Shown: positions 1-64,000 of the stretch, in pieces
Numbering within the stretch: position 1 is the first letter of the stretch
Layout of the letters: every line of letters starts with the position of its first letter
DNA from: Physcia stellaris
Taxonomy: Eukaryota; Ascomycota; Lecanoromycetes; Caliciales; Physciaceae
Direction: 5' to 3'
Assembly (NCBI GenBank): GCA_018902385.1
Contig: JABSSW010000006.1
Span: 868,001-932,000, forward strand
Length of the DNA stretch: 64,000 nucleotides
The notes under the pieces: generated by a model
Databases searched by the model: none
What the model saw: the letters and a program-made list of their open reading frames with translations, nothing else
What the model was told of the DNA's origin: nothing
Translations under genes and position numbers: made by a program

Positions 1-3000
1 TTCATTCAATTCAATCGTTTTAACGATAATTGCAATATAAACGTAAACGAATTTTAATGTTTTGATTAGTTCGTTCGATTTGATCATTCGTTTGAAACTG
101 AAATGTTGTGAACAATTTACATTTGATTTTTAAACGTTTGCAGAAATTTTTCAAACGCGATTCACAAATTGATCATTTCGATTCGAAACGATAAAAAAAA
201 ATAAATCATGCGTGCGAAATACGTAATGAAACAATATTTTGACGCATGTTTCGATTGTCAAATCGTCATTTTCGATCACACAGAAAACATAATGTCGTTT
301 TTTGATTAATCGATCGATAATAATGCAAATAACGTTGTTTTTTTTGAATTCAAATAATTCGATTATAAAATTTATCGAAATATTCATTTATCGTTGATTA
401 AAAATTGACAATGATGTTAATAATTCATGACGATCATCGTGAAAAATTTTAAAACGTTGACATTTGTGACAATTACGAATGTAACGTTTGATAAATAATC
501 GCATATTAAATCAATAATAATAACGTTTAATGAGTTTTTCAATGCGATTCATGTTCGAATGAACACAAAAAAATTGATCGTGAACATCGCGAATTATTTC
601 AATCATGAAATTTAAACGATTTGATATTCATAAATTTTCGTTTTTGAAAAGAACGTTGTTTCGATTTGAACATTTTTGTAAATTTATTTTTCGTTGATGA
701 TTTGTTCATCGATCAAAATTTGACGATAATTAATGCAATTTTCATTTTTTCGATTGATTTGCATTATTCGTTCGTACAAATCGTTTTGAACGTCAATCGA
801 ACATAATTGCAATCGAAAAAACGACAACAAAATTTGTTTTTTATAAAGTTTTCGTTCGTCGTTATCGACAAAACGAAATTCAAACATTCGAATCAAAACG
901 TTCGTTTTAATATTTTTGATTTCGAATTGATATTGAATTTTGATGTTGTAATCGATCAAAATTTTTGCTCGACGTATTTAACGAAAAATAAATTTTTTGT
1001 TTGTCATGAAAATTTTCAAATTTTTGTGATCGATGTAAATTTCGACGAATTCGTCGATGTTTTCGAATTCGAATTTTCAATGTTTCAAACATCGAATAAT
1101 GATTAGAAATTTTTTGTCGTATATTTCGTAATTGCATTCGACAAAAATCATTTTTTTGCTGAAAAAAATCATCGAATAAAAAAATTTTTCGTTATCGTAT
1201 TGCGACAGAATTTCATTCAAACATCAATTCGATGAATCAGTTTCTAATATAATTTTACGATTACGATCGTAATGTCGAAATATGAAAATTTCGATAATTT
1301 GTTTTTTCAATGTTTCGAACGTTTCATTGACGAAATCGATTCATTCGAAATCAATTTTTTTTTTGATCATTCGAATCAAAAGTTTGACGAATTTGAAAAA
1401 TGTTTTGATGAAACGACGATAAAAATTGCAAAAATTCACAAACGTTTGCATTTTTTTAATGCAAATTAAACGAATTCAATTGACGATATTTTGAATTTTT
1501 TTGAAATTCATACGTAAATTTTCTGTCGTCAATATGACGTTCAAAAATGAGATTTTCGTTTGAAAAAATTCGCATTTCTTGATATCAATTTGAAATTCGA
1601 CTTTTTTCAGTTTTTGAAACATTTGTGTGAAATGTCGTTCATGTTTTTTTTCAATTTTGTTGTAAATAAAAATATCGTTCAAATAAATTTGACAAAAATG
1701 ATTAATATATTCGAACAACAAATCGTTCATGTAATGTTGTCAATTCGTCGAATCATTTGTTAATTCGAAAAATAATACATGATATTTGTAAATGTTCAAC
1801 GAACATATAAAGATAATCAGTTTTTCGTTTTGTGAATTCATTCGAAATTTATTGAAAGTTGATATGATGTTCAATTTGAACAAAAATTTGCAATCTATAA
1901 TTCGAACAAGAATTTTTTCAATCAATGATATAGAATATTCATTGCGCTTGATTATAACGTTCAATTTTCGATAATTCACACAAAAATGAAATTGTTCGTT
2001 CGATTTGACGACGAATAAAATGAACGATGCATACGATATTTTGCTTGAATTGATAAATTTTTTTTGAAAATTCTCGTGAAAATATTTTTGAAAAATTTCG
2101 AATTTTTTTGACGATAAAAAGTAAACTCGATTTCGAAACAATTGTTTCGATTTTTCGATCAATTCGATTTTGTGATCGTAAAATTTATGAAAAAATAATT
2201 TATCGATTTTTTTGAAATTGAACACGTTTTCGAATCGTTTAAAAAAATCAAAAATTTTTCGTTTCAATTTCTCGACGATTGCTTTCATGATTTTAAAAAT
2301 TTTTTTGAAATCGAAATCGAAATCAAATTCTGTTTTGATTAAATTTTTTTGACGTTGTCAATAATTTCATTTAATTTTTTCATGATTAGCGAAAATGTCT
2401 TGATTTTTTTTTTTTTTTGATTTTGTCAAAAATTGATAAACAGCGACGTCGATAAAAACGACGTTCAAAAAAACATCAAAATCGAAATTTTGTTCGTCGT
2501 TTTCATTATCAAAAATCGAAATTTTAAATCGACGATTAAATCGTCGAGCAGATTTTTTGATTAAATTCGATTTTCGAACAAAAATTTTCACGAATGTAAA
2601 TTGTTGAAAATTTCGTATGATTTTAATTCGTCGTTTTTTTCTCGAAAATTTGACAAAAAAATATTTTTATCAATTTTTCAATAGCATATCGAAAATTAAA
2701 ATTCAATATGTTTTTGAAAAAAAACTTTTTTTCATTTTCGAAGTTCTCGACGATAAAAGAAAAAAATTTAATTTTAAACACAAATGACGTCGAACGTTTT
2801 TGAATAATTTGATATTTTTGAAAATTCATCGATATCGAGAGTTTGTTTGACGATATTGATAAAAAAAAATATAATTTTTTAAACGAAATTGAACGTTCGT
2901 TTTTGATTTTAAAAATTTTGAATGTTTCGAAATGAAAACAGCGATCGAATTTGAAAATAATTTTATCGTTTTTCATGTCGAAAATGATTTCGTGAACGTT

Positions 3001-4600
3001 CATTCAAAATTTATTCAATATCAACGAATGAATTTCGATTTTGATAATGAACATAAAAATAATGATTTTCGAATGATTTTGTACAATAAATGTAAAATAA
3101 ATGACATGAATAATGAATTTAATTTCACGATTATCGAATTCGTTGACGAATTTCGATCGTGATAAAATCACGAAAATTATTTGAAATGTTTCACAAATCA
3201 TTTGCGCAATTTTTTCATCAATGAAAACGTATTCAATAACATTTGTATTCATTAATGTTTGCAAATTGTGTTCGTATTTATCAAAAATTAATGTACATTT
3301 AATTATTAAAAAATTGTTTTGAAATTTATTGAACGTGTTGAATGTTTTGAACATTGTTGAAATAAACAACATTTTCGTCGCGATTTTGAAAAAATTTAAA
3401 CGTTTTTCGATTCATGATTAAAAAAATTTTATTGTTGATATCATTAAAATAATCATCAAAAAAATTTGATCGAATTCAAATTGAAAATTCATCAAAAATT
3501 CATTCATTTCGTTGATTGTCAAAATGTTTTTTTTTTGTTTAATTTTTTTGAACAATCAAATATCGATGATTTTAAAAAAAAATAATTTCGTATCAAATGA
3601 TTGAAATTTTCACAACGATAACAATTTTTATCGATGTCATTTTTATCATAAAAAATTTTCATGATCATTTGATCGACGACGAACATGATTTTTTTGACGT
3701 TGAACATGCTATCACGAATTACGATTTTGACAATTGATATTTTGAAAATAATTCGTGAAATATTTTTAGATGTCGAATTTTCGAAACGTGTGATTTCAAA
3801 AAAATGTAATTTTTGATTCATTTTTTCAATCAATTTTTTTAAGTTTTCGATTGTTTCAAATCGATCGTTATTAACAATGATTCGTTGCAATTGAAAAATG
3901 AATTTTTCGCGAAATTCATCGATCAGATTTTGTTTTGAATAATGAAACAATTGATTGAACAACATCAAAAATTCGAAAAAAAATTTCGAAAAACGTTGAT
4001 TGATACGCATGATAAAAATTTTGAATTTATTGCGTACGTTTCGTTTTTTGTTTTTTTAACATAAATCAAAATCAAAACATCAAAAATCATTTGAAAAATT
4101 TTGAAATAAACAATGTCGATTTTACGTCGAACGAAAAAATGTTCGCGAATTTTGTTTTCGATTCAATTGATGAATGTCGTTGTTTTGATATATTCGTCGA
4201 CGAAATAATCAACGTTAACAATGAATTTGTTTTTGATCAATTGTTTTCAAATTTCGTAAAAAAAATTTGAAATGTTTTCATTGAATTTGAAAAAATTCGT
4301 CATTTTGACATTTTTATTTTTTTTATCGATGAACAATGTGAAACTGAAAATTGATATTATTGTGATTTTTAAAAAATTTATTTCGTTTTGCAATTTTATA
4401 TTGCGATTGATCAATTTAGCATTTTCGATTTTGAATTTGATGTCATTTTGAAAAATGAACGTTGTTGTAAAATTCATTCGAAAAATATTCATTTCGTCAC
4501 GCAACGTCTGATTATTTTTTTTGAATTTTTCATTTTCGATGTTGAATTTGAATTTATCGACATTGAATTGATTTATATTTTTATTTTTTCGTCGAAATAA
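1..4600 (-). mobile_element. Fossil Ty3/gypsy LTR retroelement, broken
   Basis: The element reads on the minus strand, so Gag lies to the right. A Gag-like region with a recognisable zinc-knuckle area lies at about 3519-4010. Aspartic-protease-side sequence would fall at about 2370-3000. A reverse transcriptase of Ty3/gypsy type is recognisable at about 1476-2288, including the fingers and palm and the region of the catalytic box. RNase H and integrase sequence would lie below 1.4 kb and run out of the window. The element is heavily broken throughout by the CpY-type mutation. I could not identify either LTR with confidence; a right-hand LTR, if present, would lie between about 4.6 and 5.8 kb. 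Family assignment rests on RT order and similarity; age cannot be dated from one copy. Confidence 0.75.
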
Positions 4601-6093
4601 ACTGACGATTTCTCGATTGTGTTTTTTTTTTTTTCGATTTTTTCGAAATTTTTGAACAACGAGTTATAATTTTTTACGTGAACGTTTCAATTTCAAACAG
4701 TTTGAATTTTCGAGTCACGATCGATTTTTAGTTGATTCAACATTTGCAATATCGCGAAGAAATTTTTGCGAATTCATTGTTAAAACTGTTCGACGATACA
4801 AATGTTTATCGCATGTTTCGCATCGTTCGAATTGTAATTTGCGTTTTTCGAAAAAACGTAATTTAAAAAAATGTTTTTTATCAATTTGAATGAATCGACG
4901 ATAATTTGATCATTTTTCGAAAAAATTGTTAATTGTTGAATTTGATTAAGAATTTTGCGTTTAAATTTAGAAAAAATGATCACAAAAAAAATGTTGATAA
5001 AAATAAACATGACTGAAATTTTAATGCAAAAAAAAATTTCGTTTCAATGAATTCGACAATAAATATTCAAAAATAATCGTGTTTTAAAAATTTGATCGTG
5101 AAAAGCAACGAAAGCAATTTTAAATTAATGTTATTTTCGATGAAATAATTCGTGTTGATTTATGATGAATAATTTCTGATGAAACGATGAATGTTGAATT
5201 TCGATTTATCGTATAAATGTTTGTTGATTGATAATTTGACGATTATTTTTGCAATTCGTTTTTCGATATATTCGATTTGATACATCGATTTTCGCGATAA
5301 ACATTTTTTTGAAAATTTTGTACAACATTAGAGCGAGTTAAATTCTTTGTTTTTTTTTTGTTGATTCGTTGAATAGAATCGAGTTTTTTTGTTCAATTTG
5401 ATTTTGAAAATGACGTTTTAGATTTTCGTGATTGATTTGAAATTTTGTTTATTGAATAAATTGTCGTATTTCGAGCAGTTTGAAGAAAATGAATGACTTA
5501 AAAATAATGTGAAATGTCATGCATTGATTGAACTAATACATAATTACACGAGAATTTTTAAATGAAAAGCAAATACATGAGAATTTGTAAAAACATATGT
5601 AAAAAATTAAATCGTTTGAATGCGTCAAGACGAATTTCGATTCTAACATTCGATGTGATAAGATAAAAATGTTAATTTTAGTGATTGATCAAATGTTGAT
5701 TTCAAATGTTGAATTCGATGCACGTTCGTCACATTATTATTTTTTTTATTTGATATTGTCAAACATATATTCGTTATTGAAAATCAATGACGCGAACAAA
5801 CATTAACGACGATCACGAAATTTCGTATCATCAAATTTTTTGAATGCGTAAAATATTTTGATTTGATTTTGTTTTTTGAATTTGTACAAAAATTTTTGAT
5901 GAACGAATTGAAACAAACAAAAATCGTCAATTGAAATGATGAAAAAAAATTTTTTTTGAACGACGATATCGTTTGCATCATATTCAACGATTGTTTGTTT
6001 TGACGTAAATATCAATTATTTTGCAAACATATATGACAAATATATGTTTTTGTTGACGTCATTATCATGAAACATTGAATTCGTTTCGCGTGA
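4600..6093. other. AT-rich relic DNA without a recognisable gene
   Basis: This stretch shows the same damage as its surroundings, with slightly more surviving CpT and ApG around 5330-5700. Short open frames on the minus strand (4780-5010, 5784-6015) have no recognisable domain and share the Pro/Gly-free composition of the block. It may contain the right end of the retroelement or a second repeat. I see no LTR pair, tandem array or promoter that can be supported. Confidence 0.5.
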
Positions 6094-6462
6094 ATGTTTG
6101 ATGACGACGATTTCGAAATTTACGAAAATACAACGACGAAATACGTCAACAAAAATATGAATAACGTCATTGAACGTTCGAACAAACATTTGTTGAAAAT
6201 TAAAAAAAATTTTGATAATATCAAAAATCGATATTACGAAATCGCGAAATACATGAAACGACACGCGTTCGATGAACGTCATGTTTTTATTCAAAAATGA
6301 ATTGACAAATTTCGTTTGTTGACGAAATCGATACGACAACAAAAAATGAAACAAATCATCAATGAAATTGCGTTCGAAAACGATAAATTTATCGACGACA
6401 AAATCATATTTCGTGAACGACGACGACGACATTACGAAATCGACAACGAAAACGAAAAATAA
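6094..6462 (+). pseudogene. Unidentified coding-like relic at the edge of the AT block
   Basis: On the plus strand the translation looks protein-like: an acidic start, then a long basic, helix-prone and Arg/Lys-rich stretch and a second basic stretch, all in one frame. The minus strand here is also open (6016-6477), as expected when CpY mutation leaves few stops, so strand is uncertain. The orientation is opposite to the retroelement to its left, which suggests a separate relic. It is broken and carries the same mutation signature. I do not recognise a family. Confidence 0.35.
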
Positions 6463-6834
6463 ATAAATAATTAGCAATACAAAAAATCAAAACATCAAAA
6501 AACATTATACAAAAATTCGATAACGACGAAATGCGACGACGAAATGTAATCGAGAAAAAATGAGATTTTCGTTGTTTATTATGAGAGTCACACCGAAAAT
6601 ACCTGAGACGCGATTTGCATATGATGAAGATTGCAGTGGCTGGGCAGGCTTCTCTAGTAATACTAAAAAATAAAAAACGCCTGCAGTATAACGGCTCCCA
6701 GAATGGAAAGTCTAAGCGAACCTCTTCTGCAACTTCATTCAAGACGAGCTTTGCCTTGGACCCGCAAACTGTTACCCGTATCACAACCTCATCCTTCCCG
6801 TAAATGATCAATTGACTATTGTGTGGACTTGATC

Positions 6835-7753
6835 ATGCTTTCACGACAAGTGAGGGCACTTGCCTCGCGCTCCGCTGCCCAACGGAGCAGTATACCCAGT
6901 GCGCCTCTACGAGCCTACGCCCAAGTAGCCTCCACACAAGACACAAAGCCTCCAGTCGCAGTGTACGGCATTGATGGCACTTATGCAAGTGCACTGGTAT
7001 GACAGTTCTCCCAAGCTCTCTTCCTGTTCGCAAGCTCTCCAAACAGCTGGGTACGAGACTAACGTTCCCGACTCTCAGTACACGGCAGCCGCCAAAACCT
7101 CTTCCCTCGAACCCACCGCCCGCGCTCTCACAACTCTGTCGGAAGTCTTCAAGAGAGACCCCAAGCTACCCACCATCCTCGGCGCTCCTACTTTAACCCC
7201 GAGTGATAAATCCCAGATCGTGCAAGAGCTTCAGAAGCATATGGGCAACATTGAGAAGGGCGACACGGTGAAGAACTTCATGAAGACTCTTGCCGATAAC
7301 AACCGGCTGGGTATATTAGAGGGCGTTTGTGAGAAGTTTGCGGTACTGATGGGGGCTGCGAAAGGGGAATTGGAGATGGTGGTGCAGAGTGCTAGTGTAA
7401 GTCATTGGGTAGAGGATCGTAGAAGGATATAAAGGAAAATACGTAAAGTGGGTCAATTAGGGAATACGCTTGCTGACGTTTCATGGGACGCAGAAACTCG
7501 ACAACAAGACGCTGCAGAGGCTGGAGACCGCCGTAGCCAAGTCAGAATATAGCCAGGGCAAGAAGCTGAAAGTTGTAACAAAGGTTAGCAGCGTCGAGGG
7601 CAATATCCTACACATTGGAGTTTAGGCTAATTGTGGTAGATCAATCCGGATATCATGGGGGGCTTAGTGGTAGAAATTGGGGACAGGACGATCGATCTTA
7701 GCGTCTCTGCAAAGATCACGAAGATGAACAAGCTGTTGACTGATTCACTATGA
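6835..7753 (+). CDS. ATP5: Mitochondrial F1Fo ATP synthase subunit 5 (OSCP)
   Basis: OSCP joins the F1 head to the peripheral stalk of mitochondrial ATP synthase. Four exons fit: 6835-6996, 7079-7396, 7494-7583 and 7640-7753, giving 227 residues, normal for the family. The first ~30 residues are basic and Ser/Arg-rich, as in a mitochondrial targeting peptide. Family signatures are the segment VYGIDGTYASAL joined to YTAAAKTSSLEPTARAL, then LETAVAKSEYSQGKKLKVV and the C-terminal GDRTIDLSVSAKITKMNKLL. The first intron has a clear GACTAAC branch site before its acceptor; the third ends at GTGGTAG after GGCTAATTG. The gene starts about 290 bp from the edge of the hypermutated block, whose damage does not enter it. 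It is convergent with FMC1. Confidence 0.93.
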
Positions 7754-8498
7754 GCGTAGCGGCAAAGACAAGTCTTTATTATTCGTTTAGCATCCGGCCC
7801 CAAGCCCAAATGTACCCATGCGAGGACATGTGAGCCATATGTATCGGGACTGATTGTACATCAATTGAATTAGAGATCATTGTTAGAACCATGATCTTGC
7901 AGGTCCACTACTGTCAACGCCAACAGCGAATGGCAACATTGCTCTAATCAATCACCTACGAGACCTGAACCTGTTGAAGAACTGCAGTGATCTTCCAAGC
8001 AGCCATTATAGAAGACCTTGGTGTCACCAAAAACTGTCCGATAAACGCACTCCCAAACAGGCGTTTCATGCTAAGTAGTAGCGGCTGAATTTTCGCTGGA
8101 GGCTGCCGATGTGTCTTTTGAGTAGCTAGTTCAACATCCACAGACTCGCAGGTTGCTTCTGGAATGGCGGAGTGAAATGTCAAGAACCTGGAATCGGGCA
8201 ATAAGGTAGAGGCGCCTGGTAATCCCCCGAATGCTTGCCAGGCTTTGTCGAAGCGAGCAAAGGAGAGCTTCGTGTAATTGCAGGTGTCCTCTCCAATTGC
8301 TAGACCGCTATGCCTTCTGCAATGGGTTGGGAATGATGGGATGCGACTTGAAGACTTCGTCCATATCTTTCGACGGCTTTCTGGAACCTCGAAACATTCA
8401 TGTGTCTGCATAATTCTGTTCCACTCCACCAGTCACCGGTAGTTGCAGAATGTTCTTTCTTTCTGAACTTTCTCATCGTCATCGTCGTCGGCTCCTAA
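7754..8498. other. Convergent intergenic region with weak minus-strand open frames
   Basis: This lies between the 3' ends of ATP5 and FMC1. Two overlapping minus-strand frames are open, 7956-8429 (157 codons) and 8300-8482 (60 codons), and a third frame near 8340-8410 also reads protein-like. None matches a family I know and I found no convincing intron joining them. They begin only about 17 bp downstream of the FMC1 stop, leaving no room for a separate promoter, so 3' UTR sequence or an unrecognised small gene are both possible. Confidence 0.3.
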
Positions 8499-8819
8499 TC
8501 ATCCTTTTTTCCCAAAATTCCATGCCTCAGGCAGTTCCATGCCGACCCTCCTAGCCGTCAGTCGCACTCTCTCTTCCTCATCCATAGACATGCCAGGATT
8601 GTATCTCTCCAGCAAAGTTGCATACATCCGTTGCGCCTTGGCATACTGGAGATATTGTTCGCCCTCTTCCACTTGAACTGTAGGATCACCCGTGGGAGCA
8701 GTGGAGAAGGTCGTTCGAATGCGTTGTTGGATTGGGGATGGAGATGAAAGAGGCCGATGGGGAAGCTCACGGAGGATAGAGCGATAGAGCGAACGGAGCC
8801 GGGAAGACGATGTGGGCAT
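8499..8819 (-). CDS. FMC1: ATP synthase assembly factor FMC1 (LYR-like)
   Basis: A single-exon frame of 106 residues. FMC1 is a small mitochondrial matrix protein that in yeast supports assembly of the F1 sector, working with Atp12. The N-terminus carries the LYR-type motif LYRSILRELPHR (residues 11-22), the hallmark of the LYR/FMC1 family. The middle, YLQYAKAQRMYATLLERYNPG, is the amphipathic helix typical of FMC1, followed by a short polar tail. Length agrees with other fungal FMC1 proteins. The gene is divergent from the EngB-type GTPase and convergent with ATP5, so two ATP-synthase genes are neighbours. Another small LYR protein is the main alternative. Confidence 0.75.
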   Translation of the reverse strand: MPTSSSRLRSLYRSILRELPHRPLSSPSPIQQRIRTTFSTAPTGDPTVQVEEGEQYLQYAKAQRMYATLLERYNPGMSMDEEERVRLTARRVGMELPEAWNFGKKG

Positions 8820-8995
8820 CGCAATTGCTGTGGTGGTGATTTTCCGTCAGGCAGAGGCTTTCTCTCCTTGAAAGATTCTTGGGGTCTTGGACCTCGGCAA
8901 ACCTTTCCTCGATCGATTCGAGCAAGTCCCTTCATCCCATCCTCTCGACTTGTAGCCAACGAGCTCTCCATACAGACCCTTGTATTTTCAAGTGG

Positions 8996-10077
8996 ATGCT
9001 AACATTTGCGAAAAGGAGTCGTGGGGCACTTGAGTGGGGCGTCTATGCCAAAACCCAGGCCATACGGCTTGTGGTCTTCAGGCTGGACTGGTCTCGTACC
9101 TCCCTCAGAAGAGCCAGCACCTATAATCACCAGCAAAGTCTGTTTCCCAAAAACGAGGGGGAATCACCAGTAACCGCATCTCCCCTCACTGTAGCGTACT
9201 ACTGGGATACTGCCGTTCCCACACCATCCCAGCTTCGAGAAGCCGAACGCTTCTTCAATCGTCCCTCTCCTACACTTCTGTATTCCACAAACGAATTCCG
9301 CAATGTCAAGATCAGCTCTCTTCCGGAAGTGGCCTTTCTTGGCCGTTCCAACGTTGGCAAGTCGAGTTTGCTGAATACTTTGATGGGCCGAAATATATGT
9401 CACACGAGCAAAAAGCCCGGAAGGACCAGGTCGATGAATTTCTTTGCTGTGGGAGGAGAGGATGGGATGGGCAACCCAGGGAAGGTTGTGCTGCTTGACA
9501 TGCCTGGCTACGGGAAGGGCAGTCGAGAAGAATGGGGAAAAGAAATCATGAAGTATCTTGTTGGAAGAAAACAGTAAGACTATCCAGTCCGCTTTGAAAA
9601 TGTCAGATTCGGCTAACGACACGACGTAGGCTCAAACGAGCATTCCTTCTCATAGATGCTGAACATGGGCTCAAAAAGAACGACAAAGAACTACTTGAGC
9701 TTCTCCGGCAGAACGCTGTATCCCATCAGGTTGTCCTTTCAAAAGCAGACCGCATAGTCATGAGTGGGCCGAGAACACCCAAGGACCAGCAGCTCCAAGT
9801 CCGGTCCGAGAATCTCCGCAAAATCTGCGAGGATATCCGCAGGGATATTCAACCTGCCGATAGCGATATGCCCGTGGCCCTGGGCGAGCTGATAGCGTGT
9901 AGTGCTGAAAAATCTATCAATGGTAAAAGACTTGGAATTAATCATTTGCGCTGGGCAGTGCTAGCAGCTACAACCACCCATAGTCCCGGAAGAATGGTCA
10001 CTAAGAAGCTCCTGACTCATGATCACAGCGGTCAGTCGAATACAAATCACGACAGGAATCGTCCGCCTCCGTCTTAA
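8996..10077 (+). CDS. Mitochondrial EngB/YihA-type GTPase (MRX8-like)
   Basis: A TRAFAC GTPase of the EngB (YsxC) family, which in bacteria acts in large-subunit ribosome assembly; the yeast counterpart Mrx8 is mitochondrial. Two exons (8996-9573, 9630-10077) join as GRKQ-LKRAFLLIDAEHG and give about 341 residues. The G1 loop is GRSNVGKSS, switch I region KKPGRTRSMNFF, G3 DMPGYGKG, and the G4-like segment VVLSKADR; the last helical part (SAEKSINGKRLGINHLRWA) is typical. The ~100 residues before the G domain are basic and Ser/Arg-rich, consistent with mitochondrial import. The start is uncertain: an ATG at 8879 is in frame, but 8996 leaves room for the divergent FMC1 promoter. Confidence 0.87.
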
Positions 10078-10436
10078 GGTCCGAGTCACTTGTTGTCATG
10101 GCGTCACAGTGCGTTTCTGACTCCTGCGACGAATCACCTATATTAGGTCCGCCACTGACATGTGAAGGATCCTTCCATCGTGAGGTCCCTCCTCTTGCCG
10201 TGTCATGCGCTTCTTGAGTATGGTTGTTCAGGGTCTGAGATCACGTTGGCATTTCATCAGAGCTTGGCTACGGATCCAGCATCATGCTCGAAGCAGGTTC
10301 TGCTTCCCTTTCCTCGCCATCATTGGTGCATGGCATCTCATGGTTATCCACAACTGCTTAAATCATGCTAAGATCGAGTCCTTCGGTAGATCATACCATC
10401 ACCTGACCCCTGTGTCAGTCAATCAACAGGAGTTGC
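10078..10436. other. Intergenic, no gene seen
   Basis: This separates the convergent EngB-like gene and the F-box-like gene. Short plus-strand frames (10162-10371, 10205-10471) have no recognisable features and the second overlaps the end of the next gene on the other strand. Nothing else is supported. Confidence 0.5.
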
Positions 10437-11249
10437 TCATAGTGGCTTCAGAGCCCACTTACAATCTTTGAAGATGACAAGTAAAAGCCCTTCCGTATCT
10501 CGATTTGGAACCGCCACGGAATTTATCAATAGGATCAGAAACAGAGAAAGTGGTATGTCGGATGCCTGCTTTTTTTCTGGAACAGAATGGTTACTTGCTG
10601 GCTCATATGAGCTGACATCTTGACGATCTTTAAGCAAGCAGAAAATTTTCAGTTCAATGTCCAGATCTAACTCCATCGGTGCGAAAGAATCTATCGTACC
10701 CGTGTGGATCATATGCACCTTCTCAAGATGTGGCATCCGATTGAGTTGTTCGCGTAATCTTAGAATCAAACTGCCGGCGCTCTTGGTAGCTATCCTCTTG
10801 ACCTCAAGGGAAAGAAAAGGTACACGAACTGCCAGATGAACCTCACAGACTCTGATGTGAGTGGTTCCAGGAAGATGGAGATTGAGGTTGAGCCACTCGG
10901 GGCCATAAAAATCTGTAACTATCAAGATCAACGATAGCGTACTGTACACGATTTCTGAAGCTCCTTCATAAACTTGTTTGTTGACTCGCAGCAGGGCAAA
11001 GTTGAACTGGTGGGATAAGCCCCATCCTGTACGCTTAGGGTACTGAGTCGAGAGGGCTTCTCTCGTCAATACCTTATCGATCTTCAGTGTGTGCTGATAT
11101 ATCTTGTTTCGAAGCTCCGGTGGAAGTCCCAGAAGGTTGAATGTGCCTTTTGGCGACGCAAGACTTAGGTTCATGAGTGTGAGTGTCGAAGAAGGCTCAT
11201 CCTCAATCGGGACCTTGCTGCTTCCCCTGATTATTGTTTCAGAATCCAT
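10437..11249 (-). CDS. 2EXR / F-box-like fungal protein of unknown role
   Basis: A single exon of 270 residues. Residues ~37-52 carry the motif FNLLGLPPELRNKIYQ, the typical opening of the large fungal family of 2EXR/F-box-like proteins. The rest shows the family's usual pattern: LLRVNKQVYEGASEIVYS (residues ~86-103), where a conserved Asn/Gln-Val-Tyr-Glu element follows the predicted helix pair, then a mixed alpha/beta region. These proteins are abundant and fast-evolving in Pezizomycotina and their functions are mostly unknown; links to SCF ligases are assumed from the F-box-like motif only. There is no signal peptide or membrane segment. The ATG chosen is the first of the frame. Confidence 0.75.
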   Translation of the reverse strand: MDSETIIRGSSKVPIEDEPSSTLTLMNLSLASPKGTFNLLGLPPELRNKIYQHTLKIDKVLTREALSTQYPKRTGWGLSHQFNFALLRVNKQVYEGASEIVYSTLSLILIVTDFYGPEWLNLNLHLPGTTHIRVCEVHLAVRVPFLSLEVKRIATKSAGSLILRLREQLNRMPHLEKVHMIHTGTIDSFAPMELDLDIELKIFCLLKDRQDVSSYEPASNHSVPEKKQASDIPLSLFLILLINSVAVPNRDTEGLLLVIFKDCKWALKPL

Positions 11250-12314
11250 GATGAGTAAAGATCTCGAAAAGTAAATGATTTTTTGGGAATGTCAGACAAT
11301 GTTACAGTGATTCCTAGGACATAAGGGAGGCACGACGAAAAACAGAGTGTAGAAAGGAAAAGTTTTTGTCCTCTGTGGATTCAGGAGGGTACAATGATCG
11401 GGTAGCAATACCATGATTTTAATGAATATCGTATTACTCAAACTCAGAGTGTGAATTTCAGTTTAATCTAATTAAACAGCTCCTCCATCACATCCATGCT
11501 AAACCGTCAACTATCATTCATCCACATTATCACTCCCTTGATATTCCACTCTCTTATGACGAGTTCCTCAACCACTACCCTCTTCAAACAAAAAAATGAT
11601 ATGCAGCTCCCATTCCTCCCAATACGAGCTGATCTCCGCTCTGAACACCAAGGAATGAAGTCTCCATTTACTAACAGAGGCTTCATCAATTATTCCAAGA
11701 ATCAACTATTCCCGGCCCGGGAGAAGGGGAGTTCACGGGCAGTTGCGAAGTATCAACAAAATGGACAAAGTCCATCTTCACTCCCTCTCTTTCTCTGTGT
11801 CTCTAACCCTATCCCAGATCCCGAATGGGCAGAGGGCATTGTGGACGGCATTCACAGCGAACATCGATTAGACGCAGAGAAAAATATATGAAGGAAGGAT
11901 CCGGATTCAGGGGGATTGTGGGTGAAGCTTCGATCTTGGGATCTGAATTATGCAAAAACCGTTCGATAGTACTGGGGCATCTTCGGCTTCTTGAATGGGT
12001 TGGAGGTGACATATCATCCTTTGGTATAGCTATCTAAGGTCGGGGTCGCTTCCGCGACACAAAGGAGGATCAATCAACGACGGGAAGCAAGAAATTGGTG
12101 GTTGCTTACTTCACTGGGGATCAAGGTCTACCTACGAGACTTCTGGTACAGCAACGTAGAGGCTGATGCTCCTCATTGGTGTAACACCATGAGTCGTTGC
12201 GGAATGCTACAAGAGTAGTCAAGAAGATGGTATGGCCATAGTCGGTCCTTCCGTATTCGGGCTCCATCGATTCTCAGAGGTGGCCGAGGCAGAAGGCCCA
12301 TAGCGTGTACACTA
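11250..12314. other. Intergenic, no gene supported
   Basis: About 1.1 kb between two minus-strand genes, so it contains the promoter of the F-box-like gene at its left end. Plus-strand open frames at 11496-11891 (131 codons) and 11825-12037 have no conserved motif, domain or splice pattern that I recognise. I see no repeat or RNA gene. Confidence 0.45.
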
Positions 12315-14413
12315 TCACGACTTCATCTCATAAGCCAGACATCCCGTCCCATCCAGCACCTTCCATATCTGAGCGCTCTTCGGCTTCCCAAGGGACTCTT
12401 TCTCTTGAGCCAGTGTCCGCCTATCCATCGCCCATCGCATCACCGAAAGCTGCTGTCCTTTGCTCATGATACCGTGCGCACCAACAACATGGGCTACAAT
12501 CCGCCGCCAGATATCCTCCGTGAAGCCGGCTGGGAGCTGTGATCGGTAGGGTACTTGCGACTCTGGTCGGGTAGGTTTAGATTTTTGAGGGGATGGAGTG
12601 GTGGGCAGCGGAGGAGGAACCGGGGTTTGCGGACTAAGCGCGATGGGGGTGAGAACTAGCTTTCCGTTTCGGTATTCTTGTCCTAGCCGAAGTGTTTGTG
12701 GCTGGTTCGGGCTTCGCGAGACAAGCGGTGCGGGCTTGTGGGGACGCTGAAGAGCTGTCCCTATAGAGATCAAAGTCAGAACGACTCTTTCGGAAAATAG
12801 TGAATAACATGACAATAGCAAGGGCCGTTCCATCTCACTTACCATTTGAAGCTGAACCATTCTGAAAAGGGGACCTGTTCTCGTCCGACCGGGAAGTTGA
12901 CTGTTGCCGCCTGGTCTGACAGATAGCCCTACCAAGACAAAGCATCCTTAATGCGGTACGCCAGAGATTGTTGCCCCTGGCGCCATAAACTCGTAGCGTA
13001 TTCCCCTGTATTCGGCTTCTGGCTCTCTCTAGTTCCAAAGATGCCATGCTGTAGGTTCCTTCTTCCAGTCGTGTCTCAGGAGAATCCGGATCTAGTTCGT
13101 CCCATAGATTCCGTCTTACCAGCTCCGCAAGTTCAAGCACCTTCATGCCTGCATTGCCAAGGCCGATGTTCGGATAATACAGGAGTCCGTGACATCTCCG
13201 CTGCCGTCCACGGTCAGCTTTCTTCTACTGGACTTGGAACTGCAAGGCACCTACTTCGAGATCGTAGGCTGCCAAATGGTGGGCTGATGGCCCAGCTTTG
13301 GCTGGCGGCACACGTTTAAGAAGCTGTGTAGGGGGGAAATGAAAGGAGACGACGTATGAAAGATGCAAAGCACATGTTTCCGTCATCGATGTATCTGTCG
13401 GCAGCGTTAGTTAGCTTTTGCGATTTTCTTTGCAGATTTTGGAGCTACTAGCAATCGGCGGTTGGTGAAATTTTAACAAAACTCACCCGCAAAGATGAGA
13501 TAAGGTATTGAACGAAGACCACGAGCTGTGGCATAGAATCTCGTTGCTTGTGTAGTCTCCGCAATGTTAAAGTTGTCGAATTGTCCCTCAAGCCCACCGT
13601 TCTTCCCAGCTGTACTACTTTGACCAAGTGCAGGATGATAGCGACCGAGACATTCATCGTTAGTACTAGTGAACAAGACTGGTTCTTCACTGCCATATAT
13701 CTTGGTAAGCGTCTCGAAAGTGCGGATCCCTGATGGAGAACGGCATTAGCCTCTTGTTGCTTAGAAAGCTGCAGACAAACGAAAGCGTCTTGGATGGATT
13801 TTCCTTCCAGTTATGTGCCTACGAGACTCAGGTAAATACCATACCAAGGGGATTGCCGCTGAAGTCTATTCGACGCAGAACGTAACACTCGGCAAAGGAC
13901 TCCATGAAATATTCCATTGCCGCTGTATCTTCGTCGGTAACAATAGAGATAGAATTGTTTGAGAGATCAAGGTCCCTAAGGTCATGCGCTGCGAGTCGTA
14001 TTACGTGCCCCAAATCTATCAAGCACCTCGCGTCAAGTCTGTTATCCTTGAGACATAGCTCCTCCAACCGGACAACACTGCCCTGGTCGCCATGGTATTC
14101 GATAGACTCCACTAGAGCATTTGCGATCTCCCGGAATCCGTCACTTCCTAGATTTTTCCCGGTTACATCAAGCTCCACAATCGGGTCCCGTAAAGCAGCC
14201 TTTGCATGTAGGTTTGGAGGTATTCGCTTGATCTTATTGAGACTTAGCCGTTATGTTATCGGTCCTTTGACGTCTGGGATAGGCGTACGAGGTCTTTAGC
14301 TACTGCCTGGCCTAATTTAAGCCCTTCGATCTTTCGCTGGCAGTTATGTGTCAGCTGGGAAAAGAATAAAGTTAAGCTTGTTGCCTTACGTTGGTATAAT
14401 TTGGTCTACCCAT
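12315..14413 (-). CDS. Leucine-rich-repeat protein, seven exons, function unknown
   Basis: The spliced frame is 548 residues from exons 14413-14390, 14336-14289, 14232-13845, 13729-13487, 13394-13255, 13200-12843 and 12760-12315; all junctions keep frame. Residues ~40-150 contain ribonuclease-inhibitor-type LRRs, e.g. IVELDVTGKNLGSDGFREI, LEELCLKDNRLDARCL, LRDLDLSNNSIS and LRRIDFSGNPLG. A conserved middle block follows (LGRYHPALGQ; FADTSMTETCALHLSYVV; LLKRVPPAKAGPSA; LGNAGMKVLELAEL). The C-terminal third is Pro/Ser-rich and ends in a conserved patch (LPAGFTEDIWRRIVAHVVGA). LRRs usually bind proteins; this fungal family has no known job that I can name. The first exon is only 24 nt, so the start is the least certain part. 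Confidence 0.8.
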
Positions 14414-14841
14414 GGTGCAGTTCTTGCAGGGTCAAAGGAGGGTGCAAATGTCAAGGTGCTCATGGGTTACAGGCGTGGTGATTGGGCGAATGAGTGATGC
14501 TTCGCGCCTTCACGGAATCCCGATCTGGAACAACACCTCGGTTGGTGGCGAACAGAAATGAGCTTAGGGTAGGTGCATCTGAAAGGGTACAAACTTCTGG
14601 CTTGGAGAGCCTGACAACCATTCGTTCGCTTACTCCTATCTCGAAACATAAGAAGGCGAGAAGTGTCTACGTAGGAATCACAGGCCTAATTGCATCCTCA
14701 GGAAGCTTGGAAATCTACCGCAAGGCTACCAAAAGCTTTGTTGACACGCATCTTAGCACCTAACAGCACATAAGTAAAAGCAAATTGACCGTGATCAATG
14801 AAAGCATGACAGTTGCAACTCGGTTGAGGGAACAAAGACGA
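14414..14841. other. Upstream region of the LRR gene
   Basis: This lies between the start of the LRR gene and the stop of the MER3-type helicase, both on the minus strand, so it serves as 5' region for one and 3' region for the other. The short open frames in it have no recognisable content. Confidence 0.5.
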
Positions 14842-17800
14842 TCAAGATACTTGCGTGTCTTCCGGCCACCATTCAACTAGATGTCCGTATTCGCGGACAA
14901 AGTAGGCCAAGAATCCGGGGTCAATGTCTTTTGTCCATTCAGGGAGCAAAGGTTGTTCGTTATCATCTTCCACAGGGTTTGCATTGGAGTCCGCTTTTGA
15001 CGTTGACGGGTCCAAGGTTTGACTGCTATTTGGGCTGGCTTCGCAGGTTTCTCTGTCTGCGCAGGTCTCGACCAGTCTCTCCGTCTGCACCATTATCCTC
15101 GGTTTCTTAGCCAATCGGGGTCTTGACGATCTCTCACTTTCGACGTCGCTATCCACATCTACCTTGCGTTTCTCGTTTAGTCTCTCTGGCTTTTCGGGAC
15201 TGTCTGTTGATAGAAAAAGGCGCTCAGACCTTGAGCCTCGAGCAGGACCAGCTGACGAGTGCAGATAAGCAGGGTTTGTCTCTCGTTCTTCACCGATGTT
15301 GTAAGATTCCCAATCGTCCCCATCGTCAGGTACTGCCGATGCTTGATTGTCTTTCGCGCTTTCAGCTACAGCCGTGGAGTCATCCAAGCCAATCAGAGCA
15401 GCCTCTAGGTCGGAGTCTCCCTCATCAGAAGGCTCGTCAGAGTTGGGTTGACAAGGCTTGTCTGGCGGTACTCCGTCTTCAGTAGGCTTTCCCAGAAGAT
15501 CTGATGTTGATGGCAAATCATCCATCCAATCATCCTCGTATTCGCTAGAAACGTTGACCGTCTCGAGATGGTCTTGCTTTTGACTAAGGAATGAAAGCTG
15601 TGACTGAGCTCCCTCAGAAGAGGGGAACGAAGCTTTCGGCTTCAGCATGATTCGAACGGACGGAGTTTTACTAATTTTTTGATGAAGGCGATGGAGCTTC
15701 TTGAAGTCCCGCGGGCTATCTGTCGCATACTCTTGTAGATCTCGCCCTCTGCTTGGTTCGACCCTGTGAATATTCTGCGAAATAGGACCATGATCTTTTT
15801 TTGATTTTACGGATCTTGGCTGAGTAATGGTTACTGCTTCAGTGACCGACGCATTCGCGTTTTTCGGCAAGTCTTTAGAAGGCTCCCCAGCTGCATTAGA
15901 GGACTTCGGAGGTTTTGGCACCTTGTCAACACCTTCGCGACAGCATAAGTGCTTGCAGGCCGACTTATCCTTACATTTGTGGTTGCATGCCCACTTGCCA
16001 TTCTCAAGTTGGGTAGGGTTCCAAACGTCTTTGTTCCCGCCTCCTTGTAAGACCTCAATTGACCTGGCTTTACTTTTCGTCGATGCAGGTCTTGTATTCG
16101 CATTTTCTCGGTTCAGGGCTTCATTTGCATCTGCGAGAGCCATGAAACCCTCTTCGTCCAAATCACTGTCCGCAAATTCGTCGTCTCTTGGATCAACTAA
16201 CCTTTGCTGCAAAGTTTGGCCACTTTTACGGCCTTGATTGGTAGAGGATCGTTCTTGATCCTCATGATTTGGCTCATCAGTGTTTCCGGGCTTCTGCCGC
16301 TCAGGCGGTGACACGGGAAAAGCCGAAGCTGGCAGGCCATGCTTCAGCTCTGCAAAACGCATAGTACCCGCGATTTCATCACACATAACGTAGCTTGTAA
16401 TCGATTGTTCATGTTGGGTCAGCAGAGCAGACATCAAAATGTCTTGGCCATTGGCGAGCTTCTTCGCACTGATGCGGCGGAAATCGATGAGCATACCATC
16501 GGATCTTTCCACAAGGAGGCATACGTAGATCGGTCGCCGGTGGAACATTGTTGGAGGGCGATCGTTCAGAAAGCCGCATTCAGCTTTAATATTAATCTTA
16601 ACCGACTGTTTCTGCCTGACTTCCTTGCCCATGAGCTTCATTGAGACGCGCAATTTCGGAAAGTCTCTGAGGCCTCCAATGAGCTTTTGACCAAAAGGTG
16701 GGTGTCTGCTCATTAGAGTCTCGATACGGTGTGGTTCTGTGGTCTCCAGAGCTTCAATACTATTAACGCCACCCATGGCCAGCTTCCGTATTGCTGCTAG
16801 CCCAATTTGCGGTAGTTGTTTCATTTGAAGAGGCGAGTTGTCCCATACTCGTGCACTGAAGCTTCTTGCTAGTTCCAGAGCATGTCGTGCACCAATAGCA
16901 TCTTGGCGGTGTAATTGGCAGTCCACGATACAGCGGATCAAGCGATTGACATGAGAGAAGACCATCGCCTTGTCCTGATTGTATTGCCGCTTGTGTTTGC
17001 TGTACTGTTCGTCCGCAGGGAACTCAACCCCACCAAGCTCAGCTTGTATCAGAAGACTCCTCTTGTGTGCGTGAAGGGCTAGATCGACTTTGATAGGGAA
17101 CTTAATACCATTCGCTTTGTTAAGCTCCTTGAAGAGCGCCTTTTCACCGGCTTTTAAGCGAATATCGCGATACTCTTCTGCTTGGGAGACGGCAGATAAC
17201 TACATTTGTTAGATATGGAACGCAAACATGAAAGAGAAGACATACGATCTCGGAAATTTTGGGCTTAGGCCCAAGACTTAACAAGATCCTCATTGTTTCG
17301 AATTTGATGCAATAACGTGCCATTGCGTCCCCGAACTCCGTGCATTTGAGTTTTGCTTCCGTACCCTTCGTACACAATAGGTCGTTATCCTCGAGAAGGC
17401 GAAGGTCTCTCTGGCAGATCCGCTCGATTCTTTCATCTAAATTGAGGTTCCTTGAGTCTCCATCAAGTTTGTAGTGATCAGGGTTATGACCGAGACGGAC
17501 GGCAAGAAAGGTACCTGCGAGCCATCTTTTCGCAGAGTGTAAATCGTAGACTGTTCCCAATCCTACCTCGGCGTTCTGTTGTAATCAGCGACTTTGGAAA
17601 TGCGCTCTTGACCTACAATACTGACCAGATGATCGATGAGATTCAAGTGCAGACTGATGATTCGTCAGTTTAAAAAACACGATCGCGTGTACTCTCTTGT
17701 GCTGACCAGCTTTCCAGTGACTCTTCTCCAGACATCATTTTCTCATACTTCTTGGCCTTCTCCTGTTTAGTTATAATGACGGCTACAGCACTGTCATCAT

Positions 17801-19855
17801 ATTGAGGTCTGCGAGATGTCAGGTTTCAGCCCATAGCGAGACAAGACAGGGATTTTGAGATACCTTCCCGCACGCCCCAGCATCTGCATGATCTCCAAGT
17901 CTGCGTATTCCTTGATTCCATCGTCCTGAAAGCATACAGTGTTCTTGATGATAACTAAATGGCACGGTAAATTGACCCCAACTGCAAGGGTGGACGTGCA
18001 GCAGATCACGTGTATCTGCCCTTCTAGGAAACCTTTTTCAACAGCATGCCTATCTGGCAGATCAAGTCCGGCATGGTGGAAAGCAACACCAGACGCCAGC
18101 ACGCCTAGAAGGTTCAGCGGACGATAGTGGAAGGAGCGGCGGGATTACCTTTAAGCTCTGGATCTTGTACCACGACCCTGAATGTAGGCCCCGGCCATGG
18201 GCGATCTCTGGGACTCTTTCCAGCCCAGAGACTCGCCAGAAGTTTTGCCGTCGAAATACAGGACTTTCGGGTCATGCAAAACAGCATCATTGGCTTCTTA
18301 TGTGAGTGCTTTGAAATAATATCCGGAAGCCTACCAGGTGTTAGCCTCTCCTTCTCGGTAAGCTGTTCGACATGAAAGGAAAATCTACTTCGGGTCACAC
18401 GCAGTCTCGAAACCAAAATCACTGCCTCGGTACGGTAGACCGTAGACAAATTTTTGTAGTTTAACTGGCCGGAAAATTTCCCCGAACCGCTCCTGCCTGG
18501 CAGGAGAATGCTCGCTAACATGGTCTTTGCCAAGCCATTGTGCAATGTCCTGCGAGTTTGGTACAGTAGCACTCAGCGCCACAAACCTGACATTGGTCTG
18601 AACGGACTTCATTCGAGAGACGACTGCTTCCAAAGTGGCACCTCTCGTCTCCTTGAGTATGTGAACCTCGTCAATGCTGGTATAAAATCAGCGACATCGC
18701 CCAGCTCCCGAAAATCCTTTCACTTACAGGAAGAGCTTCACCAGTTCCATAAGCCGCACGTGATCCTTCCATTTCCTTGTCATGCTATCCCATTTTTCCG
18801 GAGTAGTGATGATGATACTGGCATTTTGGACATGGCGCAGTTGGGCATGATCGGTATCGCCCGTCAGCTCGGCACATTGTAAGTCGAGAGAAGAAAACTT
18901 GGCTTGCCAATCGCGCTGTCTCTCGGAGCAGAGTGACTTGGTTGGGGCCATGTAGACGATCTTGTACTGGTCAGACTTGAAGCCCAGAAGTAATTTACAG
19001 ATAGCCATCTCCAAAATAACGGTTTTGCCACTACCGGTTGGTGCTGACACCACTAGATTGTCATTGGACACAAAGACGGACTGGTAGCATTTTGATTGCA
19101 CTGCGTTGAAGAGCTGAAAAGGAAAGACGGATCGGAATCGGTCAGAGAGATCATTCGGGGATACTAGTTGTATTCCTTGAACGATTGGAGGAGCATGGTT
19201 GAGTGCGAGTGTTTTCGTCTGGACTTGAGCTTGAGGTTGGGTGAAGGATGGGAAGGCCGGCTGTGAATGGATTTGTGAAGGATGCTGCTCGGTCTTGTGG
19301 AATTCTTGAAAGTCTCGCCTTTGAGTAAGCGCGAGAGAGGGGCTTGAAGGCAGGCAAGTAGGAGGCGATGAGCTATGTTCGACCCTGTGGTTCGTAGGCG
19401 TACTCAGATACTGGCCTTGCATGGTGTCAACTATGGTCATCGACTTGTAGGTGGCCCACTAACCAAGACTCATCTGAGGCTGCACTTGAGATGTCACCAC
19501 TAAAGATGCAACATCAGGCCGCTGTGAATCGTTGTCACACACGCGAACACGAACCTCTGCCGTAGTCAACTTGTGGACCTCTCTGGTGCATAGGGTTTGG
19601 AGCTTCCAGGAAGCTTGAAGCCTGCAAGTTCTGAGACTCGTATAGCGGTTTGCGACTCTTGGTTGCATGTGAGATTTGTTGTTCACGAATGGGATGATGT
19701 TGCATAGCATTGGACCTGTGGTAAGGAACGCCCGGCTGGGTGTATGGCAAAGATGATTTAGGGTAGTTTTGCATCTCGTCCGGACTTTGCACATCTCGAA
19801 GCAGTGCTTCGATCTCCGACGGAAGACGGCTCATCCTAGTCGTGACGGGACTCAC
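14842..19855 (-). CDS. MER3: Meiotic DNA helicase MER3/HFM1
   Basis: A Ski2-like superfamily 2 helicase. MER3/HFM1 unwinds and extends joint molecules in the ZMM pathway of meiotic crossover. Motif I is SAPTGSGKTVILEMAI (near 19030), Ia MAPTKSLCSERQRDW, Ib TTPEKWDS, II DEVH (split by an intron near 18675), III ALSATVPN, V STLAVGVNLP and VI EIMQMLGRAGR. A winged-helix region follows, then a Sec63 domain in the large last exon (14842-17199), opening around AIRKLAMGGVNSIEALETTEP. The acidic C-terminal tail holds a compact Cys/His cluster, KWACNHKCKDKSACKHLCCREG, known from fungal and animal HFM1. Around nine exons; tiny exons occur near 17600. The N-terminal exons (19440-19855) and exact start are not resolved. 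HOP1 lies 4 kb upstream. Confidence 0.9.
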
Positions 19856-20270
19856 TAGAAATCGAATCTGGCGGTGTTTGAGGAACTATCGAAGCCTCGA
19901 GGGCTAGGGGGGTTGAACGGAAAGATGGAATTGTAAGGTACCTTACCTTTCCCCACAAGAGTATGAAATCACGTGCCTTTTACACTGGACAGATTGGGAT
20001 GGAACCACGCTTTGGCCGTTTGCCCATGGAAAAGTAAAAGATCAGAATGAGGGCTGACGGTACATCGAAAACCCCCGGTTGTCGCCCAAATATTAGAAAA
20101 ACAATATAGACAAACTCACCTTATGGTACTCGACTGATTATTTATCATGCTATATACACTGTGTATATATCACATCAGTCTCCCAATAATCAAAGTATCG
20201 CCTGAACCCATTATTTCGGCCATGTAGGGATATAAGTACACAGCTGTCAGATGATTGAGCCCATTCTTAA
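19856..20270. other. Upstream region of MER3
   Basis: This lies between the MER3 start and the stop of the large disordered-protein gene, both minus strand. A TATA-like palindromic stretch at about 20150-20170 is visible, but its role is unclear. No gene is seen. Confidence 0.45.
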
Positions 20271-22619
20271 TCACCATCTGTTCATTGCCCATCCTGTGAT
20301 CTCGTCTTCCTCGTCAAGCTGTTGTGCCCGCTGTTCGGCTCCATCAAGTACAACTACGCTGCTACTCACTGTCCGCTTCCGCTCGTGCTTGTTTCTAGAA
20401 GAATTTATGGACCGTGACGGGGACACGGCATAGCCACCAGAATAGGCATCGAGATGGCCGAGACCCGATGGAGGTGTAATGGGCGATCGTCGGCTGGTCG
20501 GTGTTGATGGAACCAGGTCAGAAACTGTAAAAGTAAGGCTGGGCGACTTCTTTGGCGATGGCTCAAGATTGGTATGACCGCGGAGACGAACAGGAATCTC
20601 GGGTACCTGGGGGAAATACTCTATTTCACGAGCCAAGTCGTCCGCAGAAACAGCATAGACACCGCTCATAGTCCTTGCGAGCTCTTCGGTTATTGCTGGG
20701 ATGGATTGCGACATACTAACATCGAAATAGTGTAATTGTTTGTCCTCGCCAGCGGTTTTCGGTCTGAGGGTAATCGAGTCTCGCACATTGTAAAGATCAG
20801 CTGCAGTATCATGACGAATGCTGGCTCTTTTCCTGCGCATGCCCTCAAGCAGCTTCTCTTCGTCTGGAGTAACAGCCATCATTCTGCTCTCTCGTCCATA
20901 GATCTTACGCTGTGAGCTAGTAGACCTTGAGTTTCTAGACGTCCGTGAGCCAGTATCCAACGGCTCCGAGTCACAGTCCAAGCTTTTAGCATTGCCCTCC
21001 AGAGCAGGTTGAAAATTCCTATCTTGCCATTTCCTGGACGACACGCGCTGGCTAAGAACGGGCCTTGTAGGAATACTAGGGACTGGCGGAATTACTTCGG
21101 AGCTAGTAGACCTTGACCGCCTTCGTGAACGGACATTGACGACTGGTTGAGGCTTGATGGATTTGATCCTCTCCACGCTCAAGACCAGGGCTTCATCCCC
21201 CTTGTCAGCATAATCAATGCTCTCTCGGATACGGTGGCGCCGGGAGGTGTTGTTGTTGCTAGGCGCACTCTCTTCACTTTCGTCCTCAGAGGACGAAAGA
21301 GCTAGTACGCTCTGGATCTGAAGGTCAATTCCAGACAGAGTTTTTCGATTACTCCGGCTCGAAAGGGCGCTCTTCTGGCTTCCGACACTTGGGGTACCTA
21401 TGACTCGCATGGACTGTTGTGTAGACCCAAGGGGAAAGAGTTTCGAACCTGGATCCGTGTTGATGCTAGTGTTATGTTGGTTTGGTATACAAGACTGACG
21501 ATCAATTCCGGACTTGGATTCATCCGGTCCAATTCGGAGACTGCCGGTCGTGCAATCGCGGGAGACACTTAGATTTCTTGCCGTGTCTGGAGGGAAATGG
21601 TGCAACATGGCAATTCTAGACTCTAACTCAGGTGTTTGAACCAAGGTGCTGGGCTCGAAGCCGTCGGACCATGTATGTGCAGGTTCGTCGATGTTAGATG
21701 CATGAGAATTAGGAGGTCGAATTCCACGACCGCCTCGGGAGTCAGGATCGGAAGGTTGCTCTGATCCAGGGCTGAGATGCTTCGTCTTCCTCCTCTCCCA
21801 ACCTAGCCATTTGGTCTTATCCGATATAGACCTGTGGGTCCTTGTAAGTAAAGAAGGCTGCGGAGGAGCTGTTAGATACAAGCGCGGCGAATGAACGTGA
21901 GGATTTCTTATTGGCGGTCGAAGAGGGGACAACGTTGAGAGATCTATATGCCGAGGCCTATCCTGCTGAGGGTCGAAAGGTTCCGGTGATATGTCATGGT
22001 ATGCTCCGTCCTCAATACTGTCTGACGAATCGTGCCGAGCCAATGGACTGGAAATGGATGGGCAGCCTTTTCTTAATGCCATATCGCGAGCGGACGAAGC
22101 AGAAGTTTGCTGGGAGACAGAAAGGGGCGTTTTTGTAGCGTCATAATAGGATCGCAGAGTGGATGATGATGGAAAGTAGTGGGCTTTCGGACTTGACAAT
22201 TTTGAGTTGCTGGCTTTTTCTTCAATAGCAGTGGAGAAGGATTGACCGAGCAAAGGTGATGAGGGCTGGTTTCGCGAGATTGACGGTCGGTGCTGGGACC
22301 TGTCCCATGACTCTGACATCGCTGATGAAAGCTCGTCGTCCGAGTCCTTTACCGATTCACTGCCTGCGTCCGATAGGGTCACACTCATAAAGCTTGGATT
22401 CTTCCGAAGCCTCTTTGGCCTTCTCGGAGGCTGCTCCAACAGGTCCAAGTTATTGTAGTCGGAAGTTCCCAGGACCTTCTCAGCCTTGACTCCAGGGCTG
22501 GACAATGGCAAATCGTCCGTGTCATCGCTGTACATGCGCTGAGGCGATGGTCCAGGCTGTTTGTCTGAGCTTGACTTTCGGCGGGGTAAAGGAAAGGAGA
22601 ACTTAAAGGTTCGAGGCAT
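20271..22619 (-). CDS. Large Ser/Arg-rich disordered protein, unknown function
   Basis: A single uninterrupted frame of 782 residues starting MPRTFKFSFPLPRRKSSS. It is rich in Ser, Pro, Arg and Asp with no recognisable enzyme domain, membrane segment or signal peptide, and is predicted by composition to be mostly disordered. Conserved-looking islands are the N-terminus, RPKTAGEDKQLHYFDVSMS with the following acidic helical stretch (residues ~620-660), and a C-terminal acidic tail ending in GWAMNRW. Many SP, TP and RRxS sites suggest phosphorylation control, though that is inference. The long intron-free frame, an ATG with a purine at -3 and compositional coherence argue that it is real. I do not know a function. 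Confidence 0.7.
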   Translation of the reverse strand: MPRTFKFSFPLPRRKSSSDKQPGPSPQRMYSDDTDDLPLSSPGVKAEKVLGTSDYNNLDLLEQPPRRPKRLRKNPSFMSVTLSDAGSESVKDSDDELSSAMSESWDRSQHRPSISRNQPSSPLLGQSFSTAIEEKASNSKLSSPKAHYFPSSSTLRSYYDATKTPLSVSQQTSASSARDMALRKGCPSISSPLARHDSSDSIEDGAYHDISPEPFDPQQDRPRHIDLSTLSPLRPPIRNPHVHSPRLYLTAPPQPSLLTRTHRSISDKTKWLGWERRKTKHLSPGSEQPSDPDSRGGRGIRPPNSHASNIDEPAHTWSDGFEPSTLVQTPELESRIAMLHHFPPDTARNLSVSRDCTTGSLRIGPDESKSGIDRQSCIPNQHNTSINTDPGSKLFPLGSTQQSMRVIGTPSVGSQKSALSSRSNRKTLSGIDLQIQSVLALSSSEDESEESAPSNNNTSRRHRIRESIDYADKGDEALVLSVERIKSIKPQPVVNVRSRRRSRSTSSEVIPPVPSIPTRPVLSQRVSSRKWQDRNFQPALEGNAKSLDCDSEPLDTGSRTSRNSRSTSSQRKIYGRESRMMAVTPDEEKLLEGMRRKRASIRHDTAADLYNVRDSITLRPKTAGEDKQLHYFDVSMSQSIPAITEELARTMSGVYAVSADDLAREIEYFPQVPEIPVRLRGHTNLEPSPKKSPSLTFTVSDLVPSTPTSRRSPITPPSGLGHLDAYSGGYAVSPSRSINSSRNKHERKRTVSSSVVVLDGAEQRAQQLDEEDEITGWAMNRW

Positions 22620-23769
22620 GGCGACAATGGGTGGAGGATCGGTAGGGTGCGGAGAGGATCGGGTCGAAACACGAGCAAGTTGAGTCGCGATGTCGATTGG
22701 GTTCGGCGATTGAGTTTGAGGGCGCTTTTGTTCGGAGTCGGTGTGCTTAGCTTCTTTAAGGCATGTTCGAGCTCGTCTATGTGGTATGATGGGTGCGCCG
22801 AGGAGACGGATGGGAGAGGACCGCGAGTTGAAGAGGGTAGAGTGGCGGTGTGCGGTCTGGGGGATGAAGAAAGAGAAGGTATTCGAGCGGCCAGAGGTTG
22901 ATGGACATGATGGCCGGCTGCCAATTTGGCAAGTGGTTGGCGTTCCTCAAACAATTAGTCGGTAGCGTGGGCTTATGTGGCTCGATTTGAGTCAAGTCTG
23001 GGAGACTAGAAGCCTAGTCCAGCGATGTTCAAATCGTCACAATGCGAACCAGGGGCTCAGGAAATTGCGAAAAAGCGGCGATGGTCAAGCTCCGCTGATC
23101 TGCATCTCTCCTTTCTCTTCGGTCCAGAGCATTAATATTTGATCAGTCACAGAGGCTGATGAATGGAACAATAATAATTAGAATTGGCATGGATGTGGTC
23201 GCTCAGCTTTGGCACAGGGAACGCTCGGGCGTTTTACGGAACCGCCATTTTTAGCTCCGACGTAATGATACAGTAGCGCGCATGCAACGGAAGATGGCAT
23301 TATGCCCGTTGTCTGGGGTTTGGTACGACGTCAAACTCAAATTACATTATCTTCTCACAATGCGATAATCCCTACTCGATCGATCACGGTTGCACAAGTC
23401 TCAGGCAAGGGAAATACGGCAACACAGGGCTCCAGCATGATTCGGTCCATCTAAATGCAAAGATCGCTCCTTGTTAATTGCACCATTAGCTGCCGCTTGG
23501 GACTGCTGCTGTCGGGATGGAGGTATATTATTTCCATTCCACTAGAGCATTGGAAATTGCCAGACGGATGCGATCGACGACCTTTCAGCTCGACTTCGAA
23601 ATTCATTTTCGAACAACAAGGCTCAGATATCTTCGGGTTCTCAAATATTGCAAGAGCAAGGCAAGTCTGTATTGCTCTTAAGAGCACTGAGAGAAAGCCC
23701 ATTGAAAGGACCATACCGTACATTGTAGCGAATGCCAAGGACTCTGGGCAGAGGAAGATAGCACGATCT
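22620..23769. other. Intergenic, promoter of the disordered-protein gene
   Basis: About 1.15 kb between HOP1 and the 782-residue gene. Open frames here (22385-22954 minus, 22647-22965 plus, 23451-23805 both strands) overlap one another, differ in frame from the neighbours and show no conserved motif. It should contain the promoter of the downstream minus-strand gene and the 3' UTR of HOP1. I see no repeats. Confidence 0.45.
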
Positions 23770-26322
23770 TTACCTCTTTACCCGCTTGGTTGGACGCTCA
23801 CTTGAAATGGGTGAAGCGGTTGGGACAGCATTCTCTTGCACGAATTCGTACTGCAGCTGCCGTCAGTCTTCATCCGTCGACAAATGAGTTGTTTTAGGTA
23901 TTTCCTCGACCTACATATAGACCGAGGTACTTGAGGGGATCTCCGTAGTCTCTAATTCTGGACTTCCTGCATTCTTCTCCATCTACTCGGATGAGTTCGG
24001 ACTTGTCGCCTCGCGTCAAATAGCCTTCCCTTTCAAGTCTCTTAAAGACTCGTGTCAAGGTGACATCGCGATACCCTTCGTGTACCGGCTAGAGTCAGCC
24101 CTGATTCGCGTTCTTGAGAATTTTCATTGTCTAACCTAGTTTCTTCTTCAATTCTGCAGGCTTGCTGTAATCGTCGTATAATGCAAAGAGCACTCGGCGA
24201 GCTTCCGCAAGCTTCTGTAGTACGCTATAACGCAAGTCCTGCCCGTCCAGCAAGCACTTGTAACACACATGTTGTCGACATAAGTCATATTTGCCAGCAA
24301 TGTACCCGTAACAGTGACGGTGTTGCTACTGATTGTGAGCTTCTGTCATACCTGGGTCGATACCCCTCTTACCAGGGTTCCACAGCTCGTACATCGAACC
24401 TGACCAGAACGAATCAGCAGTGGCTTTCAATGCAATGGCCGCTGGCGGCATACGAATACATCTCCTCCCACTTCGGATGAACATTGACACTGAACGGTTC
24501 CGGAAATTTGCTTCATTTGATGTGAGGCTGAGTTGTTGCCATTTGCTCCATGGACCATTTGGATTTGAAGTGCAATGTCCGGTTTCAAGGTCCACGTAAG
24601 TCGCGGCGTCGCCTCTCGAAGAGTAGCTGGTAGCTCTTGAGTGCTAACGCATCTACCTATAACAGAGTTCGTAGCAGATACTGTGCGCTGTGGTTGTTAA
24701 TAAGCCCCTGGACGCTTGGAACAATAGCATACGCTGGGTTTCAAAACCTTGCTTTCTGGCACTACTGTCTCAGGCGATGCCTCTTCCTCATTGATCCATG
24801 GATGGGGAAAGCTGAGCATTCCGGTCTTGTCCGGTACCCAGCAAGCATCAGGACGATTGAACATTCCGGTCTTGTCCGGTACCCAGCAAGCATCAGGACG
24901 ATTGAACATCTCCGTACTCTCATGTGTATCTCCAGAGACCTTTTTCCGCGAATCTGATGGTGGTAAAGTTTGAGCACTTGCTAGATGTACCGAAGCTGGT
25001 CTTCTCCCCTGCGACTGTGTATATACACTATTAAAGGCGTGCTTTTGAACTCCTGGTGGAATTCCATTGTGGATCTCTGTATCAGTATTCTTGCTTGGAG
25101 GTCCATTGCCTCCCAAAGTTGATATGGTATAAAGCGAGATACTGTGATAATAAGTAAAACGAATCGGCCGGAACAGTGACACCCAGTACTTGCCGATGCT
25201 TTCCAGCTGATACTGCCCACACCAGGGCTTCACTCCCTTGACTGCTTCCATCATGGAAGAGACGCGTGACGTGGTTCTTACTGACACCGAAGCCTGGAGG
25301 GAGAGCACCAACTGGACTTGGTTGGCAATACTGGAGTTGGCAATGCAGGTAACAATTGACTTCCGACATTGTAAGCCTTGAATCTGCCACTTCAGATGAG
25401 CGGCATACCAGGAAGTTCGGCCAGAACTCCAATCTGTTGTCTCAACTCCTCGATCATTAATTCAACGCCGCTAGAGAGGTTCGTCTTGCTCGTCAGTCGG
25501 CGATCTCTTCCATATATTTGAAGATGCAACAGCCCCGAATCTGTACTAATCGGGTCATCATCGCTCGCAAAAGCAAATGTATATGACTGAAAGGTTGAGC
25601 ATCCGAGTCAGTATTTGCCGTGATCGAAGAAGACATATAGACAATCAATAATGCACCAACATGACGCAGCAAATCCCCCCCAAATTGCCCCAGAACAGAC
25701 TTAGTGACTCATGATGTAGGCCAAGGGAGACGCGTGCGGCTTATGGTTCACGTACTTCAAGCACATTTGGCGGGCCTGTCCTCTCTGCTGTAACGTAAAG
25801 TCTGAAAGCAGCAAGTTTACACTGTGTCAAAAGCTCCATGGCCAAATCCTGCAGACACGTCATAAGCATCGCCAGATTGCGCATTCTGTGAGCGCAGGAA
25901 ATATTATGCACTGACCAACCATTTCAATACCCGATCGCAGCGTTTGCTCCTACCTTGAGCGAGAAGCTTGAATGAGAATGCACTTGCTACGACCGATCCC
26001 CCTGGTTGTACTTGAATAGTTTGTTTGTTGAAGACTGTAGCGCTAGCTTGGGAGCATTGTGCTTTGGTTCTTGGGGACGAAGAGTGCTGCTCTTCGAAGC
26101 AAGAGGCGGGTAAAAGACGTCTAAGATGGATTAGAACACTCACCGCGAGATGTGCAGAGATTTTACCTTAGCCATACAATGCTGCTAACCTTGGATACGC
26201 CATTAGCACGTTAGAAAATGAGTTTGTGAAAGACCTACAGAGGCAAGAAGAATTGCTCTAATCGTTTGCAAATTCTGCACGTCTTCATTGGATCTAGTGA
26301 AAGATGGCTCGTGGCTACTCAT
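23770..26322 (-). CDS. HOP1: Meiotic chromosome-axis HORMA protein Hop1
   Basis: Hop1 builds the meiotic axis, promotes interhomologue bias and is a Mec1/Tel1 target. I assembled 12 exons by eye: 26322-26239, 26189-26167, 26120-25916, 25848-25756, 25586-25409, 25359-25282, 25241-24733, 24687-24460, 24399-24373, 24325-24136, 24075-23915 and 23856-23770, all in frame, 620 residues. HORMA domain: VSSIVWLRRLLPASCFEE, FKLLAQGRSKRCDRVLKWL, GPPNVLE/SYTFAF, ALPPGFGV (residues ~10-260). A Cys4-His-Cys3 PHD finger follows (~457-504: CQC, CTSC, QHRHCYGY, CYKC), then a winged helix (LQKLAEARRVLFALYDDYSK; TRVFKRLEREGYL). The tail is basic (RPTKRVKR). If the last intron is not spliced the protein stops at 23894. 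The linker carries a duplicated 15-residue unit. Confidence 0.85.
24817..24906. repeat. 45-bp perfect tandem duplication inside HOP1
   Basis: Two identical 45-bp copies abut (24817-24861 and 24862-24906). The length is a multiple of three, so the reading frame of HOP1 exon 7 is kept and the protein gains two copies of a 15-residue unit, MFNRPDACWVPDKTG, in the linker between the HORMA domain and the PHD finger. The absence of any difference between copies suggests a recent duplication. Confidence 0.95.
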
Positions 26323-27129
26323 ACTTGAATGAGGTAGCGAATGAGTGTAGTTTGAGAAACGAAAGAAGAAGAAAATCAGGAAGGTGAGAAACTCTGTTTC
26401 ACCGGCTTCGGTACTTTCACGTCATGACCTAGATCAAGAAGATACTGTTCCTTTGCCTACGAAATTATTGTCTCCACCCTATACGAAGCGGTTGATCCTG
26501 ATGGAAATAGAGCAAATTCGACTGGGTTACGCCGAGAGCGTATGCGAGTTATAACGTCGTAGGAGAAGATGAAAGATAGATGCGGAAATGCTGTGGATAT
26601 GGCTGGACCCATCCCAGGAACATAGAAATACAATTTCCCGACTTTGGTTGAATCCAGGCAAAGCAAAACCTATCACCAGTCGAATCTGACTTCATCCGAA
26701 GCTGGGGATGCCCTCCTTCCCCCGAACATCCATACATATCTCGTTACTACACAGCAACCAAGAAATCATTTGTTGGAGGATAGGGCAATCTGCTGAGGGG
26801 AAGCTCTTCACAGGATCGCAATCGATGAGAACCTCGATCAGCATGCCAAAAGCCGGCCTTCTCTGCGAGCGGTCCTGGGTTAGCTTGACCTGAATGCAAT
26901 AATAGTACAATTATACTAATTCCCTTGAAGGACTCAAGCTGAACACCCGGTGTGAAGAAGACTTCCCTTCCCGTCCGTGCCACTCGGGGTAGTGCCTAGT
27001 GCCACGCGAGCCAGCGTTAGGGCCGCATTGAGCCGAGCCTCCACGCCCTGAACAACATCACCTCAACACCAAGGAGAACTGTGTGAAGAGAGTCAGTGTC
27101 AACACGCGGAGCACGCGTAGTCGCCACAA
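26323..27129. other. Divergent intergenic region between HOP1 and CDC4
   Basis: About 800 bp that should contain the promoters of both HOP1 (minus) and CDC4 (plus). Short minus-strand frames between 26457 and 26983 overlap one another, with no conserved motif or splice signals joining them. No meiosis-specific promoter element could be assigned with confidence. Confidence 0.5.
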
Positions 27130-30100
27130 ATGGCCGCGCCTGCGCCCGACGATACCTTGGTCCAGTTTTCTTTCGGTCCAACCACGCAGACCACAGTCGT
27201 CACCACCACCACTACAACCACGAGCACCACTTGCTTCCCACCGTTAAAGATCAAAGCTCCCAAACATCGGCTCGATTCCGATCCGAAGGAATACCCTTTG
27301 GCCTCCCACCCTACACCTCATCATCTGCGGAATAGTTCTTTCACTCTGGGAGATCAACCTATTGTTTTTATAGAAGCGGAGAACGCCCGCGATGCTTACC
27401 ATAAGGTGCGAACTCCGCTTTCTTATGTGATTAAACGGGGTGACTGATGCGTGATGTAAAGGTGAAGCAGCAAGAGAAAAGTCTTCGAGCATCTCATGGC
27501 ACTTTACATACAGTTACTGAATTTAACTCTGACGTCGAGTCTGGGAAGGCACCTATTCCGAGACCACCTAAGCCACACAAACCTCCTCTCGATATGACTC
27601 CTACAGTGGAACCTGCCCATCAACTGCAGTCTGCGTCACCTGTGTCCATATCAGCAGCCGCCAAATTAGCTAAACAACAGACGCCGCGGAGAAAAAGACA
27701 GATTACATCGCAGGCACACAGTAACAGTACGGCAGATCCAGCGGCATCAAGTCAAGACTCCCTACAGTCACGAGTCAATATATGTAAACAGATCAACCTA
27801 GAAGACGATGAAGCTGTCGAGTTGAACGCGTCCCAACGCCAAGTACCGCGCGCCGGCAGACCTAGACCACATCTTCTCGATACTACCACTGCACAGGACA
27901 TCAGTCTACCGAGTCCTAGCCTCTCGCCTGTCACCGCTGCTGCAAATTTGCAAAACCGTAGGGGTTATTTCGAGGGTCCTACTCCTGAGAGCGCACGTAC
28001 GAACCAGGATTTTGACGTCAACCTGAATCCAAGCCAAGAGAGCCTTGACACCCCGCTTTCAGAGGGGTTTCGACCAGAAAGAGCGAAAGCAAAAGCACCA
28101 GGGCCTTTAAACGGGAACTTATCCAGTGCAGATACTCTTGAGACGCAATTTCCGGCTCCTTCGTTAATGAGTATACCTGCAATAGTGGAGTCGTTCGAGG
28201 CTATGCCCACCGAGATGAAAGACTATATTATGTTTCAACTTCTCCGCCGTTGTCCTAAGCCGGTGCTGCGAAGAGTTGCCGATATCGTCAACCCAGCTCT
28301 GAAATGCGATTTCTTCAATCTGTTGCCGCTTGAGTTGTCTCTCAATATCGCCGGTCATCTTGACGTAAAAGCGTCATGCTTTGCAGCTCAAGTGTCCAAG
28401 AAATGGAGACGAATCGTGGACTCGAACGAGAAGGCGTGGAAGAATCGGTTCGATGCCGACGGCTACCAGTTACCCGAAGGAGAACTTCAAAGAGCAATCC
28501 GAGAAGGGTGGGGTTGGCAATATGCTTCGGGTCCCAACGATTGGGAAAAGGACCTTTCGATAAGTGGTAACATCCCGTCTGATACGGAGCTCTCGGCCTC
28601 GTCCTCACACGCAGCCTTGCGCGTACGTGGAGCGAGCATCGAGATTAATGAGCCTGCTACCTTTCCAAGCAGGCGGGGAAAGCGAAAAGCCGGGAGCAAA
28701 GCGAGTGTCAGAAGTCGGAAGCAACAAAAGCGAAGTCACGGGACTACAGCACAGCTGGATGCGGATCTATGGATGGAAGATATGTCCACTTCGGATGGGG
28801 CCTACACTGCAGCTAGCGCGGCAGCGGTTGCCGTGCCCCACGCGCAAGTGGGCCTACCCAGTCTCAAAAACCTGCATCTGTTCAAGTCCCTCTATCAGAG
28901 GCATCACCTCATCCGCAGAAGCTGGATGAACGACGAGGCACAGCCGAGCCATCTGGCTTTTAGGGCACACCAGCGTCATGTTGTCACTTGCCTACAGTTT
29001 GACGCCGACAAGATCCTGACGGGCAGTGACGACACAAATATCAATGTATACGACACCCAGACCGGAGTGCTCCGAGCCAAACTGGAGGGGCATGAAGGCG
29101 GTGTGTGGGCCCTCCAGTACGAGGGCAACGTCCTTGTTTCTGGCTCCACCGATCGATCCGTCCGCGTTTGGGATATAGAGAAGGGCATCTGCACTCAAGT
29201 CTTTCAAGGCCACACTTCTACTGTCAGGTGCTTACAGATCTTGATGCCGACGCCCATTGGCCTCGGGCTAGACGGCAAGCAGATTATGATGCCAAAGCAG
29301 CCACTCGTGATCACCGGCTCACGGGACTCCAATTTACGTGTTTGGAAATTACCGAAATCCACCGATGAGCATTATGTCCAAGCAGGTCCAGCAGCGGACG
29401 ACAATGATTGTCCTTTTTTTGTGCGAGTACTTACCGGACATCACCACTCCGTTCGGGCAATAGCTGCGTACGCAGACACGCTGGTCAGCGGCAGCTACGA
29501 CTGCAGTGTCCGCGTATGGAAGATCTCGACTGGTGAGACACTCCACAGGCTCCAAGGGCATACCCAAAAGGTTTACAGTGTCGTACTCGATCACAAGCGT
29601 AACCGTTGCATCAGTGGCTCTATGGACAACTCGGTCAAGGTCTGGTCTCTCGACACCGGTACAGCATTGTTCAATTTGGAAGGCCATTCATCCCTCGTAG
29701 GTCTTCTCGATCTTCAAGGTGACCGCTTGGTATCGGCCGCAGCAGACTCCACGTTGAGGATTTGGGACCCTGAGAGTGGTCAGTGCAAGAGCACTCTAAC
29801 GGCCCACACGGGAGCCATCACCTGCTTTCAGCATGACGGGCAGAAAGTGATCTCTGGTTCTGACCGTACTCTCAAAATGTGGAACGTCATGACTGGAGAT
29901 TTTGTCAAGGACTTATTGACAGACTTGAGCGGAGTCTGGCAGGTGAAATTCAACGAGCGGAGGTGTGTGGCCGCTGTTCAGCGCAACAACCTGACATATA
30001 TCGAGGTATACTTCCCACATCGCAGAACTGAAGGAAATCAAACTGACATGTTCACCAAAGGTGCTAGATTTTGGGGCCTTCAAAGACGGTGTTCCCGAGC

Positions 30101-30192
30101 ATAGGCGAGGCAGACGCATCGTTGTCAATGCAGAAGGGCAAGAGGTACCAGACCCTCACGACGCGGCCATAGATCTAGAGGTCGACGACTAG
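27130..30192 (+). CDS. CDC4: SCF ubiquitin-ligase F-box/WD40 subunit Cdc4
   Basis: Cdc4 is the substrate receptor of an SCF E3 ligase that recognises phosphodegrons, classically of CDK inhibitors. Three exons fit: 27130-27405, 27462-30005 and 30061-30192, about 983 residues. Residues ~30-370 are low-complexity, beginning with a Thr run. The dimerisation/F-box region reads EMKDYIMFQLLRRCPKP, then FFNLLPLELSLNIAGHL (F-box, ~376-420), then a conserved GELQRAIREGWGW. Eight WD40 blades follow (~590-950), e.g. LEGHEGGVWALQYEGN, GSTDRSVRVWD, GSMDNSVKVWS. The blade with VLDHKRNRCISGSMD followed by GHSSLVGLLDLQGDRLVSAA is characteristic of Cdc4 rather than Met30/SconB. The last intron restores the tail VLDFGAFKDGVPEHRRG. 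Pop1/Cdc4-type assignment is firm; the exact start less so. Confidence 0.9.
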
Positions 30193-30844
30193 CTGTCTCA
30201 ATTGCATCACCATTAAAAAGGGGAGGATAATCCGCATAGACGTGATATGAGCATCCAGCAAATGGCGTTCTTGGAAGGCATCGGGAGGAGCATTTCGCTT
30301 TGATGGTCTTACTGTGGCATTATGGCTTAGCAGTATACCCCATTTACGCTCTACGAGAACGAGGCATTGACTTTAGCACATTTCCCTGCATCCAGTAGAA
30401 GGCATAGCGATTGGGGGGAGCTCTGAATTCATATGTTCAGCATTATCGTTGGCGCATCGACATCGCTAGATTAGAGGATAGCTACTTGGCTACAAATCCG
30501 AGAATCATACGTTTGAAAAATCCACAGACAGTATAGTCCTTCCAAGGGATATCACTTGCTTGTCGTACGTATACATCAAGAGCTGTTGAACTATCGTTGC
30601 GCTCGTGATGGACATTATGAGATGCAGAACGCTTTTCACGAATAAATCTGCTGCCATTTCGTAATCGAAACAAACGTATAAATGGTATCTCTACTTCTTT
30701 CTATCGCTAAATTCTAGTAAGGAAACGCAGCTGTCCTACAACGCCTCGCTAATGCCCATCTATGCTTGTCCATCATGGGTATCCTAATGTACGTTTGATG
30801 CTACGGATTGACTCATCTATAATTCTGGTCATGCCTTCGTTAAC
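30193..30844. other. Convergent 3' region, no gene seen
   Basis: This lies between the stops of CDC4 (plus) and the MDP-1-type phosphatase (minus). A 63-codon minus frame at 30482-30673 has no conserved features. It is probably 3' UTR and spacer. Confidence 0.5.
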
Positions 30845-32094
<1,250 letters not shown>

Positions 32095-32880
32095 ATGTCT
32101 CGAGCGGCCAAACCTACGGGGCCACTTGCAGCTCTTCACCCAACAGCCGCTTTTTCCAAAAACGCCCTCGTGACAGGCGTTTACCCGATTACCGTTGGTG
32201 CCAACTCGATCATCCAGCTTCGTGCAAAGTTGAGTTCGGCTCATGGTCCAATTACCATCGGCGAGGGATGTACCATTGCGGAAAGGGTGGTTCTAGGCCT
32301 TCGGAGTAAGGCAGGTGCAGATAGCAAAGGTATCGTTCTAGAAAATGGAGTCGTGATCCAAAGCGGAGCCAGAGTTGAAGGAAGCCTTGGGGAGGGGACT
32401 TTGGTGGAGCCGGGGGCGGTAGTGGAGAATGGTAGTGTGGTAGGCAAAGTAAGTCAAGGCTTTTCGTTCCCTACCAAATTCTACACTCGGAGATGCCAAA
32501 TGCATAAGAATTCCTGAGATGTTAGTATTCCTATATCTCCCTGCTTTTGCCACCGCATCAATCAGTAGTCTGATCTCAAGGAAGTGAGAAGACGAATGAG
32601 GCACAACCAATCTACAGTCTTGTAGGGGACCAAGTGCCTGGCATTTTACTTTTACTTTTCTCGTCCTCGAAACTGATGCCCAGCCAGGAAGACTAACTTT
32701 GACTCTCTGCTGAGTTAGTTTTGTAAGATATCTTCGTTGTGTTCTGTGGCCGAGAATGAGGTACTTCCAGATTACACTATTGTCTATGGAAATAATCAAA
32801 GACGAGAGGAAAAGAAAGGACTCAAGTCTCTCAGGGCTAAGGCGGTAGAACGACATATTGAAGTGATCAAGAAGATGTGA
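32095..32880 (+). CDS. DCTN6: Dynactin subunit 6 (p27), left-handed beta-helix
   Basis: The p25/p27 pair sits at the pointed end of the dynactin filament and helps dynein-dynactin bind endosomal cargo. Two exons, 32095-32448 and 32719-32880, give 171 residues with a 270-nt intron. The body is a run of hexapeptide repeats of the left-handed beta-helix fold: ALVTGVYPITVGANSIIQLRA (split here as ALVTGVYPITV and GANSIIQLRA), GPITIGEGCTI, GIVLENGVVIQSGARV, TLVEPGAVVENGSVVGK. The second exon gives FCKISSLCSVAENEVLPDYT then IVYG and a basic helix ending HIEVIKKM, matching p27 rather than p25. Without splicing the frame would end early at 32517. A minus-strand frame across it is a shadow. Confidence 0.87.
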
Positions 32881-33390
32881 ACGAGTACTTAGGTCGTGAA
32901 CGGAAGGTGTTTGCATCTATCGAGCTCGTTATGCCTTCAATGTTGGCATATTGTTGTTGCTTGCGATCCGAGATTCCTTTTAGAATCTCGGGAATGAACA
33001 GCCATGGAAAGCATCTTCGGTGGAGCTCAAGCACTAAGGAGGTCTGTCTGGAAAACCAGAGTTTCTAGAAGAATGCCTTCCGAGCAGGAATAGGCCTCAG
33101 GCTAGAGAAGGGAAGCTGGGATCCGGTTAAGAAAAATGGATAACAGAATTTTCATCATAGCGTCACGATGCTAGTACAATCAAACCCCTACATGGTCTAT
33201 TACGTGATCAAACAATCATCATTGTTACCAACTTAAGTGATGTTCTCTGGGTAAAGAACATCACAAAGATTAAAACCCCACCTTGCTTAACGGATATACA
33301 GCCCGAACAGTCGGCACATATATTGAAGAAGACCGCCGTAGTTATCATACGCAATGCAACGATAAGGAACCACCTTGATGTAATCATCTT
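32881..33390. other. Convergent 3' region, no gene seen
   Basis: This lies between the stops of DCTN6 (plus) and MLP1 (minus). A 63-codon plus frame at 32877-33068 overlaps the DCTN6 stop and shows nothing recognisable. Confidence 0.5.
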
Positions 33391-36300
33391 CTAGGCCCCA
33401 CCAGCTCCACCACGTATTCTCTTCCCGTTCCCGCTGTCGCCCTGGTGGCCCTCCAAACTCTCTTCCCTGGGCCTTTTATTGCCAGGCACGAATTGCTTTG
33501 CAGCAGCGTTCAAGCTAGCGCTAACCGGACTATTTCGGCCCTGCGGGCTCCCCCTTCCCTGCGCTTGACCCTGGATTCGGCTGGTATCAATGGACTGTGG
33601 TCCACCTCGGCCTTGGCCTCTGCCACGTTGGTTTCCTCCTCCGCGATTGGCGCCTCCTCGAGCTATGGGCAGGTTCGATTGCTGCAACCCTCTCAACGCA
33701 GCTGGCCCTGTGCCCTGAGAGAATGGGTTGCTTGCGCTCTGTGCTGGCCGTTGAGGAGCGCCCACTTTTGAATGATGTTGCTGGGGGCTATTCGAGGTTC
33801 CCTGGACCTCCTTGGGGCTTGAAGCATTCGGTGACTTTTGACGCAATTGTGCCTTATTCATTTGAGTCGAGGCTGAACCTGCTTGCTGTGTGGCGGGACC
33901 TTGCGGAATATCACCAGGAGCTATCTGAGGCTGGGCTTCGCCATTTGGTCCCCGTGATGACTGTCCAAATGGACTTGAGAAGGCTCCGTTCTGTCCTTGA
34001 GTCTGGCTACTCTGAGCAGGTGCACTTGGCTGTACAGAGGGGTTGGCCTTCCCGGGGAAGCTTGGTTTACCAAACGAGGTCGGTTTCCCAAAGCTTGACG
34101 TAGCTGCTGGGAGCTGTCCAGGAAGCTGAGTATCTTTTGGTGTTGTATTTGGTTGAGCAAAGACCATCGATTGTCCAAAGACATTGGATGGAGCTGTTGG
34201 CTGCAAGGCAGCAACACCCTTAGCAGGCTGGGATTGGACAGGAGGGGCTTTTAGATCTTTCACGGTATCCCAAATCTCCGCCACGGGCTTTGATGGAGTG
34301 TCTTTTGCGGCCTGTTGCACCGCATCGACTTTTGCTTGTGCGGTCTTCAATTTGTTATCCGCCATGTTGACCTTGAGGTAATTTTTCTTTGTCTCCATAG
34401 AGACAGCCTGCTCCTTGGACTTGTTAGCTTTCATTTGTGCTTCGTCGAGTTTTTCTGCCAGGTCTTTCTCGTGCTCTTCTTTAAGTTGAGCGCTCATCAC
34501 CTGCTTTGCTGCCTCCACTTGTTTGGTGACATTCGTTCGTAAAACCCCCTTAACGTAATTACTTGATTGAATCAAGACTTTGGCCTCTTCGTCAGAGATC
34601 TCTGTAATAGGCCTCGGCAATTGTGGTACTGCTTTAACATCTGATGCGCCATCATGGGTTCCCGGGTGTTCCGAGATCCAAGTGTCCCTAAACTGGGAGA
34701 ATCTCGATTCTTCGTGTCGCTTCAACTCATCAATTTCGTCGCGATGGCGGACCTTTACACTCTCCATTTCCTGCTCATGGTTTGACTTGAGCTTCTCAAC
34801 CGCCTGCTCATGTTCTGCGGCGATGGCTTGCCGGTATTTTTCCTTGCCCTCGTTGAGCTTACTTTGCAATTGGGCTTTCATGCCGTTGGTCCTGGTGGTG
34901 AAGGTCTCCTCTAAATGTGCGACTCGCTCCTTATGGCGCGATTCAAGTTCCGCACGGATCTCTTCAACCTGCTCCGTCAGCTGTTCCGAGAGAGGTTTCT
35001 CGTTGTCCTCTGTGGAGAGGTTGCCGAGAGATGCGTTGACCGAGGCAGATGCCCGCAGATTATCCGCCTCTTGCTGAGCTTGTGCAAGGTCTTCTCGCAG
35101 TTTCTCTACATGCTCTTCGGAGACGACTCCGGACGCTGATGTCGATTGTTGATTTTGTGATACCTGAAGCCTGGCTAGTTCTGCCTTGGTCGAATCGAGA
35201 GTTTGCTGCATGTCATTCTGTGATACGAGTTTAGCATATGATCTATTTCTCGGTATTCCATCCTTACAATGTGTGACTCAAGTTCACCAATTCTGGTCTT
35301 GTATGCAGCAACCTCCTCCTGGATAGCAGCGGACCGGGAAGCTTCCTCCTTCGCTTGAGCTTCGGCAGCCGCCAATTGCTGCTGCAGAGTCTCTAAACTC
35401 GCGCCTGTATCCTTCCCAGATTCGTTCTCATCAACTTGCCCTTCTTCGCCTTCTGACTGAGCTCGACCATTGCTTGACATTGCTTGTGCAGCAGAGGCTT
35501 TCTGCTCTGCATCTTCCTTCTCGTTGTTCGCGGTTTTGAGCTCCTCTTGCATAGTGGTCAGTCGCTGCTCGAGGTCGGTCTTCTCTCTCAAAGCACCCTG
35601 TAAGGCTTGATCTTTTTCTGCTATGTTCCCCGACATTTGCTTGACTTTTGTTTTGAATTGCTCTGTAAGCTTCTGTCGTAGCTCAGCCACACGTTGATTA
35701 CCTTGCTCCTGAGCCTGTGTCACCTCTCCAGAGATGCCGTCGAATTTCTCTTGCAGGGCAGTTTTCTCGGCACCAATAGTGTCACGCTCCGACTCCAGTT
35801 GATGTAGCTTCGTTTTTAAAGCCTCCATCTCCGCTGGATCGATTCGGTCATATTTCTGGAGAATGTCTTGAGTCCGTTGCTGCCATCTCTCACGGTCCTC
35901 CCTAAGGAGCTGGGCTTCTCCAGCTTGGGTGTCAATTTCATTCTTCAGATCTCGCACTTCAGCCTGAAGAGGTTCAACTTGGGCCAAGAGCTCTTTCATC
36001 TGCTGCGACTTAAGTGCCAAAGCAGACTGTGTCTGTCTGGTCTCATTACGTAGAGTAACGTTACTTTCACGGAACGTGCTGAGTTCATTAATTGTCTCCA
36101 TCAGTTTATTATGGTTGAGAGACGCGCGCTCACTGTCCTCTTCTAATCGGCGCTGCTGGTTCAGGCGGATTCTAGTTTCGTCCAATTGTGTCTGCGTGTA
36201 GTCGAGCTGTTGCTTTAATCGCTTAGCTTCTTGTGATGAAAGCTCGAGTTGGAAGTCGACTATCTCTTTCTCGCGGCGGATATACCTGATCACTTCTTGC

Positions 36301-39300
36301 AAGTTGTCGACATTGGGTGATTTTGCCAAGGATTCAGAGTCATCGCTCTCTCCGCTTTGAGGGCGCTTCTGCAGGTTGGCAATCTGAGCACTCACGTCGT
36401 CCAATTGCTTATGTAGGCGATCATTCTGGGCATTGAGACTTTCCCTGCCAGCTTTGAGATCTGCAATTTCCCGTTCATATCGCTCCCTAGACTCCGTCCA
36501 GCTCTCCTCGTTTTGGGCAAGGCTGGTCCTTGCTGAGTCTGCCTCTGATTTTGTCTCGACGATGTCAACTTTCAGCTGGTTATATTCGCTGCGGACTTTC
36601 TGCAGAGACTTCGCGGCATCGGCATGCTTGACCAGTTCGTTCTCATAATTCTGCTGAGCCTGTTGCGCAATCTCTGCTTGCGCTTTGAGATCTTCTTGGT
36701 AGAAATGAGCGGCACTGGCATGACGATCTGCCTGGTCTTTGATCTGTGCAATCTCTGCTTCAAATGAAGATTTCTGTTCGTCCATACGTCGACGATTCTC
36801 TGCCTGAGCCGTCCGAGACTCTGCCAGATCCGAATTAGTTGATGCAAGTTCTGCACTAGTATCGGAGATTCTCTCCTCAAGCTCTTTGATTTTAGCATCC
36901 TTTTCCTCAACAAGTCTATCGGTTTCTTGTCGGTATAAGTCATGCGTCTCGTTCATGCTAGCAAGTTCTTCCTCCGAGGACTGGCTGATGGCTTTGTATT
37001 GCTCGACTTGTGCCTTGGCGCTCTCAAGCTCACCCCGAGCGAGGTCGAGATCGCGCTTCAGTTCCGAGACCTCTACAGCCAATTCCTGTTCCTTACTCAG
37101 CGCACTGGAATCTCCCTCAACTGGAGATCCACGCGACGGTTCTTCGCCATTGTGAGGTACTGAACGACTGGTTGTTGTTGGCTGCAAGACAGAAATACGC
37201 TCTTCAGCACTTCGGAGCTCTATTGCCAATTCGTCCACTCTTATCTGCAGATGATCTCGAGTGGTCTTAGCACCAACAAGCTCCTCGCGGGTGGAATTAA
37301 GACTGGAGATAAGATCATCGATACGTTTCTGGCTTTGCTGATTCTCGAATTCCCGGCGCGAGACAGTCCGCTTACTCTCTTCAACCTCCTCCGTAAGTTT
37401 TTGCTTGGTCGTCTGCAGTTCTCGCTCGAGATTCTCTATTTGCACCTGCAGTCGCCGTCGTGATTCGTTGTCCGAATGCTCCCGCTCGTTCAAAAGATTT
37501 TGCAGATTGCCATTTAAAGAATTCAAGCGACCTTGCTCCTGCAGAAGCTGGCCATTGTCTTCGGTTAGCCGCTTCTCGATGGATTTCCAGAATTCCTTTT
37601 CCGCCTTCAAATTCGCGGTCTCGTTTCGCATGCTGTCAGCAAGACCTCGGGCTTCCACCAGATCTTCGGCCACTTGTTGCATCCGCATTTCTTGCTTAGC
37701 AGCGTTATCGGAGAAAAATTGTGATCGCTTTTGTAGCTCAGAGTTTTCGTTCTTCAGCATGCCGTAATTCTCTTGTAGCATAGTGTAACGCTCATGAGCT
37801 AGGGCGACTTGGCTGTTGCTCCTTGCCGCTTCACCACGAAGCTCACTGTTGCTCTTTGATAAACCATCAACCTGTTGCTTGAGCGTTGATCGGTCTGTAG
37901 CTGCTTCTTGGCGATATGCATCGAAATGTGCCTGCATTTCCCTCAAAAGCTTATTGTAGTCCGCCATGTTCTTTTCGATCGGTGAACCTTCAATGCTGTG
38001 TAGAAGGGATCGAGTGGGTGTTGCCGGAGAGTCCCCATCAATAGACCCAGCATGATTCGAATCTTGCTCTCTGCCCCTATTAAAGAGCATCTTTTTGAAG
38101 GTATCGCGCTCGCGGATGTAACTCTGGGATTGTGTTATCGTAACTTTGACCTCGTCCTTCAGGCGATCGTATTTTTGCTTGAGCTCTTCATAGCTTTGCG
38201 CTGCTTCCGAAGACCGCTTCCTTTCAGCCTCCTCACGTTCCATTCGATCACCAAGCTCTCGTACAAGCTTGAGCAATTTGCTGTTCTGCTCTTGGAGTTC
38301 GATGTCATTTTTGAATGTGACTAGGTTTTGACTGATGAAGCGATCGGTGTCGGTGGATGTGTCCATATCGTCTTCACTTAATTGGCCTTGCGCCAAACGC
38401 TCAAGTTGTAGATGACGTTCCGTGCTGATATCCTCGAGACCTTTTTGTCGAAGATGGATCTCCATGAGCAGTACTTTAATCTGAGAGCTCAGATCCCTGA
38501 GTTGTTGCCGCAAAACGTTGCCCTCTTTGACCTTGGCTTCAACCTGCCCTTCTCTTTTCCGGGCGTCCTTGATTGCCTGATCCCGCTCCTTTCCCAAGGT
38601 ATCAACAAGAGCAGCCATTTCCTTGGCTTCCGACATTGACCTAGCATGATCAATGTGAAGCTCTTCAATCTCAGGCTGGCGAGACTCCAATTCGGCCATC
38701 AATTCGTCGATTGTGTTAGTGAGGTTTTTGTTTTTACGACGTTCTTGTTCTAACAGCCCCTTCAAGCCGTTGTTATCGCTATAGAGTTGAGTGAGGCTGA
38801 CACCGCCTCTCGATTTCGCTGGACTGGGGGAAAAGCCTCCAGATATACTTTGTCTCGGGGTTGTCGAGCCGTTCATCCCTTGAGGTGAAACATCACGTAC
38901 TGACCTTTGATCTTGTAGCATTGCCACATCGGCTTCGAGACGCTCTACCTGCACCTCAAGCTCTGCGACTCTAAGCTCAGCAGCCTCTCTTTCGCGGTGC
39001 TCCGTGTCACATTCTGCGCTGAGCCGACCAACTTCCTCTGAAGCATCCTCCTTAGCAGTCTCCAATTGCTCTTGGAGTTCCTGCTGTCGTTGCCGCTCTG
39101 TGTTGGCAGAATTCCTTGTAAGCTCCGCCAATCGGTTAGCCGCGTTGAGCTCAACACTAAAGGCTTCTTCTTTCCGCGCCGCCTCCTCTTGAAGCTGTTG
39201 GATACGAGAGAAAGCGTCATCGGCCTTTTGCCCAAGTTCATCGAGCCGTGTGCGAAGAGTTTTTTCTGTTCGTGTGAGAGCATCAAGGTTGCTTGATAGA

Positions 39301-40068
39301 TCATCGTTCTGGCGTTGAACCTCGGCGATCCTGGCAGATTTCTCCTTTCGGTGCTTGGTGTACTCGGCCGACTTAGTCTTGAGCTCCGTCTCCAACCAGT
39401 CGTTGTTTCTCTTCAATTGCTCTACCTCTTGCTGTAAGGCCTGCTGGTGGAACTTTGCAGTAGTGGTCTCAGCCTTGGCGGATTGAACCGATTGCTCGAG
39501 GGTTGAAACCTCACGTCGTAGCTCAACGGTCTTCTGGTGTTGGCTCGTCAATTCCCCGGCCAGATTATCATAGGCGGTAGATTTCGACTCAAGTAGGGAG
39601 ACGGTATCTCGATTAGACGACTCGAGCCCGGAAATGCGAGACTGGAGGCTGTTGATCTTTTCGGTTGAAGAGGAGGTGGAAGTTTTCAACTCCTCAAATT
39701 CGCTCTCTAAACTTGCTCTCGATTGTTCTTAAAACAATTAACCCACGAACGCGAACGCTCGCTTCTCGGCACGTACCTTCTGATTGTAATTTCTGCCTTA
39801 AGTCTGCAGCTTCTTTTAGGCCCTTATCAATGGAGCTCTTGAGCCCCCGAGTCTTGGATTCTCCACCGCGCACGGCATTCTCTAACTCAACGCTGAGCTT
39901 GAGGTTTTCTGCTTTTGCTTGTTCGTGTTCCTGAGCCTTCGCGGCGAGAGTATGCAGAAGTCTCTTTACGAGATCAACGGTAGGTTCATCTAGTAGAATT
40001 TGGAAAGTATCCTGGGGTAGTGAGCAGTACGACGAGAGATTCTGGAGATCGAAGACCTCTGCAGCCAT
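33391..40068 (-). CDS. MLP1: Nuclear-basket coiled-coil protein Mlp1/TPR
   Basis: Mlp1/TPR forms filaments of the nuclear pore basket and acts in mRNA quality control, spindle checkpoint anchoring and genome organisation. Three exons (40068-39777, 39727-35268, 35217-33391) join in frame to 2,192 residues, typical for the family. About 1,700 residues are continuous heptad-rich coiled coil; the conserved TPR/MLP1 segments include QERFG-like GSLTQLYSDNN... region at ~38790 (VSLTQLYSDNNGLKGLLEQE) and KQVEAAKQVMSAQLKEEHEK near the C-terminal side. The last ~400 residues are disordered, Gln/Pro/Gly-rich, and contain several FG or FG-like motifs (SNVFGQ, SSFGKP, TSFGKP, SPFGQ), then an RGG-type patch and a basic end (GNKRPREE). 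Antisense frames along it are shadows. Confidence 0.87.
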
Positions 40069-40599
40069 CTTGAGGGCAACAGTTTGTCGAAAGGCGTCTC
40101 AGTTCACGCAGGATGAACGAGGCGTCATAGCAAACATGCCGCGATAAGTCATAAGAAAGGCTGACAATGCAAGACCGAGTGACGGGGCCATCAACAAAGC
40201 TACAGATTCATTCTTGGCGTGTCTGTCAAATTAGCCGGAATCTCACAGGTGCCCTGCCGAATTCGGCATAGCGGGGCCTACACTCCATCGGACCATCACT
40301 GACTCGAGGGACTATGTACCAACAACAAGTTCACCTCTCGATTCTGAGGTCACTAGTACTACTGTCGTTCCTGTCAACGAGATCTTCTCGTTTATGAGAG
40401 GGTGTTGACAAGGTTCGCTTGAGGGTAGCAAAGGGTCTTGCCCTCTTCACCCGTGTTACTGTACGGATGGGGTTCACTCAACCGATCGCAATTCATATCA
40501 ACGCTACCCTTTAACTCAACAATTCAAGCCTTCGCGTTCGATTAATATCTATTGTCCTACTTGATTCTACCTCTATCAACTTCTAGTCCACCTACCACT
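40069..40599. other. Divergent promoter region, MLP1 / TFIIE-beta
   Basis: About 530 bp between two divergent housekeeping genes. Pyrimidine-rich tracts precede the TFIIE start. An in-frame ATG at 40552 lies just upstream of the chosen TFIIE start. No gene or repeat is seen. Confidence 0.5.
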
Positions 40600-41457
40600 A
40601 TGTCCAATCTTCAGAAACCAGCCGGCAGTTTCAAGGCAAGCTTACAGAAAGCTACCTTAAGTGATAGACCCTCGCCATCTCCCGCACCTTCCCAGGTCTC
40701 GAATACAAGCACAAGTAAGAACGATCTCAAGCGGAAGCGACCTGAGCCCACCGACGTTGTATACTCGCAGCCAGCAAATACTGGGACTGGATCGGACATC
40801 AGAAGCCAGATCCATTATGGCTTGGGTTTCCTGAAAACGAAGCAAGAGCCGATGAAGGCGGAAGATGTCTTGAACTACCTCTCGTTGTCGAACGTTGCAG
40901 GAGTGTACAAGCAGATGATCACAAAAATCTTGCGAGAGCATGAGAAGGTCGTCTACGATCCAGTAGCGAACACCTATGCTTACCGGGCATTTAAGAACAT
41001 ACGCTCAGAAGAAGCGCTTTTGCAGTATTTGCAGAATCAGCCCACGGCCCAGGGTCTCAAGGTTTCTGATCTTCGAGATGGCTGGGCAACCCCTGAGGAT
41101 GCCATTAATAAGCTTGAGCGCGAGGGCAAAGTGTTGACGATACGGAATAAGAAGGATAACCAGCCTAGAATGGTATGGCTGGACGATTCCACACTGAAAT
41201 TCACCGTTGATCAGGAATTCCAAGAAATCTGGAAAGAGATCAAGGTACCGGATGCGGCTGCGGTGGCTGCTGCGCTACAGAAAGAAAAGCTTACTCCTGC
41301 CAACAAGATCCACACTCCGAAGAAAGTGATGAAGGCTCCGGAAAAGAAGAAGAAGAAGCAACGTCAGGGAGGGAAAGTGACCAATAAGCACATGATGGGC
41401 ATTCTCAAGGACTACTCTCATCTTTCCAAGGATAAGGAAGCAAAGAGACGCCAATGA
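40600..41457 (+). CDS. TFA2: Transcription initiation factor IIE, beta subunit
   Basis: TFIIE-beta pairs with TFIIE-alpha to recruit and regulate TFIIH at RNA polymerase II promoters. A single exon of 285 residues. After a Ser/Pro-rich basic N-terminus comes the first winged helix (SQIHYGLGFLKTKQEPMKAE through YKQMITKILREHEKVVYDP, residues ~70-125), then a second winged helix (ALLQYLQNQPTAQGLKVSDL; AINKLEREGKVLTIRNKKD; MVWLDD). The C-terminus is Lys-rich, with a conserved KVTNKHMMGILKDYS. Length and order agree with yeast Tfa2 and animal GTF2E2. I choose the ATG at 40600 because the homology begins shortly after it; the ATG at 40552 would add 16 unconserved residues. Confidence 0.92.
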   Translation: MSNLQKPAGSFKASLQKATLSDRPSPSPAPSQVSNTSTSKNDLKRKRPEPTDVVYSQPANTGTGSDIRSQIHYGLGFLKTKQEPMKAEDVLNYLSLSNVAGVYKQMITKILREHEKVVYDPVANTYAYRAFKNIRSEEALLQYLQNQPTAQGLKVSDLRDGWATPEDAINKLEREGKVLTIRNKKDNQPRMVWLDDSTLKFTVDQEFQEIWKEIKVPDAAAVAAALQKEKLTPANKIHTPKKVMKAPEKKKKKQRQGGKVTNKHMMGILKDYSHLSKDKEAKRRQ

Positions 41458-42030
41458 TCGATGATATTACAGGTGGTTTTACAATGCAGGAAGACAATCA
41501 GGAACTTTTCACGTATGCATAGCGATGGAGTTGAGGCGGAAATGGTTCACGAACATGTCTGTCCATGGGGGCAGCATATGGGAGTCTGGCACTGAGAGGT
41601 ACCCACACTGAATCTAGATCCAATAGAGATTCATTGCAACTAGTAGCGAACTTGAGGAAGGTTACAGCAATAATCATGCTATATTGTCATAAGCTTTTCT
41701 GAAATTTTCGGGAACATGTATGCAATTGTTACATACAAATGATGTGCGTCCGAACGAACCCTTCTCATTCTCTGATGAATCACACAGTGACTGCAAAAGT
41801 TCCTTCGCCAGCAACTTATTTCCAGAAGGATGCCACATTATATATACGTACATCCGAGACCATTGTCGTCTCTTTCAGGGTTAAGAAATCAGGGATCACG
41901 GCTCGCTTGATATTATTTAGGGTTTACGAGGTACATGTACATAGCAAAACACATGACATCGCGCTTCATCAATAGTGTACATTACCTAGGAATATTTTGC
42001 AATAACGTCCCTTCCCAACGCTTCACCACC
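41458..42030. other. Intergenic, TFIIE-beta 3' region and COQ3 promoter
   Basis: Two plus-strand genes flank this 570 bp. A 78-codon frame at 41739-41975 and an in-frame extension of COQ3 to 41935 have no conserved sequence. I see no other feature. Confidence 0.5.
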
Positions 42031-42900
42031 ATGTCTGTCCGCGCCACCTCCCTCCGCAACCTCTCCCTCCTCCTCCGCACACCGGCTTCAACCCGCTCTC
42101 TCTCTACTTCAACTTCAAACTCAAAAACCTCCGTCTCCCCCAGCGAACTCTCCCACTTCTCCGCCCTCGCCTCCTCATGGTGGGAGCCCCACGGCTCCTC
42201 CCGCCTCCTGCACCTCATGAACCCGCTCCGCCACGACTTCATCACCTCCTGCCTATCCTCAAACTCCCCATCCCTACCCGAAGCGCAAAGCAGAAGAAAG
42301 CTGCGATACCTCGACATCGGCTGTGGCGGGGGAATCTTCGCCGAGAGCGCCGCGCGCTTACACTCTACAGCAAGCGTGCTGGCGATTGATCCCTCGCCCG
42401 AAGTCATCGACATCGCACGCACGCACGCGTGTCAAGATCCAGTGCTGCTCGAGCCGGGGAGACTGGAATACAGGCACACATCTATCGAAGAGCTAGCTTT
42501 GCCCAAGAGGCTGGAAGAGCAATTCGATGTTCTCAGTCTATTTGAGGTGCTAGAGCATATCGAGCGCCCTTCTCCATTCCTCAGCAAGTGCCTCCCATTT
42601 GTGAAGCCTGGCGGGTGGCTGGTGCTCAGCACAATAGCGAGGACGTGGACGAGCTGGATGACTACGAAGGTTGTTGCGGAGGATTTGTTGAGGATTGTGC
42701 CGAGAGGAACACATGATTGGGGCCAATATATCAATGAACCAGAGTTGAGGGCGTGGTTCGGGAAGCAAGAGGGGTGGGGCAGCAAAGGGGGCGTGAGATC
42801 CATGGGAGTTGTATATGTCCCGGGAATAGGATGGAGGATGGTCGATGGAGGGGAGAAGTGGGGGAATTATTTCTTCGGGGTGAGGAAGAATGAGGGATAG
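42031..42900 (+). CDS. COQ3: Ubiquinone biosynthesis O-methyltransferase Coq3
   Basis: Coq3 performs both O-methylations of the ubiquinone head group on the matrix side of the mitochondrial inner membrane, within the CoQ synthome. A single exon of 289 residues. The first ~35 residues are Arg/Ser/Leu-rich with no acidic residue, a mitochondrial presequence. Core family signatures are HFSALASSWWEPHGSSRLLH followed by MNPLRHDFI, SAM motif I YLDIGCGGGIFAE (residues ~93-105), motif post-I VLAIDPSPEVI, motif II FDVLSLFEVLEHIERP and motif III FVKPGGWLVLSTIART. The downstream HDWGQYINEPEL segment is typical of UbiG/Coq3. Codons at the 5' end are strongly C-biased, which also opens antisense frames. 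Start chosen at MSVRATS because the upstream extension is not presequence-like. Confidence 0.93.
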   Translation: MSVRATSLRNLSLLLRTPASTRSLSTSTSNSKTSVSPSELSHFSALASSWWEPHGSSRLLHLMNPLRHDFITSCLSSNSPSLPEAQSRRKLRYLDIGCGGGIFAESAARLHSTASVLAIDPSPEVIDIARTHACQDPVLLEPGRLEYRHTSIEELALPKRLEEQFDVLSLFEVLEHIERPSPFLSKCLPFVKPGGWLVLSTIARTWTSWMTTKVVAEDLLRIVPRGTHDWGQYINEPELRAWFGKQEGWGSKGGVRSMGVVYVPGIGWRMVDGGEKWGNYFFGVRKNEG

Positions 42901-44436
42901 TGTCACTGTGGGTGTTGTCCAACCCACCGGTTAGATAGAGGACAGATGCATCTAGCATAGTCCTCATCTTTTTTAGCAACAGCAGGGAAGAGTTGTCAAT
43001 GATGGGTGTTTGATGCGGTAGGTTCGTTTTTTCTCATTTCTTCACACCAAAACCACTTCTCAGGACGATGCCGTGAAAATCTTGCTGACGACTCCATCGC
43101 CCCCTCCAGCTAGTATGAACCAAACTCGGTTTGTAATATTCCGATCACCCTAGCCCCATTAAGAGGATCCATCTGTTGATCATTATAGAGGCTACACAGC
43201 TGTGAACAACGTCTGGTGACTGTCACAACCGGAGGCCAACAGCACCGGCATGTCTCATTGGGTTGACTGTTGTGACAGCTTGGATGCTAACTATGCGAGT
43301 TTAGTGAAACCGAAGGAATGAGGATCTCAAAGCCTGAATGAAAAGGCGTGAGACGACAGTCTGCGTCGGTGTCCCAATTGGGAAAAAATCAAGAATGGAT
43401 AGATCGTCATCGATGGTGGGCTGTCAGTTTCAAGTCTGCCTCAGACAACCAACAATGGGCTATACGAATTATGAAAAGAGATATTGAACGCTCCCGGAGC
43501 AGGGCTGACTCTAGCTCCGGCAGAGTTGCTTCTCTCCGGCTCCTGTCAATCATGGCTGCTGTGAAGACAGTGCTGCTTCACCAAGTCGTCTAATACGAAT
43601 TGATCGACAATGCTGACAATTTCATGGCGTGGACTAACAGCTCAGGATGCGGAACCAGCAAGCCCATCTTTGTCCTTCAAGTATACTCGTTCCGTCGAAG
43701 GTAAAGCGGAGCCAAGGCTCGGACCTGTGTTAAGCGTCGTTCACACCACTATTTCAGCATACCGAAGCTCGAAGGGGTCAGTGGACCGAAGCGGTGGCCT
43801 TCGGTGGCCTTTGGTGGTTGAGTGGGGACCAAGATGATTGGATGCTGATACAAGCGAGTGCCAAGACCTTCTTCCCCAGTTTGCAGTGCTTCTCTGCAGG
43901 TACCCATCCACCATCATCATTACTCTACTTCAGTCTCTCTCCGTTTTCCCCTTACACCCAGACTTTCCATACTACCCCGTCAGCTTGCTATACATACTAC
44001 CCTGATTTTGCATGTCATTGTATTCCGTCTATCCTAATGAAGCTTAAACCGCCAATTGACACGTTGCATCAAGGAGCTATAGTCGTTTGCTATTCATTAA
44101 GGTCTTCCACTTTCATGATGGTGTAGCTTTCGACAAAGGTGTTTGGCCCCACAGCGCGATATGAGACCCCAGAGTGAGGAGCAGCCAAGCGGAAATACAA
44201 CAGGGGCCTCTGGTGAGCAAGAGCTCGATCTCGCACAAGGGAGGTTCCCATAGATATCCTGACCGGTAGTCATGATCGGAGAGATCTGTGCTTTGGATAT
44301 AGTCACGGCATCACGTAGTATTACCCACATGGATTCTCCACCCTGTGGGTGGCTGGAAGGACATGATGTGTGAGACAGACCTTGGTAGACGACCACACCA
44401 CCAAGGAAAGGATTTTACCACGGCCCAAACGAGTGA
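42901..44436. other. Gene-poor interval, left part
   Basis: About 1.5 kb after COQ3 with no gene I can support. Short plus frames (43348-43593, 43610-43837, 43794-44126) and minus frames (44097-44596) lack recognisable content. Two overlapping plus frames near 44030-44150 read somewhat protein-like and could be exons of the candidate gene that follows, but I found no clear splice path. A small GGTGGCCTT-type direct repeat lies near 43790-43815. Confidence 0.35.
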
Positions 44437-45123
44437 ATTTTACTCGGCAGCGTGCTGAAGAAGCGGAATGCCTACAGTGTACTCGAGAATGCAATGAAAG
44501 GCGGTGTATCCCATGGTCTGGTGTGGTGCTACCTTGCCTCTGATGCAGTGTCAATAATATATTCATTAGGACAAAACGCGTACCTGTCCCCGGCACAAAG
44601 CATATGAAGACAACATTAAGATAACATCATTTTTTGATTTCGTCCCAGGTCGGGTAATCGCAGATCTATCGGTGCATCACAAAAATTAGCACCACTTACT
44701 ACCGGACCATGGGATAGAAAGCTCAAGGTGCCACCGGAGTCTTACCATATGAGCCATCCCAGAGCTCTTGACAGCGACCGACGACCGTGGTTATGGAAGG
44801 GCATCTACTACGGGGTTGTGGAAGTAGCGGCAACTATATGGATTTATGCCGACACCACTTGAATTAAAACTCGTTTTGATTGCTTTGACTGCCTTCAACC
44901 ACTTCCCCACACAGACCTTCTCGATACTCTAAGCGAGACTAAGTATGAATATTACGTCGAGGCCAAGATTGGTCAAAATGCTTCTCGAGCTGGGGGTCGC
45001 GTGTTTGCACTAGGACGTACCAAGAACATGTTGAATTATTACTCCTGGTCACTTCAGTGGGATCGACAAGAGGACGTTCAATATGTCTACTGGTCGGTGT
45101 CGATTGACCCATCTAAAATGTGA
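44437..45123 (+). CDS. Candidate intron-containing gene or pseudogene, unknown
   Basis: Three plus-strand stretches are open and protein-like in composition. The first (44437-44579) and second (44649-44859) are joined in frame by a good-looking intron, 44580-44648, with donor GTACCT, a GATAAC branch candidate and a T-rich tract before CCCAG. The second and third (44863-45123) lie in the same frame, separated by a single TGA; a plausible intron end (TTTGACTGCC then CCCCACACAG at about 44920) lies after it, but no donor gives a compatible phase. The translation includes AMKGGVSHGLVWCYLASDAV, WLWKGIYYGVVEVAATIW and NYYSWSLQWDRQEDVQ, rich in Trp and Tyr, unlike random sequence. I recognise no family and no start codon. 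It may be a decayed gene. Confidence 0.25.
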
Positions 45124-46707
45124 TGGGATGCTCCACGTCTTCACGGAGAATCATGCGTGAGGTCTATTATTAGTTCACTAGGATTGATGCGCGTTGACAG
45201 TGGTTTTCATGGATGAATAAACGGAAAAGCGGACATATCGCTTCGTCTTCTTTGCCGACTGTTGTTTAGGGAGCCTTGAGTCAGGCGTAGTGCGTGTTTC
45301 AGGATCTGGGTGTGTGGTGCTGCTTCCTGGATTACTAAAACCCTCGTGTTTCCAGACATAATAGTAATGAAACTGCATCGTGAATTAATGTCGTAAAACA
45401 GCAACGCCTTTCAAGTGTCGCAGTAGCAGGGGCGACGACCGTACAGCGCTTTTCATTCTCTAGCCTAGACGAGAGTCGCATATTGAATTTTCCGAATCCG
45501 ATTGCTGAAACCCATCTCATGCCCCAGGTAGTACAGTGGATTTATACTACTCATTCGTCGAAACTCAAGCGATTTTAGTGAAGATATATCAGAGAGAATT
45601 CACATGGCCAAGTGGAAGTGAGATGAAGCAGGAAGGTCTTGTGGCGGGTATTGTCCGGTTCGCATGAAGATGGCAAATGTGATTGTGGATGAATCCAGGG
45701 GGATGGACGAATGATAGCGAGATGACGGGGAGATGATGGGGAGTCGTTCGCTTAAAGAAGCGGGAAAGTTTAGAGCTCAAACGCACCGTCCGACTTCTAA
45801 ATTAAAATCAGAGGAATCCACTAAACCATATGGCCGCCTTGTCCTACATACCTCTGCCTCGTTCCACCTATCTTGTCCGCCGACACACCTGGGATCAGAT
45901 TGAATTATATGAAGATTGAACACCTTGTTATACTGATTCGAAGGAGGCCTCTCCGCCAACTGCCGTGAACACATACGCCGCAAGGGACTTCTCGTTGTTG
46001 ACAAGATCCGGGTTGCCACTTATGGCCGGTCGACTAGTTCATCCGGTTGCACATGGCGTTTCAGCCTTGATCTGCAGGCCAGCTTGCGGGTAGACAAATC
46101 GAACTTGTACTACGGCTTACTACTAGTTCATCACTTGATGCACTCCCAGTCGTCAGAAGGTTGCAAGGGCAGGGGGGTTGGTTTGACTGCTGTGGCGTCA
46201 CACCAATACCCGTCCTAGATCTGCCTCCGATGTAGCAACCTCCTGTCGAGTATTTCCTGATAAGCCTTCCTCTTGTGACCGCCCTCACATATCATCTCTT
46301 CAAATCCCTCATCATCATCGACGTTCCCGAGCTCATTGTGCTCTTCAACGTCGCAGATCCTTCCTGGTCCGTTTGGACGCTCTGCCCAGCCTTGATGATT
46401 GCTCGGATGTTGCTGTAGGCCGTCAGTCGTTTGGACCTCACCGTTGGATTGGTCACCTTTCATGGATAGCGTCGTCCAACAAGCACAGTTCCCCACGTTC
46501 CCCCAACGGAAGGCAAGCCTGAGGCGTTGGGCCAGCAGAGAAACGCTTTTCTCAGCTGCTGCTGCGAGTGATGGTCTTAAAAGCCGAGTGAAAATGGAGG
46601 CGTCTCTGAAGTCTTCGGTTGGTGCCCATAGGGACTGTGCTCTTGCGCCGCTGACTGACAGCTAGCAGCAAGAAGATTTAAAGAGTCCCGCCAAAAGAGA
46701 GCCGCTC
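45124..46707. other. Gene-poor interval, right part
   Basis: Nothing firm here. A minus-strand frame at 46215-46496 (93 codons) with an acidic run (NVDDDEGFEEM) overlaps a plus-strand frame at 46399-46665 (88 codons); either might be a small exon or neither. The right end should contain the promoter and 5' UTR of the septation-type gene. No repeats or RNA genes recognised. Confidence 0.35.
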
Positions 46708-48506
46708 ATGCCTGTGCGGACGGACGCAAAACATATGTTCCCGGCATGGCCAGTACACAGAACTAGTAATACCCGGGCTGACAGAGCCGGAAACATGGCG
46801 AGCCCCGAAGAGGCTTCACCAACCACGAAATCCCCGAGCTTTGGATTAAGGAATATTTTGCCTGGGACAAACTGGAGCGCGAAGAAGAGGGAGGGCGTAC
46901 AGTCCAAAAGAAAACCCAGTGTATCGGACGTGGGCTCAAGCCCTATGACCACAGTCCAAGAGTTGTGCTTAGATTCACGTAGGTATCCTTGGTCTAAAGA
47001 TGAGACTGCTTACTCACGAACGCAGCAACCATACCAGGCCATTTGCCAGGCCGTCCTCTCCATCCAGGCATTGAAAGATCGCTAAGCGTACCCGATCACG
47101 CACTGCACCGCTTGTCCGAGGAAATCAACGATCGTACGCCACGAGCGTCCGAGTTTCCGCCACTGGAAGATGGTACTGTTGCACCCTGTTCAAGTCAGCC
47201 AGATTCCACCCCTGTTGAAATGAAAAAAAACTCTTCCTTCTTGTCGTCAAAAGCCCTTACGCCGTTAATGATTCCCAATGATCCTAAGCTAGAGCATGTT
47301 ATCGAGGTGCCAATCGAGATTCCACCCGAAGTGCCCCCAAAATCACCAAGAACAGAAAGTAGGGCGTCGCCACGGATTCAAAGGACCCCTCACTCTGCGA
47401 ACAGCTCCGTCTCCACACTCCATAGCGTTGCCTCCTCTTCCTCTTCGTCGAGCCACAGCTTCAATGAACATTGGTCAACTCGGGCGCCTCAGAATCCCAA
47501 TCGAACGGAGATTCCTCCTAATCATTTACGAGGCATGGAGAACGTCGTTCCTAGCACAAAGTCATCAGCTCGCGCTGCAGGTTCTCCGAGCCATCCATGC
47601 AGCCTGGAGAACATCACATCCACGACACCCTGGATAAGGAGTGGACGAAGCCAGAGTCCGTTGGTCTCCCCTGCATCCTTCTCACGAAAACACAGCAGAT
47701 CACCCACGAAAACTAACGAACAGAATGTTTCGGAATTGAATCTGTCTATAAGCCATCTGAGAGAGCGCTTAGAGCCCGTACCCAGTGACCGAAAGTGTCA
47801 ATCGTCAACCAGTCGTCGGGACACGACTTCAATCCATGGACTTATGAGCAGGATAGACAATATCCCGGAATATTATAGTGAGAATTTCGACCTTCCTAGT
47901 GGATTGAGAGCCGTCGACGCCAATAGTCAGATGCCCGAAATGGAGGCGAAGTCCCTGAAGAAGCAAGCGATCCGACATGCGGAGAGTTTCGAAATTCTCC
48001 AAACAAGAGATGTCTCCATGCTTTCCCAGGAGCTTGAACTCCTGGATGAGCGTTGTGCGTACCTTCAGAGCACACATAGATCGCTCCGACAAGGTCGGAG
48101 ACATCTGCACACCCGAATGATCACATACCTCAGATCACCGCGTATGGCGAACTTTTCAAGGGAAAGCATTTTGAAACAGGAAGAAGCTCTAGCCGAATTA
48201 GATGCCTCGATAGATGACTGGGTTGCCAAATTAGAAGCCGCAGAAGAGCGCAGGACAACCATCCGCCAGAAGCTCCTACAGCACGTTGCTGCAGCGTTAA
48301 CTCTTCGGACAACCGGTATGTTACGTCCAGCATACTCTGAGGAAGCAACGCCCCCAGTGAGTCCTGAGAAGGCAGATGAGTACTTTACTTCCAAACGGAA
48401 GGATGTTCAGTCGATCAAAATATATGCAGGTGAAGGAGTCACTGCCTTGCTTGCCGAAATAGAACGAGAAATAGGCTTCATCGCTGAAAATGACCAACTG
48501 GTCTAG
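46708..48506 (+). CDS. Uds1-like (up-regulated during septation) protein
   Basis: Two exons, 46708-46978 and 47026-48506, join in phase 1 (donor GTAGGT, acceptor ACGCAG) for about 583 residues. Residues 1-380 are Ser/Pro-rich and disordered. The C-terminal ~190 residues form a coiled-coil domain: EILQTRDVSMLSQELELLDE, then RCAYLQSTHRSLRQGRRHLH, SRESILKQEEALAELDASID and IRQKLLQHVAAALTL. This pattern agrees with the fungal Uds1 (up-regulated during septation) domain family as I remember it; the fission-yeast founder is a septation-induced gene. Biochemical role is unknown. An internal ATG at 46795 is an alternative start. Confidence 0.65.
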
Positions 48507-48809
48507 GCTGCTTAGATGGCAAAAACACCTCCCAGTGTTTCCTTACGGCGCATGCTTGTCCGGATGATACCCAGGTCTAATCAATGAATATAGAATGCTT
48601 GTACATGCCTAATGAACCTAATTGAAAGTGATTTGAGCTTGCAGTACGTCGTGGAGTCACCTCCGAAGCTGCCTGGTGGCTAGAGAATCCTTCAATTGAT
48701 GAGAAGCTGCTCCAACATCAATCGTAGATCAACATGAACTCTATACCAGATGCCCTCACCAAGCTTAGGTCAAGCTTCAGGAGCTCACAGCTTTGTTCGC
48801 ATCCGGTAT
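48507..48809. other. Convergent 3' region, no gene seen
   Basis: About 300 bp between the Uds1-like gene (plus) and the Cys-rich small protein (minus). Nothing is supported. Confidence 0.5.
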
Positions 48810-49247
48810 TTACCCTTCGTGTTCCTTCCAGTAGGTGTAACCTGATCCCGGCATTGTGGTCTCACAGCTGTTATGGCTTCTCCTGCATACCCATACTTTG
48901 TCTGCATGCTTGACCTTATCGTTCATAACGTATTTGACGCCAGAGTCGTCCCACTCCCTGAGCAGAACATTCTTCTTGGATTTGGGCTTTTTGGCCGAAA
49001 CGCCAGCCATGCGATTTTTCCACATTCCTCCATATTTATAGAAGGGTTTGCCTGGGCCATCGATTTCGCCGCCAGATACTTGCTTCCAACATCCTGACGT
49101 GCATACAAAATGCCATATCAAAGTCTCATCGATGCGGCAGCGAACCAGTACATCGCACAGATTATGACAAAGGTCACAAGCTTTTCGACGAGACGACGGG
49201 GAACTCGAACGTTTAGAAGACTTATTTGTGGTTGCAGGCAGTGACAT
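48810..49247 (-). CDS. Small Cys-rich zinc-binding-like protein, unknown
   Basis: A single exon of 145 residues. After a basic Ser-rich start, residues ~23-60 read KACDLCHNLCDVLVRCRIDE and then WHFVCTSGCWKQVSGG, a set of paired Cys with a conserved Trp, suggestive of a treble-clef or zinc-ribbon fold. KPFYKYGGMWKNR follows, then a Lys-rich stretch. I recall the CDLC...WHFVC...CWK...YGGMWKN pattern in other fungal proteins of unknown function. There is no signal peptide or membrane segment. The C-terminal 50 residues, with VWVCRRSHNSC, may be a second short Cys element. Confidence 0.65.
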   Translation of the reverse strand: MSLPATTNKSSKRSSSPSSRRKACDLCHNLCDVLVRCRIDETLIWHFVCTSGCWKQVSGGEIDGPGKPFYKYGGMWKNRMAGVSAKKPKSKKNVLLREWDDSGVKYVMNDKVKHADKVWVCRRSHNSCETTMPGSGYTYWKEHEG

Positions 49248-49453
49248 GGTGCAATGACAAGTCGAGGTATTTAGTGATCAGAGAGTAACGGATATTTGTC
49301 GGGTGCAAACTCTTCATACGTGCAGGACCAAGTAAGGTATCATACCTAAACCTCGCTAATCCCAAAAGGTCAAGCGCCATAGCTACGATTCTGGAGAATG
49401 CGAAAGTTCGATGATAACTTCGGAGCCCAGATCAGTCTTCTCTACTTAACGTC

Positions 49454-50241
49454 ATGATTCAGCGGTGTCTTCTGCGGCAGTCGTTGCCAAAATTCCGACC
49501 GTTTCCTGTTTCAGCTATATCACCGGACTGTGTGCTTCGCAACCATCCCTCACTGCGAGTTTCTAATGCCCTAAGAAGACAGGCGACGGCCTCAAAATAC
49601 TATTCCTCAGCGACTGAAGCAACGTCGAATTCGGAATCCTCAACCGCCGAAAGAGAAAACACCGCGCAAAAAGAAGAGAGTCCGCTCAAGAACGAGCTTC
49701 AGAATAAGGATAAAGAAATAATAGATCTCAAGGTTCGCACACTGGATTCATCCCGTGCGCCACACCTGAGAGCTATTCAACTGACCATATTTGCACTCAG
49801 GATAAATACCTACGCTCCGTGGCCGACTTCCGCAACCTCCAAGAACGTACGAAGCGAGACATCAGAAATGCGCGAGAATTCGCCATCTCTCAATTTGCCA
49901 AAGATCTTCTCGAATCGATCGATAACCTTGATCGCGCCCTCGAAACAGTGCCGGCAGACAAGATTGGCAAGGAGGATAGCAACAAAGACCTCATGAACCT
50001 CTATGACGGACTTAGGATGACAGAAACCATATTGATGCAGACGTTGAAAAAGCATGGGCTTGAGCGATTCGATCCCGCGGAGCAGGAGGAGAAATTCAAC
50101 CCGAATTTACATGAAGCGACATTCCAGACTAAACTGGAGGGCAAGGAGGATGGAACGGTGTTCATCACGCAACAAAAAGGTTTTTCGCTCAACGGCAGAG
50201 TGGTGAGAGCAGCAAAGGTGGGGGTGGTCAAGAATTCCTAA
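49454..50241 (+). CDS. MGE1: Mitochondrial GrpE (Mge1), Hsp70 nucleotide exchange factor
   Basis: Mge1 releases ADP from matrix Hsp70 (Ssc1) during protein import and folding. Two exons (49454-49732, 49801-50241) give 239 residues. A basic N-terminus with no acidic residue up to about residue 23 is the presequence. The long helical part carries LKNELQNKDKEIIDLK joined across the intron to DKYLRSVADFRNLQERTKRD, the classic GrpE coiled coil. The C-terminal beta-wing domain has GLERFDPAEQEEKFNPNLHE, then GTVFITQQKGFSLNGRVVRA, which ends in the conserved R-x-A-x-V pattern. The intron is 68 nt with branch AACTGACC and acceptor GCACTCAG. The gene neighbours other mitochondrial genes in this stretch. 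Confidence 0.93.
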
Positions 50242-50497
50242 ATGGCTCGCGTATTTGATGGCAGAATTCCTAATGGATTGTGATACTGCTCACTTGTGTT
50301 TATATCGTGGTTGATACTGGGGCTCTTTGACACATTGTATATACCCGCTCCTCTCTCGGTTTATGACTGTAGCATAGCATTGCGGTGGAATATGGCCTCT
50401 TTATATGGCCTGTTGGAGGTCGTCATTTCTATTGAAAATGTACAAATCTTAATATTTTTGCCATGAGTATCCTCGAAAAGAGAAATGTGGATAAGTT

Positions 50498-51985
50498 TCA
50501 TCTCAATTCGACGCCATATTGATCCACTAGCTGCTTTCTCACCATTTCGTGGATCTCATTGACCTCTTCATTACGCAGTGTCCGCTCTAGACTTCGGTAA
50601 TTGATCCTGTAGCAAAGACTCTTCCGAGCTGTAACAGGATGCGAAAACTCGTCAACAAGCTTTACATCTTCGACTGAGTCCCCGGCGACGTTGCGAACGA
50701 CCTCCATGATATCATTTTCATGGAAATCGAACGAGTTACTGCGAAGACCTCCACCAGCGCTACTGCTCGTAGATCGGAGCCAGAACGCCACATCTTTGTA
50801 GCAAGCTGGATATCTGGAGAAAGGCACAAATTGCTTTATCGGCTTGTTGTTCGAAAACTGTTCTAGGAACCGTCGATCTTGCGACCAGAATAGTCGAATA
50901 TCTGTAATACCGAACAGAAGCATGGCAACTCTCTCAAGGCCAACACCAAAAGCCCAGCCTACTTTGTCAGGAACACCAGCATTGATGGGAAGTTCTTGCT
51001 TGACAATCCCGCAACCCAGAATTTCCAGCCAGTCGCCCTGCCAGAATACTTCCAGCTCCCAGGAGGGGCTTGTGAATGGGAAGTAAGCCTCAACCCATCG
51101 AGCCCGGAGTGGCTCATCGGTGGCCGCCGGGGTATTACCAGCTGCCACCAGGGATTCTTTTGCTTTCGAGAAAAGTTCAACCACTACATCTTCAAGGGAG
51201 CTTTTCAGATGTGCAGCTATCGCCTCTGCCTCTTCTAGACTGTGGTGCTTCTCTTGCAGTGGATTCCTTTCCACATGTACCGTCGGGTTCATATCTTCTA
51301 CGTCCAGATTATGCTTTGGTAGCCGTTGTAAATCCTGCAGAACAGCCTTTGCGAGATCGCCTCCGATAATCCTCCTGCGGTCCCACATTCGAGCTCCCTC
51401 CATCTGGTGGAAAATGGGGTAGTGACTCCTATCGATAGCATCCCTCCGGTAGACATCCGCACTGATAGTATAGCCTTCACTGTCATTTTTTCGGAAAGTT
51501 TCAGCTTGGTGAGCACTTGTATGAGTCCTCAACACGGTTTCTTTGTTAAGGTAATAGGTGTCTGTACGACTCCTACCAGGATGGTCCTCAGGGAACCCAA
51601 GGGAGTCGAAGTTCTGAGAGACGCTCACAATTGGTGAGAGGTCATTGTAATGAACATAATCTGGTGAGGGAAAACGAGATTCTATCAATTGGCGCGTCAA
51701 AGAGACAGGATGCGAAGGCTGAAGGTGAAGCTGACGAGACAGAGAAGCAAGGACTGATGGTGGCACGTTGGTCCAATTGTCGATATGGTACCTTTTACCA
51801 TTAATCTCGGTATAAAGAGTACTTGCAGAAGATTCATTGAGTCCATTGGGTGGCTTGATAGACTGCGTCTGGTGCCTGGTCTGTGTGATATGACGCTGAA
51901 TGGTTGAATTGGCCGTTTTCCATGTCCGCCTAGCCCCCAAGCTTATACGACAAAGACCACCGCATTGAGGTGTTCTCAGACTCAT
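50498..51985 (-). CDS. MSF1: Mitochondrial phenylalanyl-tRNA synthetase
   Basis: A single exon of 495 residues. It charges mitochondrial tRNA-Phe as a monomer, unlike the cytosolic alpha2beta2 enzyme. The first ~45 residues are Arg/Thr-rich without acidic residues (targeting peptide). The class II catalytic core shows SQNFDSLGFPEDHPGRSRTD, VLRTHTSAHQAETF, YPIFHQMEGARMW (motif 2 region) and GWAFGVGLERVAMLLFGITD (motif 3). The C-terminal ~100 residues are the FDX-ACB anticodon-binding domain: PFSRYPACYKDVAFWL, LVDEFSHPVTARKSLCYRIN, RTLRNEEVNEIHEMV. Length and order are normal. It is convergent with MGE1. Confidence 0.95.
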   Translation of the reverse strand: MSLRTPQCGGLCRISLGARRTWKTANSTIQRHITQTRHQTQSIKPPNGLNESSASTLYTEINGKRYHIDNWTNVPPSVLASLSRQLHLQPSHPVSLTRQLIESRFPSPDYVHYNDLSPIVSVSQNFDSLGFPEDHPGRSRTDTYYLNKETVLRTHTSAHQAETFRKNDSEGYTISADVYRRDAIDRSHYPIFHQMEGARMWDRRRIIGGDLAKAVLQDLQRLPKHNLDVEDMNPTVHVERNPLQEKHHSLEEAEAIAAHLKSSLEDVVVELFSKAKESLVAAGNTPAATDEPLRARWVEAYFPFTSPSWELEVFWQGDWLEILGCGIVKQELPINAGVPDKVGWAFGVGLERVAMLLFGITDIRLFWSQDRRFLEQFSNNKPIKQFVPFSRYPACYKDVAFWLRSTSSSAGGGLRSNSFDFHENDIMEVVRNVAGDSVEDVKLVDEFSHPVTARKSLCYRINYRSLERTLRNEEVNEIHEMVRKQLVDQYGVELR

Positions 51986-52551
51986 GCCTCAAATCCCGAT
52001 CCTGGGCAATAATGCGAACCTTTTTGCCGAATTATCGTCTGAGCGCTTGGGGCGTTTAGGTAACGTATGCGCACTAGTAATGTAAAGTTCAGCACAACGT
52101 CACGATTCCGGCCATTAATAAGGTACTACAATACCCTACCTCGCCTCACTCGCCTACCCACCTCTCATGAGTCAAGCTTAGATAACTTACAGTGCGCAAA
52201 TTTATGTAAGCGAACACAAGGAGAGCTTGGGCGCCCGCGAAACACGCCCACGCCTAGGTGTGTGCCTGAATACAAGTATGGGTTCTCTAGGAACTCTCCC
52301 AGATTTGCCGGCTTTCCTGAACCCGGTGGAAAGCTTCATGAGCTCATCGGGTCGAAACAGCTATTTTTGTGGAAGGAGAGGAATCATGTGAAGAAAAGCT
52401 AAGTGTTTGTCACCCGTTTGATAATCGATTAATACAAGGTACCGTCCGGATCGCCAAATATTCTTCCCTGGTAATGATACAATTTGGATCCTGATTATCA
52501 TATCTAGCGTTTATACTACCTGCCTCACGTAAACCCTCTCTCTTCTCCTTC
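51986..52551. other. Intergenic, no gene supported
   Basis: This contains the upstream region of the Phe-tRNA synthetase start's opposite side, i.e. its promoter, and the 3' end of the next minus-strand gene. A plus-strand frame at 52067-52402 (111 codons) shows no conserved motif. Confidence 0.4.
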
Positions 52552-52978
52552 TCAAGATCGACCTGGCGAATGAAAGTCCTCGTCTCCGTACTCCATGAGA
52601 TCGATGAGATCGACTTTCCGAGTGGGAGGCGGAGAAGGTGACTTTGCGGACAGGATGGGACCCAAAACAGCCATGTTGTGCGTCGATGCGTTTCGCACCC
52701 TTCTCGCTACTGATTCGGACCTGGTGCGTAAAGTATCGAGAGTATCATTTCCCAAGAAGTTAAGACCCTGGCGATCGGTTTTTCATCTCTCACTTGAACG
52801 GGGAAAAGGGAGGCAAGGCACTTGGCTAATAGGATCGGCCAGAGAAAGGCACCTGATAGCCGTCACCGAGGAGTGAGTGACACTCGAAGAGGGCCTAAAA
52901 GCGTTTGTAAGACTCACAAGACCTGGATCAGCATACCTTGAAAGTATAGCAGGGATTCGCATGGGCACGAAACGGCAA
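52552..52978 (-). CDS. C-terminal part of an intron-rich gene, unknown
   Basis: Three consecutive exons fit in frame: 52978-52937 (LPFRAHANPCYTFK), 52894-52853 (ALFECHSLLGDGYQ) and 52767-52552 (GLNFLGNDTLDTLRTRSESV and onward, ending HSPGRS). The introns are 42 and 85 nt with good donors (GTATGC, GTGCCT) and acceptors (TTTTAG, GCCAG). The consistent phase and the amphipathic, conserved-looking sequence argue for a real gene. At least one more exon must lie upstream, between about 52995 and 53170, where an ATG-initiated minus frame exists, but I could not join it. I do not recognise the family; an adaptor-like or small helical-complex subunit is possible but not supported. Confidence 0.5.
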
Positions 52979-53234
52979 CTTCCGTAATTAACCTGGTCTG
53001 GTGTTGTCGTGATTCTTTGAATCTGTTTCTTCTGTGGAACAATGCTAGTATCCATATTCATCACTAGCTCTACTTCACAATTTCTCTTAAATTCGAGTGT
53101 TGAGGACATAAACGCTCGCTCCCCAGCCATAATCAATTCCAGGGCAATCATTCCGGCCATATTGAAGTCACTCGTAGCTTGAACGAACAGATAGTATTCT
53201 CCTTTGGAGACACCTCAACCATACTGCTGCAACG

Positions 53235-55148
53235 ATGCGACTTCTAATCGTGGCCGCAAGCCTCGCTACCAGCTTGAGTCTAAAAGCCGTCACCTCAATG
53301 AGCACCTCAGGCGGAGCAGTCTCTCATCTTGGCCAACCCCAACACCCTGCCTCCAATTGCAAGGACATTACCTTCACAGTGTCCGCCACGGCTCAAAACC
53401 AAGTCGCTGCTAATCCCCCGCCAAATTTCCTGGATCCGGATACGTCTCTCGCCTTTTTGGAACAACCAGTCGTACTCACTACCGTCTCTGGAACCCAAAA
53501 TCTCTATGGTCAATATTGCGAGCCGACGGTCAAGAATCCCTCGCGAGCGAAGACTCTCCAACTCCTAGTTCATGGCATAAGTTACGATCATACGTACTGG
53601 GCTGGCTTCGACTCCCTTCCCTCTTCGCCAGCATATTCCTGGGTGACTTACGCGAATGCCCAAGGGTACCCAACTCTGGCCATTGATCGACTGGGTAATG
53701 GCAGGTAAGTAACACCAGATAGACATTCTATCACTATTTGCCCCACCGGAGTAGCAAGATCGCTTGTATCAGCACTGCATCAGGAGACACGTCTTGCCCA
53801 GTTATCTCAATCGGTACAGCAAGGCTTACGTTCAGCATGTTCAGATCTGACCATCCTGATCCGATTTCCCTCGTCCAAGCGCCGTACCAGGTCGAACTCA
53901 TTCATGGGATCATCACCCAGCTACGGAGTTCGTCATATCTAGCAATCCCAACACCATGGACAAAGGTCATTTTCGCCGGCGTATGTGTTCCTGCTTCTAG
54001 GCTCAATATTCGCTGCAACGAGGGAGCTAATCTACAAAAAATAGCACTCCTACGGGTCCATTCTAGCCACGCAGCTCAGTAGCAAGCATCCAAAGGATAT
54101 TGATAGCTACATTTTGAGCGGTTTTGCAGTTCCGCTACCGAATGAACAATCTCTACCTGGTGTCACCGGTGAAGAATATATCCAAGCTTCAACCTATGAC
54201 TCAGCACGTTTCTCACCAGCAGTGTATGCTCCAGGTGAGCTCTTTGTTTTCTATGCCCAACATAATACTAGATGATAGTGTTGTCTTCTAGCACTTCCTT
54301 TCTTCCTTGTACCTCTAGGCAATCGGTCCTCTCTTGTCGGAAGTGAAGTTCAAGTCCTAATCTACATATTTAATCAGGGTACCTAGTCTCGAGCAGCAAG
54401 CAAGGCCGGTACGTTTTGTCGGATCTTCCCGTTTCTTTTTATGGTCTCCAATGGATTGTTTGATTTAGGGAAGATATCTACTCGAGAGGCGTGTCGTGTA
54501 GCTCACCGCTTACCCGAAAATCGAAATGCTGACTCCGAGATCACTAACAGCCAAGACTCGTTCTACAGCCGTCCTGATGTAGACTTCTCTCGTGCTCATT
54601 ACGACGTCGATTTCCAAACCCAAGGAACGATCGCGCTTGGCGAAGCCCTCACAACGGTGACGATCTTCAATTCGACGACCTACGCAGGCCCCGTCTATGT
54701 GCTGACGGGCCAGAATGACGCTTTATTTTGTGGCAATGGGTCCAGACTACTGGGAACCCCGGATTGTGGGTCTGGAGCTACAAGTCAATTGGCGGCTCTG
54801 AAAGTGTTTTATCCCGCAGTGCCTGCTAGCAAGTTCGACTATTATGCCCAGCTGTGTTCGGGGCATACCCTCCAGCAGCATTACACTGCGGCTAGCGGGT
54901 TTGCGAAGGTAGGCCGTTCCATCTTCATCATTCTTTCTATCTTTGTGTGCACCTTCACTTGTGTTCCCAAAGTTTGGTTTGGTCTGGCTGGCTAGTCGAT
55001 CTAACCAAGAATTCACGTCGCGTTATCTATCAGCGATCATATCATCTGCCTTAAAACTTACTCCAGTCCCCCATGTTGTTTGCCTTAGACAGAAGATACT
55101 GACTGTATTCTGTAGGCACATGCATTCTTAGCTGCGCAGGGATTTTGA
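53235..55148 (+). CDS. Secreted alpha/beta-hydrolase
   Basis: Six exons fit in frame: 53235-53704, 53845-53980, 54045-54234, 54378-54408, 54551-54908 and 55116-55148, giving 405 residues. The N-terminus MRLLIVAASLATSLSLKAV is a signal peptide. The alpha/beta-hydrolase core shows the oxyanion-hole strand LQLLVHGISYDHTYW, then TLAIDRLGNGRSDHP, the nucleophile elbow split by an intron (VIFAG / HSYGSILATQL, G-H-S-Y-G), the acid strand VYVLTGQNDALFC and the catalytic His in CSGHTLQQHYTA. Family members include secreted esterases and lipases of fungi; substrate cannot be told. The 142-nt intron near 54409-54550 is supported because it removes a frame break and rejoins YLVSSSKQGR to QDSFYSRPDVDF. 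Confidence 0.82.
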
Positions 55149-55902
55149 TAGACCGATCAATTGCGTCCAAAAGTCAGGTGAACTTCAATGGTTCGGGGGA
55201 TAGATAAGAGGGCATGATTAGAGGTGAACGAGAGGATTAACCCCCATAGAGGCCCTTTAAAAATAGCATTCGCTACACATTAGAAACAGCAGAAGCTTCC
55301 ACTCTGTGCCCACCCAAAAACACAATCAGAGTGCTGATTCCGGGACAATGAGATGAAAGCCCAAAGTGGGAAGAAATTTAACTCCAAGCATTCCAATCAT
55401 TGGCAATTCTAACGAGATGTTCCAAACACGGGTAACGTTGACCCGATGATACATCGGCACTCGGTGTTATCAAGGGCAATTGCTCATCCCATTTCGCTTT
55501 CAGAGAGGTGCAAGTACGTGACATGATGACCGCTGAAGAAGCTCGTAACATTTGACATAAATGCAATCCAATCCCGAGATTGGTGATTAGCCATTTACTG
55601 ATACTACCGTTAACATAGCAGAAAGCCTCAATTCTAAACACAGGGTCAAAGTCTTTCGACATGAGCAGTAGCAGGTACAATTAAGATGGCAGGCCCCAGC
55701 TAATCAAAGAAACTCTACAAGGAACCGTGACTAGCTATCAGATTGATACACTAGGGGCAGAGCGCCTTCAAATCAGCCAATTTCATACACTTACACTACT
55801 GAAACCTGGAAATCTAAACCATCTCTGGCCTGCAGGTGAGAATTTACCATTTCGCAGCAAGCACATTTAGTAACATCTTATGGATTCACTAAGCAGTCCG
55901 CT
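55149..55902. other. Convergent 3' region with one weak frame
   Basis: This lies between the hydrolase (plus) and acetyl-CoA synthetase (minus). A 100-codon minus frame at 55378-55680 starts MYLLLLMSKDFDPVFRIEAF; it has no known motif and no clear flanking exons. It could be a degraded gene piece or chance. Confidence 0.4.
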
Positions 55903-58233
55903 CTATTTCTTCCTCGACGCTTGCACAGTTTCAATTATCTTATCCACAACACTGGGATCCGAAAGCTGCATGAAAGTCAGTCGCTGTGCTTCTGACTTAT
56001 AGTAACCAAAGCTTACCGTCGAGGTATCTCCCAAAGAGTCTTCCTCTCCTGACAGAATCTTCCGCAGGATGCGTCTCATTATCTTACCCGAACGAGTTTT
56101 CGGTAGATCATCAATGACAAAAACCGCTTTTGGAGCAGCGAAAGGACCAATCGATTTGCGGACCTGCAGAATCAAATCTTTTTTAACTTGATCGGTGGTT
56201 TCGTTGCCTTCTTTGAGAGAGACGAAGGCGTTAACAGCCTGACCGGAGAGCTCGTCGTTGATTCCAACCACAGCGGCTTCAGCAACCTGATCTACCGACT
56301 GTTAGTATCTTCAAACGGTAAGCATTAGTAAACTTACGGTGCTCGAGAAGAGCGGCCTCGATTTCAGCCGTCGATAATCTATGACCTGACACATTGACGA
56401 CATCGTCTACGCGACCTCGGATCCAATAGTATCCCTCGTGATCTCGGCCAGCTCCGTCACCAGTAAACTATCTATGTTAGCACTCTAATTAGACATTCAG
56501 ACGACTTTCTCGTACGTAGTATCCTTTGTAGACGTTCAGGTATGTGTCCATATATCGCTTATGTGCGCCCCATACTGTGCGAGCCATGCTAGGCCACGGC
56601 TTTTTGATCGCGAGAACGCCCTCAACGTCATTTCCATGAACCTCTTCTCCTGACACAGGATCGATGATTGCGGGCTCAATACCAAAGAATGGTAACGAGG
56701 CACTTCCGGGTTTAGTAGGAGTTACGCCTCCTAGAGGAGTAATAACATGAGAGCCAGTCTCGGTTTGCCAGTACGTCTAGCCATTATCATTAGTGGACGT
56801 TTCCTGATTGTAACGATGTGATAGTGCTCACATCGACGACATGTGCTTCCTCTTTTCCTACTATCTCAAAATACCATTTCCAAACTTCAGCAGCGATTGG
56901 CTCGCCTACAGAGCCAAGAACTCGGAGCTTTCTCATCGGATGCTTACAATGTGAGTCGCCAGCTCGCTTGAGAAGTCTCAATGCTGTCGGGGCAACGTAG
57001 AACTGCGAAACCTCATGTTTCTCGATAACTTCCCAGTAACGAGAGAAATTAGGATAGGCAGGCGTGCCTTCAAAAACAACAGTTGTACAACCTAGCAGCA
57101 GAGGGGCGTATACTACATATGTATGACCAGTAATCCAGCCAACGTCACCGCCGCAGAAGAATTTGTCGTTATCGTGAATGTCGAAGACGTATTTTCCGGT
57201 CGCAGCTGCACCAAGCAGATAGCCCGCGGTCGTGTGCATCACCCCTTTGGGCTTACCGGTCGAACCAGAGGTGTAAAGTAGGAAAAGTGGGTCTTCTGAA
57301 TTCATCGGTTCTGCGGGGATGTAGCTTGGGTATTTCTCCAGCTCCTCATGCCACCACCAGTCTCGCCCCTTGGTCCAGGGGACATCAGCACCGGTACGCT
57401 TGAAGACTAAGCAATGAGAGACGTCCGGACATTGCTTCAAAGCGTCGTCAACAATTTTCTTTGTTCCGATGACTTTGCCGCCCCGTTTACCCTCATCACT
57501 CGTAATGACCACTTTTGATTGGGCGTCTAGAACTCGATCCCGCAGAGAATCTGAAGAGAAGCCAGCAAACACCACTGAGTGGACGGCTCCGATACGAGAA
57601 CAAGCGAGGAAGGATATCAACGCCTCGGGGACCATGGGCAAGTACAACGCCACAGTGTCGCCCTTTTTTACGCCCATTTGCTTCAGGACGAAAGCAAGCT
57701 TCGACACCTCTCGTAGGAGCTCGCCGTAAGAGATTGTCCGCCCTTCATTGGGTTCATCGGCTTCGTATATGATGGCTGGTTTATCGGGGGTTTTGAACGC
57801 ATGTCGATCGACGCAATTGAATGAGGCGTTGAGCCGGCCCTCTAAAAACCAAGCATTGTCACCGTTGACGAAGGATCCCGAATGGACGGTTTGGAAATCT
57901 TTATCCCAGGTTAACAGCTCCCGAGCCATGTTGCCCCAGAACTTGTCTCCATCCTCGATCGACTCTTTGTACATCTTCTGGTACGTCTCAAGTGAATCTA
58001 TATGGGGTTTGGAAGGATGCTTCCTGTGCAATTGTTAGAGGACTTGTGTAGGTGTTCGCTTGAGCATCAGCAAGGCTTCGACTAACTCGAACATCTTCTT
58101 CGGGACATGGTACGTATCTGCGCATGGATCAGCTGCAAAGCAGGCTCCTGCTGCGGTCACGGTTACCTATATTGTGCGCCTCCGCTACTACCATAGAAGG
58201 AGGTTCAGGAGGTTCAGCGCCACCCTCACTCAT
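55903..58233 (-). CDS. facA: Acetyl-CoA synthetase (FacA/Acs1)
   Basis: This enzyme turns acetate, ATP and CoA into acetyl-CoA, needed for growth on acetate and C2 sources. Exon 1 58233-58167 and exon 2 58117-58087 encode the start ([26 protein letters not shown]), spliced to the large exon from 58023 ([20 protein letters not shown]). Later introns lie near 56790-56835, 56460-56520, 56290-56340 and 55966-56016. Motifs are the AMP-binding P-loop [36 protein letters not shown], the TYWQTETG motif across an intron, and near the C-terminus [16 protein letters not shown] with the acetylatable Lys. The splice before the end joins GDTST to [12 protein letters not shown]. GlcNAc-6-P deacetylase lies just upstream in the same orientation. 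Confidence 0.93.
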
Positions 58234-58888
58234 GGCTGCAGTGTACTATCGGATTGGCAAGGGTTGTTGATGGGGGTCAACAATAGGTATGACAAGCGGA
58301 GGTGAGAGACAAGCTTCAGACAAGCGTTTGAAGCAGACGCAGAGACTGCAGAAGAAGGGGTCACTACTAGCAGAAGGATGGGGATGATGAGGAACTACAT
58401 CAAGAGCTGATGACTTTTAGGTGATGGGTATTAAGCTTAACTTCAGTAAAGATAGAAAGCGAAGGTAGATACTTCAGTATATCTATCGGCTTCCTATCAG
58501 GCAGGGGTACCTTGGCTGGCTACACGCCTTGCGCTCAGCACCGAGATGGATTGTGGGGTAGATTGGCTCGGCCAAAAGGCACAAACGGTATCACGGTATG
58601 ACGAGGGTGGGGAAGCGAGTCTTGGGTACGGCAATAATTCCGTCAATGGTGATCTCGTGATCAGGTGAGTCCAGTGTTGATTAGGGTTCTGTCGGAAAGA
58701 TAAGGGTACGAGTACGAAGATATCTCACCATCTACCTGTTTTCCGGTTGTAAGGTAAGGTACTTGTAATTAGTCAGTACTCGAGGTGTTACCTTCTACTT
58801 ACAGTGCGGAGCCAGAACGGATACCTCAGCACACTTGGCATGCCTTGGCTGATTGAAGCGCAACGACGGCATGCTCACTACTCATACT
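58234..58888. other. facA upstream region
   Basis: About 650 bp between the facA start and the stop of the GlcNAc-6-phosphate deacetylase, both minus strand. It should contain the facA promoter. No open frame of interest. CREA-type (SYGGRG) sites are plausible here, but I do not claim particular ones. Confidence 0.45.
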
Positions 58889-60790
58889 CTAACAGCATGA
58901 CCGATCGTGTACTCTCATCCCCCGGATCCACGTCTGCAGTACTTGACCTTTCCCGTCCAGGACTACAAAATCTGCTCGTCGTCCAGGTTCAATCACTCCC
59001 CTACATACATCTCCCATGAGATTCACGACGTTCTCGGTGGCACAGCGAATAGCTTCCGGGAGGGTGCATCCACTCCATTGCCAAAGGTTGCGCACACACT
59101 CGTCAATACTGCTGCACGATCCGATAAGCGTGTCCGTCCCGTCAATCGTGACCCTGTTGCCTTCCTTTCTTTGCACGTGTGGAATTTGTGCATGGCCTGG
59201 ATAGACCCCGTCGGGCATTCCAGCCATTTCGATTGAGTCGGTGATAAGTATGCATTTAGCAGGATTAGACCGGAACGCCATCGCCAGGGTGGCAGGATGC
59301 AGATGGATACCGTCTGCAATCAGGGAGAAGTACGGTGCCTCGGACGACGCGACCAAACCAGCGAGTCCAGGTGAGCGGTGATGCAGGGGGTTCATGGCAT
59401 TGAATACATGCGTTAGCGCCCTGGCTCCTGCTCGAAGGGCGGCCATGCCAGTCTCGAAGTCGGCAGTGGAATGTCCAAGTGACACAACGACGCCATCCTC
59501 CTTGGACAGCCTCTGGACCAGCGCCTGTGAACCCTCCAACTCGGGTGCAAGAGTGACCAGCTTGATAGCCTGCATGTTTTCGCTGTCCCGAAATATAGCC
59601 TATCCGTGATGTTGGAGTCAGCATTTTCATTCGCGTGTAGCCATTGAGCTGCAAGACAGGTCCCTAAGCTTATCGCTCCCGTAACGTGTCTTAATGCTGG
59701 ATAGAGGAGCCGAAGAGGGGTAGAAAAAGGCCTCTAAACTACCTACCTCCATGGAGGTCTTTGCTGGGGTGTGCATCAAATTTTCAGCTAGCTAATGTTA
59801 GTATGGGTCTTGAGGCGACTGAGTAGAATCACTACGGACCATGAGCTCCTTTCTTGTGAGGATTGAGCCATGGGCCTTCCAAATGGCACCCTAGCAGTTC
59901 ACTGCCGCCATCAAAGGCCTGCGGTCTCAGGTATGGTAGAATCTATGAGGAGCTCAGCAATGAGTCTTCGATGTGCGATTATCCATCGAAGTAAGGTTAA
60001 AGCAGGTGTGACGATATGATGTCAATGTCGAATAGGCATGATTACATGCTCGAACTTGATGATGTCCCTATACTCCGCTTCGATATCGCCTGCTGGAGAA
60101 AAGAGAAAAGCACGCAAGAGGACATGCAGGTGCTTTAAAAAGTTACAGCTCGATGTCCATTGAGGGTCGCACTTGAGCAACGAGTCGACGTTACGAGCCC
60201 TGTCTTTTTTAGATAGACGAAACAGTGAAAGAGCAAGCAGAGCAGTTGATGACCTAACGGAACATTGTTCGCCCAGGAAAAGCCGTGACACAAAGGCCAT
60301 TCTAGGCATCATCATCTCCACAATCAAGTAATATGTGACTTATGCCAATCCAATAGACGTCATTGCATTCAATTGAAGGGCCGCAGAGTAGTCAAGATGT
60401 AAAGATCATGTCAGAGAGAAGAATGACTTGTTCGAGAGATGGCTGTAAGGATTTTATTACCTTTGCGTATACGTCGCGGGGTATAGTCGGAAGGGTAACG
60501 TAGAAGGCGCCTACTCCTTGCATCGCTAGACGACGAGATACTTGGTGGAGGTCGTTCTGATAGCTTCGAGGATCTTTGAAATTAGTAAAGTGTTTTCCAA
60601 AGCATCCGTTTGTCTGGAGTTCTACGAAAGCAGGGGCGAGAAGGGATCCTTGAAGATCCACGAAATCAGAGGGCATTTCCGCAGGCTGTTGAATGATTGA
60701 CCCCGAATTCTGGTCCACGTAGACGGACTGACTCAGTAGTTCACCATGAACGCATATCCGGCCGTTGACGAATGCTGTGATCCTCGCCAT
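58889..60790 (-). CDS. N-acetylglucosamine-6-phosphate deacetylase
   Basis: It releases acetate from GlcNAc-6-P, the second step of GlcNAc catabolism (NagA/Dac1). Four exons join in frame: 60790-60428, 59942-59840, 59787-59747, 59599-58889, giving 405 residues, normal size. Metal and active-site segments: [14 protein letters not shown] (N-terminal), [18 protein letters not shown] (HxEGPF-type metal motif), [12 protein letters not shown] (metal His), [17 protein letters not shown] (second metal His) and [16 protein letters not shown] (catalytic Asp). The amidohydrolase end reads [20 protein letters not shown]. The first intron is about 485 nt, far longer than others here. The third exon is 41 nt and the donor after GAH is unusual (GTCCGT). 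An upstream ATG at 60847 is less likely. Confidence 0.88.
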
Positions 60791-61336
60791 CTGGGGCTCC
60801 GGAAAGGCGAAAGTTCGAAAGCCCAATCGTATCCTGTGTTCCAGCAATATACGCTCCCCTCGCTCGGAGGATTTCTCAAAGTTGACCTTACCTGCGAAGC
60901 GATAAGATAGGATGAAGATGGCGCTTCGTTGTTGAGAGGTCTAAGCAGCAGCGTTCATGTATCCATTGATTGTTTTGGCAGACACAGTTCACCAGTAAGG
61001 TGCATTTCAGCTGCAGTGCTAGCCTGCTAGGCCTTCTGAGCGGCATCGGCGGGGATTCAGTAGTGTCATGGAAGCGGCTCCCTTACCTCGCTTACTCGAA
61101 CAGTGCAGTACTAGTAGTAGTACGCCAGCATGCGCGATGACGATGAGTCGGAGTGAAAAGCAAGAGGAAGCGGCTTCACCCGTTTTGGAAATCCAATTGC
61201 TTCCAATTCCATTAAGCGAGCTTTAGCTTCATGATTCGCGCCTATCCGAACCCTGTTTTATATATCCCCTTCACCTGGAACCTCACAATTGATAAAGGTC
61301 TTCTCCCACCGACTGCACAGAGATACAAGCTTCATC
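60791..61336. other. Divergent promoter region
   Basis: About 545 bp between the deacetylase (minus) and the tricalbin-like gene (plus), carrying both promoters. No gene or repeat seen. Confidence 0.5.
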
Positions 61337-64000
61337 ATGGCTTCCCGCGAACATCAACAGCAGCATGTGCCGGGCCACTACAGCGGGCAAAACAAAATCC
61401 CCGATATCAAGACCTTCATTTCTAACCTAGACAAGGAAAAGCGAGATCGAGATAAAGATGTCGATGAGCGTCGCAAAGCCGAACAGCAGAAGAAAGCTCA
61501 GGGAGGCAGCGAAGTCACCCCCCACACGCCCACCAAGGCTGGTAAGGAGGGGACATTAAGGACCGTCACCGACCCCACAACTCAAAAAGAGGTGCAAATA
61601 GAAGATGTAGATGCTGATTTCATGAGCGCCGTCGAGGACCCCAAGCTGTCGGTCCCAAATGCAAATCTCAACAGAGACACCACCGTCAAAACGGATCCAT
61701 CACAAAGTAACCCTGAATACAAGCATAATCAAGACATCACAGCACCCCCTGACCCGGTCGCCGAAGGCAGCACGTCAGATGTACCCCTCCATGGCGAGAA
61801 GACCAACATCCTGTTCCATCCTACACCCTCAGTCAGCTATGAGCCAATGTTTGCAGCCTTGGAGACAAGGGCCGGTGGGCTCTGCATTGGTGTCTTTCTT
61901 GCAGTTGTTATCCTTGGAAAATTGTTCGGTGGCTCGCTGAAAGGCTTGATTCCAACTGCTGCTTGTATAACGTCAGGGATATGGTTGTGGATGAAAGAAG
62001 TCGTGAGGAGCGGCCGCGAGGTGGAATGGTCAAGTGAACAGTCCAGAGGAGAGACGGTATGTCCATTGAACGATGATTTCGAGCATCGGTCATTGTTCGA
62101 GAGGCTGAAATATGATAGGCAACTGCGAACCTGCTACCCGAGTCCGTCGAATGGATGAACACACTGATGTCAATCATCTGGGGCCTGATCAACCCCGAGA
62201 TGTTCGCTGGAGTGGCCGACACGTTAGAGGATGTCATGGGCGCTTCAGTCCCAGGGGTCATTGAAAATGTACGTGTAGCAGAGATCAACCAGGGCAACAA
62301 TCCCATCCGCATCCTTAGTCTACGTGCCTTGCCGGACACGCATGTCAAGGAACTCAAGGATAGCATCCATGAAGAGAACAAGAAGACCAAAGACCCCCAG
62401 GAGGCGGCCGCTGCTGAAGAGGGAGGAGATTACTATAATCTTGAAGCCTCGTTCGCATATCATGCGAAACCCAGCAACGGCAAAAGTGCGTCTTCCAAAG
62501 CACGAAATATGCATATGCAGCTTGTTTTCTACCTTGGCATCAAAGGTCTTTTTGGAGTCCCACTGCCAATCTTTGTGGAGCTGCAAGGGCTAGTCGGGAC
62601 GGTACGACTACGTCTACAGATGACTCCAGATCCGCCTTTCCTGAAGACATTGACGTTCACCCTCATGGGACTACCCCAGGTCCAGGCCGGCTGTATACCC
62701 ATGGTTGAGAAGGGAGTCAATATCTTGAATTTACCGTTGATATCAAACTTTGTCAATTACGCCATCGGAGCTGCAGCTAGCATGTATGTAGCTCCGAAGT
62801 CGATGTCGCTAGATATGGGTGCAATGCTTGCTGGTGACGACATTCAAAAGGACACCATCGCCATGGGGGTTATGTGGATCCGTATCCATCGAGCGACAGG
62901 CCTAAGCAAGCAGGATAAGCGAGGTAGCAAAGGTGGTGGTTCAGATCCTTACATCACCCTCTCATTCTCGAAGTTTAGCAAGCCAATGTACTGTACCCGT
63001 GTGATCACCGACGATCTAAATCCAATCTGGGAAGAAACGGCAGCGTGAGTTTACTAACCCTTTTCCAGCGTGATATCACTGATAATCGACAGATTGCTCG
63101 TTACACCAGAGCACATCAAAGCGGACGAGCAACTAAGTGTGGAGTTATGGGATTCTGATCGCTCCAGCGCAGATGATATTGTCGGCAAAATTGAGCTGTC
63201 GATGCAGAAAATGATACAGCACCCCGGAAAAATGTACCCCCAAGTATCGAAATTAAGGGGAATGGAAGCCGACAGCGAGATGCCTGGTGAGTTACGTTGG
63301 GAAGTTGGGTATTTTGGCAAACCGCATTTCAGACCTGCTCTAAGGACGGACGGCAAGAACCCAGCGTTACCAAAGGAGCTCCAAGACAAACAGGAGTTAC
63401 AGGACGAGAAGGGAAATCTAAACAGCGATTACGCTGACGCGGTAGCTCACACACCTCCGGACCCCCTTTGGCCCAGCGGTATCTGCAGTGTGGTCATTCA
63501 CCAAATTGTCAACCTTGAGCTCGAGAACATCCAAGGTAGTGAAGGGAACAGAAAAGGCAGAGAGTACGAGCCTGCTCGGGAAGCTGGCGAGAACACTGAG
63601 GAAGAGAGCAAAAAACTTCCAAGCAGCTACTGCACCATTTTGTTCAACGATCAATTGGTGAGCTTTGTCATGATCCGTTGCGTGACTCGGCTAACACATG
63701 CAGGTTTATCGTACCCGTGCCAAGGTTGTCAGCAGCAAGCCAATCTTCAATGCTGGGACTGAGAGATTTATGAGGGACTGGAGATCGGGCATCGTGACGA
63801 TCACTGTACGTGATCAACGTCACAGAGAGCATGATCCCATCCTTGGCGTTGTGCCTCTGAGATTATCGGATATTCTGCAAACGAGTTCCCAAGTCACTCG
63901 ATGGTATCCGCTTGATGGTGGCATTGTGAGTCCGGTTTGGTTCTCTACGTAATTGTGGTACTAATCCCTCCAGGGGTTCGGACGCATACGTGTATCACTG
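61337..64000 (+). CDS. Tricalbin-like SMP/C2 membrane-tether protein, partial
   Basis: Tricalbins and extended synaptotagmins tether the ER to the plasma membrane and move lipid. Exons in the window: 61337-62056, 62119-63044, 63093-63657, 63704-63925 and 63974 onward, in frame; the 3' end is beyond the window. Residues 1-175 are polar with a Lys/Glu-rich helix. A hydrophobic hairpin follows at ~180-215 (CIGVFLAVVILGKLFG, then GLIPTAACITSGIWLWM). The SMP domain spans ~245-460, starting ESVEWMNTLMSIIWGLINPE, with MHMQLVFYLGIKGLFGVPLP inside. The first C2 domain follows (MWIRIHRATGLSKQD; DPYITLSF; TRVITDDLNPIWEET; VELWDSDRSSADDIVGK), with Asp residues suited to calcium binding, and a second C2-like region begins after 63480. 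Confidence 0.88.

Follow-up and report, generated by a model that had tools for sequence, protein, structure and literature searches.

Introduction

What process could remove CpC and CpT, together with their complements GpG and ApG, from both strands of a stretch of fungal DNA and leave CpA and CpG in place? The question is raised by the left end of the window, the 64,000-nucleotide stretch of Physcia stellaris DNA analysed here. RIP is taken to have a nearly constant next-base preference, and index tools test for loss of CpA and gain of TpA. A survey published in 2025 and covering 1,239 fungi concludes, in the portion of that paper available to us, that a CpA preference is common to RIP-like defences (PMC12543289). 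A sequence-only reading of the window had proposed RIP-like hypermutation with a CpY target, in which a pyrimidine follows the mutated C. This proposal is supported by the direction of change in rDNA, the association with repeats and the count of 0 index-positive windows. The most plausible explanation is that the block is the scar of repeat-directed, RIP-like C-to-T hypermutation with a reversed next-base rule, probably the work of an enzyme of the RID/DIM-2 group.

Dinucleotide loss and RIP indices

Exact counting of positions 1-6545 gave 0 CC, 0 GG, 31 CT and 57 AG, with 329 CA, 383 CG and 448 TG, and the minima among 1000 mononucleotide shuffles of the block were 57 CC, 85 GG, 246 CT and 278 AG. 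As means of both strands, CpC stands at 0.0 per kb in the block versus 57.6 in the rest of the window and CpT at 6.7 versus 68.9, while CpA (59.4 versus 68.5) and CpG (58.5 versus 52.5) are retained; TpA is at 53.6 versus 42.7. The loss that had been noticed by eye is thereby confirmed. In the first 660 bases our counts (1 CT, 0 CC, 0 GG, 5 AG, 81 CA plus CG) equal those of the sequence-only reading, and exact counting did not return normal CpC and CpT values for the block. Its limits need correction, as depletion extends upstream of the window (CpC is 0.0 per kb in the preceding 1.5 kb, C6:866501-868000, in locus L005) and strong depletion ends on the right at about 6550-6600. The reported absence of Pro, Gly and Trp also holds (none of the three occurs among the 938 residues of stop-to-stop frames of at least 100 aa), but the figure of over 2,000 residues was not reproduced, and the absence is redundant with the dinucleotide count rather than an independent sign, because without CC and GG no CCN, GGN or TGG codon is possible.

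All indices of the block are RIP-negative (TpA/ApT 0.39, (CpA+TpG)/(ApC+GpT) 1.42, composite -1.02). With RIPper thresholds as quoted in the accessible part of PMC7882544, none of 12 windows in the block and none of 397 in loci L005-L034 and L036 was positive, and the earlier guess that indices built on CpA and TpA would score the block as not RIPed was right. The usual tests are blind to this hypermutation because C-to-T change is nearly confined to CpC and CpT. Indices for these two contexts, (CpC+GpG)/(TpC+GpA) and (CpT+ApG)/(TpT+ApA), are defined in RIPCAL (PMC2621366).

Elements in the window and edges of the mutation

Table 1. Features of the window, with coordinates and basis of assignment
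Feature	Position	Strand	Basis
Hypermutated copy of an LTR-retroelement, predicted Ty3/gypsy-type	1..5733, continues upstream of window	-	copies, reverse-transcriptase match, CC 0 and GG 0
205-aa open frame, reverse-transcriptase homology	1740..2357	-	phmmer
178-aa open frame, CCHC-like stretch	3519..4055	-	by eye
Second repeat, adjoins retroelement	5736..6690 (right end approximate)	.	hypermutated to ~6550-6600, last ~100 bp not
Ordinary DNA, ~50% G+C, normal CpC and CpT	6691..64000	.	per-kb densities beyond 6545: CpC 57.6, CpT 68.9

Seven further copies of the retroelement align from query position 1 to 5733-5738 at 90-95% identity. In phmmer the 205-aa frame matches a reverse transcriptase/RNase H (PDB 4ol8) at E 2.2e-8 and the Ty3 Gag-Pol (7q5b) at E 1.1e-7, and by this Ty3-type reverse transcriptase the element is classed, on homology, as Ty3/gypsy-type; a Pfam scan of the same frame returned 0 families. 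The CCHC-like stretch of the 178-aa frame, which reads CYRCEDFNHLIRNC in the L013 copy, is one that we take to be a probable Gag zinc knuckle motif, and Pfam gave no zinc-knuckle match for this frame. Among the mutated frames no retroelement family was found in Pfam, several weak coiled-coil-type matches below the cut-off being taken as chance, and Rfam gave 0 matches in the window.

Copies of the second repeat lie on contigs C3, C2 and C7, with a fragment on C24, and the matches end at window position 6690 in three of four cases and at 6699 in the other. CpY+RpG rises from 5 per 100 bp (6501-6600) to 23 (6601-6700), and no 200-bp window with fewer than 25 was found right of 6500; seven of the nine long frames scanned in the normal DNA carry Pfam families of cellular genes. 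At the resolution of 100-bp bins, the mutation ends at or inside the repeat end both at the right edge in the window and at L013, and at a third edge, L006, depletion continues about 260 bp beyond the match end.

Direction and context of the mutation

The direction and the context of the change are given by a mutated rDNA unit when it is compared with the Rfam consensus. At conserved positions C-to-T change was seen at 50 of 60 CpC, 29 of 66 CpU, 1 of 65 CpA and 3 of 59 CpG sites (Fisher test for the next-base effect, 2e-26), and CpC was changed more than CpU (p 7e-6). Each of the 83 changes counted at conserved C or G positions was a transition, and 307 of 313 conserved A/U positions were unchanged. 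The count spans part of the unit, four blocks being omitted (two LSU and one SSU with a consensus entirely or almost entirely in lower case, and the poorly aligned first SSU) as well as parts of two SSU blocks past an insert. This mutated rDNA is the sole rDNA found in the genome, and the assembly lacks a functional one. The inverted rule, with a pyrimidine and not A after the mutated C, is upheld by these counts. The CpA preference, TpA enrichment and positive indices expected of RIP are not what is found here, and classical CpA RIP was rejected on the rDNA CpA count and the uniformly negative RIPper windows.

The rDNA also bears on the idea that no mutation took place, the element having had an odd composition from the outset or the assembly being faulty. 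Nothing was found in its favour and it is hardly credible, since the rDNA is altered likewise at universally conserved positions, unrelated repeat families show the same change, and copies of one family are affected to graded degrees while neighbouring DNA is normal. It was rejected on the directed change in the rDNA unit.

Association with repeats

The CpC/CpT-loss signature was present in all 30 copies cut out of the genome, with densities per kb of 0-3.0 for CpC, 2.2-33.8 for CpT, 53.0-59.8 for CpA and 55.5-62.5 for CpG. Random samples numbered 40, of which 39 were readable (L064 is all N); L039 lies within L018, and L055 and L060 partly overlap L031 and L033. Every AT-rich stretch among the readable samples (11 of 11) carries the signature and has at least one paralogue, the paralogue evidence for L074 and L069 being one weak local match each. 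The 28 other samples, which were matched against the loci cut out only and whose single-copy status is assumed, are normal in 27 cases and intermediate in one (L077). Confinement to repeated DNA, a feature of RIP, is observed. Transitions at CpC and CpT on both strands, as the hypothesis predicts, are seen in the copies and the rDNA, and CpA was not found as the main context in other repeat copies.

Neighbouring bases, strands and load among copies

The copy alignments, from which six of the 30 copies were omitted (L014, L015, L016, L022, L023 and L033), describe the mutation at single sites. Transition columns outnumber transversion columns by 658 to 78 in a six-copy alignment. Most copies have similar mutated fractions on their two strands, though not all are balanced (0.55 versus 0.76 in L012); together with the rDNA and the transition columns, this places C-to-T change on both strands, as in RIP. 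No strand-wise clustering hinting at a processive enzyme was found, concordance within 60 bp being about that of chance. CpT sites are T in 64-81% of cases whatever the 5′ or +2 neighbour, and in 64-79% per 5′ base, so that essentially the next base alone counts.

Target choice by known AID/APOBEC deaminases depends on the preceding (5′) base, and deamination of retroviral minus-strand DNA is strand-biased. Neither a 5′-base context nor a strand bias was found here, and APOBEC-like deamination was rejected as first choice because the 5′ base has almost no effect. More generally, a dedicated DNA cytidine deaminase acting in place of a C5-methyltransferase could be encoded among the eight matches that the genome has to the deaminase domain PF00383 above the curated cut-off, but it is improbable where the 3′ base decides and both strands are mutated to a similar degree.

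The T-fraction at CpA rises with load, with a slope relative to the CpT rate of 0.033 in copy group A (p 0.017) and 0.044 in group B (p 0.001); in group C the slope is 0.009 and not significant. The climb in groups A and B indicates that CpA is not fully excluded as a target. This slight rise in two of three groups would also suit a combination of two processes, namely a RIP-like enzyme weak at CpA, with CpA and CpG sites restored through selection or repair. Such a combination is very improbable, as CpA and CpG densities are near those of unmutated DNA and conserved rRNA CpA is unchanged at 64 of 65 sites.

The order of mutation is best read as CpC > CpT >> CpA, CpG. The rank of CpC over CpT rests on the rDNA and on the densities and cannot be judged from the copy alignments, in which there are only 3-58 CpC sites, mostly seen where they survive in the least mutated copy; copy L021 has T at 1 of 10 CpC sites.

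The loss of CpY+RpG amounts to about 240 per kb (253.3 to 13.4), whereas copies of the youngest group differ pairwise by a mean of 6.6 transversions per kb, a ratio of some 36. This disproportion, and the fact that the rDNA loses CpC first and not CpT, argue against slow decay, in which a DIM-2-type enzyme would maintain methylation of CpC and CpT in repeats over a long period and these sites would erode as 5-methylcytosine deaminates spontaneously. We consider such decay unlikely but a serious contender, given that a DIM-2-type gene is present, that CpT loss is also high in group C, which looks older (its copies differ by 21.7 transversions per kb), and that DIM-2 methylates all CpN with CpT preferred according to the available part of a review (PMC13297926).

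Candidate enzymes and proposed mechanism

A PF00145 search of the genome gave four scored candidates in three genes. The L002 frame matches PDB 9bap at E 2e-181 and covers PF00145 positions 2-321 of 324, with a weak BAH match in addition, and is by homology a predicted DIM-2-type methyltransferase with a complete C5-methylase domain. Two other proteins carry the C5-methylase domain without any BAH match (E up to 0.1) and share 40% identity across 174 aa of their catalytic region; one of them, L003, is without profile positions 161-253. The homologues named beforehand as worth seeking are thus present as regards a DIM-2-type enzyme and the eight deaminase-domain matches; for RID there are these two proteins, which we take to be RID-like from domain content and motifs. 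TGA codons in the frame of the RID-like L001 are taken to be intronic, and its AlphaFold model, made from a two-row alignment, has a mean pLDDT of 29.5. The layout of the two RID-like proteins is as described for class I RID/Masc1 in the accessible text of PMC4352252.

Under the preferred explanation, repeat-directed RIP-like hypermutation, C followed by a pyrimidine is changed on both strands of repeated DNA, CpC first and then CpT, with CpA and CpG nearly spared. The actor would belong to the RID/DIM-2 group of C5-cytosine methyltransferases, the likeliest candidates being one of the two RID-like proteins (C6:791557 or C5:499307). It may act premeiotically on paired repeats, like RID in Neurospora, and what has changed would be the way it contacts the base that follows its target. 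Tentatively, and with slightly less than even confidence, we suggest that the RIP enzyme of this lineage, perhaps following a RID duplication, came to read a pyrimidine (CpC, CpT) instead of a purine (CpA) on the 3′ side of its target, and that CpY-RIP is now the only strong form of the defence.

By the codon table, this rule would not turn Gln codons (CAA, CAG) into stops, and TGG alone would become one (TGA). As Gln codons are not converted, elements would lose function mainly via loss of Pro and Gly, and rather long frames would persist. In a 1010-codon host gene taken for comparison, the CpA rule could create stops at 42 Gln and 22 Trp codons and the CpY rule at the 22 Trp codons only; the latter thus affects its targets differently, with fewer possible stops.

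Significance

About a quarter of the sampled DNA is hypermutated yet index-negative (11 of 39 samples, a biased estimate for the genome because they were drawn from contigs known to carry the element), suggesting that the next-base rule can reverse and that surveys can miss strong cases. If this is true, lineages with CpY-RIP would be scored RIP-free by CpA/TpA surveys, and RIP would be more widespread among fungi than such surveys indicate. An enzyme that targets CpA in other fungi and one that presumably targets CpY in this genome would make a natural pair for tracing the residues through which RID- or DIM-2-like proteins recognise the adjacent base.

Comparison with known systems

In the open literature searched, with partial coverage, no precedent for such mutation was seen. 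RIP in Neurospora crassa is RID-dependent and premeiotic. The present case resembles it in C-to-T change on both strands, in affecting repeats and non-array rDNA copies, in AT-rich gene-poor blocks and in a putative RID-like gene. It differs in that the order is CpC>CpT>>CpG, CpA, that TpA is not the product and that the TpA-based index is negative. The order given in the available part of PMC5496416 is CpA>CpT>CpG>CpC for Neurospora, and CpA~CpG followed by CpT>CpC for Trichoderma reesei.

CpT is targeted in Magnaporthe oryzae, Botrytis cinerea and Sclerotinia sclerotiorum as well, which have one or two RID/Masc1-like genes; their CpT signatures stand beside CpA, and CpC is unnamed in the accessible text (Amselem 2015, PMC4352252), whereas in the present genome CpC is the foremost target and CpA nearly escapes. 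Mutated rDNA pseudogenes of ascomycetes are likewise altered, non-functional units with C-to-T and G-to-A changes, but CpA and TpG are mutated most in them according to the part of PMC5555474 available, unlike the single CpA change at 65 conserved sites here. Monilinia shares the CpC changes, as CpC-to-TpT double mutations, which there accompany classical CpA-to-TpA RIP (PMC8959702, in the portion available).

CpG-biased C-to-T hypermutation is also known from the Basidiomycota. In Rhizoctonia solani AG8, CpC is the densest SNP context at one per 214 bp (Table 2, PMC4014442); the mutation runs across genes and repeats alike and is termed CpG-biased by the authors in the sections available, whereas here it is found in repeats only and CpG is spared. 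DIM-2 methylation and DIM-2-dependent RIP, finally, are matched by the predicted DIM-2-type protein and by the CpT preference of DIM-2 methylation, but DIM-2 methylates all CpN in the account available (PMC13297926), while in P. stellaris CpA and CpG are nearly untouched.

Dinucleotide signature and composition of the block

The sequence-only reading had described window 1-6545 as depleted of CpC and CpT, and of their complements GpG and ApG, with CpA and CpG kept, and exact counts bear this out: CC 0, GG 0, CT 31 and AG 57, with CA (329), TG (448) and CG (383) all plentiful. The minima in 1000 shuffles of the block's own bases were 57 for CC, 85 for GG, 246 for CT and 278 for AG. Compared with the remaining window, CpC and CpT are lost or almost lost while CpA and CpG are near normal. 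The absence of Pro, Gly and Trp is real, but it follows through the codon table from the disappearance of CC and GG and is no separate evidence.

The window (C6:868001-932000, C-numbers denoting contigs) lies within a 43.97 Mb genome of 147 contigs. Its positions 1-5733 belong to a repeat family with at least 36 matches in the genome search, a lower bound with 33 of 723 first-look candidates scored. This retroelement starts upstream of the window, and a second repeat follows it (see table); the remaining window is gene-bearing DNA of ordinary kind. The plus strand is A-poor over about 6 kb at window 33391-39728.

Features located in the window
Feature	Window position	Strand	Remarks
Ty3 reverse-transcriptase-matching frame	1740-2357	minus	PDB 4ol8, E 2.2e-8
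Frame with CCHC-like stretch	3519-4055	minus	read by eye
Second repeat	5736-6690		copies on C3, C2, C7; fragment on C24
1517-aa frame, TPR/MLP1 nucleoporin domains	most of 33391-39728	minus	ordinary gene

At the block's right end, matches to the four other copies of the second repeat reach window 6690 in three cases and 6699 in the remaining one. Strong depletion ends at window 6550-6600, and the mutation boundary sits just inside this repeat. In another retroelement copy, L013, depletion starts no more than 100 bp from the match end; in L006 it extends about 260 bp past it (about 7243-7500), perhaps into a further repeat or as leakage into single-copy DNA. A C3 copy of the second repeat is interrupted by about 7.9 kb. 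Its halves, C3:188116-188538 and C3:196453-196859, are related to window 5736-6560 and, judged from coordinates alone, overlap by 5 bases near window 6138-6142, the mark that an inserted LTR retroelement would leave as a target-site duplication.

Generality across the genome

All 30 repeat copies cut out carried the signature: per kb, CpC came to 0-3.0 (57.6 where the window is normal) and CpT to 2.2-33.8 (68.9 there), with little shift in CpA (53.0-59.8) or CpG (55.5-62.5). Random samples of 1.2 kb (40 from 27 contigs, one all N and 39 readable) came from contigs carrying hits, a biased choice; 11 of the 39 were AT-rich and all 11 showed this signature, even the lightest, L060 and L069, retaining CpC 2.5-3.3 and CpT 30-35 per kb. 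No classical CpA-type sample was found among these 11. For seven, related sequence occurs among the retrieved loci (a single short or weak match in the case of L074 and L069), and the other four are multi-copy families by genome-wide search. One of the 28 non-AT-rich samples, L077 (C6:610675-611874), is intermediate at CpC 24.6 and a nearly normal CpT of 60.4 per kb, perhaps a block edge, or light or early mutation with CpC lost first.

Direction and context of change

The sole rDNA unit found in the assembly (L036, C41:43000-50000) is hypermutated throughout, and intact rDNA seems not to have been assembled. Set against the Rfam model, its SSU contains inserts that may be introns. C-to-T (or G-to-A) changes at upper-case Rfam consensus positions, the consensus being a proxy for the species' functional rDNA, which is absent from the assembly, were sorted by next consensus base. 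Changed sites were 50/60 for CpC, 29/66 for CpU, 3/59 for CpG and 1/65 for CpA (CpY, i.e. CpC plus CpU, versus CpA plus CpG, p 2e-26; CpC versus CpU, p 7e-6), or 1.79, 0.58, 0.05 and 0.02 hits per site when converted. No other type of change affected conserved C/G, and A/U was unchanged at 307 of 313 positions. These counts agree with the proposal that CpY is the target instead of CpA.

Repeat copies told the same by following base: where C before T was kept in at least one copy, single copies of all groups carried T at 31-96% of CpT sites, versus 6-24% for CpA and 4-19% for CpG. CpT sites were 64-81% T whatever the 5' base or the base after T, which have little influence. With mutational load, CpA change rose slightly in aligned groups A and B, at 3-4% of the CpT rate, and not measurably in C; CpG showed no significant rise in any of the three. 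The rank of CpC is not readable from these alignments, its visible sites being few and picked by the least mutated copy. Most copies are mutated to a similar fraction on both strands, some unequally (for example L012, 0.55 v 0.76, and L021, 0.37 v 0.24), and the copies tested showed no clustering along a strand.

Six close copies aligned with 658 transition and 78 transversion columns. Since CpY loss, at about 240 per kb, far exceeds the mean of 6.6 transversions per kb between them, it favours a burst-like or enzyme-driven process over ordinary drift. The main rival, slow decay of 5mC at CpC and CpT, is on balance rather unlikely.

Candidate enzymes and relation to known systems

The suggested homologue search returned three genes matching PF00145 and eight deaminase matches (PF00383). 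L002 is DIM-2-type (PDB 9bap, E 2e-181); it covers the methylase profile in full and matches BAH weakly. The other two, L001 (C6:791557, about 76 kb before the window start) and L003 (C5:499307), carry a methylase domain, gave no hit to BAH at E up to 0.1, and show 40% identity across a 174-aa stretch of the catalytic part. Frame breaks following the same IAS motif in both were taken as introns. Their catalytic motifs appear to agree with those of RID. Conserved residues also mark an N-terminal region common to both, beyond the methylase domain, where no Pfam match appeared at E up to 0.1. Judged by the class I description in PMC4352252, they appear to be RID/Masc1-like.

Because the 3' base decides, repeats are targeted and enzymes of the right group are encoded, a RIP-like reaction with a pyrimidine rule is the most likely explanation, and a reasonably probable one: a RID-like or DIM-2-type enzyme would convert C in repeats where the next 3' base is a pyrimidine. 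Classical RIP was rejected, since tests revealed neither its CpA preference nor its RIP index signature.

Our search, covering the open literature and few subscription papers, turned up no description of a pattern in which CpC leads and CpA is spared. In the papers cited here, a CpT signature alongside CpA is already known (PMC4352252), Monilinia shows CpC-to-TpT alongside CpA (PMC8959702), basidiomycetes target CpG (PMC4352252, PMC4014442), and a 2025 survey gives CpA preference as common to RIP-like defences (PMC12543289). CpA and TpG are likewise the chief targets in rDNA pseudogenes of the same kind in other ascomycetes (PMC5555474), whereas a single CpA of 65 changed in L036. The RIP order is CpA>CpT>CpG>CpC in Neurospora and CpA~CpG, then CpT>CpC, in Trichoderma reesei (PMC5496416); CpC thus ranks last in both, but first in the genome of the window.
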